A stretch of 64,000 nucleotides of DNA from Cymbomonas tetramitiformis. Lineage: Eukaryota > Chlorophyta > Pyramimonadophyceae > Pyramimonadales > Pyramimonadaceae. The notes beneath the pieces were generated by a model that saw nothing but the letters and a program-made list of their open reading frames with translations, was not told the origin of the DNA and did no database searches. The stretch covers positions 1 to 64,000 of the forward strand of contig LGRX02033530.1 in assembly GCA_001247695.2 (NCBI GenBank), read 5' to 3'. Both the position numbers and the translations under genes were made by a program. Of this stretch, positions 1 through 64,000 are shown piece after piece (position 1 is the stretch's first letter; the number at the start of each line of letters is the position of its first letter).

Positions 1-160
1 TGAAGAGGGCTTCATTGCTGTTAGCGGCACAGTGATTGGCTCACCTGCGCTCTGTGAAGAGGGCTTTGCATGTGGGCGATGACGCAGTGCCCCGGCATGT
101 CCGCGCCGTTCCTTGGGAGCTCACGGGAGGTTGCACCTCCACGGGCTGTGGGGCGCCTAG

Positions 161-2890
161 CAGGAGGGCTTCCCGCAACTCCTGCACACGTGCCCCAGCA
201 GCGGTGCAGAGACCAACCTCATGAAGCTCACCGTTGATCGAGGGTGCGGGACCCAAACCCTTGCTACCTCCTCGCGGACCTCTTAGACTGCCCCTTGCCG
301 CCCTCAACATCGAAGCTGCTTAGCACTACTCCCCACTCCTGAGGTGCAGCTACCCCTGTGGGCTGGTGTCCTCGGCGCCCGGTCTACCTTTGCATCACAC
401 TCACACACAAAGGAGTCGGTCCAAGGATAAGCACACACTCAGAGAGACAGAGAGACAGAGAGCGCTGAGGGGGGCATACAGTAGGCACATGGCGCAGCCC
501 CCGAGGGGGGTTGCGTGGTTTTGTGGTTTTGTTGCCATTGAAGCTCTTTGGATTTGGAGGTGGCAGAGTGTCGTTTCAGGCGGCTCTTGCCAAGCTGTCC
601 ACATACCAGGAGGAGTGGCAGAAAATGGAGCGGGGCGTGTCGCCCGAGTGTGGATTCTGGGTCTCAACCTACGTCACCAACTGGGCACAGACCGGCATGC
701 CGCGGGTGTGTCTACAACCCTCAAGCCCGCGCCGCCCCCTCGCGGAAGTGCAGCTCCCAACAGCCGTCACAGGCGCGCTTGATATCATCTGCCTGATGTG
801 GCCTTTTCACGCAAGCTTCCGGGCAGTATCCCCAGCACCCGAGATGTGTGATTACGATGCCGCACATCCATAGCCACTCCCTGTGGGCCTGTTGGAGCCG
901 GCTTCTCTCCCGCTCGCCACGATCCTTTCCATGTTCGCTTCTCGCGGCATAGCGGGATGGGGGAAGGAGCTGGGGAGTGTGCCCAGGTGCTCATGGCCAC
1001 GGAGATCTGGCGCACGTCCACGCGTGGCACTCGCACGTTCCGCATCCAGCGCCCCAACAACTGCGACTCGCTGGCACTGGCCCTGCCTGACCTCAGCAGC
1101 AACTACAGGAAGGCGACTGCAGAGGAGGTGAAGGAGCTGTGGGCGTTCTGGTACGAGTTCGCGCTGCAGCAGTGCGACCACGGGCTCAAGTGCAAGTCCC
1201 GCGCGATCGGCGCCCCGTGCACACGAGGCATGCGGATGTCCACCGTGTGCCTCATCTCCGGCGCCGTTCTTCCAGTCTGGGCAGTGAGCCCCCTCCCTAC
1301 CTTGCCCTACGGTGGTCTCCTGCCGGACTGCCAGCCTGGACCTCCATGCCACTTCCAATCTGATCGGACACTTGCCATTGTGCGTGTTTGTGACTGTCTT
1401 TTTGGGGGTGCCCAGAGCGAGTAGGGGGGACCTTGATGGAGCGTGCACCGCAGCTGGGAATCCCCTGTTTGGTTTGAAACCTTTAGCTTGCCTGGTCTTG
1501 AGCACCGGAATGGAACATTTCCGTGACGGACCTGCGGTGCAAAGCTGGATGAGCTCCCAGCTGCCCCACATTTTCGGCTGTGATTCGTGTTTGTGATGGG
1601 TTCGCTTTGCGCTTGGTTTGGGATATGTCGAAGCGAATGGTATCTTGCCACGGCCCCGCCCTGTTCCTGAATGCTTCTCACTCCACTGGGATGATGGTGG
1701 GCTGGCTTTTGTCGGCGGATCTCATGCTGTTCAGTGTGTGTGTGTGTGTGTGTGTGGTGTCCATGCTGTGTGGTGTGACTGCATTCATGACATAACCATG
1801 GACCAACAGGTCCCATCCATCGACCGGGAGCCACTGGGGGGCATGCCAGCAGGGTCCGCTTACTCCGTTACCCAGAGACCAACAATTGTTGGGCGATGAT
1901 CGGTCACATCGTTTCATCTTTCCTTGCTGCTTTGCATCAGGGTTGGGAACATGTATGAGTTTGTGGTATCTTGTCACGGCCCCGCCCTGCTCCTGATTTG
2001 CTTCTCACATCCACTGGGATGATGGTGGGCTGGCTTTTGTTGGCCGATCTCATGCCGTTCAGTGTGTGTGTGTGGTTGTCTGTTTGTTTAGTGTGAAACG
2101 GATCCTTCCACTGCGGGGCCACTTCAGCAACACCTCTGTATTGACAAATAGGCCCCGGGGGGGGGGGTTGGCTGAGACAGTATATCGACAGCGTGTTCAA
2201 AGCGATGCGTCACAAACAGAGCCAGCAGTTCCTGCGAGTTGTGCGCACGGTGCTGCTCACGGGCGAACGCATTGTAGGTGCGTGCGCGCCAGCCGCGGCG
2301 CAAGGGCAGCCGCTTCCCCCGCGACGCTGTCATCTCAAGTCCCCGGGACGGAAACCAAAGAGCGGGGGGTCAAGCATGCGAGATGAGGGAAAGAGCTGCA
2401 GAAGTGGCGACTTCTCTGAGCCGCACTCGCGATCGCAGCTGCACTCTCACCCCTCCTCGCACGCGGGACACTGCATACTTGGAACTGCTGGAACGAATAT
2501 TTTGCGGTGCGCCACAGTGACGTGCTGGGATGCTCTCTGGCTGTACGGGCTTGTGAGAGCTGCATAGAAAGGGATGGCCGAGCCAATTGCCGCTGCTGGT
2601 GTATGACCTTGCGTACAGAAGTGACGTGGCACGTATCCGTGTTGGCGCCTCGCACAGCTTATGGCACTTTGGTGGGGATTCGGCTGCCCCTGCTCAAAAT
2701 GTCTGGAAGGCGTGAAGCTGGTGGGGCACGGCCGATGCCCATTGACTCGCTGGGCGGGAATGGCATGATGGCTGTTGCAGGTCTGAACATCCCGGAGGAG
2801 GCAGTGGAGCAAGTAGTCGGTGCAGTGGAAGCCCTGGACGGTTGTGAAGAGCTGGTGGCACAGGAGGGCGGTGGTTGTGCAGCAAGATGA
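161..2890 (+). CDS. Strawberry-notch (SBNO/FGT1-type) protein, C-terminal exons, 5' end outside window
   Basis: Five exons can be joined with GT-AG introns: about 161 (or 164)-243, 567-705, 987-1283, 2181-2277 and 2781-2890 (stop TGA). The first junction rebuilds DRGVSFQAAL, matching the DRGVTW stretch of strawberry-notch proteins. Exon 3 carries the Cys-rich signature QQCDHGLKCK...CTRGMRM...GAVLPVW, which in this family precedes the conserved LPVWGTIE segment; the next exon continues YIDSVFKAMRH. Exon 4 to 5 rebuilds GERIVGLNIPEEAVEQV, like the ends of plant FGT1 proteins. The family are SF2-helicase-like nuclear proteins acting with chromatin remodelers and transcription; that role is known for relatives, not shown here. 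Only the C-terminal domain is in the window. Exact start of the first exon is uncertain. Confidence 0.8.
1639..2076. repeat. Two-copy ~110-bp repeat with (GT)n inside an SBNO intron
   Basis: Within intron 1284-2180 a block beginning GTATCTTG(C/T)CACGGCCCCG occurs at about 1639-1750 and again at about 1966-2076. Both run through CACTGGGATGATGGTGGGCT and end in GT-dinucleotide runs (about 1733-1755 and 2060-2074). A few substitutions separate the copies. No coding role is seen. Confidence 0.8.
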
Positions 2891-3350
2891 TTGGGATGAT
2901 CGGGTTGTTATATATCATTATTTGGTCTGTTGATGAACGTCCGGCTGTGTACCGGTATTATGTTTCTGGTGAAATGTTTGTGGAAAGCGTAGTCGGCTTT
3001 GCTCCAGGAGAAACGATGCTGCTTGGGGGTTAAGGTGCATCAATCTTCGCTCTCGCGCCAAGTAGGGGTCTGCAGTATTTTTCAAATCTGCGGTCGAGCA
3101 CGGTTTGACGAGACGAGGGGAAAGCTTCCTCGTTTTCTTCAGGACAAAAGAAGCCATGAGCAACGTACAATGGTATCGGACATATAGAGTTGCATAGCAG
3201 GACGTGACGGATATAAATTGATTGCCCAAGATAAGATGACCGGTCCATCGTACATATAGGTCGGAACCGCTGGTTTCTTTGATTTGATTTCGTATAATTC
3301 CGTTCGAGTATCATGTAAGACATCCATGGTTATGTCAGAACAAAATGACT
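2891..3350. other. Intergenic stretch, nothing recognised
   Basis: This is AT-richer DNA following the strawberry-notch stop codon. Short open frames exist but have no recognisable motif or codon bias. No poly(A) signal could be picked with confidence. Confidence 0.4.
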
Positions 3351-3423
3351 GCTCCCGCCCGGGCTCAAACTAGGACCCTCACTGGCAACAGCCATGTACC
3401 ATGCCAACTGAGCTGCAGGAAAA
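3351..3423 (-). pseudogene. tRNA-Asn-like pseudogene (degraded)
   Basis: On the minus strand a 73-nt cloverleaf relic matches the tRNA-Asn genes at 17677 and 18229 in length and layout. It has GCAGCTCAGTTGGCATGG (D arm), CTGTTGC anticodon loop with GTT, and TAGTTTGAGCCC (T arm). The anticodon stem has one mismatch and the acceptor stem is broken at position 1:72, while the functional copies are fully paired. It lies just outside the duplicated block. Confidence 0.6.
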
Positions 3424-3640
3424 GATGTTTACGATAAGAATTAGTGTTATTAATATCCCTTCTTGATTGTAAATTAATTTATAAATGGAAAATCATTCGG
3501 CAAGTTGAAACTCTTTCTCCCGTGTCTCTGGCAGACCGAGGACGCATGCAATCACCATGCACGATGCCTATAACTGTATATGCCTGAATATTGTCATCGC
3601 AAATTTGTCTCACGAAGGTGGCGGAGCAAAGCCGGCATAC

Positions 3641-5338
3641 CTCCCAGGATGAAACTTGGTGACCTTGGCATGCCCATCGACGGCAACGATTATACGGATG
3701 TGGGCGGAACAGGAATTGCACAGGAAACATCATCTATCCACGTCCCTCTGCCCTCCAGGTATCACCCGATGTGAATATTAAAGTCTAGGGCGGAACCAGA
3801 CACTTTTACATCGACAATTGGCAACCGAAACGTGACCTGACTACAAGTATGCTAGGGTGAACTAGCATAGCATATGCTCGTGATTCTGTACATCCGAGAG
3901 GAGGATGCCGTATGATATGATGCTGATGAGCCTAACGTGACAACAATACGATAGTATATACGCCGGTCGGGTAGAATTGCGGTAATGGGATTCCACCATT
4001 AACACCGGTGCCGCGGCAACCAGTAGTTCCTGACGACTTGGGGATGCAACGCGCCTGGAACGGTATTCGGCATCAGCGGGAATTTTACCACCAACACTAC
4101 CTTCAACAACATTGCCATCGCCACCTGCAACCGAGGGCTATGTGGCAGTCGGGGGAAACGGCTAATTTCTCAGCATCGGAATCAGCTTCACCAGCGGGAT
4201 CTCGTCGTTCGGGGAGAAAATCGACCGGCAGATACCTCTTCCTGTGCTTCTCACCACAGCCATGTGTGCTGCAACTGTTTCCCCGTTTGGCAATATGTTT
4301 GCATGCACCCCGCCTCGTTCCTGCACCCTCTGGTAGCTTGCCTGCACGTTTTACTGCAGTGACTGACTTGCCCTGTACGACTCGTTGGCCACAAGTCGCG
4401 GCAAACATGCTCCTTGTCGAAGGGAACAACGTGTTTTCTCCAAAACGTTGTAGAACCCTTCATTAGGCTTTCAAGGTCAACAGGTTCAACAGGTCCAGGA
4501 AGATCCATACCTTGCAAATAATATTCACGCGAAAATAAAACGAACAAATTCCACACCAAATATCCAATATTCAGATCCGCCTCGCAGCCGACACCCGCAA
4601 ACGGTCAAACATTGCAGTCGAAAATTTCAAGCTTGCATGCACTTGTTAGCCCTTGCCACGACGACACGATCCAGACGCCACGTAGACGTTAAATGTCGGG
4701 CAGCGACACGGAAAGCGACAAATTATTCATCCTTATAACTGGTCAGAGGCGACGCGACATGCGACACGATGCGATAGGCGACAAATTCCCAAAACCAGTT
4801 ATAAGAACGGGCCTAAAGCGGATGTCGATATATGTTGCATCCAAAATATTTCTCCGCTGGCGTCGCCCTCCTCTAGACTGCCTGTGCCTGACGGGCCGAT
4901 CTCTTGGGCTTGAAAGGCTTGCGTTCGTTGGCACGGAATCGGGAGAAATTTTGTGTGCGGCCGAAAATTCTCGTATATCGTGCGCGTGAACACTCGGCTT
5001 CTGACATTCGACCTGAAGCGAGCTGCCAAACAAAACGACCCGGGCACATCGATCGACATGTCCACCAATTTCATCACCGCGAAGGGCCTTTTCAGAATCG
5101 ACAAGTGCCATGCGGTTGTAAGCGGAACTTGCTTTGTTGCAACGGCTTTCTTCTTTTTGATGATTGGCCATATGGTTCGGATATGTAATAAACCCTCGGC
5201 GAGTGTTGCTAATTGATCTCAACTGAACGATTGCGGTTTCGTTGTGTACAAGTCACAGACGCGAGAGCGTACCACGAGTCTACGACCACGCCAATTCGCT
5301 TGCCGACAGACGCAGGGCAGCCGCAATAGTCTCGTGAC
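3641..5338. other. Single-copy part of duplicated block, no gene recognised; contains a 12-bp inverted repeat
   Basis: Several open frames of 60-160 codons occur on both strands, all overlapping, with no motif I recognise. At 4732-4743 CTTATAACTGGT is matched by its exact reverse complement at 4794-4805. The intervening 50 nt are rich in GCGAC words (at least six), so this could be a small foldback element or a structured RNA. The same stretch is repeated at 20523-22225 (inverted repeat about 21619-21692). Confidence 0.5.
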
Positions 5339-5343
5339 AGCGA

Positions 5344-5981
5344 TGTCAAGGTTGGATATTCAACCTTTTAGACTATGCGGCTGCTATTGAACAGTAGCAA
5401 CTCGCAACAAGTATAGGTGGGTATGAGTGCAGTCTGGTATCCAGAATATCTGCTTGAGCACAATGCTGCTCCTCATATACCTCAATGTCCTCACGCCTCA
5501 TAGGCGTTACCACCATCGGGTTGTGAACCCGAGAACATTGGGCGAACTAACAGTATCGGCTGATCGAATTAGCCATATGATACCCGCATGGTGTTCAATT
5601 CATGCTTGAAGCGAAGACGCGTCCCTTCAGAACAGTTTGTTCTTCAAGAACTGTCTTGCTTCATCATCGAGATGCTGTAATCAGCCTCTCGATGACAGAT
5701 GTCACTCATGGTGAGTGGATGACAGATATTATGACTGTACATGTCATAGTCGACCGTACTGACGATACTCGACGACTGTATGACATGACATGACATGACA
5801 TGACATGACATGACATGACATGACATGACATGACATGACATGACATGACATGACATGACATGACATGACATGACATGACATGACATGACATGACATGACA
5901 TGACATGATATGACATGATATGACATGATATGACATGATATGACATGTATGACATGTATGTCATCGGTCATATCCCTGACA
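5344..5981 (-). repeat. 3' LTR of the chromovirus (left LTR, copy 1)
   Basis: It has TG...CA ends and is homologous to 14610-17303 once the insertions there are discounted. Near the plus-strand right end lies a long (TGACA)n tract. The flanking 5-bp AGCGA on its outer side matches the outer flank of the other LTR. Confidence 0.9.
5781..5949. repeat. (TGACA)n pentanucleotide microsatellite inside LTR
   Basis: About 30 units of ATGAC/TGACA, with TGATATGACA variants near the end. The matching tracts are shorter in the copy-2 left LTR (about 22674-22800) and much shorter in the right LTRs (about 17194-17243 and 28305-28354). Minus-strand open frames of repeated MSCHV are artefacts of this tract. 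Confidence 0.95.
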
Positions 5982-5994
5982 GATTTCCCCTCTT
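5982..5994 (-). other. Polypurine tract of the chromovirus
   Basis: On the minus strand AAGAGGGGAAATC directly abuts the 3' LTR start TGTCAGGG. Its place and purine content fit the plus-strand DNA primer of an LTR retrotransposon. Confidence 0.7.
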
Positions 5995-7821
5995 AGAAGA
6001 GTTGTGACCTCACAATATAGGGTGCATACCTTTGTATATGTCTTTGATGTCTTTGTTGTTGAGCTGGTACTAGTCTTCTTTACACCGATGAGGCGTCCCT
6101 CAAGGTGTTTTTAGGATATTGGGGGGAACTGGGTCCACTCTAAACCCTCACCTTAGGCATTTAGCCCTACAGTTCTTAGGATATAGCCCCCATGAATTGC
6201 GTATCGTATTTCAGAGTGACGTTTCAAGGTATCTTCCGAGGTTTACGTTACGGATAGATATTGCGCTGCCGTTCGTATCGTATTTCAGAGTGACGAATTA
6301 AAAACGAATATGTTTTTACGGCTTTATATAATGCATCCACCTCTTCCTCCCTTCAGAGAGCTTACTCCCCCGAAGTTCACAGAAATACTATGGAGACCCC
6401 CTTCCGAATATTCGAAATTTCGGCTTGTTTTTAATGCAAACGGAGTGGGCCCTGCTTAACGAGATATTGGAGGGTCTCTATGAGTCCACTTTAAATCCTT
6501 CACCCGATCTGCCCCAGTGCTCCTCAATATTTTTCGGTCCGGTACGCGCGCTTTGACGAACATTTCATAGAGTGGATTCGACAACGTACTAATGTGAAAT
6601 TCGTTTTAGTTATGTGTGTCAAGCATAACTCAGGATCACAACTCCGTCCACCTCAGTATCCGGTAGCTGCGAATTACTGGCCATAAGATCCGAATGACAA
6701 ACCACGGTCTGGCAAAGGTAGCATAGCAGTTTTTTTATTTATCCACAGATATGGTACCCGCATGTATGCGTATCTGTGCAAGGGTATGATTTTGTACAAG
6801 GCTCACTACACCTTAGCAAGGAAGGATCAATTTCCTGATTCTTATGCAACATAATGACAAAACATTAATAGCAAGGTGTATAGATGATCGACATGTATTA
6901 GTATATATTACAAGAAGTAAGGGCAATAGGCTTAATATGATGTTACTGTGGTTACACTATTGAACTTCCTTTTATCAAATTAATCGTTGATTTTTCTTTC
7001 ATCGGACGACAATTGATAAAAACTAATTAACTCCTAGTGATGACAACTGTCCAACAAATCGATAGTAGTTAAATAAATATCCTGCTCATTGATCGTGCGA
7101 ACAACAATAAACAGTGAATAGTTCGGAAATTATATAATGATTCCACCGCATATCGTGCGACAATCGACAATCGACAAAATAAATAAACAGTTGACAAACA
7201 GTCGACAAACTCTCCAGCTGGAGAGTCGACAACTCTCCACGTCCAGCTGGAGAGTCTCCAGGTAACGGCAATCACGGTAAACAATTGCACAGGCGGCACA
7301 AATTTCAGAACTTGAAAATCAAAATGAGTGAAGGTGCACAGGTCGCCCAGGACTGCCTTATTTGTCGGGTTAGGGGCATTCAAGGGCCATGCCAATGTGT
7401 GAGAGTCACCATTGGTGACATGTTGGTCAAGCGTCGACGCTTGGATAAGCTGCCACAGGCGTCTATCGTCAGCAGCTTAGGTGTATATTTACGTATAATA
7501 TGTATGTTTACGTATGTATATTCCTGTCTTTTCTTCAAGTAACATAATATATCGAAATCAATTGATGATCTATCCCCAAAGCCCAAACCGATTATTACTG
7601 TACAGTAAGTGCCTTGATTAAAACCCTAAATACTGAAGTGCGGTGTACAGTAACAATAATGTGATAGCAGAAATAATAAGTAATGGGGTTCGGACGTATG
7701 CATGCAATAGTCAATAACAAATAGTCGATATATATATATAGCTTCAAGGTCAACAAACAATGAATAATAATAATAATAATTAATGTCCTTGAGGCATGAA
7801 TTCCCTATTGATTTTATTAAA
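5995..7821. other. Long noncoding region between pol and 3' LTR
   Basis: About 1.8 kb between the chromodomain stop and the polypurine tract has no convincing ORF. CGTATCGTATTTCAGAGTGACG occurs twice (about 6197 and 6270). At about 7205-7262 two CTCCAGCTGGAG-type palindromes alternate with GTCGACAA words and can fold back on each other. The stretch becomes AT-rich from 6850 on. Such long 3' regions occur in large gypsy elements; here it could also hide old insertions. Confidence 0.5.
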
Positions 7822-8235
7822 CTATTGATGGCGTTGCGGGGTATTAAGTTCAATAGTGTAACCACAGTAGCCTTCATAGGCAGCTATCATGTCTGCTGCA
7901 TTGGTCAGCTCTGCGGCTTTGACCCAGGTGTCATGCTCAGGGCCGTAGCCTGCATATCGCACTAAATAGTACTTGACACCTCTAGTGATCTTATCTGAGA
8001 GTATATGTGATATCTCAAACAGTGGTTGCCCTTCTTCGGTGATCATCTGTGGCAGAGGCAAAGGTGCTTGGATTGAGTCATTGTACAGCTCTATTCTGGA
8101 TACAGGCTGAACCGGATGGATACGAATGTCGAGATCCCCGAAATCTAACTCATAAGCACGTCCATGGCTGAGCACTTTAGATATGATAAATGGCCCAATG
8201 TATGGCTGCTTAAAGTGTCTGCCTGCCTCTGTCAA
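7822..8235 (-). pseudogene. Pol C-terminus with chromodomain
   Basis: The frame reads RHFKQPYIGPFIISKVL (the post-integrase GPF/Y-type module), then FEISHILSDKITRGVKYYLV...RYAGYGPEHDTWV, a chromodomain with the aromatic cage and WV end. Chromodomains at the pol C-terminus define chromoviruses and direct integration toward marked chromatin. The frame can be extended upstream to about 8270 (KVLLRTEFIQWTGL) but is out of frame with 8255-8540, so one frameshift separates them. Confidence 0.85.
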
Positions 8236-8254
8236 ACCAGTCCATTGAATAAAC

Positions 8255-8540
8255 TCAGTCCGTAGAAGAACTTTCTGCTGCTCGGGAAATGTTATCTACC
8301 GCGTTGGCATGTACAGCCGAGTACTGGTCAAAATGATCTCGAATAGCATTCTGTATTGGAACAGGAGCTTCTGGCGGAATAGTGATTGCCAGATCATGAG
8401 GCGAAAGTGGCTGCGCCATCGAGTCGAGATGAAATGGTGTGTAATAACCAGTCGTAGCAGAAACCGTGTTGTTAATTGCAAACTCCACCAGAGGCAACTT
8501 GTCCTCCCACGAATTGGCTGAAGTATCATTGCAACAACAC
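8255..8540 (-). pseudogene. Integrase, segment downstream of the intron
   Basis: After removal of 8541-8617 the integrase frame continues as CCCNDTSANSWEDKLPLVEF followed by AINNTVSATTGYYTPFHL, the usual core/C-terminal join of Ty3/gypsy integrases (WxxxLPLxEFAxNN). The frame stops at 8255, where the homologous reading continues in another frame. Confidence 0.75.
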
Positions 8541-8617
8541 CTGAGGAGAAAAATACTATCTAATCAGTTTATAAACCAGAGGATGATGAATCATGCATCA
8601 AACAAAATGAAAAATAC
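8541..8617 (-). other. Spliceosomal-type 77-bp intron inside integrase
   Basis: On the minus strand the integrase reads ...IEDILR, then CTCAG|GTATTTTTC, then a pyrimidine tract and CTCCTCAG|GTGTTG, after which the protein resumes in frame. Removing 77 bp restores a normal gypsy integrase. Both ends lie in the direct repeat TCCTCAGGT (9 bp), as expected if the intron arose by insertion with target duplication. Confidence 0.75.
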
Positions 8618-9723
8618 CTGAGGATGTCCTCAATGAAGGCATGGCTCCTCTCATTGCTTGCATTCGACTGTGGATGGTGTGAAGACGTCATAGACAATCT
8701 CGTACCAGTAGATTTCCACAGTGTTTGCCAGAATGAAGAAGTAAATCTGGGGTCTCGATCTGAGATGATGTTCCTCGGAAGACCATGGAGCTTGAAGATA
8801 TGCTGCATATATATTGAAGCAGTATGCTGAGCAGTCCAGGTCATGTTGAAGGGAATGAGATGACAGCGATGAGAGAATCGGCACATTACTACAAATATAC
8901 TGTCGTGCCCATTAGTGGTGATAGGCAGGTCAGTAATCCAGTCAAGAGATACAACAAGCCATTTTGTCTTAGGCACACAATATCGTATATGTGACTGACC
9001 ATAAGGTTTGTGTTTCCTCGTTTTCTGGCGTTGACACACGGGGCACTCCCGGATGTACTGAATGGCTGCCTTCGTCATTCCTGGCCAATAATATCGGCTA
9101 CGCAATAAATGAAGCATGCGATTCTTGCCTACATGACCAGAAATAGTGGCTGAGTGGCACTCATGAAGTAGAATGTGGCGAAGCTGTGTGATCTCACCGT
9201 CATCTGTAGGAACTTTGGCAGTAGGTGGAATGCAAAGCTGTCTGCCAAAAATGGTTTTACGATAGATCAATCCCTGAATGAGATCGAAATTGCTGACTGA
9301 CTGTGATGATGTCGATGATGCCAGCTTAGATAATATAGTCTGTTGTGCAAATGTGTCACGATCATACTGAGATATAATAATGTCGTGAAGCTGATGAGCT
9401 GATGATGCCGAAATAAGAGCAATGAATGTAGAATCTGTAGACGGAATGTCTCTTGAATGTGACTCGCCGACGTCTATATGTTGCAGACAATCAGCGAGTT
9501 CAAAGAGTATAGAAATACGGGTAAGTGCATCTGCAACCTTATTCTTCTCGCCAGAAATGTGCTCTATTCGAAAGTTGTACTCGGAGAGCTCATCCAACCA
9601 CCTCGCCTGTTTGGGGCTTAGTGTGGATTTGGACTGGAAATAAACCAGTGGCTGATGATCTGAGCGAACAATAGTCTCAGGAGCTCCCAGCAAGATGTGG
9701 CGAAAGAATCGGAAGCCCTCCAC
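8618..9723 (-). pseudogene. RNase H C-terminus and integrase core
   Basis: The frame opens VEGFRFFRHILLGAPETI and has RSDHQPLVYF, the RNase H region of Ty3/gypsy pol. The integrase zinc-binding part follows (HILLHECHSATISGHVGKNR, CPVCQRQK), then core Asp residues in SLDWITDLP and ISDRDPRF and the HPQSNASNER segment carrying the Glu. It is cut from the RT/RNase H half by the transposon at 9727-10773 and from the rest by the intron at 8541-8617. Confidence 0.85.
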
Positions 9724-9726
9724 AAT

Positions 9727-10773
9727 TGGCTACTATCCTTAATCCAGATCCTCCCACAAGGATCTAGCGCAAATGGGCATGGCGACGTTGTATGTTGTAT
9801 TTCTTGGCCCGGCATATGCTTTGGGGCAATATTTATGAACCTTTTGAATTATCTATAACATTGGTTTGCTTGAAATGTCGATGGTTTGACCTTTAATCTT
9901 AGCGTGGTTTGGGTGGGTGCTTTCACATAATTTTAATTGAAATGCTAGATCCTCCCACAAGGATCTAGGGTACCGACAACTCTAGGCCTTGTTACACGAG
10001 CTCGGGTTGGTGCGTATGTTGTTAACCCTCGAGGGTATCACCAAAACTAATTTTGCAAGCCCTTTAATATCATACTAGCCGTATTAATCGCCGCATATGC
10101 GCATGCCATGGTGTAGTACCGTCGAAATTCAATATTTCCATCATAATCAGGGTCTGAAAATCGTATTCTAGAACCTCTAGCGGTAGTTCTAAACGTTCAA
10201 AAAATCCCCAAAAAGTCCCAAGGAGACTTTGAAGTCATATTAAAGTACTGAAGTACTCACCAAGGCAAAGATCTAGCCTCAAAGCTTAAAATGGACCAAG
10301 ACTTACGCCCAAAATGCGAAATTGTCCCCATACTTAAGGAGTGTGTATATCTTACCCATGTGACCGCGTTCGTGTGATGTGTCCAATATACATGACCCAA
10401 GTCGTATTTTGACCCAAACATGATTAATATACCTGCATACCTTGAGATATATCATGTATATAGTGGCAAAGGATCGATACACGATTGGCAAAAAAATGTG
10501 GAAGATACACCCCGTTTTTGAAGCTTTAAAAAACGCAGCAGTTCAAAATTTGGTTGGGGCATGCTATAAATGTATTAGCTAGGAGCATATATGATGGACT
10601 CTCGTCGAACCACGCACCATACTATTTAGTATAGGTCCCATGTGGAAAGTATTCCTTGGCGTTGACTTGTAGAAAGCTCGTGGGGTGCCTAAATAAATTA
10701 TTGAAAAAGTAATCCTTGTGGGAGGATCTACAGCGTTCTAGGTCCTCCCACAAGGATCTCGGGATAGTAGCCA
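9727..10773. mobile_element. ~1.05-kb non-autonomous DNA transposon in RNase H
   Basis: The ends are perfect 12-bp inverted repeats, TGGCTACTATCC (9727-9738) and GGATAGTAGCCA (10762-10773). CAAT flanks both sides (9723-9726 and 10774-10777); a longer CCACAAT match is possible if the TIR is shorter. Removing the element plus one CAAT restores the RNase H reading ELFAIVEGFRFF. No transposase ORF is seen. Subterminal copies of the word at 9748 suggest a transposase-binding array. Superfamily is undecided. Confidence 0.8.
9748..10760. repeat. Four subterminal copies of GATCCTCCCACAAGGATC-like palindrome
   Basis: The imperfect palindrome GATCCTCCCACAAGGATCT occurs at about 9748 and 9950, inverted at about 10709 and again at about 10742 within the DNA transposon. 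Two copies sit near each end, in the place where transposases of hAT-like elements bind. Confidence 0.75.
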
Positions 10774-12613
10774 CAATGGCAAATAGCTCGATCTCAGGAA
10801 TAGGCCAGCGTCTCTGTGTATCAGAAAGAGTGACGCTGTGATAGCCACATGGCTTCATACCTTTTCCTTGATCCTGCAATACTACTTGACCAACGTGTGT
10901 GCCTGATCCATCGACCTCCATAATAGATGGCAGTTTCTGATCTGGAAGCTGTAGTATTGGAGCCTGGCAGATGGCACTTTTGAGATTATCAAATGCCTGC
11001 TGCTGCTCAGATTCCCAGACAAACTCTGCATTATCCTTAAGGAGACGATTGAGCGGCTCGGCAATCTTGGAGAACTTTGGTGTAAATCTCCTAAACTGGC
11101 CGACCATGCCCAAGAATGACCGAAGAGATGACTTGCCATCTTTTATAGCCATTCGGCGTAGAGGCTGTTTACCAACGGTTGGACCATATGACACTGGAGG
11201 CTGGATAGCCATGACTGCACGGATTCTGTCTTCGATGATGGATAGGCCTGCCTCTGAGATATGGTGTCCGATAAAATCGATGGATCTGACGAACAACTCA
11301 ACCTTTGAAGGCCTGATGTAGAACTGATGATCTCTGCAGCGCTGTAAGAACTGTCGAACATGCTTTACGTGGCTGTCAAAATCTGGACTGTACACTATGG
11401 TGTCATCCATGAAAATGACCAAGAACTGATCGATGAAGTCAAAGAATGCTCGATTTCCAACACGTAGAGCGGTCGCAGGAGCGTTAGTTAACCCGAAGGG
11501 CATTACTGTCCACTCGTATGAACCATATCTGGTACGTATTGCTGTCTTGTGGATGTCGTCTGGATGTATGGGTATCTGATGGAAAAACTGATTGAAATCA
11601 AATCTGCTAAACCATCGTGCCTCCTTAAGCTGTTCAAGAAGGGTATCGTGAGGTGGCAATGGATACGTGTCCTTTATGGCGATGTTATTAAGGGCTCGAT
11701 AATCACAACACATCCTCCACTTCCCCCCTGGCTTAGGAGCGAAAATGATTGGACACCCATATGGTGATGATGATGGACGAAGGATACCCAGTTCGACATA
11801 TTTGATGATCTGTCGTTTGAGCTCCTCCATCATAGGCACTGGAATAGTACGAACTGGCTGTGATGGTGGCTTATGCCCAGGTTCAATGTTGATGCGATGA
11901 TATCCACCTTCAAACCGTTCTGGCCTATGGCCAGCTGGAAGATCCTCCTGGAAAATATCTGAAAAGTCTTCTCTGATTAGATCACGTGCTGCTGTGACCT
12001 TTGGGTCTTCCATGGTGGTGTCTGAGTCTGCTGCTGCCATGACCAATTCACCATCGACCTCTGAGAGAAAAAAGAGATAAGCTACGGCTTCTTCAGCCGA
12101 CCCACTGGATCGTATACGTCGTAGGTGCTTCCTCATAGTGGTGGCACTGACCAATTCCATTTCAGGAAGGTCATCTGAACCTGGAGTCTGTTCAACTCTG
12201 GACAGAACTGTACGAACATTGGAACCTGATGAATGTTTCCTGGTGATCGTCATATTCTTGGACTGGAAGTCAATGTGTGGGTTCCTTCTTTCCAACCAAT
12301 CCTGTCCCAGGATGACTGTGAAGGGTTTCGTGTCAATGATATAGAAATCTTCTGTATCCTTATATTTACCCAGCGTGAATGTAGCATTGGGAAGATAGGA
12401 TGTACAGGGTAATTGGCTTCCTCCAGCCAATCCCACTGAGAATGATGATGAGTCTGTTGGTGATATACCAAGCTGAGAAGCGAACTGTCTGTCGATAAAT
12501 GACGATGTAGCTCCTGGATCTACCAAAATGTGAGTACTCTGTCCATATACTTTCCCTTTGTACAACAACGGCTTCTTCTGTGATTTCAGCTGTGCTGTCT
12601 GTGACCGCATCAT
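10774..12613 (-). pseudogene. Pol: aspartic protease, reverse transcriptase and RNase H start
   Basis: From the N-terminus: protease motif ILVDPGATSSFID (DPGA in place of the usual DSG/DTG), RT with RFDFNQFFHQIPI, the fingers/palm segment MPFGLTNAPA, and the catalytic FMDDTIVYS. After the connection comes RNase H ending PEIELFAIV, where the DNA transposon begins. The frame is +1 relative to gag and opens about 50 bp after the gag stop, so pol expression would need reinitiation or the junction is damaged. Confidence 0.88.
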
Positions 12614-12764
12614 TTCTGTGCGATGTGTTCTGAGGGAGTATCCATCTGCTGGAACTGTAATGTCAGACTGGAAAGGACTTCTTCTGAGATACTCTCAACC
12701 CGGCCACTTGCTTCAGTGGCATTTTCAGGCTGATTTATCCTCGGGGTGCCCTCATCACTGGTAC

Positions 12765-14126
12765 CTATGCAGTACCCGGAGAGTTTCCCTGAGGAGCTGG
12801 AGCTGATGCTGGAGCTGGAGCTGGAGCTGGGGCTGCAATTGCTGCATTGATGCTCTGCTGATTCTGTAGCTCCTTAACCAGGGTGTTGACTGTTTTTAGG
12901 AGTTTGTTAGACTCACTTTTGCCACCCTGATTATTCTGTTGCTGCTGTCCTTTGTATGGATTCTGAGCTGGAGGATTGCCTTTTATGGATTTCCCTTCTG
13001 ATGTTTTGGTGGAAAAGCAATCCTTTGTGACGTGATTGGTACGACCACAACGTTGACAAGGTTGGGAATGAGTTGATGTTGATCCCTTTCCTTTTCCTTT
13101 TCCCTTGCCTTTTCCTTTTCCTTTTCCTTTATTCCTCTGGGAATTCTGGTTGGCATTCTGATTCTGGTTGCCTCGATTCTGATTGGATCTGTCATATGGC
13201 TTATTGCCACGGCCCTTATCCTTATCTTTCCTGATTGGGCCTCCTGACTGTTCCTTCTGTCCCCTATAGTGAAGGGTCTCTGCCTGCTTCGAATGAACTA
13301 CATAATTCAAATCGAGCAGAACTTGTGTGGTTTGTGCCCACGACAAGTTATTCCTTTCATCCTCTGTCAGAAATCTGAGATGAAACTGTTTCCGAAGGTC
13401 TGATTCCATGTTACCGACGAATCTGTCCTTGATCAAGACATCATCCAAATCAACTGACGCTAAAGCAGCCAGTGATGTGAATGTGCGTAGGTAGTCTGCA
13501 AAAGTCTGGTTACCCTGTTGCAGTGCCATTAAATGCTTTTTGGCAACTGATCGCTTGTGGGGATTTCCGAACTGCCTGAGGAATGTATTTCTGACATCTT
13601 CATACGTGGCATCTGATGTTCTAGCCACGACCTGAAAATAGTGTTTGCCATTATTCTGAATGAACGTGAGGAAGACTGTGATGAGATCTTTATCTGGTGC
13701 ACCTGGATATGTAAACTGAAAATATCTGTCTACTGTATCCATCCAAACCTCCGCATCCTGTCCGACTTTGTACCCCTTCGGTGGATTCATTTTCACCTTA
13801 GGGACAATTGCGGCTGGAATTATTGCTGCGTTGGCCTGACCATCATCTGGATCTGTAAATGCAGGCGGGGGATTATCCTCTGAGTAATCCTCATCTGGTT
13901 CCTTAGGCTCAGTTTCTGGATCTCTATACCGACTCATGCCTGTCTTCATTCTGCTGATGGCATCGAAATATCCTATCTGATCATATCGGGTTTGTGTGTC
14001 AGCATAACCCTTTAACCATGAAGGTATTTTGAATCTGCTGAAATGATCATAAGAACCCAGAATGTCAAAGTACCAGTTATTAGGATCGAGATCAATAGCT
14101 GGTATAGCTGCTGGTTCTTCTGCCAT
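12765..14126 (-). CDS. Gag polyprotein of chromovirus, copy 1
   Basis: 453 residues starting MAEEPAAIPAIDLDPNNWYF. The central part (FQFTYPGAPDKDLITVFL through LRQFGNP and ADYLRTFTSLA) is the capsid-like retrotransposon gag region. A basic (GK)n tract and the zinc knuckle CQRCGRTNHVTKDC (CX2CX4HX4C) follow. The C-terminus has an Ala/Pro repeat and ends at a TAG where copy 2 has CAG, so this copy is shortened by a C-to-T change. Confidence 0.88.
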   Translation of the reverse strand: MAEEPAAIPAIDLDPNNWYFDILGSYDHFSRFKIPSWLKGYADTQTRYDQIGYFDAISRMKTGMSRYRDPETEPKEPDEDYSEDNPPPAFTDPDDGQANAAIIPAAIVPKVKMNPPKGYKVGQDAEVWMDTVDRYFQFTYPGAPDKDLITVFLTFIQNNGKHYFQVVARTSDATYEDVRNTFLRQFGNPHKRSVAKKHLMALQQGNQTFADYLRTFTSLAALASVDLDDVLIKDRFVGNMESDLRKQFHLRFLTEDERNNLSWAQTTQVLLDLNYVVHSKQAETLHYRGQKEQSGGPIRKDKDKGRGNKPYDRSNQNRGNQNQNANQNSQRNKGKGKGKGKGKGKGKGSTSTHSQPCQRCGRTNHVTKDCFSTKTSEGKSIKGNPPAQNPYKGQQQQNNQGGKSESNKLLKTVNTLVKELQNQQSINAAIAAPAPAPAPASAPAPQGNSPGTA

Positions 14127-14594
14127 CTAAGATAAAACACCACACCAACAAAACCTTCAAAATGGATGCGTGTGTGTGTAATATATATATATATATTGTA
14201 CATGTATTAATTTTGTACATTGTTATAATGAGGTGAAGTATATATATGGTTCCACCTTCTTCCCCCCTCAAGGAAGTGTGAACTCCACAGGCAGTTGTCA
14301 AGTGCCTATTACCTCATCAAGCAGCATGCAATTCCCTTACGAAGCAGCTGTACAGTTATTGGGTTGTTGCCCGATATATTGGTCACGAATGTGCTGATTT
14401 CAGCATGACCAAAATGCCAAACACAGAGTGTTTTACTATTATATAGTGGCATTTTAGGGTGTGTAGGGTTACTGTGACCCTTATCACCTATAGTGACATT
14501 AGGGTGTTATATGGTATCAATAACACCTAATTATATCAAATTTAAGCGGTATGAACATTTTCTGAAGGAATTAAATCAAAACTGCATTTAATAT

Positions 14595-14608
14595 GTCACT
14601 GAATACCA
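14595..14608 (-). other. Primer-binding site next to 5' LTR
   Basis: Minus-strand TGGTATTCAGTGAC begins one base inside the LTR end. It resembles the TGGTATCAGAGC class of sites complementary to initiator-Met tRNA, with one extra T. The leader between it and gag (14127-14594) has no ORF and carries a TA/TG-rich tract at 14170-14200. Confidence 0.6.
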
Positions 14609-14740
14609 CTGTCAAGGTTGGATATTCAACCTTTTAGACTATGCGGCTGCTATTGAACAGTAGCAACTCGCAACAAGTATAGGTGGGTATGAGTGCAGTC
14701 TGGTATCCAGAATATGTGCTTGAGCACAATGCTCCTCATA

Positions 14741-16640
14741 GAAAAAAGAAAAAAGAAAAAACCACGCCCGTTGGGCGTATGAGTAAATTAATTTTCCCGG
14801 CCCTACTCTGGGCCGGACCGCCACAAGTGGCGGCCTTAATGGGACAATTTATACCGGGTGGTTCTTATCTTTTTCCTCATCTTGCTTTTCTTGTCTGAGT
14901 CTTCTGTATGGCTGGTATGTGCTGTGTGCATAGCTTACTGTCAGGTTATGTATTCTTTGTAGTGCCTGTGTGGCCTCTTTTCTGTTGAGCCCAAGTTGCT
15001 CGAGTATGTCTTGGTTGTGTTTGTACACCGTGCCTGTCCTGCCCACTGCAAACACATGAAGTTTGGCACGGAATCCGTGTCTGCGTAACAGTTGTAGCAG
15101 TGGTCCGTATTTCGTGTATTTTTCCAGGAGTTTAGGTCCCCATTTTTCGTCATCGGTGTGGGCCACCTCTATGAGGTGTAGGTTTTTGACTTTTGCTGGT
15201 GCTTCTTTTTGTGTGCATTCCCATCCGTCCTCCATGTCTTCTAGGCCCTCTATCATGACTATGTCTACAAAGCTTGGTATTGTGTCGGGCCCATCGTTTC
15301 TGCCTGGGTCGTCCTTTCCGTCGTGTCTGCATTGCCCTCTGGTGAGTATGTAATTTGGGAGTACCCTTGGCTTAACCCCTGGGTCCCTCTTTTTTCCGGT
15401 GTAGGCGAGTACTTTGCATCCCCCTTTTCTATGGTGGTCGAGTATGTGTTTTAGCTCGTCTGCGTGGGCGTCTGCCCTGTCCGAGAACATCCCTCGCATT
15501 TGTGGGTTGTTGCATCCTCCTAGGGCGTGTCCTACTCTCATGAGGAAGCCCTTTGCGTAGTCCACCCCTTTGTGTCCGCATCCTTCCAGGGTGCACTTTC
15601 CGCCTCCTCCGGCTGAGTTTTTCGCCGTCTCATAGTCTTGTGCTGGCAGTATTCTCAGTCTGCATTTGAGTACCGTTTTTCGTGCCGCAAATGTGGCTCG
15701 TTTCCAGAAGCCGTTCGCTATTATGTGTAGTGGCGTGTCTCCTTTGAGGTGCTTCATTGTTTCGTTTAGCCAGCTCTCGGTGGCCCTGCCCTCTTGAACC
15801 GGGGGGGCGTTCCTCTTTTCCGTTCTGTGTGTCATGTCGTGTTTTCTTTGTTTCCATCTTGTTCTGGGCATCGGGTCCTCCATCATTGCATGGACTCTAG
15901 ACTCCTCCGTGACACGGTCGTGGTGAGCTTGTTTTTCGTTTGTCGACTTCCCTTGTGGCTCTTCCCGCTGCTCAATGAGTTCATTGAGCATGTCAAAAAT
16001 TCCCTCGGCATTGTGTTCCTCTTGGGTCATTTCTAGTCTCTCCGCGAGCTCGTTGAGTTCCTTAAATATTTCTTCCCCTTCAGAGGGTGGGGGTGGTGTT
16101 TCTGCGGGTTCGGGGTCGTTTCCTCGGGTGGGGTCCATTCTGCCCTCTGTTTCCCGTTGTTCTTGGTGCTCCTGCACCTCTCGCAAGAGGAGCATCTCCT
16201 CTTCCTCCCTCTGTCCCATCATGGCCTTTATTTGCCTGTCTTCTTCGTCTCGGGTCTGGTCGGCTTGTTGCTGCTGGTTGGGTACCGGGTCCCGTATTAT
16301 CGCTTGTTCCTCTTCAGTTTGTTGCGCTTGGTCATGGTGCGCCTCCCATCTGAAATTGCGCGCAGTTTTCAGTTGGTGGGTCCAGGTTGTGGGTTCTCCC
16401 TGGAGTGCAGTCATTTTTGTTGAGAGTCTGCTGTTTCCTTGGGCTTGTCGTTCACGAAGAAGTGTAGTTACGTATTTTTGTACCGCGAGCTTTCCCTTTA
16501 GCTCCCTGCTGTTCGAGTCTTCGTCTGGTACCATGGGTTTGACTTTTATTGTCTCATTATTGTCCCACGCTTCCGTGAGGGTTCCCGTAGTACAGGCTCG
16601 TTTGGCTGCCTCGTCGGCCTTTTCGTTCCCCGCAATTCCG
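14741..16640 (-). mobile_element. 5'-truncated LINE (non-LTR retrotransposon) nested in the LTR
   Basis: A 14-bp target duplication CAATGCTCCTCATA lies at 14727-14740 and 16641-16654. The uninterrupted site is visible in the other LTR near 5461. It encodes the end of a type-I RNase H domain (GIAGNEKADEAAK), then an acidic Glu-rich linker. A Cys/His segment follows (CTLEGCGHKG...VGHALGGCNNP), similar to the zinc-binding tail of LINE ORF2. The 5' cut lies within RNase H. The 3' end (left) is not poly(A) but a (T5-6C)n tract preceded by three hairpins. Confidence 0.85.
14765..14833 (-). other. Three consecutive hairpins at the LINE 3' end
   Basis: Perfect stems: CGCCCgttGGGCG (14765-14777), CCGGCCC/GGGCCGG (14797-14816) and CCGCCAC/GTGGCGG (14818-14833). 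They precede the T-rich tail. Structured 3' ends of this sort serve as RT recognition signals in several LINE clades; that role is inferred. Confidence 0.7.
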
Positions 16641-16693
16641 CAATGCTCCTCATATACCTCAATGTCCTCACGCCTCATAGGCGTTACCACCAT
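14849..16693 (-). pseudogene. LINE ORF2 C-terminal fragment fused to LTR sequence
   Basis: 614 codons on the minus strand. The first 17 or so codons (MVVTPMRREDIEVYEE) come from the LTR and the target duplication, so the apparent start is accidental. Residues from GIAGNEKADE on are LINE-derived RNase H C-terminus, an acidic linker of about 250 residues and the zinc-binding/C-terminal domain. No RT or endonuclease is left. The ORF is open in both duplicate copies. Confidence 0.8.
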
Positions 16694-16881
16694 CGGGTTG
16701 TGAACCCGAGAACATTGGGCGAACTAACAGTATCGGCTGATCGAATTAGCCATATGATACCCGCATGGTGTTCAATTCATGCTTGAAGCGAAGACGCGTC
16801 CCTTCAGAACAGTTTGTTCTTCAAGAACGACTGTCTTGCTTCATCATCGAGATGTTGTAATCAGCCTCTCGATGACAGATG

Positions 16882-17093
16882 GCAGATATATAGTTCGGCG
16901 GTAATATATATCTAACTGGTGAGATAAACCCTGAGTTAAGGGTTACGGAATCAGAACGGTAAAAGTGTGATAGATAAAAGAGAGGCATACATAAATACCT
17001 AACGGGTGTTTCCCGTCTACTGGTGACGGTCACCCAGCCTACCATAGGAAGTGACATGTGACAGTTTTGAGTGTCACAGTGTCAAATCCAGCA
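16882..17093. mobile_element. 212-bp insertion in LTR with 7-bp flanking repeat
   Basis: This segment is absent from the left LTR. ACAGATG flanks it on both sides (16875-16881 and 17094-17100). No clear inverted terminal repeats or A-tail; it carries short palindromes (GACATGTGACAG...GTGTCAC) and a TATATAG-rich left end. It may be a small SINE or MITE. Confidence 0.6.
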
Positions 17094-17308
17094 ACAGATG
17101 TCACTCATGGTGAGTGGATGACAGATATTATGACTGTACATGCCATAGTCGACCGTACTGACGATACTCGACGACTGTATGTCATTATAACATATGACAT
17201 GACATGACATGACATGACATGACATGACATGATATGATATGATATGATATGTATGATAGGTATGACATGTATGACACATATGTCATCGGTCATATCCCTG
17301 ACAAGCGA

Positions 17309-17676
17309 TTTCCAGCTTTATTTTAATCACGATGTTTAATCAAATCACGATTAGTTGGTAATTGCAGTACAATCATGACTTGATTAGATCAGGTCCGCAG
17401 CGTTAATCGCGACTTGATTAGTCACTAAAAAGGCCTAAGCATGCCCCTGATCATGATTAGGGGTTGTAATCATGATTAGGGGTTGTAATCATGAACAACC
17501 TTGCCATTATTCGCATGTCATCATTTGTAGGTGCATTATGCGAATACTGATGAAGCGATCATTTCCGGACGAGGCTCTGGTCTCAGCCAAATTACCCCTC
17601 GCCCGTATTATGCTTCAATTTAAATAATGTTATTCGCGTGGAAAAATTATAGCCAACTGCCAGAAATTCATCAGTA
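17309..17676. other. Spacer with ATTA/TAAT-rich words and a 19-bp tandem repeat
   Basis: CATGATTAGGGGTTGTAAT occurs twice back to back (17452-17489). Nearby are variants of AATCACGATT and GACTTGATTAG. No gene is recognised. Confidence 0.6.
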
Positions 17677-17749
17677 TCTCCTGTAGCTCAGTTGGTAGAG
17701 CGCACGGCTGTTAACCGTGAGGTCTCTGGTTCGAGCCCAGGCGGGAGAG
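17677..17749 (+). tRNA. tRNA-Asn (GTT)
   Basis: A full cloverleaf of 73 nt: acceptor TCTCCTG/CGGGAGA with discriminator G, D arm AGCTCAGTTGGTAGAGC, anticodon stem CACGG/CCGTG around loop CTGTTAA (GTT), T arm with GGTTCGAGCCC. No intron and no encoded CCA. The U1:A72 pair and G73 are typical of bacterial/plastid tRNA-Asn rather than eukaryotic cytosolic ones. Confidence 0.93.
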
Positions 17750-18148
17750 CGCTCACATATAGCCCGGAAGGATACGATACTATATTCATGATCGTTTTCC
17801 CGCATCTGCTGATGAGTGGATGTTGTTGATGATTCGGTTGTAACAAATGCAGGAAGTATACTATCGTATATCAGAGTTGCGTATTACGTAACTTGTGACA
17901 TCAGATATGGAATATGCAGTTATCCATCACGACAGCGATAGTAGGTGACGGAGCATTAAGTATACATAAACCGTCCGCCTCTACAGTACAGCTCTAAGAC
18001 TATCTTTGACCCTAAACATTCCACCTCTGATGATATTGGTAATTATTGAAATGCATTCATTCTGGGTAGGAATTAAGAAGCCTCTCCACCTTTGTTGAGA
18101 TGTTATCTAAATATTGAAATTATTTTTCACGAAAATGGGAGAAATGAT

Positions 18149-18221
18149 TGGAGTTGCCGGGTTTCGATCCCGGTACCTCCCGCATGCAAAGCGGGCGCTC
18201 TACCAATTGAGCTACAACCCC
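18149..18221 (-). tRNA. tRNA-Ala (TGC)
   Basis: A 73-nt cloverleaf on the minus strand: acceptor GGGGTTG/CAACTCC with the G3:U70 wobble that marks tRNA-Ala, discriminator A, anticodon loop TTTGCAT (TGC). D arm AGCTCAATTGGTAGAGC and T arm GGGATCGAAACCC are intact. Confidence 0.93.
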
Positions 18222-18228
18222 ACAAATT

Positions 18229-18301
18229 CTCTCCCGCCTGGGCTCGAACCAGAGACCTCACGGTTAACAGCCGTGCGCTCTACCAACTGAGCTACAGGAG
18301 A
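18229..18301 (-). tRNA. tRNA-Asn (GTT), inverted second copy
   Basis: Identical to the tRNA at 17677-17749 but on the other strand. Part of the 5' flank (TCATCA.TATCTCCTG) is also shared, so the two arose by an inverted duplication of more than the tRNA itself. Seven bases separate it from the tRNA-Ala. Confidence 0.93.
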
Positions 18302-18804
18302 TATTGATGAGATTTTTCAAACAAATCATAAACATTGTTTACATTTCCTTATAGATGATATTCGTATTTCGTAACACGCGACATGGATTTACGGCAGCGG
18401 CACATTCCTTCGATTGAAGATTCTTACATCGTCGATCGTTACAATATAAACTCTTATTACTCTACACACCGACTTCATCGTTCATGCCGATGCTGTATCA
18501 TCCTGTAGTTGCACAAGCGAAGGGACGTGTGACACTCAGAGAATTAAGTGGAAGAACACGATGAACGTTAACACGTGACGAAATCCCGTCATTAAATATG
18601 GAAAGCTACAAGCTTCATCAAAGCCCTGGCGCTGGCGCGTGTTAGCTTCTGTAGTGTGAAATTGTGTAAGAAAGTGTCACAAGTTTTCTCTCGACTGTTG
18701 GAACACCAATTTGGTGGCTCGTTTTTTGCCGGTTCACTGCGGACAGTGCGCGCACGAAAGAGAGGTTTTTATCAAGCGTCCCGCCTGAACGCAGCCGCGA
18801 CGCT

Positions 18805-20544
18805 ATGCCTCGAGTATGGCCGATATTGTTGTGCGTCGTGCTGCTCTGTGCAAGTGCGCGTAGCGAATCTCAAGAGGCCGAAACCTCTGAAACGCAAGAC
18901 CAAGGTGACCGCTTGCGCTTGTGAAATACTTGTCATTGTTATATTTCAGATGATGCACCCTGAACGCATGATTATCACACTTTCTCGGATAAATATTGCT
19001 ATCGCACTCGTATATCGCGAAGTTGCATAGCAGGAGGCTCGTCGCACAAGAATTATCAGTGCCACATACACCTGTTCACCGCACGCATCTTTATTGCTGA
19101 CTGGCGTTTTTTAAAAAGCACATGAACGCTTCGATGTAAGCCACAATCTATTCTTCTCCTAGCTCTTAGATTTTGTATGGCTGCAGTAGATCCCATGCCC
19201 GCCGCTCCTCTCCTCAGACACGCTATTCGCACGGCGTGTGCAATCAGCCTGCCTTCTTGCCTGGCGTACATGCACTGTCCACCGCTCGCAGTTTTTGTAA
19301 TAGGGGTATTCGGAATCGGGCCATGGCTAAGTGGAGGGACGGAACGCGCTCCGTCGCAGATTTGGATCCAACCAGAGTAATTGCGTCAACTACGATTTCA
19401 CTGAATCGAAGAACATCCGCGGGAACTGAGGTTCCTCACCCGGTTCCCGCTTCAATATTCGAAGGGGAAGACGCAGCTGCCGCATCTTTTAGATTTTGTG
19501 CGCAGAACAACATGGAGAATCTCGAGGCAGTGTTGACTATCATTAAACACCTCCAACCACTTCTTGACAAAATGGATACAGTTCCTGAAACTTCTGAACC
19601 AGCCCTTCGCTCAGCCGGTACGCTCGAACACTCGTAGATGATATGAGCCCGCAACTATTGATGCTATGCGAGAGTGTTCTTCCCGTATCGCCCAGTCGCC
19701 ACATGTCTCCGTGATCAGCTTCTACCGGTCAGCGCTTTGTGGTCCACAGCACGTTTGCGCCGTGCGACACGACCTCCTTGCAACTTGTGCATTGCACGCG
19801 TGTACTTTCCTCAGCTCAACCTAACCTGAGGACGAGCCGAATGCGCTGGCTCTTTACTTTCCATATAGTAGCGTAGCACAGATCTTGGCTTAGGCCTGGC
19901 GCGCGCGACGTGCTTGAAGACCGTTCCGCTGTGCACAGTTCACGCTGTGACCAGAAGGTTTTGAACGAGGATTTCTTTCCAGATCTGAAAAAATAACTGG
20001 TACATCGATCGGTGCCAGTTTAGCAGATCATATTCTTGCAGCACCTCGTCCCCGTCACTTTAATCCCGGCTCGCTCGTCCGAAGTCTCCAGCTGGAGGGT
20101 TGCTTGGCCTCACTAGTCTTCCGCTGCCCGCACAAGTGTCATCGCTGGCTTTGCCTTGTCCTGTTCCGCGGATCTCTGGGGCTCCCCACTCCGCTGCCCG
20201 CACAAGTGGCGAGCGGAGTGGTCACCTGCTCCACTCCGCTCGCCCACGCCGGTCGCCAGCCTCCACCGGACTGCTTGTGTGCCAAGGAACCTCTTCGCGC
20301 GCCGTCACAGTGGTGGTGGGGTGGCGGAGCAGGCGCCTATGCGAAGAGGGCGAAGGAGGCTATCGCGGAGGGGCGGCCACTGGATGCCGGGGCAGACCTG
20401 ATCCGCGCCCTGAAGCGCGAGGGCCTCGACCCGGAGGCGGCCGAGCGTATGAAAGCGCAGCTGACCAACGTGTTCTGGGAGACGAAGCGCTTCTGGGAGG
20501 CAGAGGCTCGCGCCAGGCAAACCTCCCAGGATGAAACTTGGTGA
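18805..20544 (+). pseudogene. Truncated 5' copy of the DNAJC3-like gene
   Basis: This is the copy-1 counterpart of 30446-32157. It holds a possible signal-peptide exon (ATG at 18805, MPRVWPILLCVVLLCASA), the EGEDAAAASFRFC-containing ORF (19173-19637) and the first TPR exon (about 20333-20516, KAQLTNVFWETKRFW). The duplication breakpoint falls at the exon end; the reading then enters unrelated sequence and stops at 20542-20544 after 9 foreign residues. It lacks the remaining TPRs and the J domain. Confidence 0.75.
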
Positions 20545-22225
20545 CCTTGGCATGCCCATCGACGGCAACGATTATACGGATGTGGGCGGAACAGGAATTG
20601 CACAGGAAACATCATCTATCCACGTCCCTCTGCCCTCCAGGTATCACCCGATGTGAATATTAAAGTCTAGGGCGGAACCAGACACTTTTACATCGACAAT
20701 TGGCAACCGAAACGTGACCTGACTACAAGTATGCTAGGGTGAACTAGCATAGCATATGCTCGTGATTCTGTACATCCGAGAGGAGGATGCCGTATGATAT
20801 GATGCTGATGAGCCTAACGTGACAACAATACGATAGTATATACGCCGGTCGGGTAGAATTGCGGTAATGGGATTCCACCATTAACACCGGTGCCGCGGCA
20901 ACCAGTAGTTCCTGACGACTTGGGGATGCAACGCGCCTGGAACGGTATTCGGCATCAGCGGGAATTTTACCACCAACACTACCTTCAACAACATTGCCAT
21001 CGCCACCTGCAACCGAGGGCTATGTGGCAGTCGGGGGAAACGGCTAATTTCTCAGCATCGGAATCAGCTTCACCAGCGGGATCTCGTCGTTCGGGGGAAG
21101 GAGAAAATCGACCGGCAGATACCTCTTCCTGTGCTTCTCACCACAGCCATGTGTGCTGCAACTGTTTCCCCGTTTGGCAATATGTTTGCATGCACCCCGC
21201 CTCGTTCCTGCACCCTCTGGTAGCTTGCCTGCACGTTTTACTGCAGTGACTGACTTGCCCTGTACGACTCGTTGGCCACAAGTCGCGTCAAACATGCTCC
21301 TTGTCGAAGGGAACAACGTGTTTTCTCCAAAACGTTGTAGAACCCTTCATTAGGCTTTCAAGGTCAACAGGTTCAACAGGTCCAGGAAGATCCATACCTT
21401 GCAAATAATATTCACGCGAAAATAAAACGAACAAATTCCACACCAAATATCCAATATTCAGATCCGCCTCGCAGCCGACACCCGCAAACGGCCAAACATT
21501 GCAGTCGAAAATTTCAAGCTTGCATGCACTTGTTAGCCCTTGCCACGACGACACGATCCAGACGCCACGTAGACGTTAAATGTCGGGCAGCGACACGGAA
21601 AGCGACAAATTATTCATCCTTATAACTGGTCAGAGGCGACGCGACATGCGACACGATGCGATAGGCGACAAATTCCCAAAACCAGTTATAAGAACGGGCC
21701 TAAAGCGGATGTCGATATATGTTGCATCCAAAATATTTCTCCGCTGGCGTCGCCCTCCTCTAGACTGCCTGTGCCTGACGGGCCGATCTCTTGGGCTTGA
21801 AAGGCTTGCGTTCGTTGGCACGGAATCGGGAGAAATTTTGTGTGCGGCCGAAAATTCTCGTATATCGTGCGCGTGAACACTCGGCTTCTGACATTCGACC
21901 TGAAGCGAGCTGCCAAACAAAACGACCCGGGCACATCGATCGACATGTCCACCAATTTCATCACCGCGAAGGGCCTTTTCAGAATCGACAAGTGCCATGC
22001 GGTTGTAAGCGGAACTTGCTTTGTTGCAACGGCTTTCTTCTTTTTGATGATTGGCCATATGGTTCGGATATGTAATAAACCCTCGGCGAGTGTTGCTAAT
22101 TGATCTCAACTGAACGATTGCGGTTTCGTTGTGTACAAGTCACAGACGCGAGAGCGTACCACGAGTCTACGACCACGCCAATTCGCTTGCCGACAGGCGC
22201 AGGGCAGCCGCAATAGTCTCGTGAC
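20523..22225. other. Copy 2 of the unique stretch, no gene recognised
   Basis: Repeats 3641-5338 with few changes (5-bp insertion near 21100, single substitutions such as GCGGCAAAC to GCGTCAAAC near 21288). The inverted repeat CTTATAACTGGT is kept. Confidence 0.6.
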
Positions 22226-22230
22226 AGCGA

Positions 22231-22833
22231 TGTCAAGGTTGGATATTCAACCTTTTAGACTATGCGGCTGCTATTGAACAGTAGCAACTCGCAACAAGTA
22301 TAGGTGGGTATGAGTGCAGTCTGGTATCCAGAATATCTGCTTGAGCACAATGCTCCTCATATACCTCAATGTCCTCACGCCTCATAGGCGTTACCACCAT
22401 CGGGTTGTGAACCCGAGAACATTGGGCGAACTAACAGTATCGGCTGATCGAATTAGCCATATGATACCCGCATGGTGTTCAATTCATGCTTGAAGCGAAG
22501 ACGCGTCCCTTCAGAACAGTTTGTTCTTCAAGAACTGTCTTGCTTCATCATCGAGATGCTGTAATCAGCCTCTCGATGACAGATGTCACTCATGGTGAGT
22601 GGATGACAGATATTATGACTGTACATGTCATAGTCGACCGTACTGACGATACTCGACGACTGTATGTCATTATAACATGACATGACATGACATGACATGA
22701 CATGACATGACATGACATGACATGACATGACATGACATGACATGACATGACATGACATGACATGACATGATATGACATGATATGACATGATATGACATGT
22801 ATGACATGTATGTCATCGGTCATATCCCTGACA
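22231..22833 (-). repeat. 3' LTR, copy 2
   Basis: Equivalent to 5344-5981 with a shorter TGACA tract (about 22674-22800). In this copy ...GTATGTCATTATAACATGACA precedes the tract, matching the right LTRs more closely than copy 1 does. Confidence 0.9.
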
Positions 22834-23166
22834 GATCTCCCCTCTTAGAAGAGTTGTGACCTCACAATATAGGGTGCATACCTTTGTATATGTCTTTGAT
22901 GTCTTTGTTGTTGAGCTGGTACCAGTCTTCTTTACACCGATGAGGCGTCCCTCAAGGTGTTTTTAGGATATTGGGGGGAACTGGGTCCACTCTAAACCCT
23001 CACCTTAGGCATTTAGCCCTACAGTTCTTAGGATATAGCCCCCATGAATTGCGTATCGTATTTCAGAGTGACGTTTCAAGGTATCTTCCGAGGTTTACGT
23101 TACGGATAGATATTGCGTTGCCGTTCGTATCGTATTTCAGAGTGACGAATTAAAAACGAATATGTT

Positions 23167-23736
23167 TTAGCCACCATCGACCTCTGAGAGAAAAAAGAGA
23201 TAAGCTACGGCTTCTTCAGCCGACCCACTGGATCGTATACGTCGTAGGTGCTTCCTCATAGTGGTGGCACTGACCAATTCCATTTCAGGAAGGTCATCTG
23301 AACCTGGAGTCTGTTCAACTCTGGACAGAACTGTACGAACATTGGAACCTGATGAATGTTTCCTGGTGATCGTCATATTCTTGGACTGGAAGTCAATGTG
23401 TGGGTTCCTTCTTTCCAACCAATCCTGTCCCAGGATGACTGTGAAGGGTTTCGTGTCAATGATATAGAAATCTTCTGTATCCTTATATTTACCCAGCGTG
23501 AATGTAGCATTGGGAAGATAGGATGTACAGGGTAATTGGCTTCCTCCAGCCAATCCCACTGAGAATGATGATGAGTCTGTTGGTGATATACCAAGCTGAG
23601 AAGCGAACTGTCTGTCGATAAATGACGATGTAGCTCCTGGATCTACCAAAATGTGAGTACTCTGTCCATATACTTTCCCTTTGTACAACAACGGCTTCTT
23701 CTGTGATTTCAGCTGTGCTGTCTGTGACCGCATCAT
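23167..23736 (-). pseudogene. Protease remnant of pol, copy 2
   Basis: 189 codons identical in reading to the start of pol at 12613 (protease motif ILVDPGATSSFID), ending within the inter-domain linker where the 5.7-kb deletion joins it to noncoding 3' sequence. Confidence 0.85.
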
Positions 23737-23857
23737 TTCTGTGCGATGTGTTCTGAGGGAGTATCCATCTGCTGGAACTGTAATGTCAGACTGGAAAGGA
23801 CTTCTTCTGAGATACTCTCAACCCGGCCACTTGCTTCAGTGGCATTTTCAGGCTGAT

Positions 23858-25237
23858 TTATCCTCGGGGTGCCCTCATCACAGGTACCTGTGCAGTACCC
23901 GGAGAGTTTCCCTGAGGAGCTGGAGCTGATGCTGGAGCTGGAGCTGCAACTGCTGTATTGATGCTCTGCTGATTCTGGAGCTTCTTAACCAGGGTGTTGA
24001 CTGTTTTTAGGAGTTTGTTAGACTCACTTTTGCCACCCTGATTATTCTGTTGCTGCTGTCCTTTGTATGGATTCTGAGCTGGAGGATTGCCTTTTATGGA
24101 TTTCCCTTCTGATGTTTTGGTGGAAAAGCAATCCTTTGTGACGTGATTGGTACGACCACAACGTTGACAAGGTTGGGAATGAGTTGATGTTGATCCCTTT
24201 CCTTTTCCTTTTCCCTTGCCTTTTCCTTTTCCTTTTCCTTTATTCCTCTGGGAATTCTGGTTGGCATTCTGATTCTGGTTGCCTCGATTCTGATTGGATC
24301 TGTCATATGGCTTATTGCCACGGCCCTTATCCTTATCTTTCCTGATTGGGCCTCCTGACTGTTCCTTCTGTCCCCTATAGTGAAGGGTCTCTGCCTGCTT
24401 CGAATGAACTACATAATTCAAATCGAGCAGAACTTGTGTGGTTTGTGCCCACGACAAGTTATTCCTTTCATCCTCTGTCAGAAATCTGAGATGAAACTGT
24501 TTCCGAAGGTCTGATTCCATGTTACCGACGAATCTGTCCTTGATCAAGACATCATCCAAATCAACTGACGCTAAAGCAGCCAGTGATGTGAATGTGCGTA
24601 GGTAGTCTGCAAAAGTCTGGTTACCCTGTTGCAGTGCCATTAAATGCTTTTTGGCAACTGATCGCTTGTGGGGATTTCCGAACTGCCTGAGGAATGTATT
24701 TCTGACATCTTCATACGTGGCATCTGATGTTTTAGCCACGACCTGAAAATAGTGTTTGTCATTATTCTGAATGAACGTGAGGAAGACTGTGATGAGATCT
24801 TTATCTGGTGCACCTGGATATGTAAACTGAAAATATTTGTCTACTGTATCCATCCAAACCTCCGCATCCTGTCCGACTTTGTACCCCTTCGGTGGATTCA
24901 TTTTCACCTTAGGGACAATTGCGGCTGGAATTATTGCTGCGTTGGCCTGACCATCATCTGGATCTGTAAATGCAGGCGGGGGATTATCCTCTGAGTAATC
25001 CTCATCTGGTTCCTTAGGCTCAGTTTCTGGATCTCTATACCGACTCATGCCTGTCTTCATTCTGCTGATGGCATCGAAATATCCTATCTGATCATATCGG
25101 GTTTGTGTGTCAGCATAACCCTTTAACCATGAAGGTATTTTGAATCTGCTGAAATGATCATAAGAACCCAGAATGTCAAAGTACCAGTTATTAGGATCGA
25201 GATCAATAGCTGGTATAGCTGCTGGTTCTTCTGCCAT
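23858..25237 (-). CDS. Gag polyprotein of chromovirus, copy 2
   Basis: 459 residues, nearly identical to the copy at 12765-14126 with the zinc knuckle CQRCGRTNHVTKDC. It keeps CAG where copy 1 has TAG and so extends to GTAQVPVMRAPRG. The Ala/Pro repeat is four residues shorter; a few substitutions such as NGKHYF to NDKHYF and ELQNQQ to KLQNQQ. Confidence 0.88.
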   Translation of the reverse strand: MAEEPAAIPAIDLDPNNWYFDILGSYDHFSRFKIPSWLKGYADTQTRYDQIGYFDAISRMKTGMSRYRDPETEPKEPDEDYSEDNPPPAFTDPDDGQANAAIIPAAIVPKVKMNPPKGYKVGQDAEVWMDTVDKYFQFTYPGAPDKDLITVFLTFIQNNDKHYFQVVAKTSDATYEDVRNTFLRQFGNPHKRSVAKKHLMALQQGNQTFADYLRTFTSLAALASVDLDDVLIKDRFVGNMESDLRKQFHLRFLTEDERNNLSWAQTTQVLLDLNYVVHSKQAETLHYRGQKEQSGGPIRKDKDKGRGNKPYDRSNQNRGNQNQNANQNSQRNKGKGKGKGKGKGKGKGSTSTHSQPCQRCGRTNHVTKDCFSTKTSEGKSIKGNPPAQNPYKGQQQQNNQGGKSESNKLLKTVNTLVKKLQNQQSINTAVAAPAPASAPAPQGNSPGTAQVPVMRAPRG

Positions 25238-25720
25238 CTAAGATAAAACACCACACCAACAAAACCTTCAAAATGGATGCGTGTGTGTGTAATATATATA
25301 TATATATTGTACATGTATTAATTTTGTACATTGTTATAATGAGGTGAAGTATATATATGGTTCCACCTTCTTCCCCCCTCAAGGAAGTGTGAACTCCACA
25401 GGCAGTTGTCAAGTGCCTATTACCTCATCAAGCAGCATGCAATTCCCTTAGGAAGCAGCTGTACAATTATTGGGTTGTTGCCCGATATATTGGTCACGAA
25501 TGTGCTGATTTCAGCATGACCAAAATGCCAAACACGGAGTGTTTTACTATTGTATAGTGGCATTTTAGGGTGTGTAGGGTTACTGTGACCCTTATCACCT
25601 ATAGTGACATTAGGGTGTTATATGGTATCAATAACACCTAATTATATCAAATTTAAGCGGTATGAACATTTTCTGAAGGAATTAAATCAAAACTGCATTT
25701 AATATGTCACTGAATACCAC

Positions 25721-28414
25721 TGTCAAGGTTGGATATTCAACCTTTTAGACTATGCGGCTGCTATTGAACAGTAGCAACTCGCAACAAGTATAGGTGGGTA
25801 TGAGTGCAGTCTGGTATCCAGAATATGTGCTTGAGCACAATGCTCCTCATAGAAAAAAGAAAAAAGAAAAAACCACGCCCGTTGGGCGTATGCGTAAATT
25901 AATTTTCCCGGCCCTACTCTGGGCCGGACCGCCACAAGTGGCGGCCTTAATGGGACAATTTATACCGGGTGGTTCTTATCTTTTTCCTCATCTTGCTTTT
26001 CTTGTCTGAGTCTTCTGTATAGCTGGTATGTGCTGTGTGCATAGCTTACTGTCAGGTTATGTATTCTTTGTAGTGCTTGTGTGGCCTCTTTTCTGTTGAG
26101 CCCAAGTTGCTCGAGTATGTCTTGGCTGTGTTTGTACACCGTGCCTGTCCTGCCCACTGCAAACACATGAAGTTTGGCACGGAATCCGTGTCTGCGTAAC
26201 AGTTGTAGCAGCGGTCCGTATTTCGTGTATTTTTCCAGGAGTTTAGGTCCCCATTTTTCGTCATCGGTGTGGGCCACCTCTATGAGGTGTAGGTTTTTGA
26301 CTTTTGCTGGTGCTTCTTTTTGTGTGCATTCCCATCCGTCCTCCATGTCTTCTAGGCCCTCTATCATGACTATGTCTACAAAGCTTGGTATTGTGTCGGG
26401 CCCATCGTTTCTGCCTGGGTCGTCCTTTCCGTCGTGTCTGCATTGCCCTCTGGTGAGTATGTAATTTGGGAGTACCCTTGGCTTAACCCCTGGGTCCCTC
26501 TTTTTTCCGGTGTAGGCGAGTACTTTGCATCCCCCTTTTCTATGGTGGTCGAGTATGTGTTTTAGCTCGTCTGCGTGGGCGTCTGCCCTGTCCGAGAACA
26601 TCCCTCGCATTTGTGGGTTGTTGCATCCTCCTAGGGCGTGTCCTACTCTCATGAGGAAGCCCTTTGCGTAGTCCACCCCTTTGTGTCCGCATCCTTCCAG
26701 GGTGCACTTTCCGCCTCCTCCGGCTGAGTTTTTCGCCGTCTCATAGTCTTGTGCTGGCAGTATTCTCAGTCTGCATTTGAGTACCGTTTTTCGTGCCGCA
26801 AATGTGGCTCGTTTCCAGAAGCCGTTCGCTATTATGTGTAGTGGCGTGTCTCCTTTGAGGTGCTTCATTGTTTCGTTTAGCCAGCTCTCGGTGGCCCTGC
26901 CCTCTTGAACCGGGGGGGCGTTCCTCTTTTCCGTTCTGTGTGTCATGTCGTGTTTTCTTTGTTTCCATCTTGTTCTGGGCATCGGGTCCTCCATCATTGC
27001 ATGGACTCTAGACTCCTCCGTGACACGGTCGTGGTGAGCTTGTTTTTCGTTTGTCGACTTCCCTTGTGGCTCTTCCCGCTGCTCAATGAGTTCATTGAGC
27101 ATGTCAAAAATTCCCTCGGCATTGTGTTCCTCTTGGGTCATTTCTAGTCTCTCCGCGAGCTCGTTGAGTTCCTTAAATATTTCTTCCCCTTCAGAGGGTG
27201 GGGGTGGTGTTTCTGCGGGTTCGGGGTCGTTTCCTCGGGTGGGGTCCATTCTGCCCTCTGTTTCCCGTTGTTCTTGGTGCTCCTGCACCTCTCGCAAGAG
27301 GAGCATCTCCTCTTCCTCCCTCTGTCCCATCATGGCCTTTATTTGCCTGTCTTCTTCGTCTCGGGTCTGGTCGGCTTGTTGCTGCTGGTTGGGTACCGGG
27401 TCCCGTATTATCGCTTGTTCCTCTTCAGTTTGTTGCGCTTGGTCATGGTGCGCCTCCCATCTGAAATTGCGCGCAGTTTTCAGTTGGTGGGTCCAGGTTG
27501 TGGGTTCTCCCTGGAGTGCAGTCATTTTTGTTGAGAGTCTGCTGTTTCCTTGGGCTTGTCGTTCACGAAGAAGTGTAGTTACGTATTTTTGTACCGCGAG
27601 CTTTCCCTTTAGCTCCCTGCTGTTCGAGTCTTCGTCTGGTACCATGGGTTTGACTTTTATTGTCTCATTATTGTCCCACGCTTCCGTGAGGGTTCCCGTA
27701 GTACAGGCTCGTTTGGCTGCCTCGTCGGCCTTTTCGTTCCCCGCAATTCCGCAATGCTCCTCATATACCTCAATGTCCTCACGCCTCATAGGCGTTACCA
27801 CCATCGGGTTGTGAACCCGAGAACATTGGGCGAACTAACAGTATCGGCTGATCGAATTAGCCATATGATACCCGCATGGTGTTCAATTCATGCTTGAAGC
27901 GAAGACGCGTCCCTTCAGAACAGTTTGTTCTTCAAGAACGACTGTCTTGCTTCATCATCGAGATGTTGTAATCAGCCTCTCGATGACAGATGGCAGATAT
28001 ATAGTTCGGCGGTAATATATATCTAACTGGTGAGATAAACCCTGAGTTAAGGGTTACGGAATCAGAACGGTAAAAGTGTGATAGATAAAAGAGAGGCATA
28101 CATAAATACCTAACGGGTGTTTCCCGTCTACTGGTGACGGTCACCCAGCCTACCATAGGAAGTGACATGTGACAGTTTTGAGTGTCACAGTGTCAAATCC
28201 AGCAACAGATGTCACTCATGGTGAGTGGATGACAGATATTATGACTGTACATGCCATAGTCGACCGTACTGACGATACTCGACGACTGTATGTCATTATA
28301 ACATATGACATGACATGACATGACATGACATGACATGACATGATATGATATGATATGATATGTATGATAGGTATGACATGTATGACACATATGTCATCGG
28401 TCATATCCCTGACA
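25721..28414 (-). repeat. 5' LTR, copy 2, with LINE and 212-bp insertion
   Basis: Equivalent to 14610-17303 at a constant offset of 11,111 bp. The 212-bp insert is at 27993-28204. Confidence 0.9.
25852..27751 (-). mobile_element. 5'-truncated LINE, copy 2
   Basis: Same insertion as 14741-16640, with target duplication CAATGCTCCTCATA at 25838-25851 and 27752-27765. The 614-codon ORF (25960-27804) remains open, with a few substitutions (for example YKHSQDIL for YKHNQDIL, YQLYRR for YQPYRR). It was therefore present before the duplication. Confidence 0.88.
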
Positions 28415-28787
28415 AGCGATTTCCAGCTTTATTTTAATCACGATGTTTAATCAAATCACGATTAGTTGGTAATTGCAGTACAATCATGACTTGATTAGAT
28501 CAGGTCCGCAGCGTTAATCGCGACTTGATTAGTCACTAAAAAGGCCTAAGCATGCCCCTGATCATGATTAGGGGTTGTAATCATGATTAGGGGTTGTAAT
28601 CATGAACAACCTTGCCATTATTCGCATGTCATCATTTGTAGGTGCATTATGCGAATACTGATGAAGCGATCATTTCCGGACGAGGCTCTGGTCTCAGCCA
28701 AATTACCCCTCGCCCGTATTATGCTTCAATTTAAATAATGTTATTCGCGTGGAAAAATTATAGCCAACTGCCAGAAATTCATCAGTA

Positions 28788-28860
28788 TCTCCTGTAGCTC
28801 AGTTGGTAGAGCGCACGGCTGTTAACCGTGAGGTCTCTGGTTCGAGCCCAGGCGGGAGAG
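28788..28860 (+). tRNA. tRNA-Asn (GTT), copy 2
   Basis: Identical to 17677-17749, at the same offset of 11,111 bp. Confidence 0.93.
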
Positions 28861-29259
28861 CGCTCACATATAGCCCGGAAGGATACGATACTATATTCAT
28901 GATCGTTTTCCCGCATCTGCTGATGAGTGGATGTTGTTGATGATTCGGTTGTAACAAATGCAGGAAGTATACTATCGTATATCAGAGTTGCGTATTACGT
29001 AACTTGTGACATCAGATATGGAATATGCAGTTATCCATCACGACAGCGATAGTAGGTGACGGAGCATTAAGTATACATAAACCGTCCGCCTCTACAGTAC
29101 AGCTCTAAGACTATCTTTGACCCTAAACATTCCACCTCTGATGATATTGGTAATTATTGAAATGCATTCATTCTGGGTAGGAATTAAGAAGCCTCTCCAC
29201 CTTTGTTGAGATGTTATCTAAATATTGAAATTATTTTTCACGAAAATGGGAGAAATGAT

Positions 29260-29332
29260 TGGAGTTGCCGGGTTTCGATCCCGGTACCTCCCGCATGCAA
29301 AGCGGGCGCTCTACCAATTGAGCTACAACCCC
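29260..29332 (-). tRNA. tRNA-Ala (TGC), copy 2
   Basis: Identical to 18149-18221, with G3:U70 and anticodon TGC. Confidence 0.93.
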
Positions 29333-29339
29333 ACAAATT

Positions 29340-29412
29340 CTCTCCCGCCTGGGCTCGAACCAGAGACCTCACGGTTAACAGCCGTGCGCTCTACCAACTG
29401 AGCTACAGGAGA
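29340..29412 (-). tRNA. tRNA-Asn (GTT), inverted, copy 2
   Basis: Identical to 18229-18301. Confidence 0.93.
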
Positions 29413-29552
29413 TATTGATGAGATTTTTCAAACAAATCATAAACATTGTTTACATTTCCTTATAGATGATATTCGTATTTCGTAACACGCGACATGGATT
29501 TACGGCAGCGGCACATTCCTTCGATTGAAGATTCTTACATCGTCGATCGTTA

Positions 29553-30079
29553 CCCGTAATTTTAACGAGGAAATTACCTCTGTACTGTACTGTCGTTTGG
29601 TCTGTACTGTCTCGTCTTTGTACTGCGTCCGTGACAGCATGTCAATTTCCGCGTCTCTGGTTGGAGGTCCACCGTTTTTCGTCGACGGCAGTACAATGCA
29701 GACAAAAAGGACGACAGTATAGAGGCGGAGGCGTGGATGTCGCCAAAATGAAATTAAGTATGGTGCGGAACGGCCGGTACATGCTACAGTACACACGACA
29801 GTATACGGAGTACAGCCGACAGTACAGACTACAGTACCGACGACAGTATACGACAGTGTACGACATTTTCCCATATGACCGCTTGCACAGACGACAGTAC
29901 AAAACGTGGTGGAAAATACTGCATGCCCCTCTCTCGATAATATTTCGCTTAAACCTTCGGGCTGTACTGTACTGTCGCACGGCTGCCACGTCGGCACATA
30001 ATTCCCCAAAATCGACAGTACAGTGTCACAGAAAACCGACAGTACAGTACAGAGGTAATTTCCTCGCTAATATACCGGG
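29553..30079. mobile_element. 527-bp Harbinger-like MITE
   Basis: Present only in copy 2; copy 1 shows the empty site at 18450 (GATCGTTACAATA). The ends are CCCG...CGGG with about 40-bp imperfect inverted repeats containing CGAGGAAATTACCTCTGTAC, flanked by TTA on both sides (29550-29552, 30080-30082). A 3-bp TWA target is typical of PIF/Harbinger. The middle is full of CGACAGTA/GTACTGTC words in both orientations. No transposase is encoded. Confidence 0.85.
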
Positions 30080-30445
30080 TTACAATATAAACTCTTATTA
30101 CTCTACACACCGACTTCATCGTTCATGCCGATGCTGTATCATCCTGTAGTTGCACAAGCGAAGGGACGTGTGACACTCAGAGAATTAAGTGGAAGAACAC
30201 GATGAACGTTAACACGTGACGAAATCCCGTCATTAAATATGGAAAGCTACAAGCTTCATCAAAGCCCTGGCGCTGGCGCGTGTTAGCTTCTGTAGTGTGA
30301 AATTGTGTAAGAAAGTGTCACAAGTTTTCTCTCGACTGTTGGAACACCAATTTGGTGGCTCGTTTTTTGCCGGTTCACTGCGGACAGTGCGCGCACGAAA
30401 GAGAGGTTTTTATCAAGCGTCCCGCCTGAACGCAGCCGCGACGCT

Positions 30446-33400
30446 ATGCCTCGAGTATGGCCGATATTGTTGTGCGTCGTGCTGCTCTGTGCAAGTGCGC
30501 GTAGCGAATCTCAAGAGGCCGAAACCTCTGAAACGCAAGACCAAGGTGACCGCTTGCGCTTGTGAAATACTTGTCATTGTTATATTTCAGATGATGCACC
30601 CTGAACGCATGATTATCACACTTTCTCGGATAAATATTGCTATCGCACTCGTATATCGCGAAGTTGCATAGCAGGAGGCTCGTCGCACAAGAATTATCAG
30701 TGCCACATACACCTGTTCACCGCACGCATCTTTATTGCTGACTGGCGTTTTTTAAAAAGCACATGAACGCTTCGATGTAAGCCACAATCTATTCTTCTCC
30801 TAGCTCTTAGATTTTGTATGGCTGCAGTAGATCCCATGCCCGCCGCTCCTCTCCTCAGACACGCTATTCGCACGGCGTGTGCAATCAGCCTGCCTTCTTG
30901 CCTGGCGTACATGCACTGTCCACCGCTCGCAGTTTTTGTAATAGGGGTATTCGGAATCGGGCCATGGCTAAGTGGAGGGACGGAACGCGCTCCGTCGCAG
31001 ATTTGGATCCAACCAGAGTAATTGCGTCAACTACGATTTCACTGAATCGAAGAACATCCGCGGGAACTGAGGTTCCTCACCCGGTTCCCGCTTCAATATT
31101 CGAAGGGGAAGACGCAGCTGCCGCATCTTTTAGATTTTGTGCGCAGAACAACATGGAGAATCTCGAGGCAGTGTTGACTATCATTAAACACCTCCAACCA
31201 CTTCTTGACAAAATGGATACAGTTCCTGAAACTTCTGAACCAGCCCTTCGCTCAGCCGGTACGCTCGAACACTCGTAGATGATATGAGCCCGCAACTATT
31301 GATGCTATGCGAGAGTGTTCTTCCCGTATCGCCCAGTCGCCACATGTCTCCGTGATCAGCTTCTACCGGTCAGCGCTTTGTGGTCCACAGCACGTTTGCG
31401 CCGTGCGACACGACCTCCTTGCAACTTGTGCATTGCACGCGTGTACTTTCCTCAGCTCAACCTAACCTGAGGACGAGCCGAATGCGCTGGCTCTTTACTT
31501 TCCATATAGTAGCGTAGCACAGATCTTGGCTTAGGCCTGGCGCGCGCGACGTGCTTGAAGACCGTTCCGCTGTGCACAGTTCACGCTGTGACCAGAAGGT
31601 TTTGAACGAGGATTTCTTTCCAGATCTGAAAAAATAACTGGTACATCGATCGGTGCCAGTTTAGCAGATCATATTCTTGCAGCACCTCGTCCCCGTCACT
31701 TTAATCCCGGCTCGCTCGTCCGAAGTCTCCAGCTGGAGGGTTGCTTGGCCTCACTAGTCTTCCGCTGCCCGCACAAGTGTCATCGCTGGCTTTGCCTTGT
31801 CCTGTTCCGCGGATCTCTGGGGCTCCCCACTCCGCTGCCCGCACAAGTGGCGAGCGGAGTGGTCACCTGCTCCACTCCGCTCGCCCACGCCGGTCGCCAG
31901 CCTCCACCGGACTGCTTGTGTGCCAAGGAACCTCTTCGCGCGCCGTCACAGTGGTGGTGGGGTGGCGGAGCAGGCGCCTATGCGAAGAGGGCGAAGGAGG
32001 CTATCGCGGAGGGGCGGCCACTGGATGCCGGGGCAGACCTGATCCGCGCCCTGAAGCGCGAGGGCCTCGACCCGGAGGCGGCCGAGCGTATGAAAGCGCA
32101 GCTGACCAATGTGTTCTGGGAGACGAAGCGCTTCTGGGAGGCAGAGGCTCGCGCCAGGTGCTGCCGCCCTGTGCTGCGGCAGGAACGTGGCCGGACCCTG
32201 CATGTAGCGCCCCCTGCGCGCACTAGCTGCAGGGCTAATTGGTTTGGAGGCAAGCACGCCGGCGACTTCTGCTCTTCCGGCTGAGCCTCCGCCGGCAAAA
32301 AGGCGCCGCCGGGGCTTTCAACGTCGCGGGGTTCACGAGGGCGCACCTTTCTCAACGCGAGGCAGAGGTTGGGTCGGGTGGTGGGTTGGGTGCAGGGAGG
32401 CGGCGGAGAAGGAGGAAGCGCGCGCAAAGGCGGAGGAGGAGGCCATGAAGGAGGCAGCGGCACGGCGCTTGGCGGACGAGGAGGACTGGGCGCGCCTCGA
32501 GGGCTTAGCGGGCGATGAAGAGGCGGAGGTACTCGCGGAGCTCAATCTTCAGCTGATTAACAACAAGGGCAGCGAGGGGGAGACCTCCGTGCCGCAGGTC
32601 GCCAAGATGCTCGCAGGGGTGCACGAGGTGCCTCTCGCCGAATCTCCCTCTCAACCTTCACCGCAACCCTTCTTTGTGTCTTGCTCTCTGTGCCTTCCAG
32701 CCCATCCACCACGGTCCCCCTCACCCACCCCACTAGCCCCCTGCGTTCTGAGTGATCCGCGAAGTTGAGGGGTTGGTCCGTCAGGATGAGTTGCATGCCG
32801 GGTTCGACTTCTGCGTCGCGCACAGCATGTACAACTCCGACGAGGTGCACAATCTCGGGCGGATGCTTGGCCAGCGTCTTCCGCCAGAGTTCCGCCAGGA
32901 GCTCAGGTGCACTTCCCCTCCTTATCTTCCACGGCGTCGTCTGATCGGACAACAACAACTCGATTTGTAGCCTTCTTCTGACCCCATCTCTTTCATGTTG
33001 CTGGCGGCAGCAGCCGTATCAAGCTTCCTCAACGCTCGCCCTGTTGGTGACCCCTCCTGTGCTTCACGGAGGGGCGGGCACGAAGGCAGCGTGGGGTTTG
33101 CTCATTCCATGGTGGGTGGGTGGAGAGGAGGCTGGTTGGGGGCTCGGAACAGGGGTAAGTGGGAGTCAGGGAACTGCGAGGAACGGGCCACCAAGGCATT
33201 TGATCTCGAGAGGGCGGCGGCATTCCACAGTGCCGGCGTGGCATACGCGCGTATCTTGTCGGAGGACGGGTCGGAGGGCTGCACACCGGAGCAGCTGAAG
33301 TACTCCAAGGACCGTCTAGTGCACTGCATGACGGTGAGTGAAACCCTGGCGCGCGTGGTGGTGACGAGTCACGCATGGGGATGAATGATGCTCTGGCTTA

Positions 33401-36400
33401 CTGCGTCGCGGTGAGTGCCGCCCTGGTGCGCTGCGTGGTGGTGAGTGCCGCCCTGGTGCGCTGCGGCCGCGGTGAGTGACGCCTGGTGAGCTGCATAGCG
33501 GTGAGTGCCGCCCTGGTGCGCTGTGTGGCGGTGAGTGACGCCCTGGTGCGCTGCGTGGCGGTGAGTGACGCCCTGGTGCGCTGCAGCGCGGTGAGTGACG
33601 TACTGGGGTGAGTGGCGCCTCGGCGTGTGGTATGGTAATGAGCTCAGGGAGCTTGTCAGTACCGAGTTCGCCATCAGGAATTCCGCCGAACCTGTTTGCG
33701 CACAGTTTTCAAATATTTCAAATATTTCAGAGAATGAGTACTTTCCTTTGCGCTCTACTATCGCCCGGTTCTCCTCGCTGCGGTGGGTTTTGCGACTGGT
33801 TTCTGTCTCTTGTGCGTTTGCTTTGTTACCTCACACCGATTCGGTGCCAACCTTGTTGTACGGCCAGCGCAACTCGCCCGGTGATCCAATGGCGAACCGG
33901 ATCAAATGGTGTCGACAACTCAATTTATCGGTCTTACAAGCTCCATCAATCCAGAACAAATATAACCGTATATCCTATACATATATGTTTCGGGACCAGC
34001 GCGCCGCTGGCTTATGCCAGCCGATTTTGGCACCAGCGCGCCTATGCCAAAAGCATTGGTACGGGCGCGCCTGGCACCAACTGTTACTGCCTCCCCATGG
34101 GACCAGCGCGCCGTTGGCACGTGCCAGCCATTTCGTCTGGCACGAGCGAGCCGGTGCCAGCGGCAATTGGCAGGGGCGCGTCTTCGGCTGCTGCGGGATG
34201 GCTGTTCGGGGGTATTGGGGGATGCCTTTGGGGTATGGCTTGGTTGGTGTTGGGGAATGGCTCGGGGGGATTTGTCTATGGCGGGAGACTCTACGCACCT
34301 GCAGGCCGGCGTAAGCATGCCGTGGCACCCGGTACACGCCTCTAGCCGGTGGAAAAAGATGATTGATAACACCAATACATCCCGATGGCGACGTCTGCTT
34401 TCACCGGCTAGAGGCGTGTACGGGTGCCACGGCATGCTTACGCTGGCCTGCAGGCGCGTAGAGTCTCCCGCCATAGACAAATCCCCCCGAGCCATTCCCC
34501 AACACCAACCAAGCCATACCCCAAAGGCATCCCCCAATACCCCCGAACAGCCATCCCGCAGCAGCCGAAGACGCGCCCCTGCCAATTGCCGCTGGCACCG
34601 GCTCGCTCGTGCCAGACGAAATGGCTGGCACGTGCCAACGGCGCGCTGGTCCCATGGGGAGGCAGTAACAGTTGGTGCAAGGCGCACCCGTACCAATGCT
34701 TTTGGCATGGGCGCGCTTGTGCCAAAATCGGCTGGCATAAGCCAGCGGCGCGCTGGTCCCGAAACATATATATATATATATATATACAATGTTGTACATA
34801 TATAAGCAATTCCCAAAAAAATCGCGATTTCTGAGAGCAAATCCTTGTTTCATTTGTTGACTAAGGTGCCATGTGGCACCGGCGCCGAGGACACTTTGGT
34901 GGCTCCGAGGCCGCGCGGTCCATCGAGGCAAGCTATCGCCTCTCGCCTGGTGTGGTGCATCGCGCTGGTGGATGCTCAGATTGGAGCTCTGACACGGGGA
35001 AGCGTGCGGGGGCGCGCAGATGGAGGGCCGGTCGCTGGAGTTCAGCCAGGCTTTCCGCGAGAAACAATGGGAGGCGGCGCTGCGCAAGCTCGAGACCCTG
35101 CGGACGGTGTGTCCCGCTTTCGATGTTTGCCGGGCCCTGGCGACCGAAGGGGGACATGCGCCAGATTTTGACACGGCGGCTTGTGTTCAGTCGCCGCTTT
35201 TGCGAGCTGTTACGAAGCAACCCCCCCGCGCGACCGAGGCGACCTGGTGCCCCACAGGCAAAATGGGCGGGTGATCCGATGGCTCACAACTATAGTGGGC
35301 GGACGATCGGGTGGCTCACAAGTGGCGGGGGGTTCGATGCGGTGTGGGCAACAGAGCGCCGGGCCCTCGGTGGTCGAGAAGAATGCGACGATTGCGCTGA
35401 TGGAGGCACGGTGCATGCAGCAGCTCGGGCGCTGGGCCGATGCGCAGCGCGTGGCCGGCCTCCTCCTGCAGACTGTTAGTTACAAGGCAGCGCCCTCCTC
35501 CGTGCCCTTTCTCCATCCCTGCTTGCCCCCTTCCACCTGCTGACCAGCAAACGTCCCTGCGTTCCGCTGTGAGTATCACGTTGTACCTCGCGGCAATACC
35601 CTCCTGTGCATGAGTGGACGGGGCGTCGGAGGATGTGTGCCTGGTGGGATTGGGGAGGTGCAGGGCGAGTGGGTGCGCGGGCAGCCGCGGATGATGGCCG
35701 TGCAGCTCGGCGCCGGCGCGGCGCTGGAGCTCGGTGACACTGAGAAGGTGCTCCCGATGCCACCAGCCTCGCTCTCCCTGCCTCCCGCTCCCTCCGCGTT
35801 TCGGTGAGCTGCGGAGAGACAAGGCCCAGCGGGGGATAGTGGAGGAGGGAGAGAGCGAGGCTCAGGGTACAGCACGGGGGCAGGTGGGGCGGAAGCGGGG
35901 GCAAGGTCTGTTGTGGAACCACAGTGGATGGTGAGGCCTGAGTCCCACGGCGGAAAAGATCCGAGGGACGGGGGAAAGATCCAAGGGACGGGGAAAAGAT
36001 CCGAGGGACGGGGTGGGAAAGATCCGAGGGACGGGGAAAAGATCCGAGGGATTGGGGGACGTGGGGCCCACCGGCGCAGGCTTTGAAGTTTTACCAACTG
36101 GTGCTAGCGGCAGCTGACCGAGCAGAAGGAGGTCAAGAAGGCATATAAAGGCCTTAAGGCAGCCAGCCCCCTCCCTCCCCTCCCCGCCTCCGGAGAGAGT
36201 GGGCAGTCCTCTACGAGCACCTGGCCGTGGGCTTGACGTGGCGTGAGAGCTGCCTCTGCTGCGGTGCGCCTTGTGTGCGCGTGCTTCGTCGACGGCGGCG
36301 ATTGAGCTGATGCGGTGGTCTCTGTCTCCATCACTGCTTCATCACACAAAACAGCGTGGCTGGGAGCCCTATGACCCCCGTGGTGCACCTCCTGGTTGGA

Positions 36401-39400
36401 GCCCTATGAGCCCCCACTGCACCTTCTCGTTGGCGCCATGCCCGCCCACTGCACCTCCTCGTTGGCGCCATTCCCGCCCACTGCACCTCCTCGTTGGCGC
36501 CATGCCCGCCCCACTGCACCCTCCTCTCGCTTGGCGCCACGCCCGCCCATTGCACCGTTGGCGCCATGCCGCCCTGACTGACCTCCTCGTTGGCGCCATG
36601 CCCATGCACTGCACCTCTCGTTGGCGCCACGCCTGCCCACTGCACCTCTCTCAAGCTGGGCGCCATGCCCGCCCACTGCACTCCTGCTCGCTACATGCCC
36701 GCCCCACTGCACCTCCTTGTTGGCGCCATGCTCACCATATTAATTCCGCTCGTTGGCGCGCCATGCCCACCACTGCACCTCCTTGTTGGCGCCATGCCCA
36801 CCCACTGCACCTGCTCGTTGGCGCCATGCCCGCCCACTGCACCTCCTCGTTATGATTTGTTTTGAAGGGTTTTGTGGGAGTCGTGGTGTGTGGTGCGCCG
36901 GCGGATCAGTCACTGAAGAAGCTGCTCGAGAGCGCCGAGAAGAAGCTGCAGGCGAACTACAACAAGCAGGCGCTGGAAATGATGCAGGTCCAGCCCCGCC
37001 ACGTGGCAGCCTTGCCGCCTTTTGCCATTTGGCTCGCACTCTTCTTCTGCCGGCGCTCGTGCACCCGCCAGCTTCCCGGCACCGTCGCAACCTCCTTGTC
37101 CACGCCTGAGCGGACGGCGGAGCCGCATGGCGAACGGGGCAGTGACAGCGGAGGGGCCGGGGCCGGTGGCGACGGAGGGAATGCGCACAGGAGGCGCTCG
37201 GAGTGGTGCGGGCCATGGAGGTGGACAGCGTGATGCTCCGCTCCACCATCCTCATCAAGGTGTGCCGATCGCAGACGGAGATGAAGCTGCACGACGAGGC
37301 TCTGACGTCTTGCAACCAGGCAGTGTCCGCGCGGCAGACCCCCCTTCCCGGCATGTTCGTGGACCCCCGCAAGGTGCTCGCCGGCCGCTTCCCGGAGAAC
37401 TACCGCGCCTTGGAGCGGATGTCTCCGCCTCCAACGGGACACGTGTCCAAACAAGTGAAATGCCTCCGAGCGCCGAGGCCCAGTAGTAGAGGGACACGTG
37501 TGCAAACAAGTGAAATGCCTCTCAGCGCCGAAGCCCAGTAGTAGAGGGCCACGTGTTATGGGAGCTGGAAGATGCGATGTCCTGACTTATTTACTCACTT
37601 GTATCTACAACTCTGGGTGGGGGCGCCATACTTGGCTTGAAGCTGACTTTTTGACATTCAAGGGCACAATATCACGCCACGGCCCAGCGCTTGGCCTGCC
37701 CGCCCAGGACTCCTTCGGGGCGATGGTCCGGTGGACCTCCGCTGGCTTGTCTCGCGCCGCTCATTCCTTGCCACGAGCCCTCTTAGGGATTCCCTTGGCA
37801 CCTGATGGCCCAGGAAAAGAAAAAGAAAAACCTACAGTCTCTTTCGAGGCATGCGAGGAGTTTGAGCCCCCTCTCGGCTTTCTCCTTTTCTCGGTTTGTC
37901 TATGATGGCCCGAGCTCCCAGTCCGCCTCGAGTAGCCCGCTGGCCGGCAGCAGACATCCGCGGAGCCGGAGCGCTTTTTGTAGCATAGCCCTCATATGGT
38001 CCCCCTGCGCGGTCCGCTGCCTACTGTCTGCTGCGAAGAGAGGGCGCGGACAGTAAACGGGCTCATGTTTTGGGACAGTTCTTTGGGTTGGGTGGGGTGC
38101 TCTTTGGGCACGACCTTGGGTGCGTGCAGCCCATTCCTTTTGCTCAATGACTATGCCTACGATTATGACTATGCCTACGATTATGACTATGGCCGTTGCA
38201 CTCCGCCTTTAGCCGCTGGGCAGGCCTGCCGCCAGAGGGCGCTCACCCCTGAAGCGCGGGGACCTGGAGCTGTCGGCAGAGACATCTGTTTGTGTAGCCC
38301 CGAGCTGCATTCGAGTCTGCCGCTGCGGCGCTCAACTCCGTCCCTCTGATTCGCGGAGGAACTGCGTGCGGAGCACAGGTATCAGAGGCGCTGCAAGCAC
38401 GGGCGAAGGCGCATTCCAATGACAATAACTGGGACGACGCCTGCAGCGATCTGAGGTGCTCTCCCCGCCAGCAGCGTGAGCGGGCACCTCGATGCCTGCA
38501 GCGATCTGAGGTGCTCTCCCCGCCAGCAGCGTGAGCGGGCACCTCGACGCCTGCAGCGATCTGAGGTGCTCTCCCGGCCAGCAGCGTGAGCGGGCACCTC
38601 GACGCCTGCAGCGATCTGAGGTGCTCTCCCCGCCAGCAGCGTGAGCGGGCACCTCGATGCCTGCAGCGATCTGAGGTGCTCTCCCCGCCAGCAGCGTGAG
38701 CGGGCACCTCGATGTCCCCAGTGGGTGAGCCGCTTCCAAGCTCAAGGAGGCGGGGATGCCGGTCACTGGCCAGGGAGGCGAGCGCGTTGGCGAGTACCCC
38801 CGAGATTGAGCAGCAGCTACGGGAGGCGAACCACCAGCAGCGCATGTGGAATGAGCGCCGCGACCACCGCGCGGTGCTAGATCTGCCCGTGAACGTCCAC
38901 CAGCTGAGCAAGGAGAGCCAGTGCGCTTGGATCAAGAAGCAGCACAAGAAGCTGGCCCTGAAGTGGCATCCTGATAAGGTGGGCCGAGGCAATGACCAGA
39001 CTACACCGGCGGGACTCGGGTGCATCAGGATCCACTCTCAGCCAGCTACGCCTGCATGTGCACCAAAGAAGAAACCCTTGAGCACCCTCTTGCCCTGCGA
39101 CTATACCCCATCGCGAGCCCTTGAGCACCCTCTTGCCCTGCGACTATACCCCATCGCGAGCCCTTGAGCACCCCTTCTCTGCCCTCTGCGACTAAAGTGC
39201 CCCACTCATGAGCCCTTGAGCACCCTCTTGCCCTGCGACTATACCCCATCGCGAGCCCTTGAGCACCCTCTTGCCCTGCGACTATACCTATATCGCGGAG
39301 CCCTTGAGCAATCTCTTTGCCCTGCGACTATACCCCATCGCGAGCTCCCTTGAGCACCCTCTTGCCCTGCGACTATACCCCATCGCGGAAGCCCTTGAGC

Positions 39401-40159
39401 ACCTCTTCTGCGACTATGCTCCCACATCGCAGCCTCTTGAGCACCCTCTGCCCTGCGACTATACCCCATCGCGAGCCCTTGAGCACCCTCTGCCCTGCGA
39501 CTATACCCCATCGCGAGCCCTTGAGCACCCTCTTGCCCTGCGACTATACCCCATCGCGAGCCCTTGAGCACCCTCTTGCCCTCTGGCCATACCCTGGCAA
39601 TGCTTCTTACGCAGCGCACCTTACAATTGCACCCCAGAGAAGACTCTCGAGAGCCCTCCCTTGAATCTTTCCCCTGGATGTATTCCTTTTACACCCAACC
39701 CTGCATCAATATGCCAGACTGTTTTTTAGTAGCATGCCCTCCCTTCATACGCTGAAATGCTTCTCGAGCAACTCACCATCCATCTTTGGTCCCAACATAA
39801 GCCCTTAAGCACCGAACCTTTAATCAGTATCCTGCATTCGACTCTTGCCCAACCTGCCCTGCATGTTTCCCCCAGAACAAGTTCTTCAGCAACCAGCCAT
39901 CCATCAATCCCACGTAAAGCCACTCTCAAGCAGCCTCCCCTGCATCAACCTCGCATCTACCTCGAGCATTTTTCATGATGAAGAGGGGTCCTCTTGTGAT
40001 GTCGTGGACGGTGCCCTCTGGTGATTTGGTGGATGGTGCTCTGCTCTGCTGTGTTTACAGGCGGCTGAGGCACTGAAGCCACGCGCTGCCCGAAAGATGC
40101 GAGAGGTTTCGAGTGCGAAAGATGAACTTGTTAAACAGCTTGGCTGCAAGGGAAGATGA
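30446..40159 (+). CDS. DNAJC3: DNAJC3/p58IPK-like ER co-chaperone (TPR + J domain), multi-exon
   Basis: Exons read with GT-AG borders: 31974-32157 (KAQLTNVFWETKRFW), 32396-32627, 32785-32906, about 33181-33333, 35020-35106, about 35354-35473, about 35676-35747, one or two short exons near 36080-36160 (ALKFYQ, QKEVKKAYKGLK), 36910-36987 (LKKLLESAEKKL), 37191-37373, 38379-38455 (ARAKAHSNDNNWDDACSD), 38774-38978 and 40061-40159 (stop TGA). The 38774 exon has the J-domain signature KKQHKKLALKWHPDK; the last exon gives RAARKMREVSSAKDELVKQL. Order TPRs then C-terminal J domain matches p58IPK, which delivers misfolded clients to ER Hsp70. A likely signal peptide (ATG 30446) and the ORF at 30814-31278 lie upstream, but their splicing to 31974 is inference. 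Confidence 0.72.
30814..31278 (+). other. ORF with EGEDAAAASFRFC motif, possible 5' exon of the DNAJC3-like gene
   Basis: 154 codons; the second half (from about 30960) reads ASIFEGEDAAAASFRFCAQN followed by LEAVLTIIKHLQ. This resembles a short EGE-D...FC-H module I recall from other algal proteins, but I cannot name it surely. A possible donor is GCCG|GTACGC near 31258. Its twin is at 19173-19637. Confidence 0.4.
33319..33605. repeat. ~30-bp minisatellite carrying splice donors, DNAJC3-like intron
   Basis: The exon ends GTGCACTGCATGACG|GTGAGTG at 33333. The intron then repeats GTGCGCTGCGTGGCG|GTGAGTG at about 30-bp spacing, roughly six times to 33600. Each unit thus holds a diverged copy of the last 15 exon bases plus a good GTGAGT donor. 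Confidence 0.8.
33983..34770. repeat. Large inverted repeat (369-bp arms, 50-bp spacer) in intron
   Basis: The left arm 33983-34351 (from TATGTTTCGGGACCAGCGCG) is the reverse complement of the right arm 34402-34770 with few mismatches. The spacer is 34352-34401. Arms contain many GGCACCAGCGCGCC and GGCACGTGCCAG words. A (TA)n run borders the right arm. It could be a foldback transposon; the transcript would form a very long hairpin in the pre-mRNA. Confidence 0.9.
35945..36055. repeat. ~24-bp minisatellite (GATCCGAGGGACGGGGAAAA)
   Basis: Five to six units of GATCC(G/A)AGGGACGGGG(A/G)AAA with small length changes, in a DNAJC3-like intron. Confidence 0.8.
36365..36855. repeat. ~31-bp minisatellite in intron
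   Basis: About fifteen degenerate units of GCACCTCCTCGTTGGCGCCATGCCCGCCCACT lie directly upstream of exon 36910-36987. Open frames here on both strands are repeat artefacts. Confidence 0.85.
37437..37560. repeat. Two-copy ~55-bp repeat after the 37191 exon
   Basis: GGGACACGTGT(C/G)CAAACAAG...CAGTAGTAGA occurs twice at about 55-bp spacing and a third partial copy begins at about 37547. Confidence 0.75.
38141..38192. repeat. 18-bp tandem repeat TATGCCTACGATTATGAC
   Basis: Two full units and flanking partial units within a DNAJC3-like intron. Confidence 0.75.
38437..38713. repeat. 55-bp minisatellite, five units, each with the exon end and splice donor
   Basis: Units start at 38439, 38494, 38549, 38604 and 38659, exactly 55 bp apart. 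The first begins inside the exon 38379-38455. Each unit repeats CCTGCAGCGATCTGAG|GTGCTC, that is the last exon codons (CSDLR) and the donor, then intron sequence. Any of five donors would give the same local protein reading. Confidence 0.88.
39070..39600. repeat. ~44-bp minisatellite in the intron after the J-domain exon
   Basis: About twelve units of CCCTTGAGCACCCTCTTGCC followed by CTGCGACTATACCCCATCGC, with small indels. Weaker copies of the CTTGAGCA word continue to about 39970. Confidence 0.85.
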
Positions 40160-41849
40160 ACAGGAGCAGATTTGCTTGTTTCACTTTTTGTTGTATGCAT
40201 ACGTTACATCGCCCATATGCTCCAAGGACCCTTAGAACGGAATCGTTATAATGGTCCTTAAGCAGCAAACAATGCAATAGTGTGATGACAAATTTGACAA
40301 GATTCAGGAAATTCATATTTCATTTTCGTCAGTTGCAACATCATGTATAGCATGTTCGATAATATGCGAAATGATCACTTTCCGTTTGGATGAGGTAGGT
40401 GATTGGGACATCCCCGCTCAGCGATGACCCATTTCCATTGTAGTCCTCCACCGGGTTCTCAGCAGGGTGGCGAGTGACCCACTGTTGGGACATGCCTTCT
40501 CACCGCAGCACTGCACTTTCCCAAAAAAGAAATAGAGTACGCCTACAACTTCCCTGCCACAACTGACCCTACAAAGGGCCAATGCGACACAGAGGTATCT
40601 GGGGATACGACCCCCTAGTGGACCTCCTAGTAATAACTGCTACTGCCTAACCGACCGACCCGCCCGACTCATTCATTGCGATATAATACGCAGCCCAAAT
40701 GCTGTGCACCTCAGTCAAGTTATCTGACCGGAAGCCCGACAGCTAGGTTTCCTTCGGATATATTTCTTAGGATATACTAATATCCGACTGCCGTTGCTAA
40801 CGTCTCGGTTACCCACCCCAGAGCAGTATTCTTATAACACGGCGAATTTGTATTTCCCCATAGTTATTACACATGGTTTCAGAACAACTTGTTCTGAGCT
40901 ATGATCTTCCCACGCATAGTTCGCCCTGTAAGGCGAAGTAGATTTTTCGCAGAGGCGCCCGCAACTTGATATGACTCACTTGAGCAGTTGGTGGCAGATT
41001 TTGCAGTTTGTGAGATAGATTCGTGGTAGATTTGTTGAATGATTGTGGCAGGTTGTGAATCTTTTTACGGCTGTCTCTATTCACATTAGCCTGTAGCTAC
41101 CTTTAGCTCTAATAGACCCCAGCGCAATCTCTTGTGAGCTTGCGTCTCCCGGGCAGCAACAGCCAGCGTGCGACGAACATTTCAGTTTTTATTGCAGACT
41201 TCGTTGCAATTGTACTAGGGTGTATCGCGAGTCAGACAAGAGACAGACGTGTCAGAGTGACGAGTGACAGCACTGATGACAGTCACCAGTATGACCGAGA
41301 GGTATGACGAGGGTGACTGACAGAATGTGACTTTTTGAACATCTGCAACCACAGCAGATCAGGTTGAGATAATTGGTGGAAAACCAATCCAGAAATGGTG
41401 GGAACCATTTAATATTCAAACAGCCAAACAGAACTGGAGGGAAACCAGGAGAGTCTCAGTTCTTGCCACATCATCAGATCTATGATTATTTAGGAAATCA
41501 GAGCAGAGATTATTGTATGATTGGCAGCTGCAGTCCAAGGGCTGATTGACAAGACAGGACATCGGACTGTTGAACATGAAGTGACTGAGCAATGTGACTG
41601 TCCAATCCGAAGTGAGCTGAGGGTATTCGAGTCGACATGTTACTACTAAAAGAGCTGAGCAAGCTCTCGTGTCAGTTTTTGAATTAGTTACACATTGGCA
41701 CCACCCTCTGGTGTCTTGTAACTTCAAACAGTAAAAGTTTTAACCGAAATCCGAAATATCCGACATTACCCTATGATCTCTGCATCATAATACCTGCGAG
41801 TGTTAACTTACATACTTGTGAGACTGGTTCAGTCTCATAAACCGAACAA
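40160..41849. other. No gene recognised; right part probably an LTR
   Basis: No exon-like frames. The end ...CCGAACA followed by AC and a PBS-like TGGTGTCAGCGTGG (41853 on) suggests that a 5' LTR ends at about 41850. Its left border could not be fixed because no second LTR is in view. Confidence 0.45.
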
Positions 41850-42532
41850 CTGGTGTCAGCGTGGTCGTGGTTCACGACTGTCGTTGGTACTTGCGTTCCA
41901 CAACCCACTGTACCAACACAATTTTAGCTAGCAATTTCCGCCTTTGGGCGACAGAATCGTGCCCTGCTCAACAGCACGACTTGTTCTCTTGAGAACACCA
42001 CGTATTCGCATAATTATATCGACTCGGTATCCGTATAGTGACGACTTCACGACTTCAAAAATTGCCTCAAACCAGCGACCTTTTTTCTCCGGCGACCTTT
42101 CCGCAGAAATCTTCGCGTAACGGTGAAATTTTAGTTTGAATTGACAAATTTTCGCCGGACAAGTCTTGGCAGCTTCTGTGCCGACAGCAATCGTACGACA
42201 GTAACTGGACGACAAGCTCAGCACCGTATTTTGGTGCCTTCCTTTCTCGTACGGTGATCTTTCCGCGCAATTTGTCCTTCGGTGGCGAATTCGTGCGAAA
42301 TTTGACGATTACTGATACCTCTAGCTTGCTGCCGTTTCCGTGCGCAAGGCTAGAGACGTAATCGACAGCAACAGCGTGTTGTTTCGGAGAAAATCTTCTT
42401 TTCCAAGCAACCTTTCCGCGAGATTTATTTTTGCCGGCTGTTTTTACCGGTGATTAATCGTATTTTGGCCGAATTTATCGCCGAAACGCGTCTGCTGCGA
42501 CAGTACTGCAATGATGATGGGCGACAATTCAA

Positions 42533-43484
42533 ATGACTCCGGAACATATCAGCCCTTCTCCGCAGCCAGTGACGTCTTTTGGGCCGGCTGTGACAGGAGC
42601 CTTCCGCGGTGGCGGGAAGCGTGGGCGCAAACAGTTGGTGCCGCACAGAGTTTCTGCTCGAGGGCCGGGCGTGACCGCAGCAGCAGAGCCGCCTACCGCA
42701 GCTGGCGCTGGGGAGGCGACTCCCTTGGCCGCGACCAGAGAGCGCTCGCCCGAGGAGCAGTTCCCAATTCCAGCAGTACCCGGTGGCGCCGCCGGTGGCA
42801 CCCATTGGGCGGGACACGCGCCCAAGCTACCTCGCCGCCAGATGGGACTGCGGATCAGCCCCTGGTATGACCAGCGAAGGCTGAATGAGCAGCACAGGCG
42901 AGTAAGCGAGCAGTTGGCCACTACGCGAGAGGTCATCCAAGAGGCTCGTGATTCTATGTGGGAGAGGATCGCGTGGCAGAATGACCTCCGCCGGAGGATC
43001 GAGGAGATCCGCGCGTCCAATCTGGCGGCCAACGAGCCGTATCACGGCATCCCGTATACGGGGCGCCGACCGCGGTCGCCGGAGCTGGAAGACGTATTCG
43101 AGGCGCCGACGCCGGAGCCGGAAGAGGAGCCGGACGAGGTGGTCATACTCCCGGGGGTGGATGATTCCCCACCCGACCTGGATGACGTTCTGAGCGATGA
43201 CGTCAATGTCACGAGTGACATCTCGTATCCTTGTTACAGTCCCACCAGCCCTGATGATCATGATGACGAGGAGGATGGAGCTGGTGCTGCTGAGGTGGCT
43301 GTCGAGGAAACACCCACGGATGCCAACAAGTTCGAGACGAGCATCCACGGTCCTGGACAGCCTGACCAGTCTATCTGAGGACATCGAGGACAGGAAGCTG
43401 ACCACGAATCCCGCCGACGAGAGCTCTGATGACGATAGTAACCCTGAGGAGGCGCCCCGTCGTAAGAAGGCCAAGACTGGTTAA
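42533..43484 (+). pseudogene. Gag-like ORF of an LTR retrotransposon, frameshifted
   Basis: 281 codons (42533-43378), then coding character continues in another frame to 43484 (TSLSEDIEDRKLTTNPADES, ending RRKKAKTG). It has a Pro/Ala-rich start, a helical stretch WYDQRRLNEQHRRVSEQLAT likely to form a coiled coil, and an acidic tail. It follows a PBS-like site by 680 bp. No zinc knuckle, so assignment to gag rests on position. Confidence 0.4.
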
Positions 43485-43811
43485 TGTGGCGCGTCAGGAT
43501 TGGCCGGCAGTGATCACAAATGCAGGAGTAGAATGTAGGCCCTGTCATAAGCGAGTTGTGATTGGTGCAGAATAGAATGAGAGATTCTAGAATAACAATT
43601 GAGGAGAGAGTATATGAGGATGGCTCTCGAGGTCAACATTATTCTGTTTTAGAGATACAATTTTCTGTGCAAAATAACTCTGTGGATAATTCAGTTTTAC
43701 TTGCAAATAAGATAAGATAACTTGCTAAGGGGTGTTTCTTGCCTGACCTCAAGAAAAGTATTATCAAGAACTTTGTATTTGATAACCATCCGAAGTACAC
43801 TCGTTCAACTG
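43485..43811 (+). repeat. Probable 5' LTR followed by initiator-Met PBS
   Basis: TGTGGCG...CGTTCA has TG/CA ends. Two bases later TGGTATCAGAACG (43814 on) matches the initiator-Met tRNA primer-binding class. No partner LTR is in the window, so the extent is tentative. Confidence 0.55.
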
Positions 43812-43829
43812 GTATCAGAACGTGCCCAG

Positions 43830-45509
43830 GCTGTCCCATCAGCCTGACCCTGCCTTATCCCTACCCCAAGATGCCAATTCTTGGGGTGGCTTGCTATTGC
43901 TTACCCTGCCAATTCTGAACTAACTTGTCGTCTTGTTGCTGCTTTCTGTGAATTGTCCCCTTTTCTTCTACTTGGGACTACAATCTGGTTAGCATGTCAA
44001 GAAATTCTACCTCCAAACTCCCAATTCAACTGTAACGGCTACTCAGAGTCACTGGTCAACCCACAAAAGGAAATTTACAAAAAGTGAGATTATGACCGAT
44101 TTCACCAATTTTCATATTGAGATTGATCTTATCAGTATTGGAAAGTTTCGGATTATGTAGGATTCGGACCCCACTGACGGACCATGGGGCCATAGAGCCC
44201 CTTACTGACATGTGGACACGGACTCCCGACACCCGGAACGGAGGAATTATTCCAGAAATTCAGCACCCCCGGAGATTAACTTCCCCACCGTTAGAAGCAC
44301 CATGCTCGACGGTTTTGGACTCCTAACCAACTTAGCTTTGAGCCTTGTAATACAAAACTTGGCTTTAGGCTGGTTAGGAAGACGGATTAGACTCCCGGCA
44401 ATTAGCTTAAGCTGATGTTGCAAGGAGGGCGACACTTTTGAGAGATTTCAAATATCGCTCTCAGGAGATCGGGACACCGGATTGGACTTTTTTCTGTGAC
44501 AAAATATTCCTCGAACCTCCCCGAATATGGTGTCACCTCAGAAAACCTGATCGGACCCCGGGAGGCAGCAGGAGGAAGCTCCAGAAATTAGATATTTATC
44601 GCCCGAAACGTCGTTACCAAACCGGAAGTGTCAGAAGCTCGTCTCGACCATGAATTTCAGGAGGACTTCTCGAAGGAATGTGCGAATACATATTATAAAA
44701 ATATGTTTCCTTACCCTCAGATTTCAAGGGACACTTCCCTTGGAAACGTCGGATTAACGGAGCAAGCCCCTTCCCCGTATGTCGTCACGACTGGTCCTCT
44801 CTACTGACTTCCCCGACACTTCTCGGGCGCCCTAGAGAGTGTTGAACGGAGATTGCGACATAAAAATAGGAAAATAGTTATACTGGACTAAACTTTTTTT
44901 TTGTGGTCGTTCACCCTCAAACTCTGATTCAACCGAGAAAACCGTGATTTGATGTATCGTCTCACAACCGTCCCTGGAGCACGAGGAATTTCAAAACGAC
45001 CGGATGAAGCCCTCGGACCTTCAATGGAACAATGGACGGAGAGAAATATTGTGTCGACAGACCTACCTTTATCGTAGTTACACCACGTAGAGGATGGAGT
45101 CAGTCTCAGCTCTTACGACATTCCCCGACAGCTCTCGAAACGTCGATTGAGCCCGTTCCTGGTGGCGTAGCCTCAAGCCCGTAGGTGCAACTGCTGATTG
45201 GAAGCTCATGCAAGACTCGAAAATATATTCTCAGTCCTTTTGGAAAACTTTCCAGACACTAATCGTCTCGGGAAGTCTCGGACGAATATAAGGATTGGAG
45301 CTAGAACGTCTTTCGAGCCCGGAGTAACCCCCTACCTGGATATTATAGCAGCTGCCCTGAAATTCGACAAAAATTCAAACTTGTCAAAAATGAGCTCCAG
45401 TATCAAAAATATTCTTTTTACACCTAAGGGATTGATCATTTCTCAAATTGGGACCGCATTCGTCAAATCTATGACCTCGGGGCATATGACGCTCGCTGCA
45501 GAAGCTCAA
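43830..45509. other. No gene recognised
   Basis: Downstream of the PBS no gag or pol domain is readable. GAAACGTCG recurs at least three times (about 44606, 44746, 45137), all in a diffuse setting. Confidence 0.4.
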
Positions 45510-46716
45510 CCACCCCCCTTTGATTATTTTTATCCTCTTCCTTTTTTCCTTGGTTTTCTTTCCTTTTTAATCACCGGGGGGTGGGCTTCAGTTACGGGTG
45601 GCTCCTAGCCCCCGCGACTACGGACTCCCGGTACGACACTATTTATTGTTCATTTTTTTACTATTTATTAATCATTTTTCATTATTTTATTAATTATTGT
45701 CGCCTGCTTTTTCTTTGGCTCTCGGATTGATTTTACAGCAGATTCCTTTCTCCCCCTTCCCCTTCCCCGCTCCTTTACTCCTATGTCATCTGCGGGATCG
45801 CACACACTCGCTCGATCGCTTCCTTTGTCGATCACACCTCCTCTCCCCGCCCACATCCTGTTCCCTTTTTAATTTTCCTTGCCTCCTTTCATCTCCTCCT
45901 CGGTGCATTCTTTGTTCTGCATCCTCTCTTGTCCTGCCCTTTGATCACTCTGCTCACCGGTGCTTCCCGCTCCACCTCGACGCCGCGCCCTCGCACTCCA
46001 ACGCTCCGACGCGCCTCGCTCGTGCTCCTGCCTGTTTGCTTCGTGCCTGCTCCCAACTTGAACGGTACGCTCTTCACTCCCTTTTGTCCTCTCACACACA
46101 CTGACACTGCATGCACCCTAGGCATACGAACCGGCATATAGAGCACTGAGAGTCACAGCCCACAGTGCCACGGGGCCCGGGCAGCATGCACTCCTTCTTC
46201 CTCTCAATTCTCCCTGCCTGATTCTCTTTGCCCTCAATTCTCCCTGCCTGATTCTCTTTGCCCTACTCTCCCTGCTTGGTCCGTCAGGTCTCCTGCTTGA
46301 TCCGTCATCGTCGGTCGGTTTAGAGCTTGGCGTTGTGTCCGGGGAGCCTAGTGCGAGCTGGGAAACCTTGGTGATCACGTGCACCGTGCCTTGGTTTCCC
46401 CTGTAATTCTTTGTGGCTTTCACTCGTCTAGGTCCGAGCACCCCTGCTGGAGCCTCCGATCCCAGCACACTATTCACGGGGACGCACGGTGCAGTGTCGA
46501 GAGTCAGAATCGACTTCCACAACCGGCTTTGGGCTTAGGGTCGCTGTCGTCCCCTTGTTCCTTGTCTCCCTGCCTTCCCTCCTGCCCTTAACTCCTCACC
46601 CTGCTTGATCCTGATCTCTCTCTCTTCCCTTTCTCCCTGTTTTGATATTTGATCCTCTGGTTTTGATCATTGATCTTTGTGCTAGGTTAGGTGGGCGAGA
46701 GTCTCCCTCCTCCCCT
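45510..46716 (+). repeat. Left terminal direct repeat
   Basis: From CCACCCCCCTTTGATTATTT to CTCCCTCCTCCCCT; about 98% identical by eye to 55392-56606. It contains a 29-bp doublet CTCAATTCTCCCTGCCTGAT (about 46204-46262). The preceding base context differs between copies. Confidence 0.9.
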
Positions 46717-49178
46717 CTCTCTTCGGCTTCTGACAGTCAGCGACGCCTCGGCACTCGTTGGCTGGGCCCTCTGCACGTGAGCCTGCATTTAGATATTCGA
46801 GGGTTTTTCGTTAACCCTCGTTTTTGCATTCTGCGCGAGGCGTACGGTTTCCTTTTCTGATATTCGCATGGCACCCTGGTTGCCACCAACCTCTCACACA
46901 CGCATCTCACACCTGCTTCTCTACCTTCATACATCGCGTTCACTTGCCTCTTGCTTCTTTGACCTGACCTGTTTTTCTTGTCTTCGCGCACCTTGCTTGA
47001 TCCTTCCTGCTTACTCCCTGTCGCTTATCCTGCCTTTTGTTTGGCCTTCCTACTCTCTGCTCTTTCCTCCTTGCGCCTCCTCACCTCTCTTGCGCCTTCA
47101 CCTTCCCTCACGCCCTCTCATCTCGCCTTCCCTCGCGCCCTCTCATTTCACCCTCTCCCTGACTTCTACCTCTCTTTCCTTTTCCCCACCTGACACCTTC
47201 CCTTCCCCCCTTGGCTCATGCGTTCTCTTCTTGTTTCATCACGCCTTGACTCTTCCCTTCCTCGCCTGTCGCGACCCTCTCGCTCCGTCGGTCTCCTCCT
47301 TTTCTCTCGCAGGTCGCTGACGGTTTATTTACCTTCGCCCCTTTCGCCACTGACTTCTCTCCCACGCGTCGCCTCCCATGGGATATCTTGTTTTATCCTC
47401 GCTCCCACGGCGTGTCGCACGCTCTCCCACGTCGCGCTCACTTTGCCTTCGCCCCTCGCATCTCGACTGCGTCTCCACCAGCTGCCACGGTCCCTTCGCC
47501 TCTTCCTCTCGCATCGCGTCGTTCTCGTGACCGGTTCCTTCGCCTTTTTGCTCGTTGTGCGCATCTCGCTTCTTCTCACACAGGTTCCCGACGCTGACTT
47601 TCAGCTCTCAGCCTTTCTCCACGTCATCGCGACCCTCTCGCTCCATCGGGTTTCTTCCTTTCTCTTTCGCAGTTCGTTGACGGTTTTTTTCGCTTTCGCC
47701 CCTTCACCGTTGGCTTCTCTTCCGTGGAACATCTCGTCTCTCCTCGCTCCCACAGCATGTCGCACGCTCTCCCATGTCGCACTCACTTTGCCTTCGCCCC
47801 TCGCATCTCGACTGCGTCTTCACCAGCTGCAGCGGTCCCATCGCCTCTTCCTTTCGCATCGCGTCGTTCTCGTGACTGGTTCCTTCGCCTTTTGCTTGTT
47901 GTGCGCATCTCGCTCCTTCTCACACAGGTTCCTGACGCCGACTTTCAGCTCTCTGCCTTTCTCCACGTCATCGCGACCCTCTTGCTCCATCGGGCTTCTT
48001 CTTTTTCTCTCGCAGGTCGTTGACGGTTCGTTCGCTTTCGCCCCTTCACCATTGGCTTCTCTTCCGTGGAACATCTCGTCTCTCCTCGCTCCCACGGCAT
48101 GTCGCACGCTCTCCCATGTCGCGCTCACTTTGCCTTCGCCCCTCGCATCTCGACTGCGTCTCCACCAGCTGCAGCGGTCCCATCGCCTCTTCCTTTCGCA
48201 TCGCGTCGTTCTCGTGACTGGTTCCTTCGCCTTTTGCTTGTTGTGCGCATCTCGCTCCTTCTCACACAGGTTCCTGACCCTGACTCTTGGCTCTCAGCCA
48301 CATCTCTGACGGCTCCTTTGCCTTCATCTCACTTCCAGACTTCCGACGGCTCTTCTTGCACCCCTCCTTCTACCTCTTTTATCTCGGCTTCCTCTCTTCC
48401 CTTTTCACATCTTCATTGGCCCGCAGTTACTTGCTCTGCCTCTGACTCACATGGCACACCTCACCTCGTTCCTTTCCGAGCTTCTGGCTCTGACTTTGGG
48501 CCCACAGTTGGTGCTCCGACGGCTTATCTCGCTCCCTCCCTTCTACATCTCACCTTCCAGACTTGCTTCCCTTTCTTCCCCTTTCTCACCTTTCTTACAT
48601 CTCACCTTCGGAAGGACTCTCTCCTCGGTCTCCTTGTTTCTCACCTCCTCCACAGTACTTGTCACTCTTTTGGGAGTACCCCTGACCGGGCTCTCTCTCC
48701 CATGACACAGTTTCCCCCCTTCCCGCACCCTCTTTTCCTCCGTCACGACCCACACCTGCAGATGATATCTTCGTCTGGCCTTCCTTCTTCCCTTCGGACC
48801 TCTGATTTTCCTTCAGCCCCTTCCCCGATCTGCACACCTCGGACTGCTCCCCGGAGCTCCGTGTGCTGACCTTTCCTTTCCTCGGTCCTCCCCTTGACAC
48901 TCTTTTCCTCGGTCCTCCCCTTGACACCCTTCTCCTTCTGTTCTCCTCTCCTTCCCTCCTGCCTCCTCCTCCCCTCCCCTGTCCCTCACCTCCCTCCTTC
49001 TCGGCTCACCCCTCCCCTCCCCTCCCTACTTGTGCTCTCTCCTGGCTTTCCTTGCTTATAGTTACGATTCTGGCTCTGGTCTCTGGCTCTGGGTTCTGGT
49101 TCTGGTCTTGGGCAGCTTCTGGACACCGCTCTCTTCCCCCCCCGCCTTCCCCTTCCCCCCCTTCCGCCTCCGCCCTTC
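46717..49178 (+). other. Pyrimidine-rich leader without conserved ORF
   Basis: The plus strand is very rich in C and T. The only long open frame (47218-48309) lies over the tandem repeat below and has no domain. The first plausible start for the RT protein is ATG 49179. Confidence 0.6.
47307..48290 (+). repeat. Three ~345-bp tandem repeats in the leader
   Basis: Units begin near 47307, 47667 and 48010 (TCGCAG(G/T)TCG(C/T)TGACGGTT) and run to TCTCACACAGGTTCC(C/T)GAC. Units 2 and 3 are nearly identical, unit 1 more diverged. Confidence 0.85.
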
Positions 49179-51558
49179 ATGGACTTCCGTACCCTCGCCG
49201 ATCTCTCCCTCCCCCCACCTGACCCCCTCCTTTGCCCCTCCCCCAAACCCCCCCCTCCGCCCCTTGGCATCCCTTTGCCTTACCTCTCCCCTGCCATCGA
49301 TTCCCTCCGCCTCCCGAGGCTCCTCCACTCCGCAGTTACCTCCATTGGCTCCCCTCTCTCCCCCCTCCCCATCCAATGGCAGTACAACCCCCCTGTAGGT
49401 CTCTCGGTCATCTCTAGCCGTAAACGGGCTAAATCTTTCATCCCTCTCCCTGACCTCTCCCTCCCTCTCCCGTGCTCCTGCTCCTCCACCTTCCCTCCCC
49501 GCTTCCTCCGAGAGTTTGACGGCTCCCCACACCTCTCTACTGCTGACCCATCCTTCATCTCCTCCCTTCAGGGCACATATCTTCCTAGAATGACTCTCGG
49601 CCCGGAATCAAGAAAAACATGTGTTTTTGCTAATTTTCAAATGTTTTCCATACTTAAGGATGAAAAATCGACCGGCCCGCTTTCGGCCCGGAGCTCTTTT
49701 TGGGCGTTGCTCTCGGCCCCGGGCCGGCCAATCCCCATAAGATATGTGCCCTGCCTCCCTTCCTCGACTCTCCCAGGAGAAGAAGGCTCGTCTCCTGACC
49801 CTCTTCTCTGCCGAACTCTCCTTCAAACCCTCCGTTGCCTTCTCTCTCTCTGACCTCCTCTCCGCAGTCCGCACTGGCTTCCATTCCTGGGCATCACGGT
49901 CCCGCCTTGCCCCTGCCGACGTTGACCCTCTCCTCCTCGAGTCCCTTGCGATCATCGAGCGAGCCTTTCTGGTCACCTTCCCCTCTGACACTGCTGGCAC
50001 TACTCACACTCTTTGCGTCACCCGTGAAGACCGCCTTCTCCTAAAGAAGGCCTCTTCCCTTTTTGTCTCTTTCGCTGTGGACAAGTTCGCCCACAACGTG
50101 GCCTTCTCCTGCCCGGACCTCTATGACTTCCAGCTGATCACCGAGCTCAACAACCTGGACTACTACGGCGCACTCCCAGATGCACTTGGTCCCGAGGACG
50201 TCTCTGCCATCGCCGCCCCTCGATTCCTCAAGCAGCTCCAGCTTCTCCCTGTCATCTCTCTCCATCCCACCGCCACCCCGGAGAACACCGCCCGCATCGG
50301 CTCCCTCCATCGGATGGTGAAGATTGACAAGAACAAGGGCCGCTTCATCATTGCCCAGCCAGTGTGCCACCTACCGGGAGCCTGGAGGTGCTGTTGCCGC
50401 CCTCGTCCTCTCCCACCTCTGGGAGTCCCACCGCACCCATCTCCTCCGTCAGGGACATATGTATGATCTCCCTCTCTGGCCCTTCCTGAAGGATGGTGCA
50501 GACTTTGCACTCTTCCTTCGGGGAGTCAAGGACGACATCTTCTCCTTATTCACTGCGGATGCCACCAGATTCTTCACCAACCTGCCCGCCCAGGACTACC
50601 TTGACGAGCTCACTGGTGTACCGGATACTGGCTTCATCTCTGACATCTGCTGGTTTACCATGGAACCTGTACGGGCTCGCTCCTTTGACGGACTCCACTC
50701 CCATCTCTACGATGACATCAAGCACCACCGCATCCGCTGGGGCACACCCTCCCCGGACCTCCCCGCCCGCCTCGTTGAGCTCTCTCCACTTGCCCTCTGC
50801 ACCTTCTTCGAGGAATACTATTCCTTCAGCTGCTTCCGTTACCGTACTTGGTTCGGTAGCAGAAGAGTGGTATCATCATCGGGGACCAGACGGGCACACA
50901 TGGCTGCCAGATCACCCTCCTTCGACGTTGGCTCCGTGTGATCTCCCACCTCTACCACAGCCCCTGGAGATCCTACCTCTTTGCCCCTCCCCGTCCCCTC
51001 TCCCAGGTCAAAGGTTATGTTGATGACTGGTTCTCCGCCAACGCCCTTGACTTCCACCCGGCCTTCACAGGATCTCTTTTCCACTCCGTCCTCATCGTTG
51101 AACCCACCGTCCTCGACACCCGTGTGGTCCCTGGACTTGGACCTGTTGGCTCCCTGGTAAACTTCCTTGACATCACGGTCTCCCTCCGTCCTTCTGGCAC
51201 CGGCGCTGTCTTCTCCCCCTTCTCCAAGCCCCCTCCCGCCAAGCTCCCTCACATCCACAAGTTCACCGACGCTCACTCTTGCTTCCCCCCTGGCCGTCGC
51301 CGTGCCGTCCTCACTGGTGCCTTCATTTCTGCCTACCGACGCTCTCGCCGTGCTGGGGACTTCATCAAAGCCGCCTCCTCCGTGGGCTTCTACCTCATCC
51401 GCTTCAAGCACTGGTCCCGTCGAGAAGTCCCCCGTCTCTGGCAAAGGTTCCTCTCCAGGGTCTCCTCCGCCCCTGTCTCCTGGCTCCCCACCTCCCCCAC
51501 CCTCCTCCGGAGCTACACCCGGAGATTCAGCGCTCGGCTGCCCACCTCTCGGCCCTGA
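49179..51558 (+). pseudogene. Reverse transcriptase of the unusual retroelement (frameshifted)
   Basis: The reading starts MDFRTLADLS, is cut by a MITE (49569-49753), resumes SLPRLSQEKKARLLTLF, and shows VDKFAHNVAFSC and HRMVKIDKNKGRFIIA. A frameshift near 50355 leads to ATRFFTNLPAQDYLDEL; another near 50880 leads to IIIGDQTGTHGC and the catalytic KGYVDDWFSANALDF (51016-51027 YVDD). After it come VNFLDITVSL and THE-type HSCFPPGRRRAVLTGAFISA, like the FLD and HP...K..V...R segments of Penelope-like RTs. Ends at 51558. Two frameshifts plus the insertion make this copy non-functional. Confidence 0.7.
49569..49753. mobile_element. 185-bp hAT-type MITE inside the RT ORF
   Basis: Perfect 15-bp inverted ends CAGGGCACATATCTT / AAGATATGTGCCCTG with an 8-bp target duplication CCTCCCTT (49561-49568 and 49754-49761). 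Both the CAGGG end and the 8-bp duplication are typical of hAT elements. Removing it joins ...PSFISSL to PRLSQEKK in frame. Confidence 0.9.
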
Positions 51559-51664
51559 CCCTGTGACCCTCCCTCTCTCCCCTCTCCTCCCCCTCTCTCC
51601 TCTTCCCTCTCCTCTTGCCTTCCTGCTCTCATCGGTACTGACGGAGAGTTAGGGGAACTCAGAT

Positions 51665-52015
51665 ATGGACCCCTCACAGGACCTCACCTTCTCCACCTCC
51701 ACCTGGGGCCCTCACTAGCAGCCTTATGAGCCCTCCCTACCGCCACAGCAGCAGTTCGCCCAGCAGCCGCAGCAGCAGTTTGCCCAGCAGCCGCAGCAGC
51801 AGTTTGTCCAGCAGCCGCAGCAGCAGTTCGCCCAGCAGTTTACCCAGCCACACTTCCTTGACTCCCATGGCCGGGTTGTCATGCACCCGCCCCAGGACCA
51901 CATGCCACATCTCTTTCCATCCCCCTCCCCCCTCCCACCACTACCCCCACCACCCACCCCTTCCACCCCTCCCCCTCTCTGACATGTCCCCCCACGGTGC
52001 CCCTGATCCGCACCT
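51665..52015 (+). pseudogene. Gln-rich repeat segment upstream of the GRF ORF
   Basis: From ATG 51665 the frame reads MDPSQDLTFSTSTWGPH, meets a TAG, then QQQFAQQP repeated four times (24-bp units, about 51746-51845) and Pro-rich sequence before stops. It may be the original N-terminus of the GRF protein, broken by a CAG-to-TAG change and a frameshift. Confidence 0.5.
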
Positions 52016-53434
52016 ATGCCGCACCCCCAGCCCCTTCTCTCACCCACCACCGGCACCGCCTGCACGCGCCCTCCTCCTACGCCCCACGCAGCCTCCTTCG
52101 GCATCTCCTCTTTCCCTGTGCTGTTAGAGAGACTCGCGTCCGGTAGCGCTACCACCACGGCTCTCGACGGCCGCACCCCCTCCTCCTCCCTTCCTTCCTC
52201 GGCTCCTCCCCCCTCCGCCCCGCCAGCTTCCCCCGCTGTTCCATCCGCTCCCCCCTCCTCACATCCCCCACCACCCCCTCGATTCACCCCTGCCGACCTG
52301 GCACAGCCCCCACCCTCCTCTGGCCCCTTCCCCCTCCGTCCCCCTTCTGACCCCACTCCCTCCCAGGCGCACTCCGTGCATTCTGCAGCGGTGGCTCAGA
52401 AGCTGGCCACTGGTGAGACCCCCGTCCCCACCTGGCTTGGGGTCAACCCGATGGTCCCCCCTGCCCAGTACCCTCTCTTCCTCTGCCTCCCTCCCCTCAC
52501 AGGGCAGCTCCTCGCCGCTGCCATCGCGGCGGGAAAGATCCCAGCCGGTGGCTTCACTCCTGCCTGGATTCATTCCCTTTCCGGCTCCCTCTCCCCTGAC
52601 TCCCTCGTCTCCATCGCCTCCGCCCTCCTGGAGGGCCGCCTCCCCTGGAAGGTAGCTTCCGACCCCTCCACCCTCACCTCCATCTTCTCCCCACCCCCCC
52701 CTGAGGGCACAGGAGACCCCACCCTCCTTGGCCTAAAGGACGCCCTCCTCTCTGCCCCTGCCATGGACCTCCAGTCCGCGCTTGACTCCCCAGCCTTCCA
52801 GGCCCTCCCTCCCCTCCCGGCAGTTCTCCACTGGTTCCGTACCCGTTCTGGCACCCCTCTCAGCACCACCCATCCCCCTCCAGTCGACAACACCCCCATC
52901 ACCGGGCATGTCATCTCCTCTCTTCACCAGACTCCCTCCCCCTCCACGCCCTTCTCTCCCGCTCCTGTCCAGACCCACACTCCTGCCCCCACCTTTGCCT
53001 CTGCCCCGACCGCCACCCAGCCGCCTCCCCCTGCCCCCTCCCAGGTACACCGTAAGCACGGCATCGACCTCAACTTGCAATGCAAGTGTGGGGTCAACAT
53101 GGTCTCCCGCACCTGCGCCCGTGGCCAGGCCCAGAACCTGGGTCGCTGCTTCTTTTCCTGCCCGAACAAGGACATGCGCAAGGATAAGGGCGACCCAAAC
53201 AACGGCTGCAAGTCCTTCGTCTGGGCGGACGAGATCATCCACTCGCTGTGCTCCACCGCCCGCCAGATGCAGCAGTTCCAGATCAACTCCATGAACAAGC
53301 TCGACCCCAACCTGTCCAAGACATACCCCGACGGCATTCCCTTCCTTTACCCGGAGGACCCCCACTTCCCGACCAACTCCTTTCCCAACCGCGCCTCCTC
53401 CGCCTCCCTCTCCGACATTCTGTCCTCCCGCTGA
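52016..53434 (+). CDS. Proline-rich protein with C-terminal GRF zinc finger
   Basis: 472 codons. The first 340 residues are mostly Pro/Ser/Ala-rich and probably disordered, with a more ordered stretch at about 130-275 (LGVNPMVPPAQYPLFLCLPP). Residues about 344-407 form a zf-GRF domain: LQCKCG, SRTC, the diagnostic NLGRCFFSCPN, then GCKSFVWADE. GRF fingers bind single-stranded nucleic acid in NEIL3, TTF2 and topoisomerase III alpha; here it could chaperone element RNA or cDNA, which is inference. The start codon is uncertain because of the damaged segment upstream. Confidence 0.75.
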   Translation: MPHPQPLLSPTTGTACTRPPPTPHAASFGISSFPVLLERLASGSATTTALDGRTPSSSLPSSAPPPSAPPASPAVPSAPPSSHPPPPPRFTPADLAQPPPSSGPFPLRPPSDPTPSQAHSVHSAAVAQKLATGETPVPTWLGVNPMVPPAQYPLFLCLPPLTGQLLAAAIAAGKIPAGGFTPAWIHSLSGSLSPDSLVSIASALLEGRLPWKVASDPSTLTSIFSPPPPEGTGDPTLLGLKDALLSAPAMDLQSALDSPAFQALPPLPAVLHWFRTRSGTPLSTTHPPPVDNTPITGHVISSLHQTPSPSTPFSPAPVQTHTPAPTFASAPTATQPPPPAPSQVHRKHGIDLNLQCKCGVNMVSRTCARGQAQNLGRCFFSCPNKDMRKDKGDPNNGCKSFVWADEIIHSLCSTARQMQQFQINSMNKLDPNLSKTYPDGIPFLYPEDPHFPTNSFPNRASSASLSDILSSR

Positions 53435-53467
53435 CTCCCTCCCTCTACACTGTGGGGGGCACTCCAG

Positions 53468-54124
53468 TTGGGCGACTCTCCGTCCCTCATCTGGCTGGAC
53501 AGCTCTCTCCGTCCCCGCCTCCTTAATGGCCGCTTCTTCCTCAGATCCTCCCCTCGGCCCCTGGCGCCCTCACAGTGTGTCTTCCCCTCCGCAGTCACTA
53601 TCCCTTCCCCTTTCCCTTCCATTTTCTCCCTCCCACCCCCTTCCCTTGTTCATGATAACCCCCTGTCCCGCTTCTGGTCCACTGCCTCCCTTCTTTCCCT
53701 CCTCGCCTCCACCATCACTCGCTTCGCCGACCCTTCCAGGGACATCCTCATTGACGCGGGTTGCGGCAGCAACAGCCTCCTCCCCCTCCTGCCTCTCTTC
53801 ACCTCCTTTGCCTTCGACATTGTAGGCTCCGCCGCCCGCTGGCAGTTGGACTTCTTCGACGTGCCTCCCCTCCCAGGCAGTTTCATCCTGGTTGGGAACC
53901 CCCCCTGGGGCGCTGCAGTCCTCCGCCAGTGGCTCTCCCACTCACTCCTCCTTGGGCCACGACTTGTGATCTACATCCTCCCTCTCTCTCTCCCCTCCTC
54001 CTTCCCAGACTTCCTCATCCTTCACCATGAGGTGGTTACGGGTGATGTCTTCTACCAGTCTGAGTCGGGCACATGCTTTGCCCGTCCTGCCAGGTTGGGC
54101 GTCCTCAGACCCCGCCATGCCTGA
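53468..54124 (+). CDS. N6-adenine methyltransferase-like protein
   Basis: 218 codons, starting 34 bp after the GRF ORF. A Rossmann-type motif I DILIDAGCGSNSLL (residues about 92-105) is followed at about 143-149 by GNPPWGA, the (N/D)PP(Y/W) catalytic motif IV of amino-methyltransferases, then LVIYILPLSL. It is short, about the size of a minimal MTase fold, with no target-recognition domain. DIRS elements are known to carry Dam-like methyltransferases; finding one with this RT type and a GRF finger is unusual. Activity is not proven. Confidence 0.65.
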   Translation: MGDSPSLIWLDSSLRPRLLNGRFFLRSSPRPLAPSQCVFPSAVTIPSPFPSIFSLPPPSLVHDNPLSRFWSTASLLSLLASTITRFADPSRDILIDAGCGSNSLLPLLPLFTSFAFDIVGSAARWQLDFFDVPPLPGSFILVGNPPWGAAVLRQWLSHSLLLGPRLVIYILPLSLPSSFPDFLILHHEVVTGDVFYQSESGTCFARPARLGVLRPRHA

Positions 54125-54959
54125 CTCACCACTCCCCTCCCCCACACTTACCGCCGTCCCCTCGCCGCCCCCCTCTCCCCCACCACTCTCCCCTCCACTC
54201 ACCACCGCCCCCCCTCCCACCTCCCCGACATGGAGTGATGAGCTCATGGACCTCCTGGACTCGACGGACCCGGATGTCCCACCCCGGGAACTGCAGGACA
54301 TCATCTCCGCCCCCCCCCGCGGACTTCCCATTATTGACTCTGCGGGAGGCCGGCTGGCGACATCACCTCCCCGGGGCCCCCCCCATCGTGGTGCCTGGGT
54401 GGTTACCGCCGACTTTGTGTGCCCGAGATGCCACCGCACCGGCGGCTTCAGTTCGGTCTGGTGGGCTCGCCAGAGATCTAGATTCCGGGCTCTGTGTGGG
54501 CTTCCTTCCCCTTCCACTGGGAAGGCTTGTGGACGCCGGGTGTACGACCAGGACCACATGAGAAGCTACTCCATCCAGGCCAACGACCTCTTCCACCGAC
54601 GCCGCTCCCGTAATGCACGGCTTCGGAACCCTGCTCCCCCCCCCTCCTCCTCCGGCGTGCCTGCCCCAGCTCCCCCTCCCGCACCCCTTCCCTCCCCCTC
54701 CGCTGCCTCCACCCTCATCTCCCTTGATCATACTCCACCTGCTCGCGCCCCTCGCACCCATCCCTTCTTCCTTCGCCCCTCCGCCCCCGCCTCCCCCCCC
54801 TCCCCACCTCCACCTCCCTTCCCCCCGACGTCCTCATCATCTTCACTTGGCCTGCCAGTTATCTGCTCCATCTGCGGACGTACAGCGGCTCACTCACCGA
54901 CTGGTTGCCGGCAGTGTATTACGGAAGACCTCACTTGCCTGTCATCAGATTCTGAGTAG
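54027..54959 (+). CDS. Pro-rich protein with two Cys clusters
   Basis: 310 codons, overlapping the methyltransferase ORF by 98 bp in another frame; the true start may be a later ATG (for example at about 54118, MPDSPLPSP). The middle has VCPRCHRTGGFSSVWWARQR followed 15 residues on by GKACGRRV, a zinc-ribbon-like pattern; the C-terminus has ICSICGRTAAHSPTGCRQC, a second CX2C...CX2C pair. No named family recognised. Confidence 0.55.
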   Translation: MRWLRVMSSTSLSRAHALPVLPGWASSDPAMPDSPLPSPTLTAVPSPPPSPPPLSPPLTTAPPPTSPTWSDELMDLLDSTDPDVPPRELQDIISAPPRGLPIIDSAGGRLATSPPRGPPHRGAWVVTADFVCPRCHRTGGFSSVWWARQRSRFRALCGLPSPSTGKACGRRVYDQDHMRSYSIQANDLFHRRRSRNARLRNPAPPPSSSGVPAPAPPPAPLPSPSAASTLISLDHTPPARAPRTHPFFLRPSAPASPPSPPPPPFPPTSSSSSLGLPVICSICGRTAAHSPTGCRQCITEDLTCLSSDSE

Positions 54960-55391
54960 ATTAGCGGACACTCCTTGCCTTTATTTTCCTGCCCTTACAC
55001 TATATTAATTGTTATATCACCTGACTGCCTCACCTCTCCTTGCTCGGATGTACCCTGCCCTTCCACCTTTTGCCTTGCCTGACTGCCTCACCTGATTGTG
55101 TTGTGACGGACCCTGCCCCCTTCCCCTCCCACCTCTTCTCCCCCCTCTCTTCTACCTCCCTTTCCTTTTTTTCCTCATCCCCTTCCTCTCCCCTTCCCCA
55201 TGCCCCTCCTACCCCCTCCCTCTCTTTGTCTCCCCTCCCCTCTCATCTCCCCCCTCCCCTTGTCTCCCCTCCCCTCTCTTCTCTTTCCTCGGGGGGTGCT
55301 GTAGGATCAACTTCATGGGGTCAATTCCCTGAAGTTAATCCCTCAGGGGGTTGGCCCCTTCCAGTTTTTCCTGGTTGAGTTCAACTCTCGC
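54960..55391 (+). other. Pyrimidine-rich spacer before the right terminal repeat
   Basis: No ORF of note. A small inverted motif set lies at 55303-55360 (CAACTTCATGGGGTCAATTC, then CCTGAAGTTAATCCCTCAGG), possibly a structured 3' end. Confidence 0.5.
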
Positions 55392-56606
55392 CCACCCCCC
55401 TTTGATTATTTTTCTCCTCTTCCTTTTTTCCTTGGTGTCTTTCCTTTTTAATCACCGGGGGGTGGGCTTCAGTTACGGGTGGCTCCTAGCCCCCGCGACT
55501 ACGGACTCCCGGTACGACACTATTTATTGTTCATTTTTTTACTATTTATTAATCATTTTTCATTATTTTATTAATTATTGTCGCCTGCTTTTTCTTTGGC
55601 TCTCGGTGTCTCGGATTGATTTTACAGCAGATTCCTTTCTCCCCCTTCCCCTTCCCCGCTCCTTTACTCCTATGTCATCTGCGGGATCGCACACACTCGC
55701 TCGATCGCTTCCTTTGTCGATCACACCTCCTCTCCCCGCCCACATCCTGTTCCCTTTTAAATTTCCCTTGCCTCCTTTCACCTCCTCCTCGGTGCATTCT
55801 TTGTTCTGCATCCTCTCTTGTCCTGCCCTTTGATCACTCTGCTCACCGGTGCTTCCGCTCCACCTCGACGCCGCGCCCTCGCACTCCAACGCTCCGACGC
55901 GCCTCGCTCGTGCTCCTGCCTGTTTGCTTCGTGCCTGCTCCCAACTTGAACGGTACGCTCTTCACTCCCTTTTGCCCTCTCACACACACTGACACTGCAT
56001 GCACCCTAGGCATACGAACCGGCATATAGAGCACTGAGAGTCACAGCCCACAGTGCCACGGGGCCCGGGCAGCATGCACTCCTTCTTCCTCTCAATTCTC
56101 CCTGCCTGATTCTCTTTGCCCTCAATTCTCCCTGCCTGATTCTCTTTGCCCTACTCTCCCTGCTTGGTCCGTCAGGTCTCCTGCTTGATCCGTCATCGTC
56201 GGTCGGTTTAGAGCTTGGCGTTATGTCCGGGGAGCCTAGTGCGAGCTGGGAAACCTTGGTGATCACGTGCACCGTGCCTTGGTTTCCCCTGTAATTCTTT
56301 GTGGCTTTCACTCGTCTAGGTCCGAGCACCCCTGCTGGAGCCTCCGATCCCAGCACACTATTCACGGGGACGCACGGTGCAGTGTCGAGCGTCAGAATCG
56401 ACTTCCCCAACCGGCTTTGGGCTTAGGGTCGCTGTCGTCCCCTTGTTCCTTGTCTCCCTGCCTTCCCTCCTGCCCTTAACTCCTCACCCTGCTTGATCCT
56501 GATCTCTCTCTTCCCTTTCTCCCTGTTTTGATATTTGATCCTCTGGTTTTGATCATTGATCTTTGTGCTATCTAGGTTAGGTGGGCGAGAGTCTCCCTCC
56601 TCCCCT
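55392..56606 (+). repeat. Right terminal direct repeat
   Basis: Homologous to 45510-46716 over its whole length; differences include an extra GTGTCTC near 55605, loss of CC near 55857 and CTATCTAGG for CTAGG near 56570. Confidence 0.9.
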
Positions 56607-57020
56607 CCCTCTCATATCTCTCAGAGGCAACATCCTCTTGTCTCTCCATGTATGTCTACCAGCTCCTACGCTGGCATATCTCGCTCCGTGGACATCATGG
56701 GACTGAGTCAAGGGGTGCCTCTGTGATGTATCAGGATAACGCCTGCACGACGCTAATCTCAATTCCCTCGCCTTCGCAATGGCTCTACTCCCCGAGCCAG
56801 TATCGCGGGTACCAACTCTCCACCCCGGGGAGTTATGCCTCCGCCTTCGTCGCTGTCACCATTGGCGCCGGAGTTCCTCCCGCGGGAGAACACCATGGTG
56901 GAGGACGCGGCGGATGACGCAGTGCTACCCGACATCACGGATGGCGGCTGGAACCATCGCACCCGCCACCATGCTGGCGAGGTCCCTCCCCTTCTTCGAG
57001 CTCACACTTGGGGAGGATGA

Positions 57021-59931
57021 TTGGTACGCGTGCCTGATCATGGAGCAGTCCCGACCCCATACCGGCATGGCGAACGTGGTGAGTCCGACTACTCTGCCAC
57101 GACCACCACCATCGACAGGCCTCTCCGTCGCGGACGCCCTACGGGCCCCCCTTCGCCATCGAGGTCTGACGTGGCCGACTGGCGGCATGCGCGCCCACTG
57201 CAGTCTGGTGAAGGTGGACGTGCTGGAGAGATCGTCTCCAACATCGCGGACTCCCTTTCGCGAGGACCGGCCGACCCTGACATCGCGGAACCAAGTTTAA
57301 CGCGGTCTGGTGGTAGCTTCCGTTATACCAACTCTCCCCCTCGCGGCCGTCGCCCAATGGAGGAGGCGCCTCGGAGAGGTGCGCTGTTTGGAGGATCCCC
57401 TGAGCCCGCCACCCCATCTGTACTTGCGGAAGAATTCACCAGGAGCGAAGTCCGAGTCTCATTTGCGGATCCAGTGGAAACGCCTATAGGGCACCCACCA
57501 AGGGATAGGGCGCAGAGCCAGGATCGCCAATCCGGCGCGGAATCGGCGCCTGCCAGGATCGGAGCCCCTCCTGCCGCATCAGGCCGGTTTTACACAGTCC
57601 GCAGTGCATCCACTGGAGATCCGGAGCTGGCTCCTCCGCGCCTATCGCGAGCCGCTCGACGGCGTCAGCGCATATCACAAACGAGTCAGTCCACATCTAT
57701 CCCTGTGACATTCCGCTCACAGGATGACAGCTCGGACCACACCTCCGCACCGAGGGAAGCTCCTCCGCTCCTCACTCTAGGCGACTCTGGGACTCAGCCG
57801 CCAGCAGGAACCATCACGAGTTCCCAGTAAACCTCAGACATCCTCTCCGCACTGCAGGAGGAAGTGCGCAAACTCTCTCTACTGAGTCTCGCCTCCCTGC
57901 AGTCGCAATCCATTGCGTCTGGAGCCCCCACCACGGACGGGTCAGTTTCCAATGTCGGGTCTCAACCCGCACTGGCCCTTCCTGGCTCCCTGGAACCTGC
58001 CGCCTCAGTCCCCGGTCCGCCGTCGTCTTCTTCCTCCGGTTCCAAGACATCTCCTCCACCATCGCCTCCAGCCTCGGATCTGGCGGGTAGCGAGTCGCGA
58101 CTAGATGTCATTGTGTGGACTCTGGAAGGAGATACGCTATGGCTCACGCACTCCGGGATCATTACAGCCAGTCCCGGTAGCACCAGTCCGCCCAAGTATC
58201 GCCTTCCCACCAGTTCGTCTCCTGGAAAAGAGGACAATGTCCTAGAGCGAGTTTGGGCGACCCTGAGTCACATCGGATTGGACATTCGGGACCTCGCAGC
58301 GCAAGGACCCGTACGCACCCCGCTGCGGCTGGAAGGCCTGGATCAAGGAGAAGCGTTCGCGCTCTGCGTCAAAAAGGACCAAGCGAAGAGCGCGCGCCGG
58401 ACCGCGGAAAGTCGCGTAGGGCCCAGACACCGTCGCTACCCTGCTTGTGTGTGGGCTAACATTCCTCCCACCACGCTGGAATCCGAAATGGAGGAATACG
58501 AAGAGTTCGGCCGCATGGTATGGGCCGCCCTCTCAGGCTCGGAGGAATATATCTTCCGTTCTCTGTCCAAGGAGCAAGCTCCAGCGTCGTCGGCTCGCAA
58601 GGACTCCGAACCTGCATCAAAGCCTTCGCAAGAGGTCAGGTTCGCAGGACCCTTAGAGTTGGATAAAGAGCACCCCTCAGGAATGATGACTATCCCGAAC
58701 ATGAGTCAGCGACCTGGATGGGCTGACCTAATGGGAGAAGTCGATGCCAGAACAGTCCACACCGAGTCAAACACGGTGAGCGACTGCATCAAACTGGTGA
58801 AGGAACTCCCTTGGTATCCTGCTCAGGAAACTCTACTCTCAGCGCAAGAAGACATCTCCGCTCTGCCAGCTTTTACCGAGGCACTCACTTATTTAGTGCA
58901 GCGGGGTATAGTCAGCTTTGCCCTCCATCGCCCCAGTTCCTACAAACTAGGGGTTACCATCCTGACTATTCCCGAACTTCTGAAAGAAATGGCAATACAG
59001 CGCCTACAGAAGCGCTCCCTGACCTTTTTGCGTCAGGGAGGTCTCATGAAGGACGAGGAGGCCTGGGCCTCCCGCTATCACGCGCTTCCCCCCTTTCTAG
59101 CAGATGTGGCCCGCAGCGTCCTTGATGAAACTGCCTTAATGGGCCTCGCGGGGATGGTCAGCCGGATGACTCAGCGTCGCGAGGAGTAAGCGCGTCTCTT
59201 CTGCACCCGCCTCACCGGATGGTGGGATGTCACGGAGCTCCTAGCAGGATCAGTGAAAGGATGTCCATCCATTCCTGTCAACCAGATGCTGTATGTACCA
59301 GTACTGGTCAGGTTTGCATCTTAAACAGGCAGTAATGGACAGACTGACAGAGGATGGACTGGACATCATCCAGCCTCACCTCTGGGAAGCTCGCCACCCT
59401 GGATCCACAGCTCTTCAGCACGTGATCACAGTCGCCACTAAACTGGAGAAAAGCGAGCTCTCCCGCCTGCCAGCAGCGCCTTCCCCTTCCCCCGTCCAAA
59501 CTTCGGGCAACAGGCGCCGTTCGTGGAATACTTCTCAACGAAGGACGCCAGCCCGTCTGAACGCAGTTCAGGAATCAGAGGATGAAGGAGAGGAGCCCCA
59601 CTCTGCAGACCTCCGCGCTCAGGACGCTGTCACTGGAGCCTCGAGTCTAACTCGGCCCCCCCGAAAGTGCTTCGTCTGTGGCGCGGAAAACCACTTGTGG
59701 AGAGACTGTCCGCATGAGGAGCGCAAGCGTCAGTGGGTGGCGGATGCCCCCAACCGACTGGCCCAACGGAGAGTTAAGAACGAGGCTCAGGTAGCAGCAT
59801 TGGAAGCAGACATGGAGGACTTAGAGGATGAGGCTGAAGCCCTGGAGGCTTTTCAAGCCGGGGAGGCGTCCGCAGCGTCTCCCGCGGAGACGTCCTCTGC
59901 GGAATCCGAAGAGGAGGACCCCCGGCAGTGA
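57021..59931 (+). pseudogene. Gag polyprotein of an LTR retrotransposon, two stops and one frameshift
   Basis: The frame 57021-59189 is broken only by TAA at 57828-57830 and TAA at 59187-59189; beyond it reads FCTRLTGWWDVTELLAGS, a retrotransposon-gag-like stretch. A frameshift near 59290 leads into 59293-59931 with KCFVCGAENHLWRDCPHEE, a CX2CX4HX4C zinc knuckle, and an acidic tail. No pol follows. Upstream coding character reaches back to about 56780 in other frames. Confidence 0.7.
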
Positions 59932-60158
59932 AACGCCGTACGCTGGGGCTAGGTAATCGTCCCTGGCCCCAGGCGACCGCGTTCGCCAAGAAAAGGCGCG
60001 GGCCCCAGAATCCCATAGGCATAGACTTCCTGCGGCCGCAGGGATGGGGTCGCACCTGGCAACGCGGAATTAAAATAGGAGACACCTGGTACGAACCAGC
60101 GGATCTGGATGAAAAACAGGAGAGCCCCCCCCGAAAGGAAACCCGTTTTCGAGGATGA
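59928..60158 (+). other. Short basic ORF directly after gag
   Basis: About 76 codons opening at the gag stop (overlap of four bases) in the next frame: KRRTLGLGNRPWPQATAFAK, then IGIDFLRPQGWGRTWQRG. It may be the start of a lost downstream domain reached by frameshift; no match recognised. Confidence 0.35.
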
Positions 60159-60179
60159 GGCCCTGTCACTTCTGCAAGT

Positions 60180-60445
60180 ACTTTCTTAAGTTTTCTTAAG
60201 TTTTTCTTAAGTTTTTCTTAAGTTTTCTTAAGTTTTCGATATAAACCCAGACTATGCATATTTAAATCGGGGTAATTAGCTATTGGCCGACAGTATACTT
60301 AAGAATTATACTTAAGAGAACTTAAGAAAATGTAAGTACGTGGAAGCTTCTTGGTAGGAGGATATTGTCCACATGGCAAAACCCGGTTTAACCCTTTAAC
60401 TTCCATACCCAATGCCACTTAAGGAAACTTAAGAAAACTGAAGAA
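60180..60445. repeat. Cluster of CTTAAG palindromes
   Basis: Ten CTTAAG hexamers in about 265 bp, first as (TTTTCTTAAG)n, then in pairs. Three more lie at 63431-63455 as (ACTTAAGCAA)n. The rest of 60160-60930 shows no gene. Confidence 0.85.
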
Positions 60446-61042
60446 TCTTATCCAAATGTAAGCACGTGATTGGCTGGAATGTAGGAGATATGCACACGTG
60501 TAAGAAAGCTATATGCTGGATATTTAAAGATTGTATACACATGCATGCACGTAATTGGCTGTTAAGAAGACACGTGTAGGCAGGACAATGCTTCCCATCG
60601 TACATATATTTACAAATGTAACATTGTGACTGGTTCCATATTTAGGGTTTAAACCCTGAACCCTAAAACCCTTCAATCAATCAAGCAGTCAGCAGCTGGG
60701 TACGTACACTACTATAGGATGCTAGCCATTCCATCCAGCTTCCAGTTAACTATCTATCTATCTATCTAGTATAACCCACGTGGCTTGGTGACATACACGT
60801 GCAGAGTGACTGGCGAATGATTTTGCTGCCGTAGATAGATCTGCAGCACCGTTGGGAACGTCGGGGACTGCTCGCTGTTGGAGTTGAGAGAAGGCATGGA
60901 AGCTGCGCATCCCACCCCAGATTCTCAGTAACTTACACCCCTTGCCGCTTGTGACTTTTTCGAGCAGCCTATGAGAAAATGGCACGTACGACACCACAGG
61001 AAAGTTCACATTCTTATTACCTGAACGAAGCGCGGAAGGGGA

Positions 61043-61465
61043 TCAATGAATGCCTTGGATCTCACGCAGCAGGTGCACCGCATGGTAGAGGTTGTCGCCC
61101 GTGTCTTTATTCTTTGTTTCAACGAATAATGCCTTCGTTCCGATGAGCGCGCATGGCAATAGCTGAGTAGCAGCTCTACGTAATCATTTCTGGCGAGCAC
61201 AGTGATTCCTTGGTTCTCCATATATGCATCTTCTACCTGACGGTACGCTCGCAAACTGGCCAAACGGCACACCGTATGCTGGCTTTCGGTGTCTATCACC
61301 AGGTAGTATGCAAGGACCTTCGCATATGGGAATTCTGATAGGGAGTCCAGCCCAGTCGGGAGCAAGTTCCCGAAGCCAGTGTCCGAGATGGAAACGTGGT
61401 AGGAGACTCGCTTCTCCGCCCTCGTGTACAAGGAAGACGTGAATTCCTCCAGATTCAGGGACATC
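61043..61465 (-). CDS. 3' exons of a host gene of unknown function
   Basis: Exon 61237-61465 (minus) reads MSLNLEEFTSSLYTRAEKRV... through PYAKVLAYYLVIDTESQHTV and ends AYRQ|GTAGAAG. After a 74-bp intron (61163-61236, acceptor CTACTCAG) the last exon 61043-61162 gives LLPCALIGTKALFVETKNKD and HAVHLLREIQGIH, stop TGA. Phase is kept and third positions are GC-rich in both exons, unlike the flanking frames. The upstream border is the acceptor CGGTAG|GATGTCC at 61465/61466, next to the tandem array. I do not recognise the family. Confidence 0.55.
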
Positions 61466-62190
61466 CTACCGGCCACACCCCCTTATTAACATGGTCGCGA
61501 GTCAGAGGAGCTGTCCTCACACCGCACCATATATATTCTGTGTGCCCAACCCACATGCGTCCACGGTCCGCCGCACCAACCCAAAACAACCACATACATC
61601 CTACCGGCCGCACCCCCATATGGTCGCGTGTCAGAGGAGCTGTCCTCACACCGCACCATATATATTCCGTGTGCCCTACCCACATGCGCCCACGGTCAAC
61701 CGCACCAACCCGAAACAACCACATACATCCTACCGGCCACACCCCCTTATTATGGTCGCGTGTCAGAGGAGCTGTCCTCACACCGCACCATATATATTCA
61801 GTGTGCCCAACCCACATGCGCCCACGGTCTGCCGCACCAACCCAAAACAAACACATACATCCTACAGGCCACACCCCCTTAATATGGTCGCGTGTCAGAG
61901 GAGCTGTCCTCACACCGCACCATATATATTCCGTGTGCCCAACCCACATGCGCCCACGTTCCGCCGCACCAACCCAAAACAAACACATACATCCTACCGG
62001 CCACACCCCCTTAACATGGTCGCGAGTCAGTCAGAGGAGCTGTCCTCACACCGCGCCATATATATTCCGTGTGCCCTACCCACATGCGCCCACGGTCTGC
62101 CGCACCAACCCGAAACAACCACATAAATTCTACCTACCACACCCCCTTCTACTCGCGTGTCAGAGGGGCTGTCCTCACACCGTTTCAACC
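61466..62190. repeat. ~130-bp tandem array, six units, each with a splice-acceptor copy
   Basis: The word GTCAGAGG(A/G)GCTGTCC starts at about 61501, 61630, 61762, 61894, 62030 and 62159 (129-136 bp spacing). On the minus strand units end GGGGGTGTGGCCGGTAG|GATGT, the same sequence as the real acceptor and exon start at 61465. Spacings near 129 are multiples of three, which explains long open frames of a 43-residue repeat on both strands. Confidence 0.85.
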
Positions 62191-62400
62191 GAGCCACGGG
62201 TCCGGGGGCGCGCCTCGAGCCTTGGATAACAAGGACACGCGCACGCCTCTCCTAACCCACCGGCTGTAATCCACAACTACCCCAAAAGAAGATGCCTTGC
62301 AGCCGAGTAGCCACGGGTACAGGGGGCGCGCAGCGAGCCTTGAATCAGGCCACGCGCACGCCGCTCCGTCCCGACCCACCGGCATATCGTCGGGGAAAAG
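62190..62400. repeat. Two diverged ~110-bp repeats
   Basis: CCACGGGT(C/A)CGGGGGCGCGC...CGAGCCTT...CACGCGCACGCC...CACCGGC occurs at about 62193-62270 and 62308-62385. Confidence 0.65.
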
Positions 62401-62422
62401 AAAAACAACCATTCGGCCTTAC

Positions 62423-62924
62423 CGGCCGGTCGAAGCAGTACTCCTGAGCTGACCACCATGCAGCCACCAACACAAGTGGAACAAGACAAGTGGTCTCCGC
62501 ACGTCTCTTTGTAAGCAACCTCTGCCGGCGGAACGTGTGACATAAATTAGGTTCAAGATAATTATACAAACGGTTTCAGGAAACGCAGAAAACTCACCGT
62601 CGGTTCTGCAGGCTCTTCAGGAGCGCCGCCTTCTTCACCCGCGGGCTCCTCGTTGACGTCCTTATTCAGGTCCAACGCGGCTGCTGCACCGGCTTGGGCA
62701 GCTTGCCCCACAACATGCACACCCGATGACCCGACTGTGTGGGGGGGGAAACAAACGCAAAACACGCCCAACGCAAAACGTCGGTCTAAGACCATGCTGT
62801 TTCACAAAATTAAAACTGAAGCTCTCACCGGTGGATCTCCCCCGCCGTTGGAGCGTCCCGCCGCAGCAAGGAGTCTTGCTGCGCGATGGCTACCAGACGC
62901 ACGTGCGGGAGGAGAAGACGCCAT
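62423..62924 (-). other. Candidate upstream exons on the minus strand
   Basis: Three stretches have good splice borders: 62829-62924 (ATG at 62924, MASSPPARASGSHRAARLLA, then GATCCACCG|GTGAGA), 62598-62734 (after CCCCCCCACACAG; open frame rich in Ala/Glu/Pro ending ACG|GTGAGT) and 62423-62521 (after CGCCGGCAG; CGGCCG|GTAAGG). They may be 5' exons of the gene ending at 61043, and the first could encode an organelle transit peptide. Reading phase between the first two does not fit as drawn, so the model is tentative. Confidence 0.35.
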
Positions 62925-62929
62925 GTTTG

Positions 62930-63801
62930 TTATATATTCAAACTTCAAAATTTCTAATAGGGCGGAAAGGGAAGGTGGTCAAGAAACCTTCTCTTTCGAA
63001 AGAAAGAATAAGCCCCGCCCGCCGCAGTTTAAACCCTCGCCTGATTTGAAATCGAGTGTTCCAAGTATTTATTATGTACAGTATATATGTCACATGCGTG
63101 GGTATGATGACGATCGCGATCTTGATTGGACTACACCACTGACAGGCTTTCCCCATTCACGACATTCCCTGACATATTTATAGTGCACGCGAGCCTTCGC
63201 GAATCAGGTTGCCACAAACTTTTATACCTCTACTGATTCAGTGTATATAATTACTCATCGTCGACTGCCAGACAAATCTTTGGCCTTTTACAAACCCAGC
63301 CTCTTCGAGTCATATCTCCTGGCATCGCGCCAGTCATTCTGGGGCTCTCGCGTGAACCCTGGGGCATCAAGAAGCGGGCTTGGTGACATTCCTATGTCAT
63401 CGGGTATATAATTCTACCGATTTATACCGACTTAAGCAAACTTAAGCAAACTTAAGCAAAAACCTTGTTCTAGTGTGTATCTCTCCAACCTGTCCACCGA
63501 CGAGGATCGCCGGACCCATCACCGCGAATCCCGACACCGTCGGAGGAGACAGAAGAATGACCCAATAGTAAATCTTGGGAGAAGGAAGCGGAGAACACGC
63601 TTGGGACCTGAGGAGGTTGCGCAACCTCCTCAGCGGTTCAGCGTTGACCGCTCACACTCAGCAGAAGGTCCCTCTCCTGTCATCACAGAGGAGGTGCAGT
63701 GGGAGACTAATCACCCAGACCTATTACACTCGCAGTCAGCTGCGACAGTTCCCCCCTGGAAACGCCCTCCCCGCCATCGGGTGCCCCGACGGCCCCTAGC
63801 C
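62930..63801. other. No gene recognised
   Basis: Short frames only. The (ACTTAAGCAA)n motif is at 63431. The GGTTGCGCAACCTCC palindrome lies near 63616. Confidence 0.4.
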
Positions 63802-64000
63802 ATGCGTATGCAGGAGTTGTGGGAGCGCATTCAGGGAAAGGTCCGACAGCAGAATCTTCGGAAGGAACCCCACGACGACAGTGGGGAGGAGAGGAGTGCG
63901 TCAGTCAAACCCGCACCACCTTTTAAACTTCGCCCTGAGGTTCCTCCGTCATCTTCCCGACCGGCTGCATGCCCTTCCCAGTGGCAGTCTTCGCAAGAGT
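63802..64000 (+). CDS. ORF running off the window end, unknown (gag-like?)
   Basis: From ATG 63802 the frame stays open to the end (66 codons): MRMQELWERIQGKVRQQNLR followed by a Pro/Ser-rich stretch. The start and composition resemble N-termini of retrotransposon gag proteins, but too little is visible to decide. Confidence 0.35.
   Translation, partial: MRMQELWERIQGKVRQQNLRKEPHDDSGEERSASVKPAPPFKLRPEVPPSSSRPAACPSQWQSSQE

Follow-up and report, generated by a model that had tools for sequence, protein, structure and literature searches.

A retroelement family of Cymbomonas tetramitiformis linking a reverse transcriptase with GRF zinc-finger, methyltransferase-like and cysteine-cluster proteins

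Do four genes lying between 1.2-kb direct repeats on contig LGRX02033530.1 of C. tetramitiformis form one retroelement, and if so, of which kind? We analyzed the first 64,000 nucleotides of this contig (the window). A first-pass annotation had proposed a coherent element joining a reverse transcriptase (RT; KGYVDDWF), a GRF zinc-finger protein, an NPPW methyltransferase-like protein (MT) and a protein with two Cys clusters, without an integrase. All of these features were found, in the order RT, GRF, NPPW and Cys and all on the plus strand between the repeats, and Pfam detected no integrase in the six main open reading frames (ORFs) of the window element. Nucleic-acid-modifying enzymes are known from few retroelements; in the parts of the sources used here, the published cases are DIRS elements with Dam-like enzymes and elements that captured DNMTs.

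To look for further linked copies, we searched the contigs of the genome with the RT C-terminus and the Cys protein. The former gave 47 matches over 40 contigs; 23 of them, the window counted, were 98–100% identical across at least 227 of 232 amino acids, and 16 of these 23 sit in open frames 765 codons long or longer. The Cys protein gave 38 matches over 34 contigs. In 27 contigs a Cys match shares its strand with an RT match and lies less than 6 kb downstream of it (median gap 2,578 bp). No downstream Cys match was called in 13 RT contigs, and no upstream RT match in seven Cys contigs; among the part of these cases that was checked, contig ends account for some missing partners. Ten copies of subfamily A were fetched: eight extend into the downstream genes and all eight carry GRF, MT and Cys, and in the remaining two the contig ends shortly after the RT. 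Gene order is the same in subfamily B (three contigs; RT identity 81–86%; GRF 54–80%, MT 67–80% and Cys 42–52%, depending on the stretch) and in subfamily C, represented by a single contig (C23355; RT 49–53%, GRF 31%, MT 43–51%, Cys 30%). Because of the linkage in 27 contigs and the order kept in subfamilies B and C, chance neighborhood was rejected. The proposed coherent element is thus borne out by its copies and subfamilies, and the window element is one damaged copy of a true retroelement family. In the literature searched, mostly titles and listings, we found no published description of the four-gene combination. A viral origin was also considered; two viral-contig scans (two peptide patterns each) and alignments of RT and MT confirmed no relative.

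Judged by substitution ratios, all four genes are under purifying selection between subfamilies. For A–B comparisons, dN/dS was 0.11–0.15 for RT, 0.27–0.40 for GRF, 0.26–0.29 for MT and 0.39–0.48 for Cys; A–C values were 0.27–0.51. Single copies deviate: C6814 has GRF and Cys and no MT match, and C784 retains just the beginning of MT, with a dN/dS of 0.43–0.59, as in a decayed copy.

The RT gene spans 49179–51558 (+), with an ATG at 49179 and KGYVDDWF within 50860–51558. In the window it is interrupted by a 185-bp insertion and two further frame breaks; nine of the ten fetched copies have a single frame of 765–766 codons. Its assignment as an RT rests on recognized motifs, which occur in order (DATRFFTNLP, SGIIIGD, GYVDDWF and VNFLD) and which we take to resemble those of Penelope-like elements. 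Six RT members gave no Pfam or PADLOC match, the RT profile had no PDB match at E up to 10 and the single protein none at E up to 1, and hhalign of the profile to the Ty3/gypsy pol of the window was unsuccessful. Structure prediction from six sequences yielded a poor model (pLDDT 36.5). No GIY-YIG domain was matched by Pfam in the six main ORFs or in the RT of an intact copy; a genome search for GIY-YIG returned 26 matches, every one in a frame of at most 266 codons, and no Penelope reference was among them. Protease, RNase H and tyrosine recombinase were likewise not detected by Pfam in the six ORFs, and the same library does detect a Ty3/gypsy element within the window.

The left repeat L (45510–46722, +) lacks its first nucleotides CTCTCG, and the right repeat R (55385–56612, +) begins with CTCTCGCCCACCCCCC and finishes in a CT tract; 45510–46722 and 55392–56612 are 97.9% identical, with 0.9% substitutions. 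L is followed by a CT-rich, probably untranslated 5′ internal region (46723–49060, +) with three tandem repeats of about 345 bp (about 47269–48299). At the 5′ end of R lies a predicted hairpin (55390–55467, +; arms 55390–55400 and 55457–55467). The fold of 55386–55640 has a z-score of −4.76, and both arms are exact in 14 of the 19 A repeats covering that part and in three of three B repeats, the exact arms alone being the support for B. Next to the 3′ CT tract stands GGTGGGCGAGAG (56580–56591, +; second occurrence at 46690–46701), the exact reverse complement of CTCTCGCCCACC at the 5′ end of R. Such complementary ends are present in A and also in B, as read from the single B copy reaching the 3′ end. 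A genome search with the repeat gave at least 45 matches (40 of 250 candidates scored). It also revealed R–R arrays, with four units in C19269 and two in C22020; four junctions were read and all are alike.

These arrays bear on the reading that the element is an LTR-type retrotransposon with a lost or borrowed integrase and that its 1.2-kb repeats are true LTRs. Left and right repeats are indeed nearest relatives in four of seven comparable copies, differing by 0.9% in the window, 0.3% in C23618, 0% in C14662 and 0.8% in C23911, and all ten fetched copies keep at least part of the left repeat with an identical junction to the internal part. However, the repeat ends are not TG..CA, and the CT tract also links repeats into head-to-tail arrays. 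Two of the ten copies have a deeply 5′-truncated left repeat, cut at different points, and no protease, RNase H or integrase was detected in the six scanned ORFs. Six copies showed no target duplication, their own flank pairs sharing words of 4–6 nt as compared to 3–8 nt for mismatched pairs. We therefore regard an LTR-type element as decidedly unlikely. The "LTR" is a head-to-tail unit closing at the CT tract, not a plain LTR, and the arrays with complementary ends provide a clear example of how pseudo-LTRs may come about. In C24499, the left repeat differs in type from the right one. About half of the fetched copies, as a raw share, show CT-rich flanks.

Penelope-like elements offer the closest parallel. 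In the parts of the published accounts used here, they are described with direct pseudo-LTRs from partial head-to-tail tandems and 5′ truncation, with target duplications present or absent at insertions, with a palindrome opening some of the pseudo-LTRs at their 5′ end and, in members without an endonuclease, with accessory ORFs (PMC6431247, PMC11167929, PMC3846280). The present family shares the pseudo-LTR layout of partial head-to-tail tandems with 5′ truncation, a palindrome at the 5′ end of the repeat, and the combination of accessory ORFs with a missing endonuclease. It differs in that neither a hammerhead nor GIY-YIG was found and in that its 3′ end is a CT tract; the accessory genes listed for rotifer Terminons in the parts used include, unlike the present family, neither GRF nor a methyltransferase. 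For the hammerhead, Rfam was run at E up to 5 on 55000–56800 without a match, and across the whole window at gathering score no catalogued ribozyme was matched, tRNAs being the sole matches. The layout is more like that of Penelope-like than of LTR or DIRS elements, because of the head-to-tail units closing at the CT tract, the tandem arrays, the complementary ends and some 5′ truncation. On balance, we lean towards an autonomous retroelement family without a recognized endonuclease, Penelope-like in its working and making three or four proteins.

The presence of a methyltransferase next to an RT could instead suggest a DIRS-like tyrosine-recombinase element with its usual Dam-like enzyme. DIRS1-like elements do combine RT and methyltransferase (PMC3266345), the latter being carried in pol according to the passages used here (PMC3266345, PMC5890265), and short complementary ends are present in our family. 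In contrast to DIRS elements, however, no recombinase or RNase H was found in the six scanned ORFs, and the repeats are arranged otherwise: no inverted repeats of at least 40 nt occur in 40000–62000, the complementary ends measuring just 12 nt. The MT is separate from the RT frame, following GRF rather than lying in pol, and has no Dam-family Pfam match. A DIRS-like identity thus appears highly improbable. SymbioLINE-Dnmt, SymbioDIRS-Dnmt3 and the Klebsormidium Dnmt3 retrotransposons also carry captured methyltransferases, for which self-methylation was proposed (PMC5890265). As far as the parts of that paper used here go, the enzymes there are of the C5-cytosine type and sit in retroelements of other classes, whereas here an NPPW-type protein is combined with a GRF finger in a Penelope-like layout.

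The GRF gene spans 51665–53434 (+), with its motif in 52007–53434 and a UGA at 53432–53434. It has 582–597 codons where the frame is uninterrupted; the window frame contains one stop and one disrupted stretch. Against Pfam PF06839 (cut-off 25.9 bits), a subfamily-B copy scored above the cut-off (27.9 bits), and the window/A sequence (21.6), C6814 (22.4) and C (13.4) scored below it.

Directly after the UGA and in the same frame follows the MT ORF (53435–54124, +; 229 codons without a methionine). Its motifs in the window are LIDAGC, FDIVG, LDFFD, NPPW and IYILP, and in four members, drawn from A, B and C, SAM motif I (IDAGCA in C) is followed by an acidic motif II and then by NPP(W/F/Y). The core evolves with a dN/dS of 0.24 in its own frame versus 1.19 and 2.11 in the other frames. 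Profile searches gave weak matches in four libraries, methyltransferases among them, and no Dam-family match in Pfam; a protein database search gave 2513 candidates, none at E 0.001. AlphaFold produced no confident model (pLDDT 42.5; three sequences), and a fold search with this poor model, led by DHFR and including some methyltransferases, is of too low quality to count as evidence. Together, motifs and weak profile matches favor a methyltransferase fold. Its substrate might be RNA rather than DNA, for example if the protein guarded one end of the RNA template, with the rest of the element as described. Very weak matches to the small-RNA methyltransferase HEN1 (one of two PDB matches, E 1.3) and to an rRNA methyltransferase (the lone NCBIfam match, E 0.12, one of four members) point in this direction. 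However, NPPW typically forms the catalytic motif in N6-adenine and N4-cytosine methyltransferases, and the best PHROG match, obtained with three of four members (E 0.0029), is to a DNA methyltransferase. We consider an RNA methyltransferase conceivable, if rather unlikely.

How is the MT frame translated? UGA-C separates the GRF and MT frames in every copy read (nine A copies, three B copies, C784 and C). Since the MT frame directly follows UGA-C and has no methionine in A, it is likely reached by UGA readthrough. Between A and B, the first 16 codons past the UGA have a dN/dS of 0.15 in the UGA frame versus 2.0 and 2.4, a contrast that is weak because it comprises just 13 differences. Alternatively, translation might start at a non-AUG codon, or the frame might be joined by splicing. 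The missing AUG in A would also fit this, and so would subfamily B, where a 2-nt difference puts most of the MT frame at +1 after the UGA; readthrough alone cannot serve B, where the shift falls past the UGA and ahead of the conserved core. Additional breaks in MT occur in each of the three B copies, and in C the frame also changes further on. On the other hand, UGA-C is kept throughout, the codons past it appear to evolve as coding in the UGA frame, and the best candidate start is not conserved: this CTG, some 21 codons past the UGA, reads CTT in three of the nine A copies, and a deletion affects it in another. A non-AUG start or splicing therefore seems less probable to us than readthrough, though by no means negligible. 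A methyltransferase-like protein under purifying selection has kept its link to an RT across deep divergence, apparently as a readthrough extension of GRF.

The Cys protein (54117–54959, +; 280 aa) has its two clusters within the open frame 53970–54959, and its AUG overlaps the MT stop (ATGCCTGA). C9404 has lost the MT stop that otherwise lies at the Cys start.

In the working we propose for a Penelope-like element, transcription from CTCTCGCC in the upstream repeat would yield an RNA of L, internal region and R that closes in a CU tract. As primers the RT would take GA-rich 3′ ends found where the DNA is rich in CT, the CT tracts of existing copies among them, and new copies would therefore often lie head-to-tail. 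The complementary RNA ends (CUCUCGCCCACC and GGUGGGCGAGAG) could join 5′ to 3′ and favor template jumping, by which the repeat would be renewed. The GRF protein would bind single-stranded nucleic acid, and a minor UGA-readthrough product would place MT on the same molecule as GRF and could methylate new cDNA (or template RNA) for protection or marking. The Cys protein, probably the second product that binds nucleic acid, may be made by termination–reinitiation. A bolder version, which we hold to be doubtful, would place this family in a deep new lineage among eukaryotic retroelements, alongside Penelope-like, LINE, LTR and DIRS elements, with a single-strand-binding GRF protein and a readthrough GRF–MT fusion that methylates the element's own cDNA or RNA, and with head-to-tail spread that relies on complementary RNA ends and on priming at CT tracts. 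The four defined proteins and the numerous near-identical copies make the idea of a retroelement that marks or shields its own cDNA testable.

A minor observation concerns the 185-bp insertion in the window RT (49569–49753). Absent from the ten other fetched copies, it is bounded by perfect terminal inverted repeats of 15 bp and flanked by a target duplication of 8 bp (CCTCCCTT), features by which it is presumably a hAT-type MITE.

The RT-GRF-MT-Cys element of the window belongs to a family. In the window copy, a pair of ~1.2-kb direct repeats (45510–46722 and 55392–56612; 97.9% identity) surrounds the RT, the GRF zinc-finger gene, the NPPW methyltransferase-like ORF (MT, 53435–54124), and the ORF for the Cys-cluster protein (Cys, 54117–54959), all on the same strand as the first-pass annotation had described, within a CT-rich internal region (C+T of 0.69 vs. 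0.52 for the window up to 45 kb). The RT frame of this copy contains a MITE-like insertion of 185 bp (49569–49753) that has inverted ends of 15 bp and is flanked by an 8-bp target duplication; this insertion is missing from all ten other fetched copies. The RT frame has two further breaks, and the GRF frame has one stop and a disrupted stretch. We searched the genome that contains the window (851,713,466 bases, 25,745 contigs) and obtained 47 RT matches on 40 contigs. Counting the window, 23 of these had 98–100% identity across 227 or more of 232 residues, and for 16 of the 23 the open frame is 765 codons or longer. The Cys protein gave 38 matches on 34 contigs, and on 27 contigs a Cys match follows an RT match of the same strand by <6 kb (median 2,578 bp). 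Four of the 13 RT contigs without a called downstream Cys match were accounted for individually: direct comparison revealed the gene in C19269 and C23355, and C21015 and C22205 end too early. Among the ten copies fetched for comparison, which are of the same subfamily as the window copy (A), the RT is a single frame in nine, and GRF, MT, and Cys are present in all eight that reach the downstream genes, which are near-identical copies of the kind that the first-pass annotation had proposed to look for. In these eight, GRF is in one frame in four, the 229-codon MT frame is at its usual place in seven, and the 329-codon stop-to-stop Cys frame is kept in seven.

Furthermore, we could identify diverged subfamilies. 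Subfamily B (C5208, C9404, and C19269) has the gene order of A, with identities by stretch of 81–86% (RT), 67–80% (MT), 54–80% (GRF), and 42–52% (Cys). Subfamily C occupies two places on contig C23355 (RT 49–53%), one of which also has GRF (31%), MT (43–51%), and Cys (30%) in the same order. C6814 carries RT (81%), GRF, and Cys with no MT match, and C784 only RT, GRF, and the MT start. Pairwise dN/dS, computed without codons holding stops or gaps, was 0.11–0.15 (RT), 0.27–0.40 (GRF), 0.26–0.29 (MT), and 0.39–0.48 (Cys) between A and B, 0.27–0.51 between A and C, and 0.43–0.59 for the decayed copy C784. For the MT core of A vs. C19269, it was 0.24 in the true frame and 1.19 and 2.11 in the other two. 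Three further contigs (C13293, C12486, and C7055) combine B-like RT parts (~85% to the window) with an A-type Cys gene (99–100%), in C7055 with a type switch within the RT; judged by sequence, these are apparent recombinants between subfamilies.

The MT frame directly follows the GRF UGA and continues the GRF frame in A, as does its first part in C. UGA is followed by C in 9/9 A copies spanning the junction (window counted) and 3/3 B copies, where the search pattern included the stop and recovered all twelve A/B copies covering the junction; the same holds for C784 and subfamily C, whose junctions were read separately, and C6814 has no junction. The first 16 codons past the UGA appear to evolve as protein between A and B: of thirteen differences, eight are at third positions, and dN/dS is 0.15, compared with 2.0 and 2.4 for the two alternative frames. 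In B, a 2-nt difference after these codons shifts the MT frame, and further breaks occur in all three copies. Methionine is absent from the MT frame in A, and the frame could alternatively begin at a non-AUG codon or be joined by splicing; however, of nine A copies, three have CTT in place of a candidate CTG ~21 codons past the UGA, and another has lost part of it to a deletion. We infer, with modest preference, that MT is made by UGA readthrough. As deduced from the frames, the Cys AUG overlaps the MT stop, reading ATGCCTGA in nine A copies and ATGTCTGA in B, where C9404 has lost the stop and the other two copies keep it. This arrangement resembles termination-reinitiation.

The MT ORFs of A, B, and C keep the motifs LIDAGC, FDIVG, LDFFD, LV.NPPW, and IYILP, arranged as the SAM-binding and catalytic motifs are in class I amino-methyltransferases. 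Comparison with four libraries gave weak matches, methyltransferases among them: Methyltransf_23 in Pfam (E 0.24, 1/4 members), a DNA methyltransferase in PHROG (E 0.0029, 3/4 members) next to a function-unknown PHROG (4/4 members), EmtA in NCBIfam (E 0.12, 1/4 members), and HEN1 in PDB (E 1.3, with an unrelated lipoprotein at equal E). The AlphaFold model reached a pLDDT of only 42.5, and a fold search with it was uninformative. Motif order and profile matches favour the methyltransferase part of the earlier label "adenine-methyltransferase-like"; a methyltransferase fold is probable, and adenine specificity rather doubtful. Published retroelement methyltransferases include DNMTs acquired by capture and, in DIRS elements, Dam-like enzymes (PMC3266345, PMC5890265). 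Titles and abstract openings, with subscription papers outside the scope, yielded no element combining GRF/zf-GRF with a retrotransposon or reverse transcriptase and no Penelope-like element with a methyltransferase.

The left repeat starts at CTCTCGCCCACC in five of ten fetched copies and within a few bases of it in C9274 and C22205; it is deeply cut in C23911 and C16342, preceded by an upstream copy in C23618, and six bases short in the window. Right ends terminate at CTCCCTCCTCCCC plus a variable stretch. Seven copies allow their two repeats to be compared: in four, left and right are each other's nearest relatives; they are within 0.6% in C21511 and C9274, both in a very similar cluster, and differ in type in C24499. 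Arrays of repeats also occur, with four consecutive units in C19269 and two in C22020, and CTCCTCCCCTCTCGCCCACC stands at 4/4 repeat-repeat junctions. In C19269, RT sequence of another copy directly borders the first unit of the array, and in C5208 and C19269 alike, CT-tract junctions are followed by a 5'-truncated A piece and then a B element. Next to the 3' CT tract lies GGTGGGCGAGAG, whose reverse complement is identical to the 5' end CTCTCGCCCACC. A local arm offers this 5' end a second pairing partner. Of the A repeats holding that part, 14 of 19 have both local arms intact to the base, as do 3/3 B repeats, whose loop sequence is unlike that of A; GGTGGGCGAGAG is present in the one B copy reaching its end. 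No hammerhead was found in 55000–56800 of the window, nor any target duplication of the element in six copies. Just upstream of the right repeat, the stretch 55117–55400, which two B copies share at ~77% similarity, contains small hairpins that match Rfam below threshold; it is possibly a recognition structure.

A Penelope-like way of life is the best reading of the element. The transcript would start in the upstream repeat, priming may occur at CT-rich DNA, and template jumping between complementary RNA ends would give head-to-tail copies; GRF would hold cDNA or RNA, and the methyltransferase would act on either. Passages on Penelope-like elements describe pseudo-LTRs, tandems, and internal initiation (PMC11167929, PMC3846280, PMC6431247), and their pseudo-LTRs and tandems can be set beside the head-to-tail repeat arrays of this family.

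Regarding the rest of the window, ORFs directly downstream of the element (57831–59931) with a zinc-knuckle match (20.6 vs. the Pfam cut-off of 20.8 bits) may represent the gag of a different retroelement that adjoins or underlies the RT-GRF-MT-Cys element. Near-identical blocks pair 12049–18442 with 23172–29553 (99.5%), 18438–20517 with 30079–32158 (99.95%), and 3634–6316 with 20516–23168 (98%), and the large blocks reflect either a real duplication or an assembly artefact. The blocks of 3634–32158 carry a Ty3/gypsy element with gag, protease, RT, and integrase (Pfam), and tRNA-Asn/Ala/Asn trios lie at 17677–18301 and 28788–29412. A long palindrome of 0.8 kb, matching itself inverted at 94%, lies at 33976–34776.
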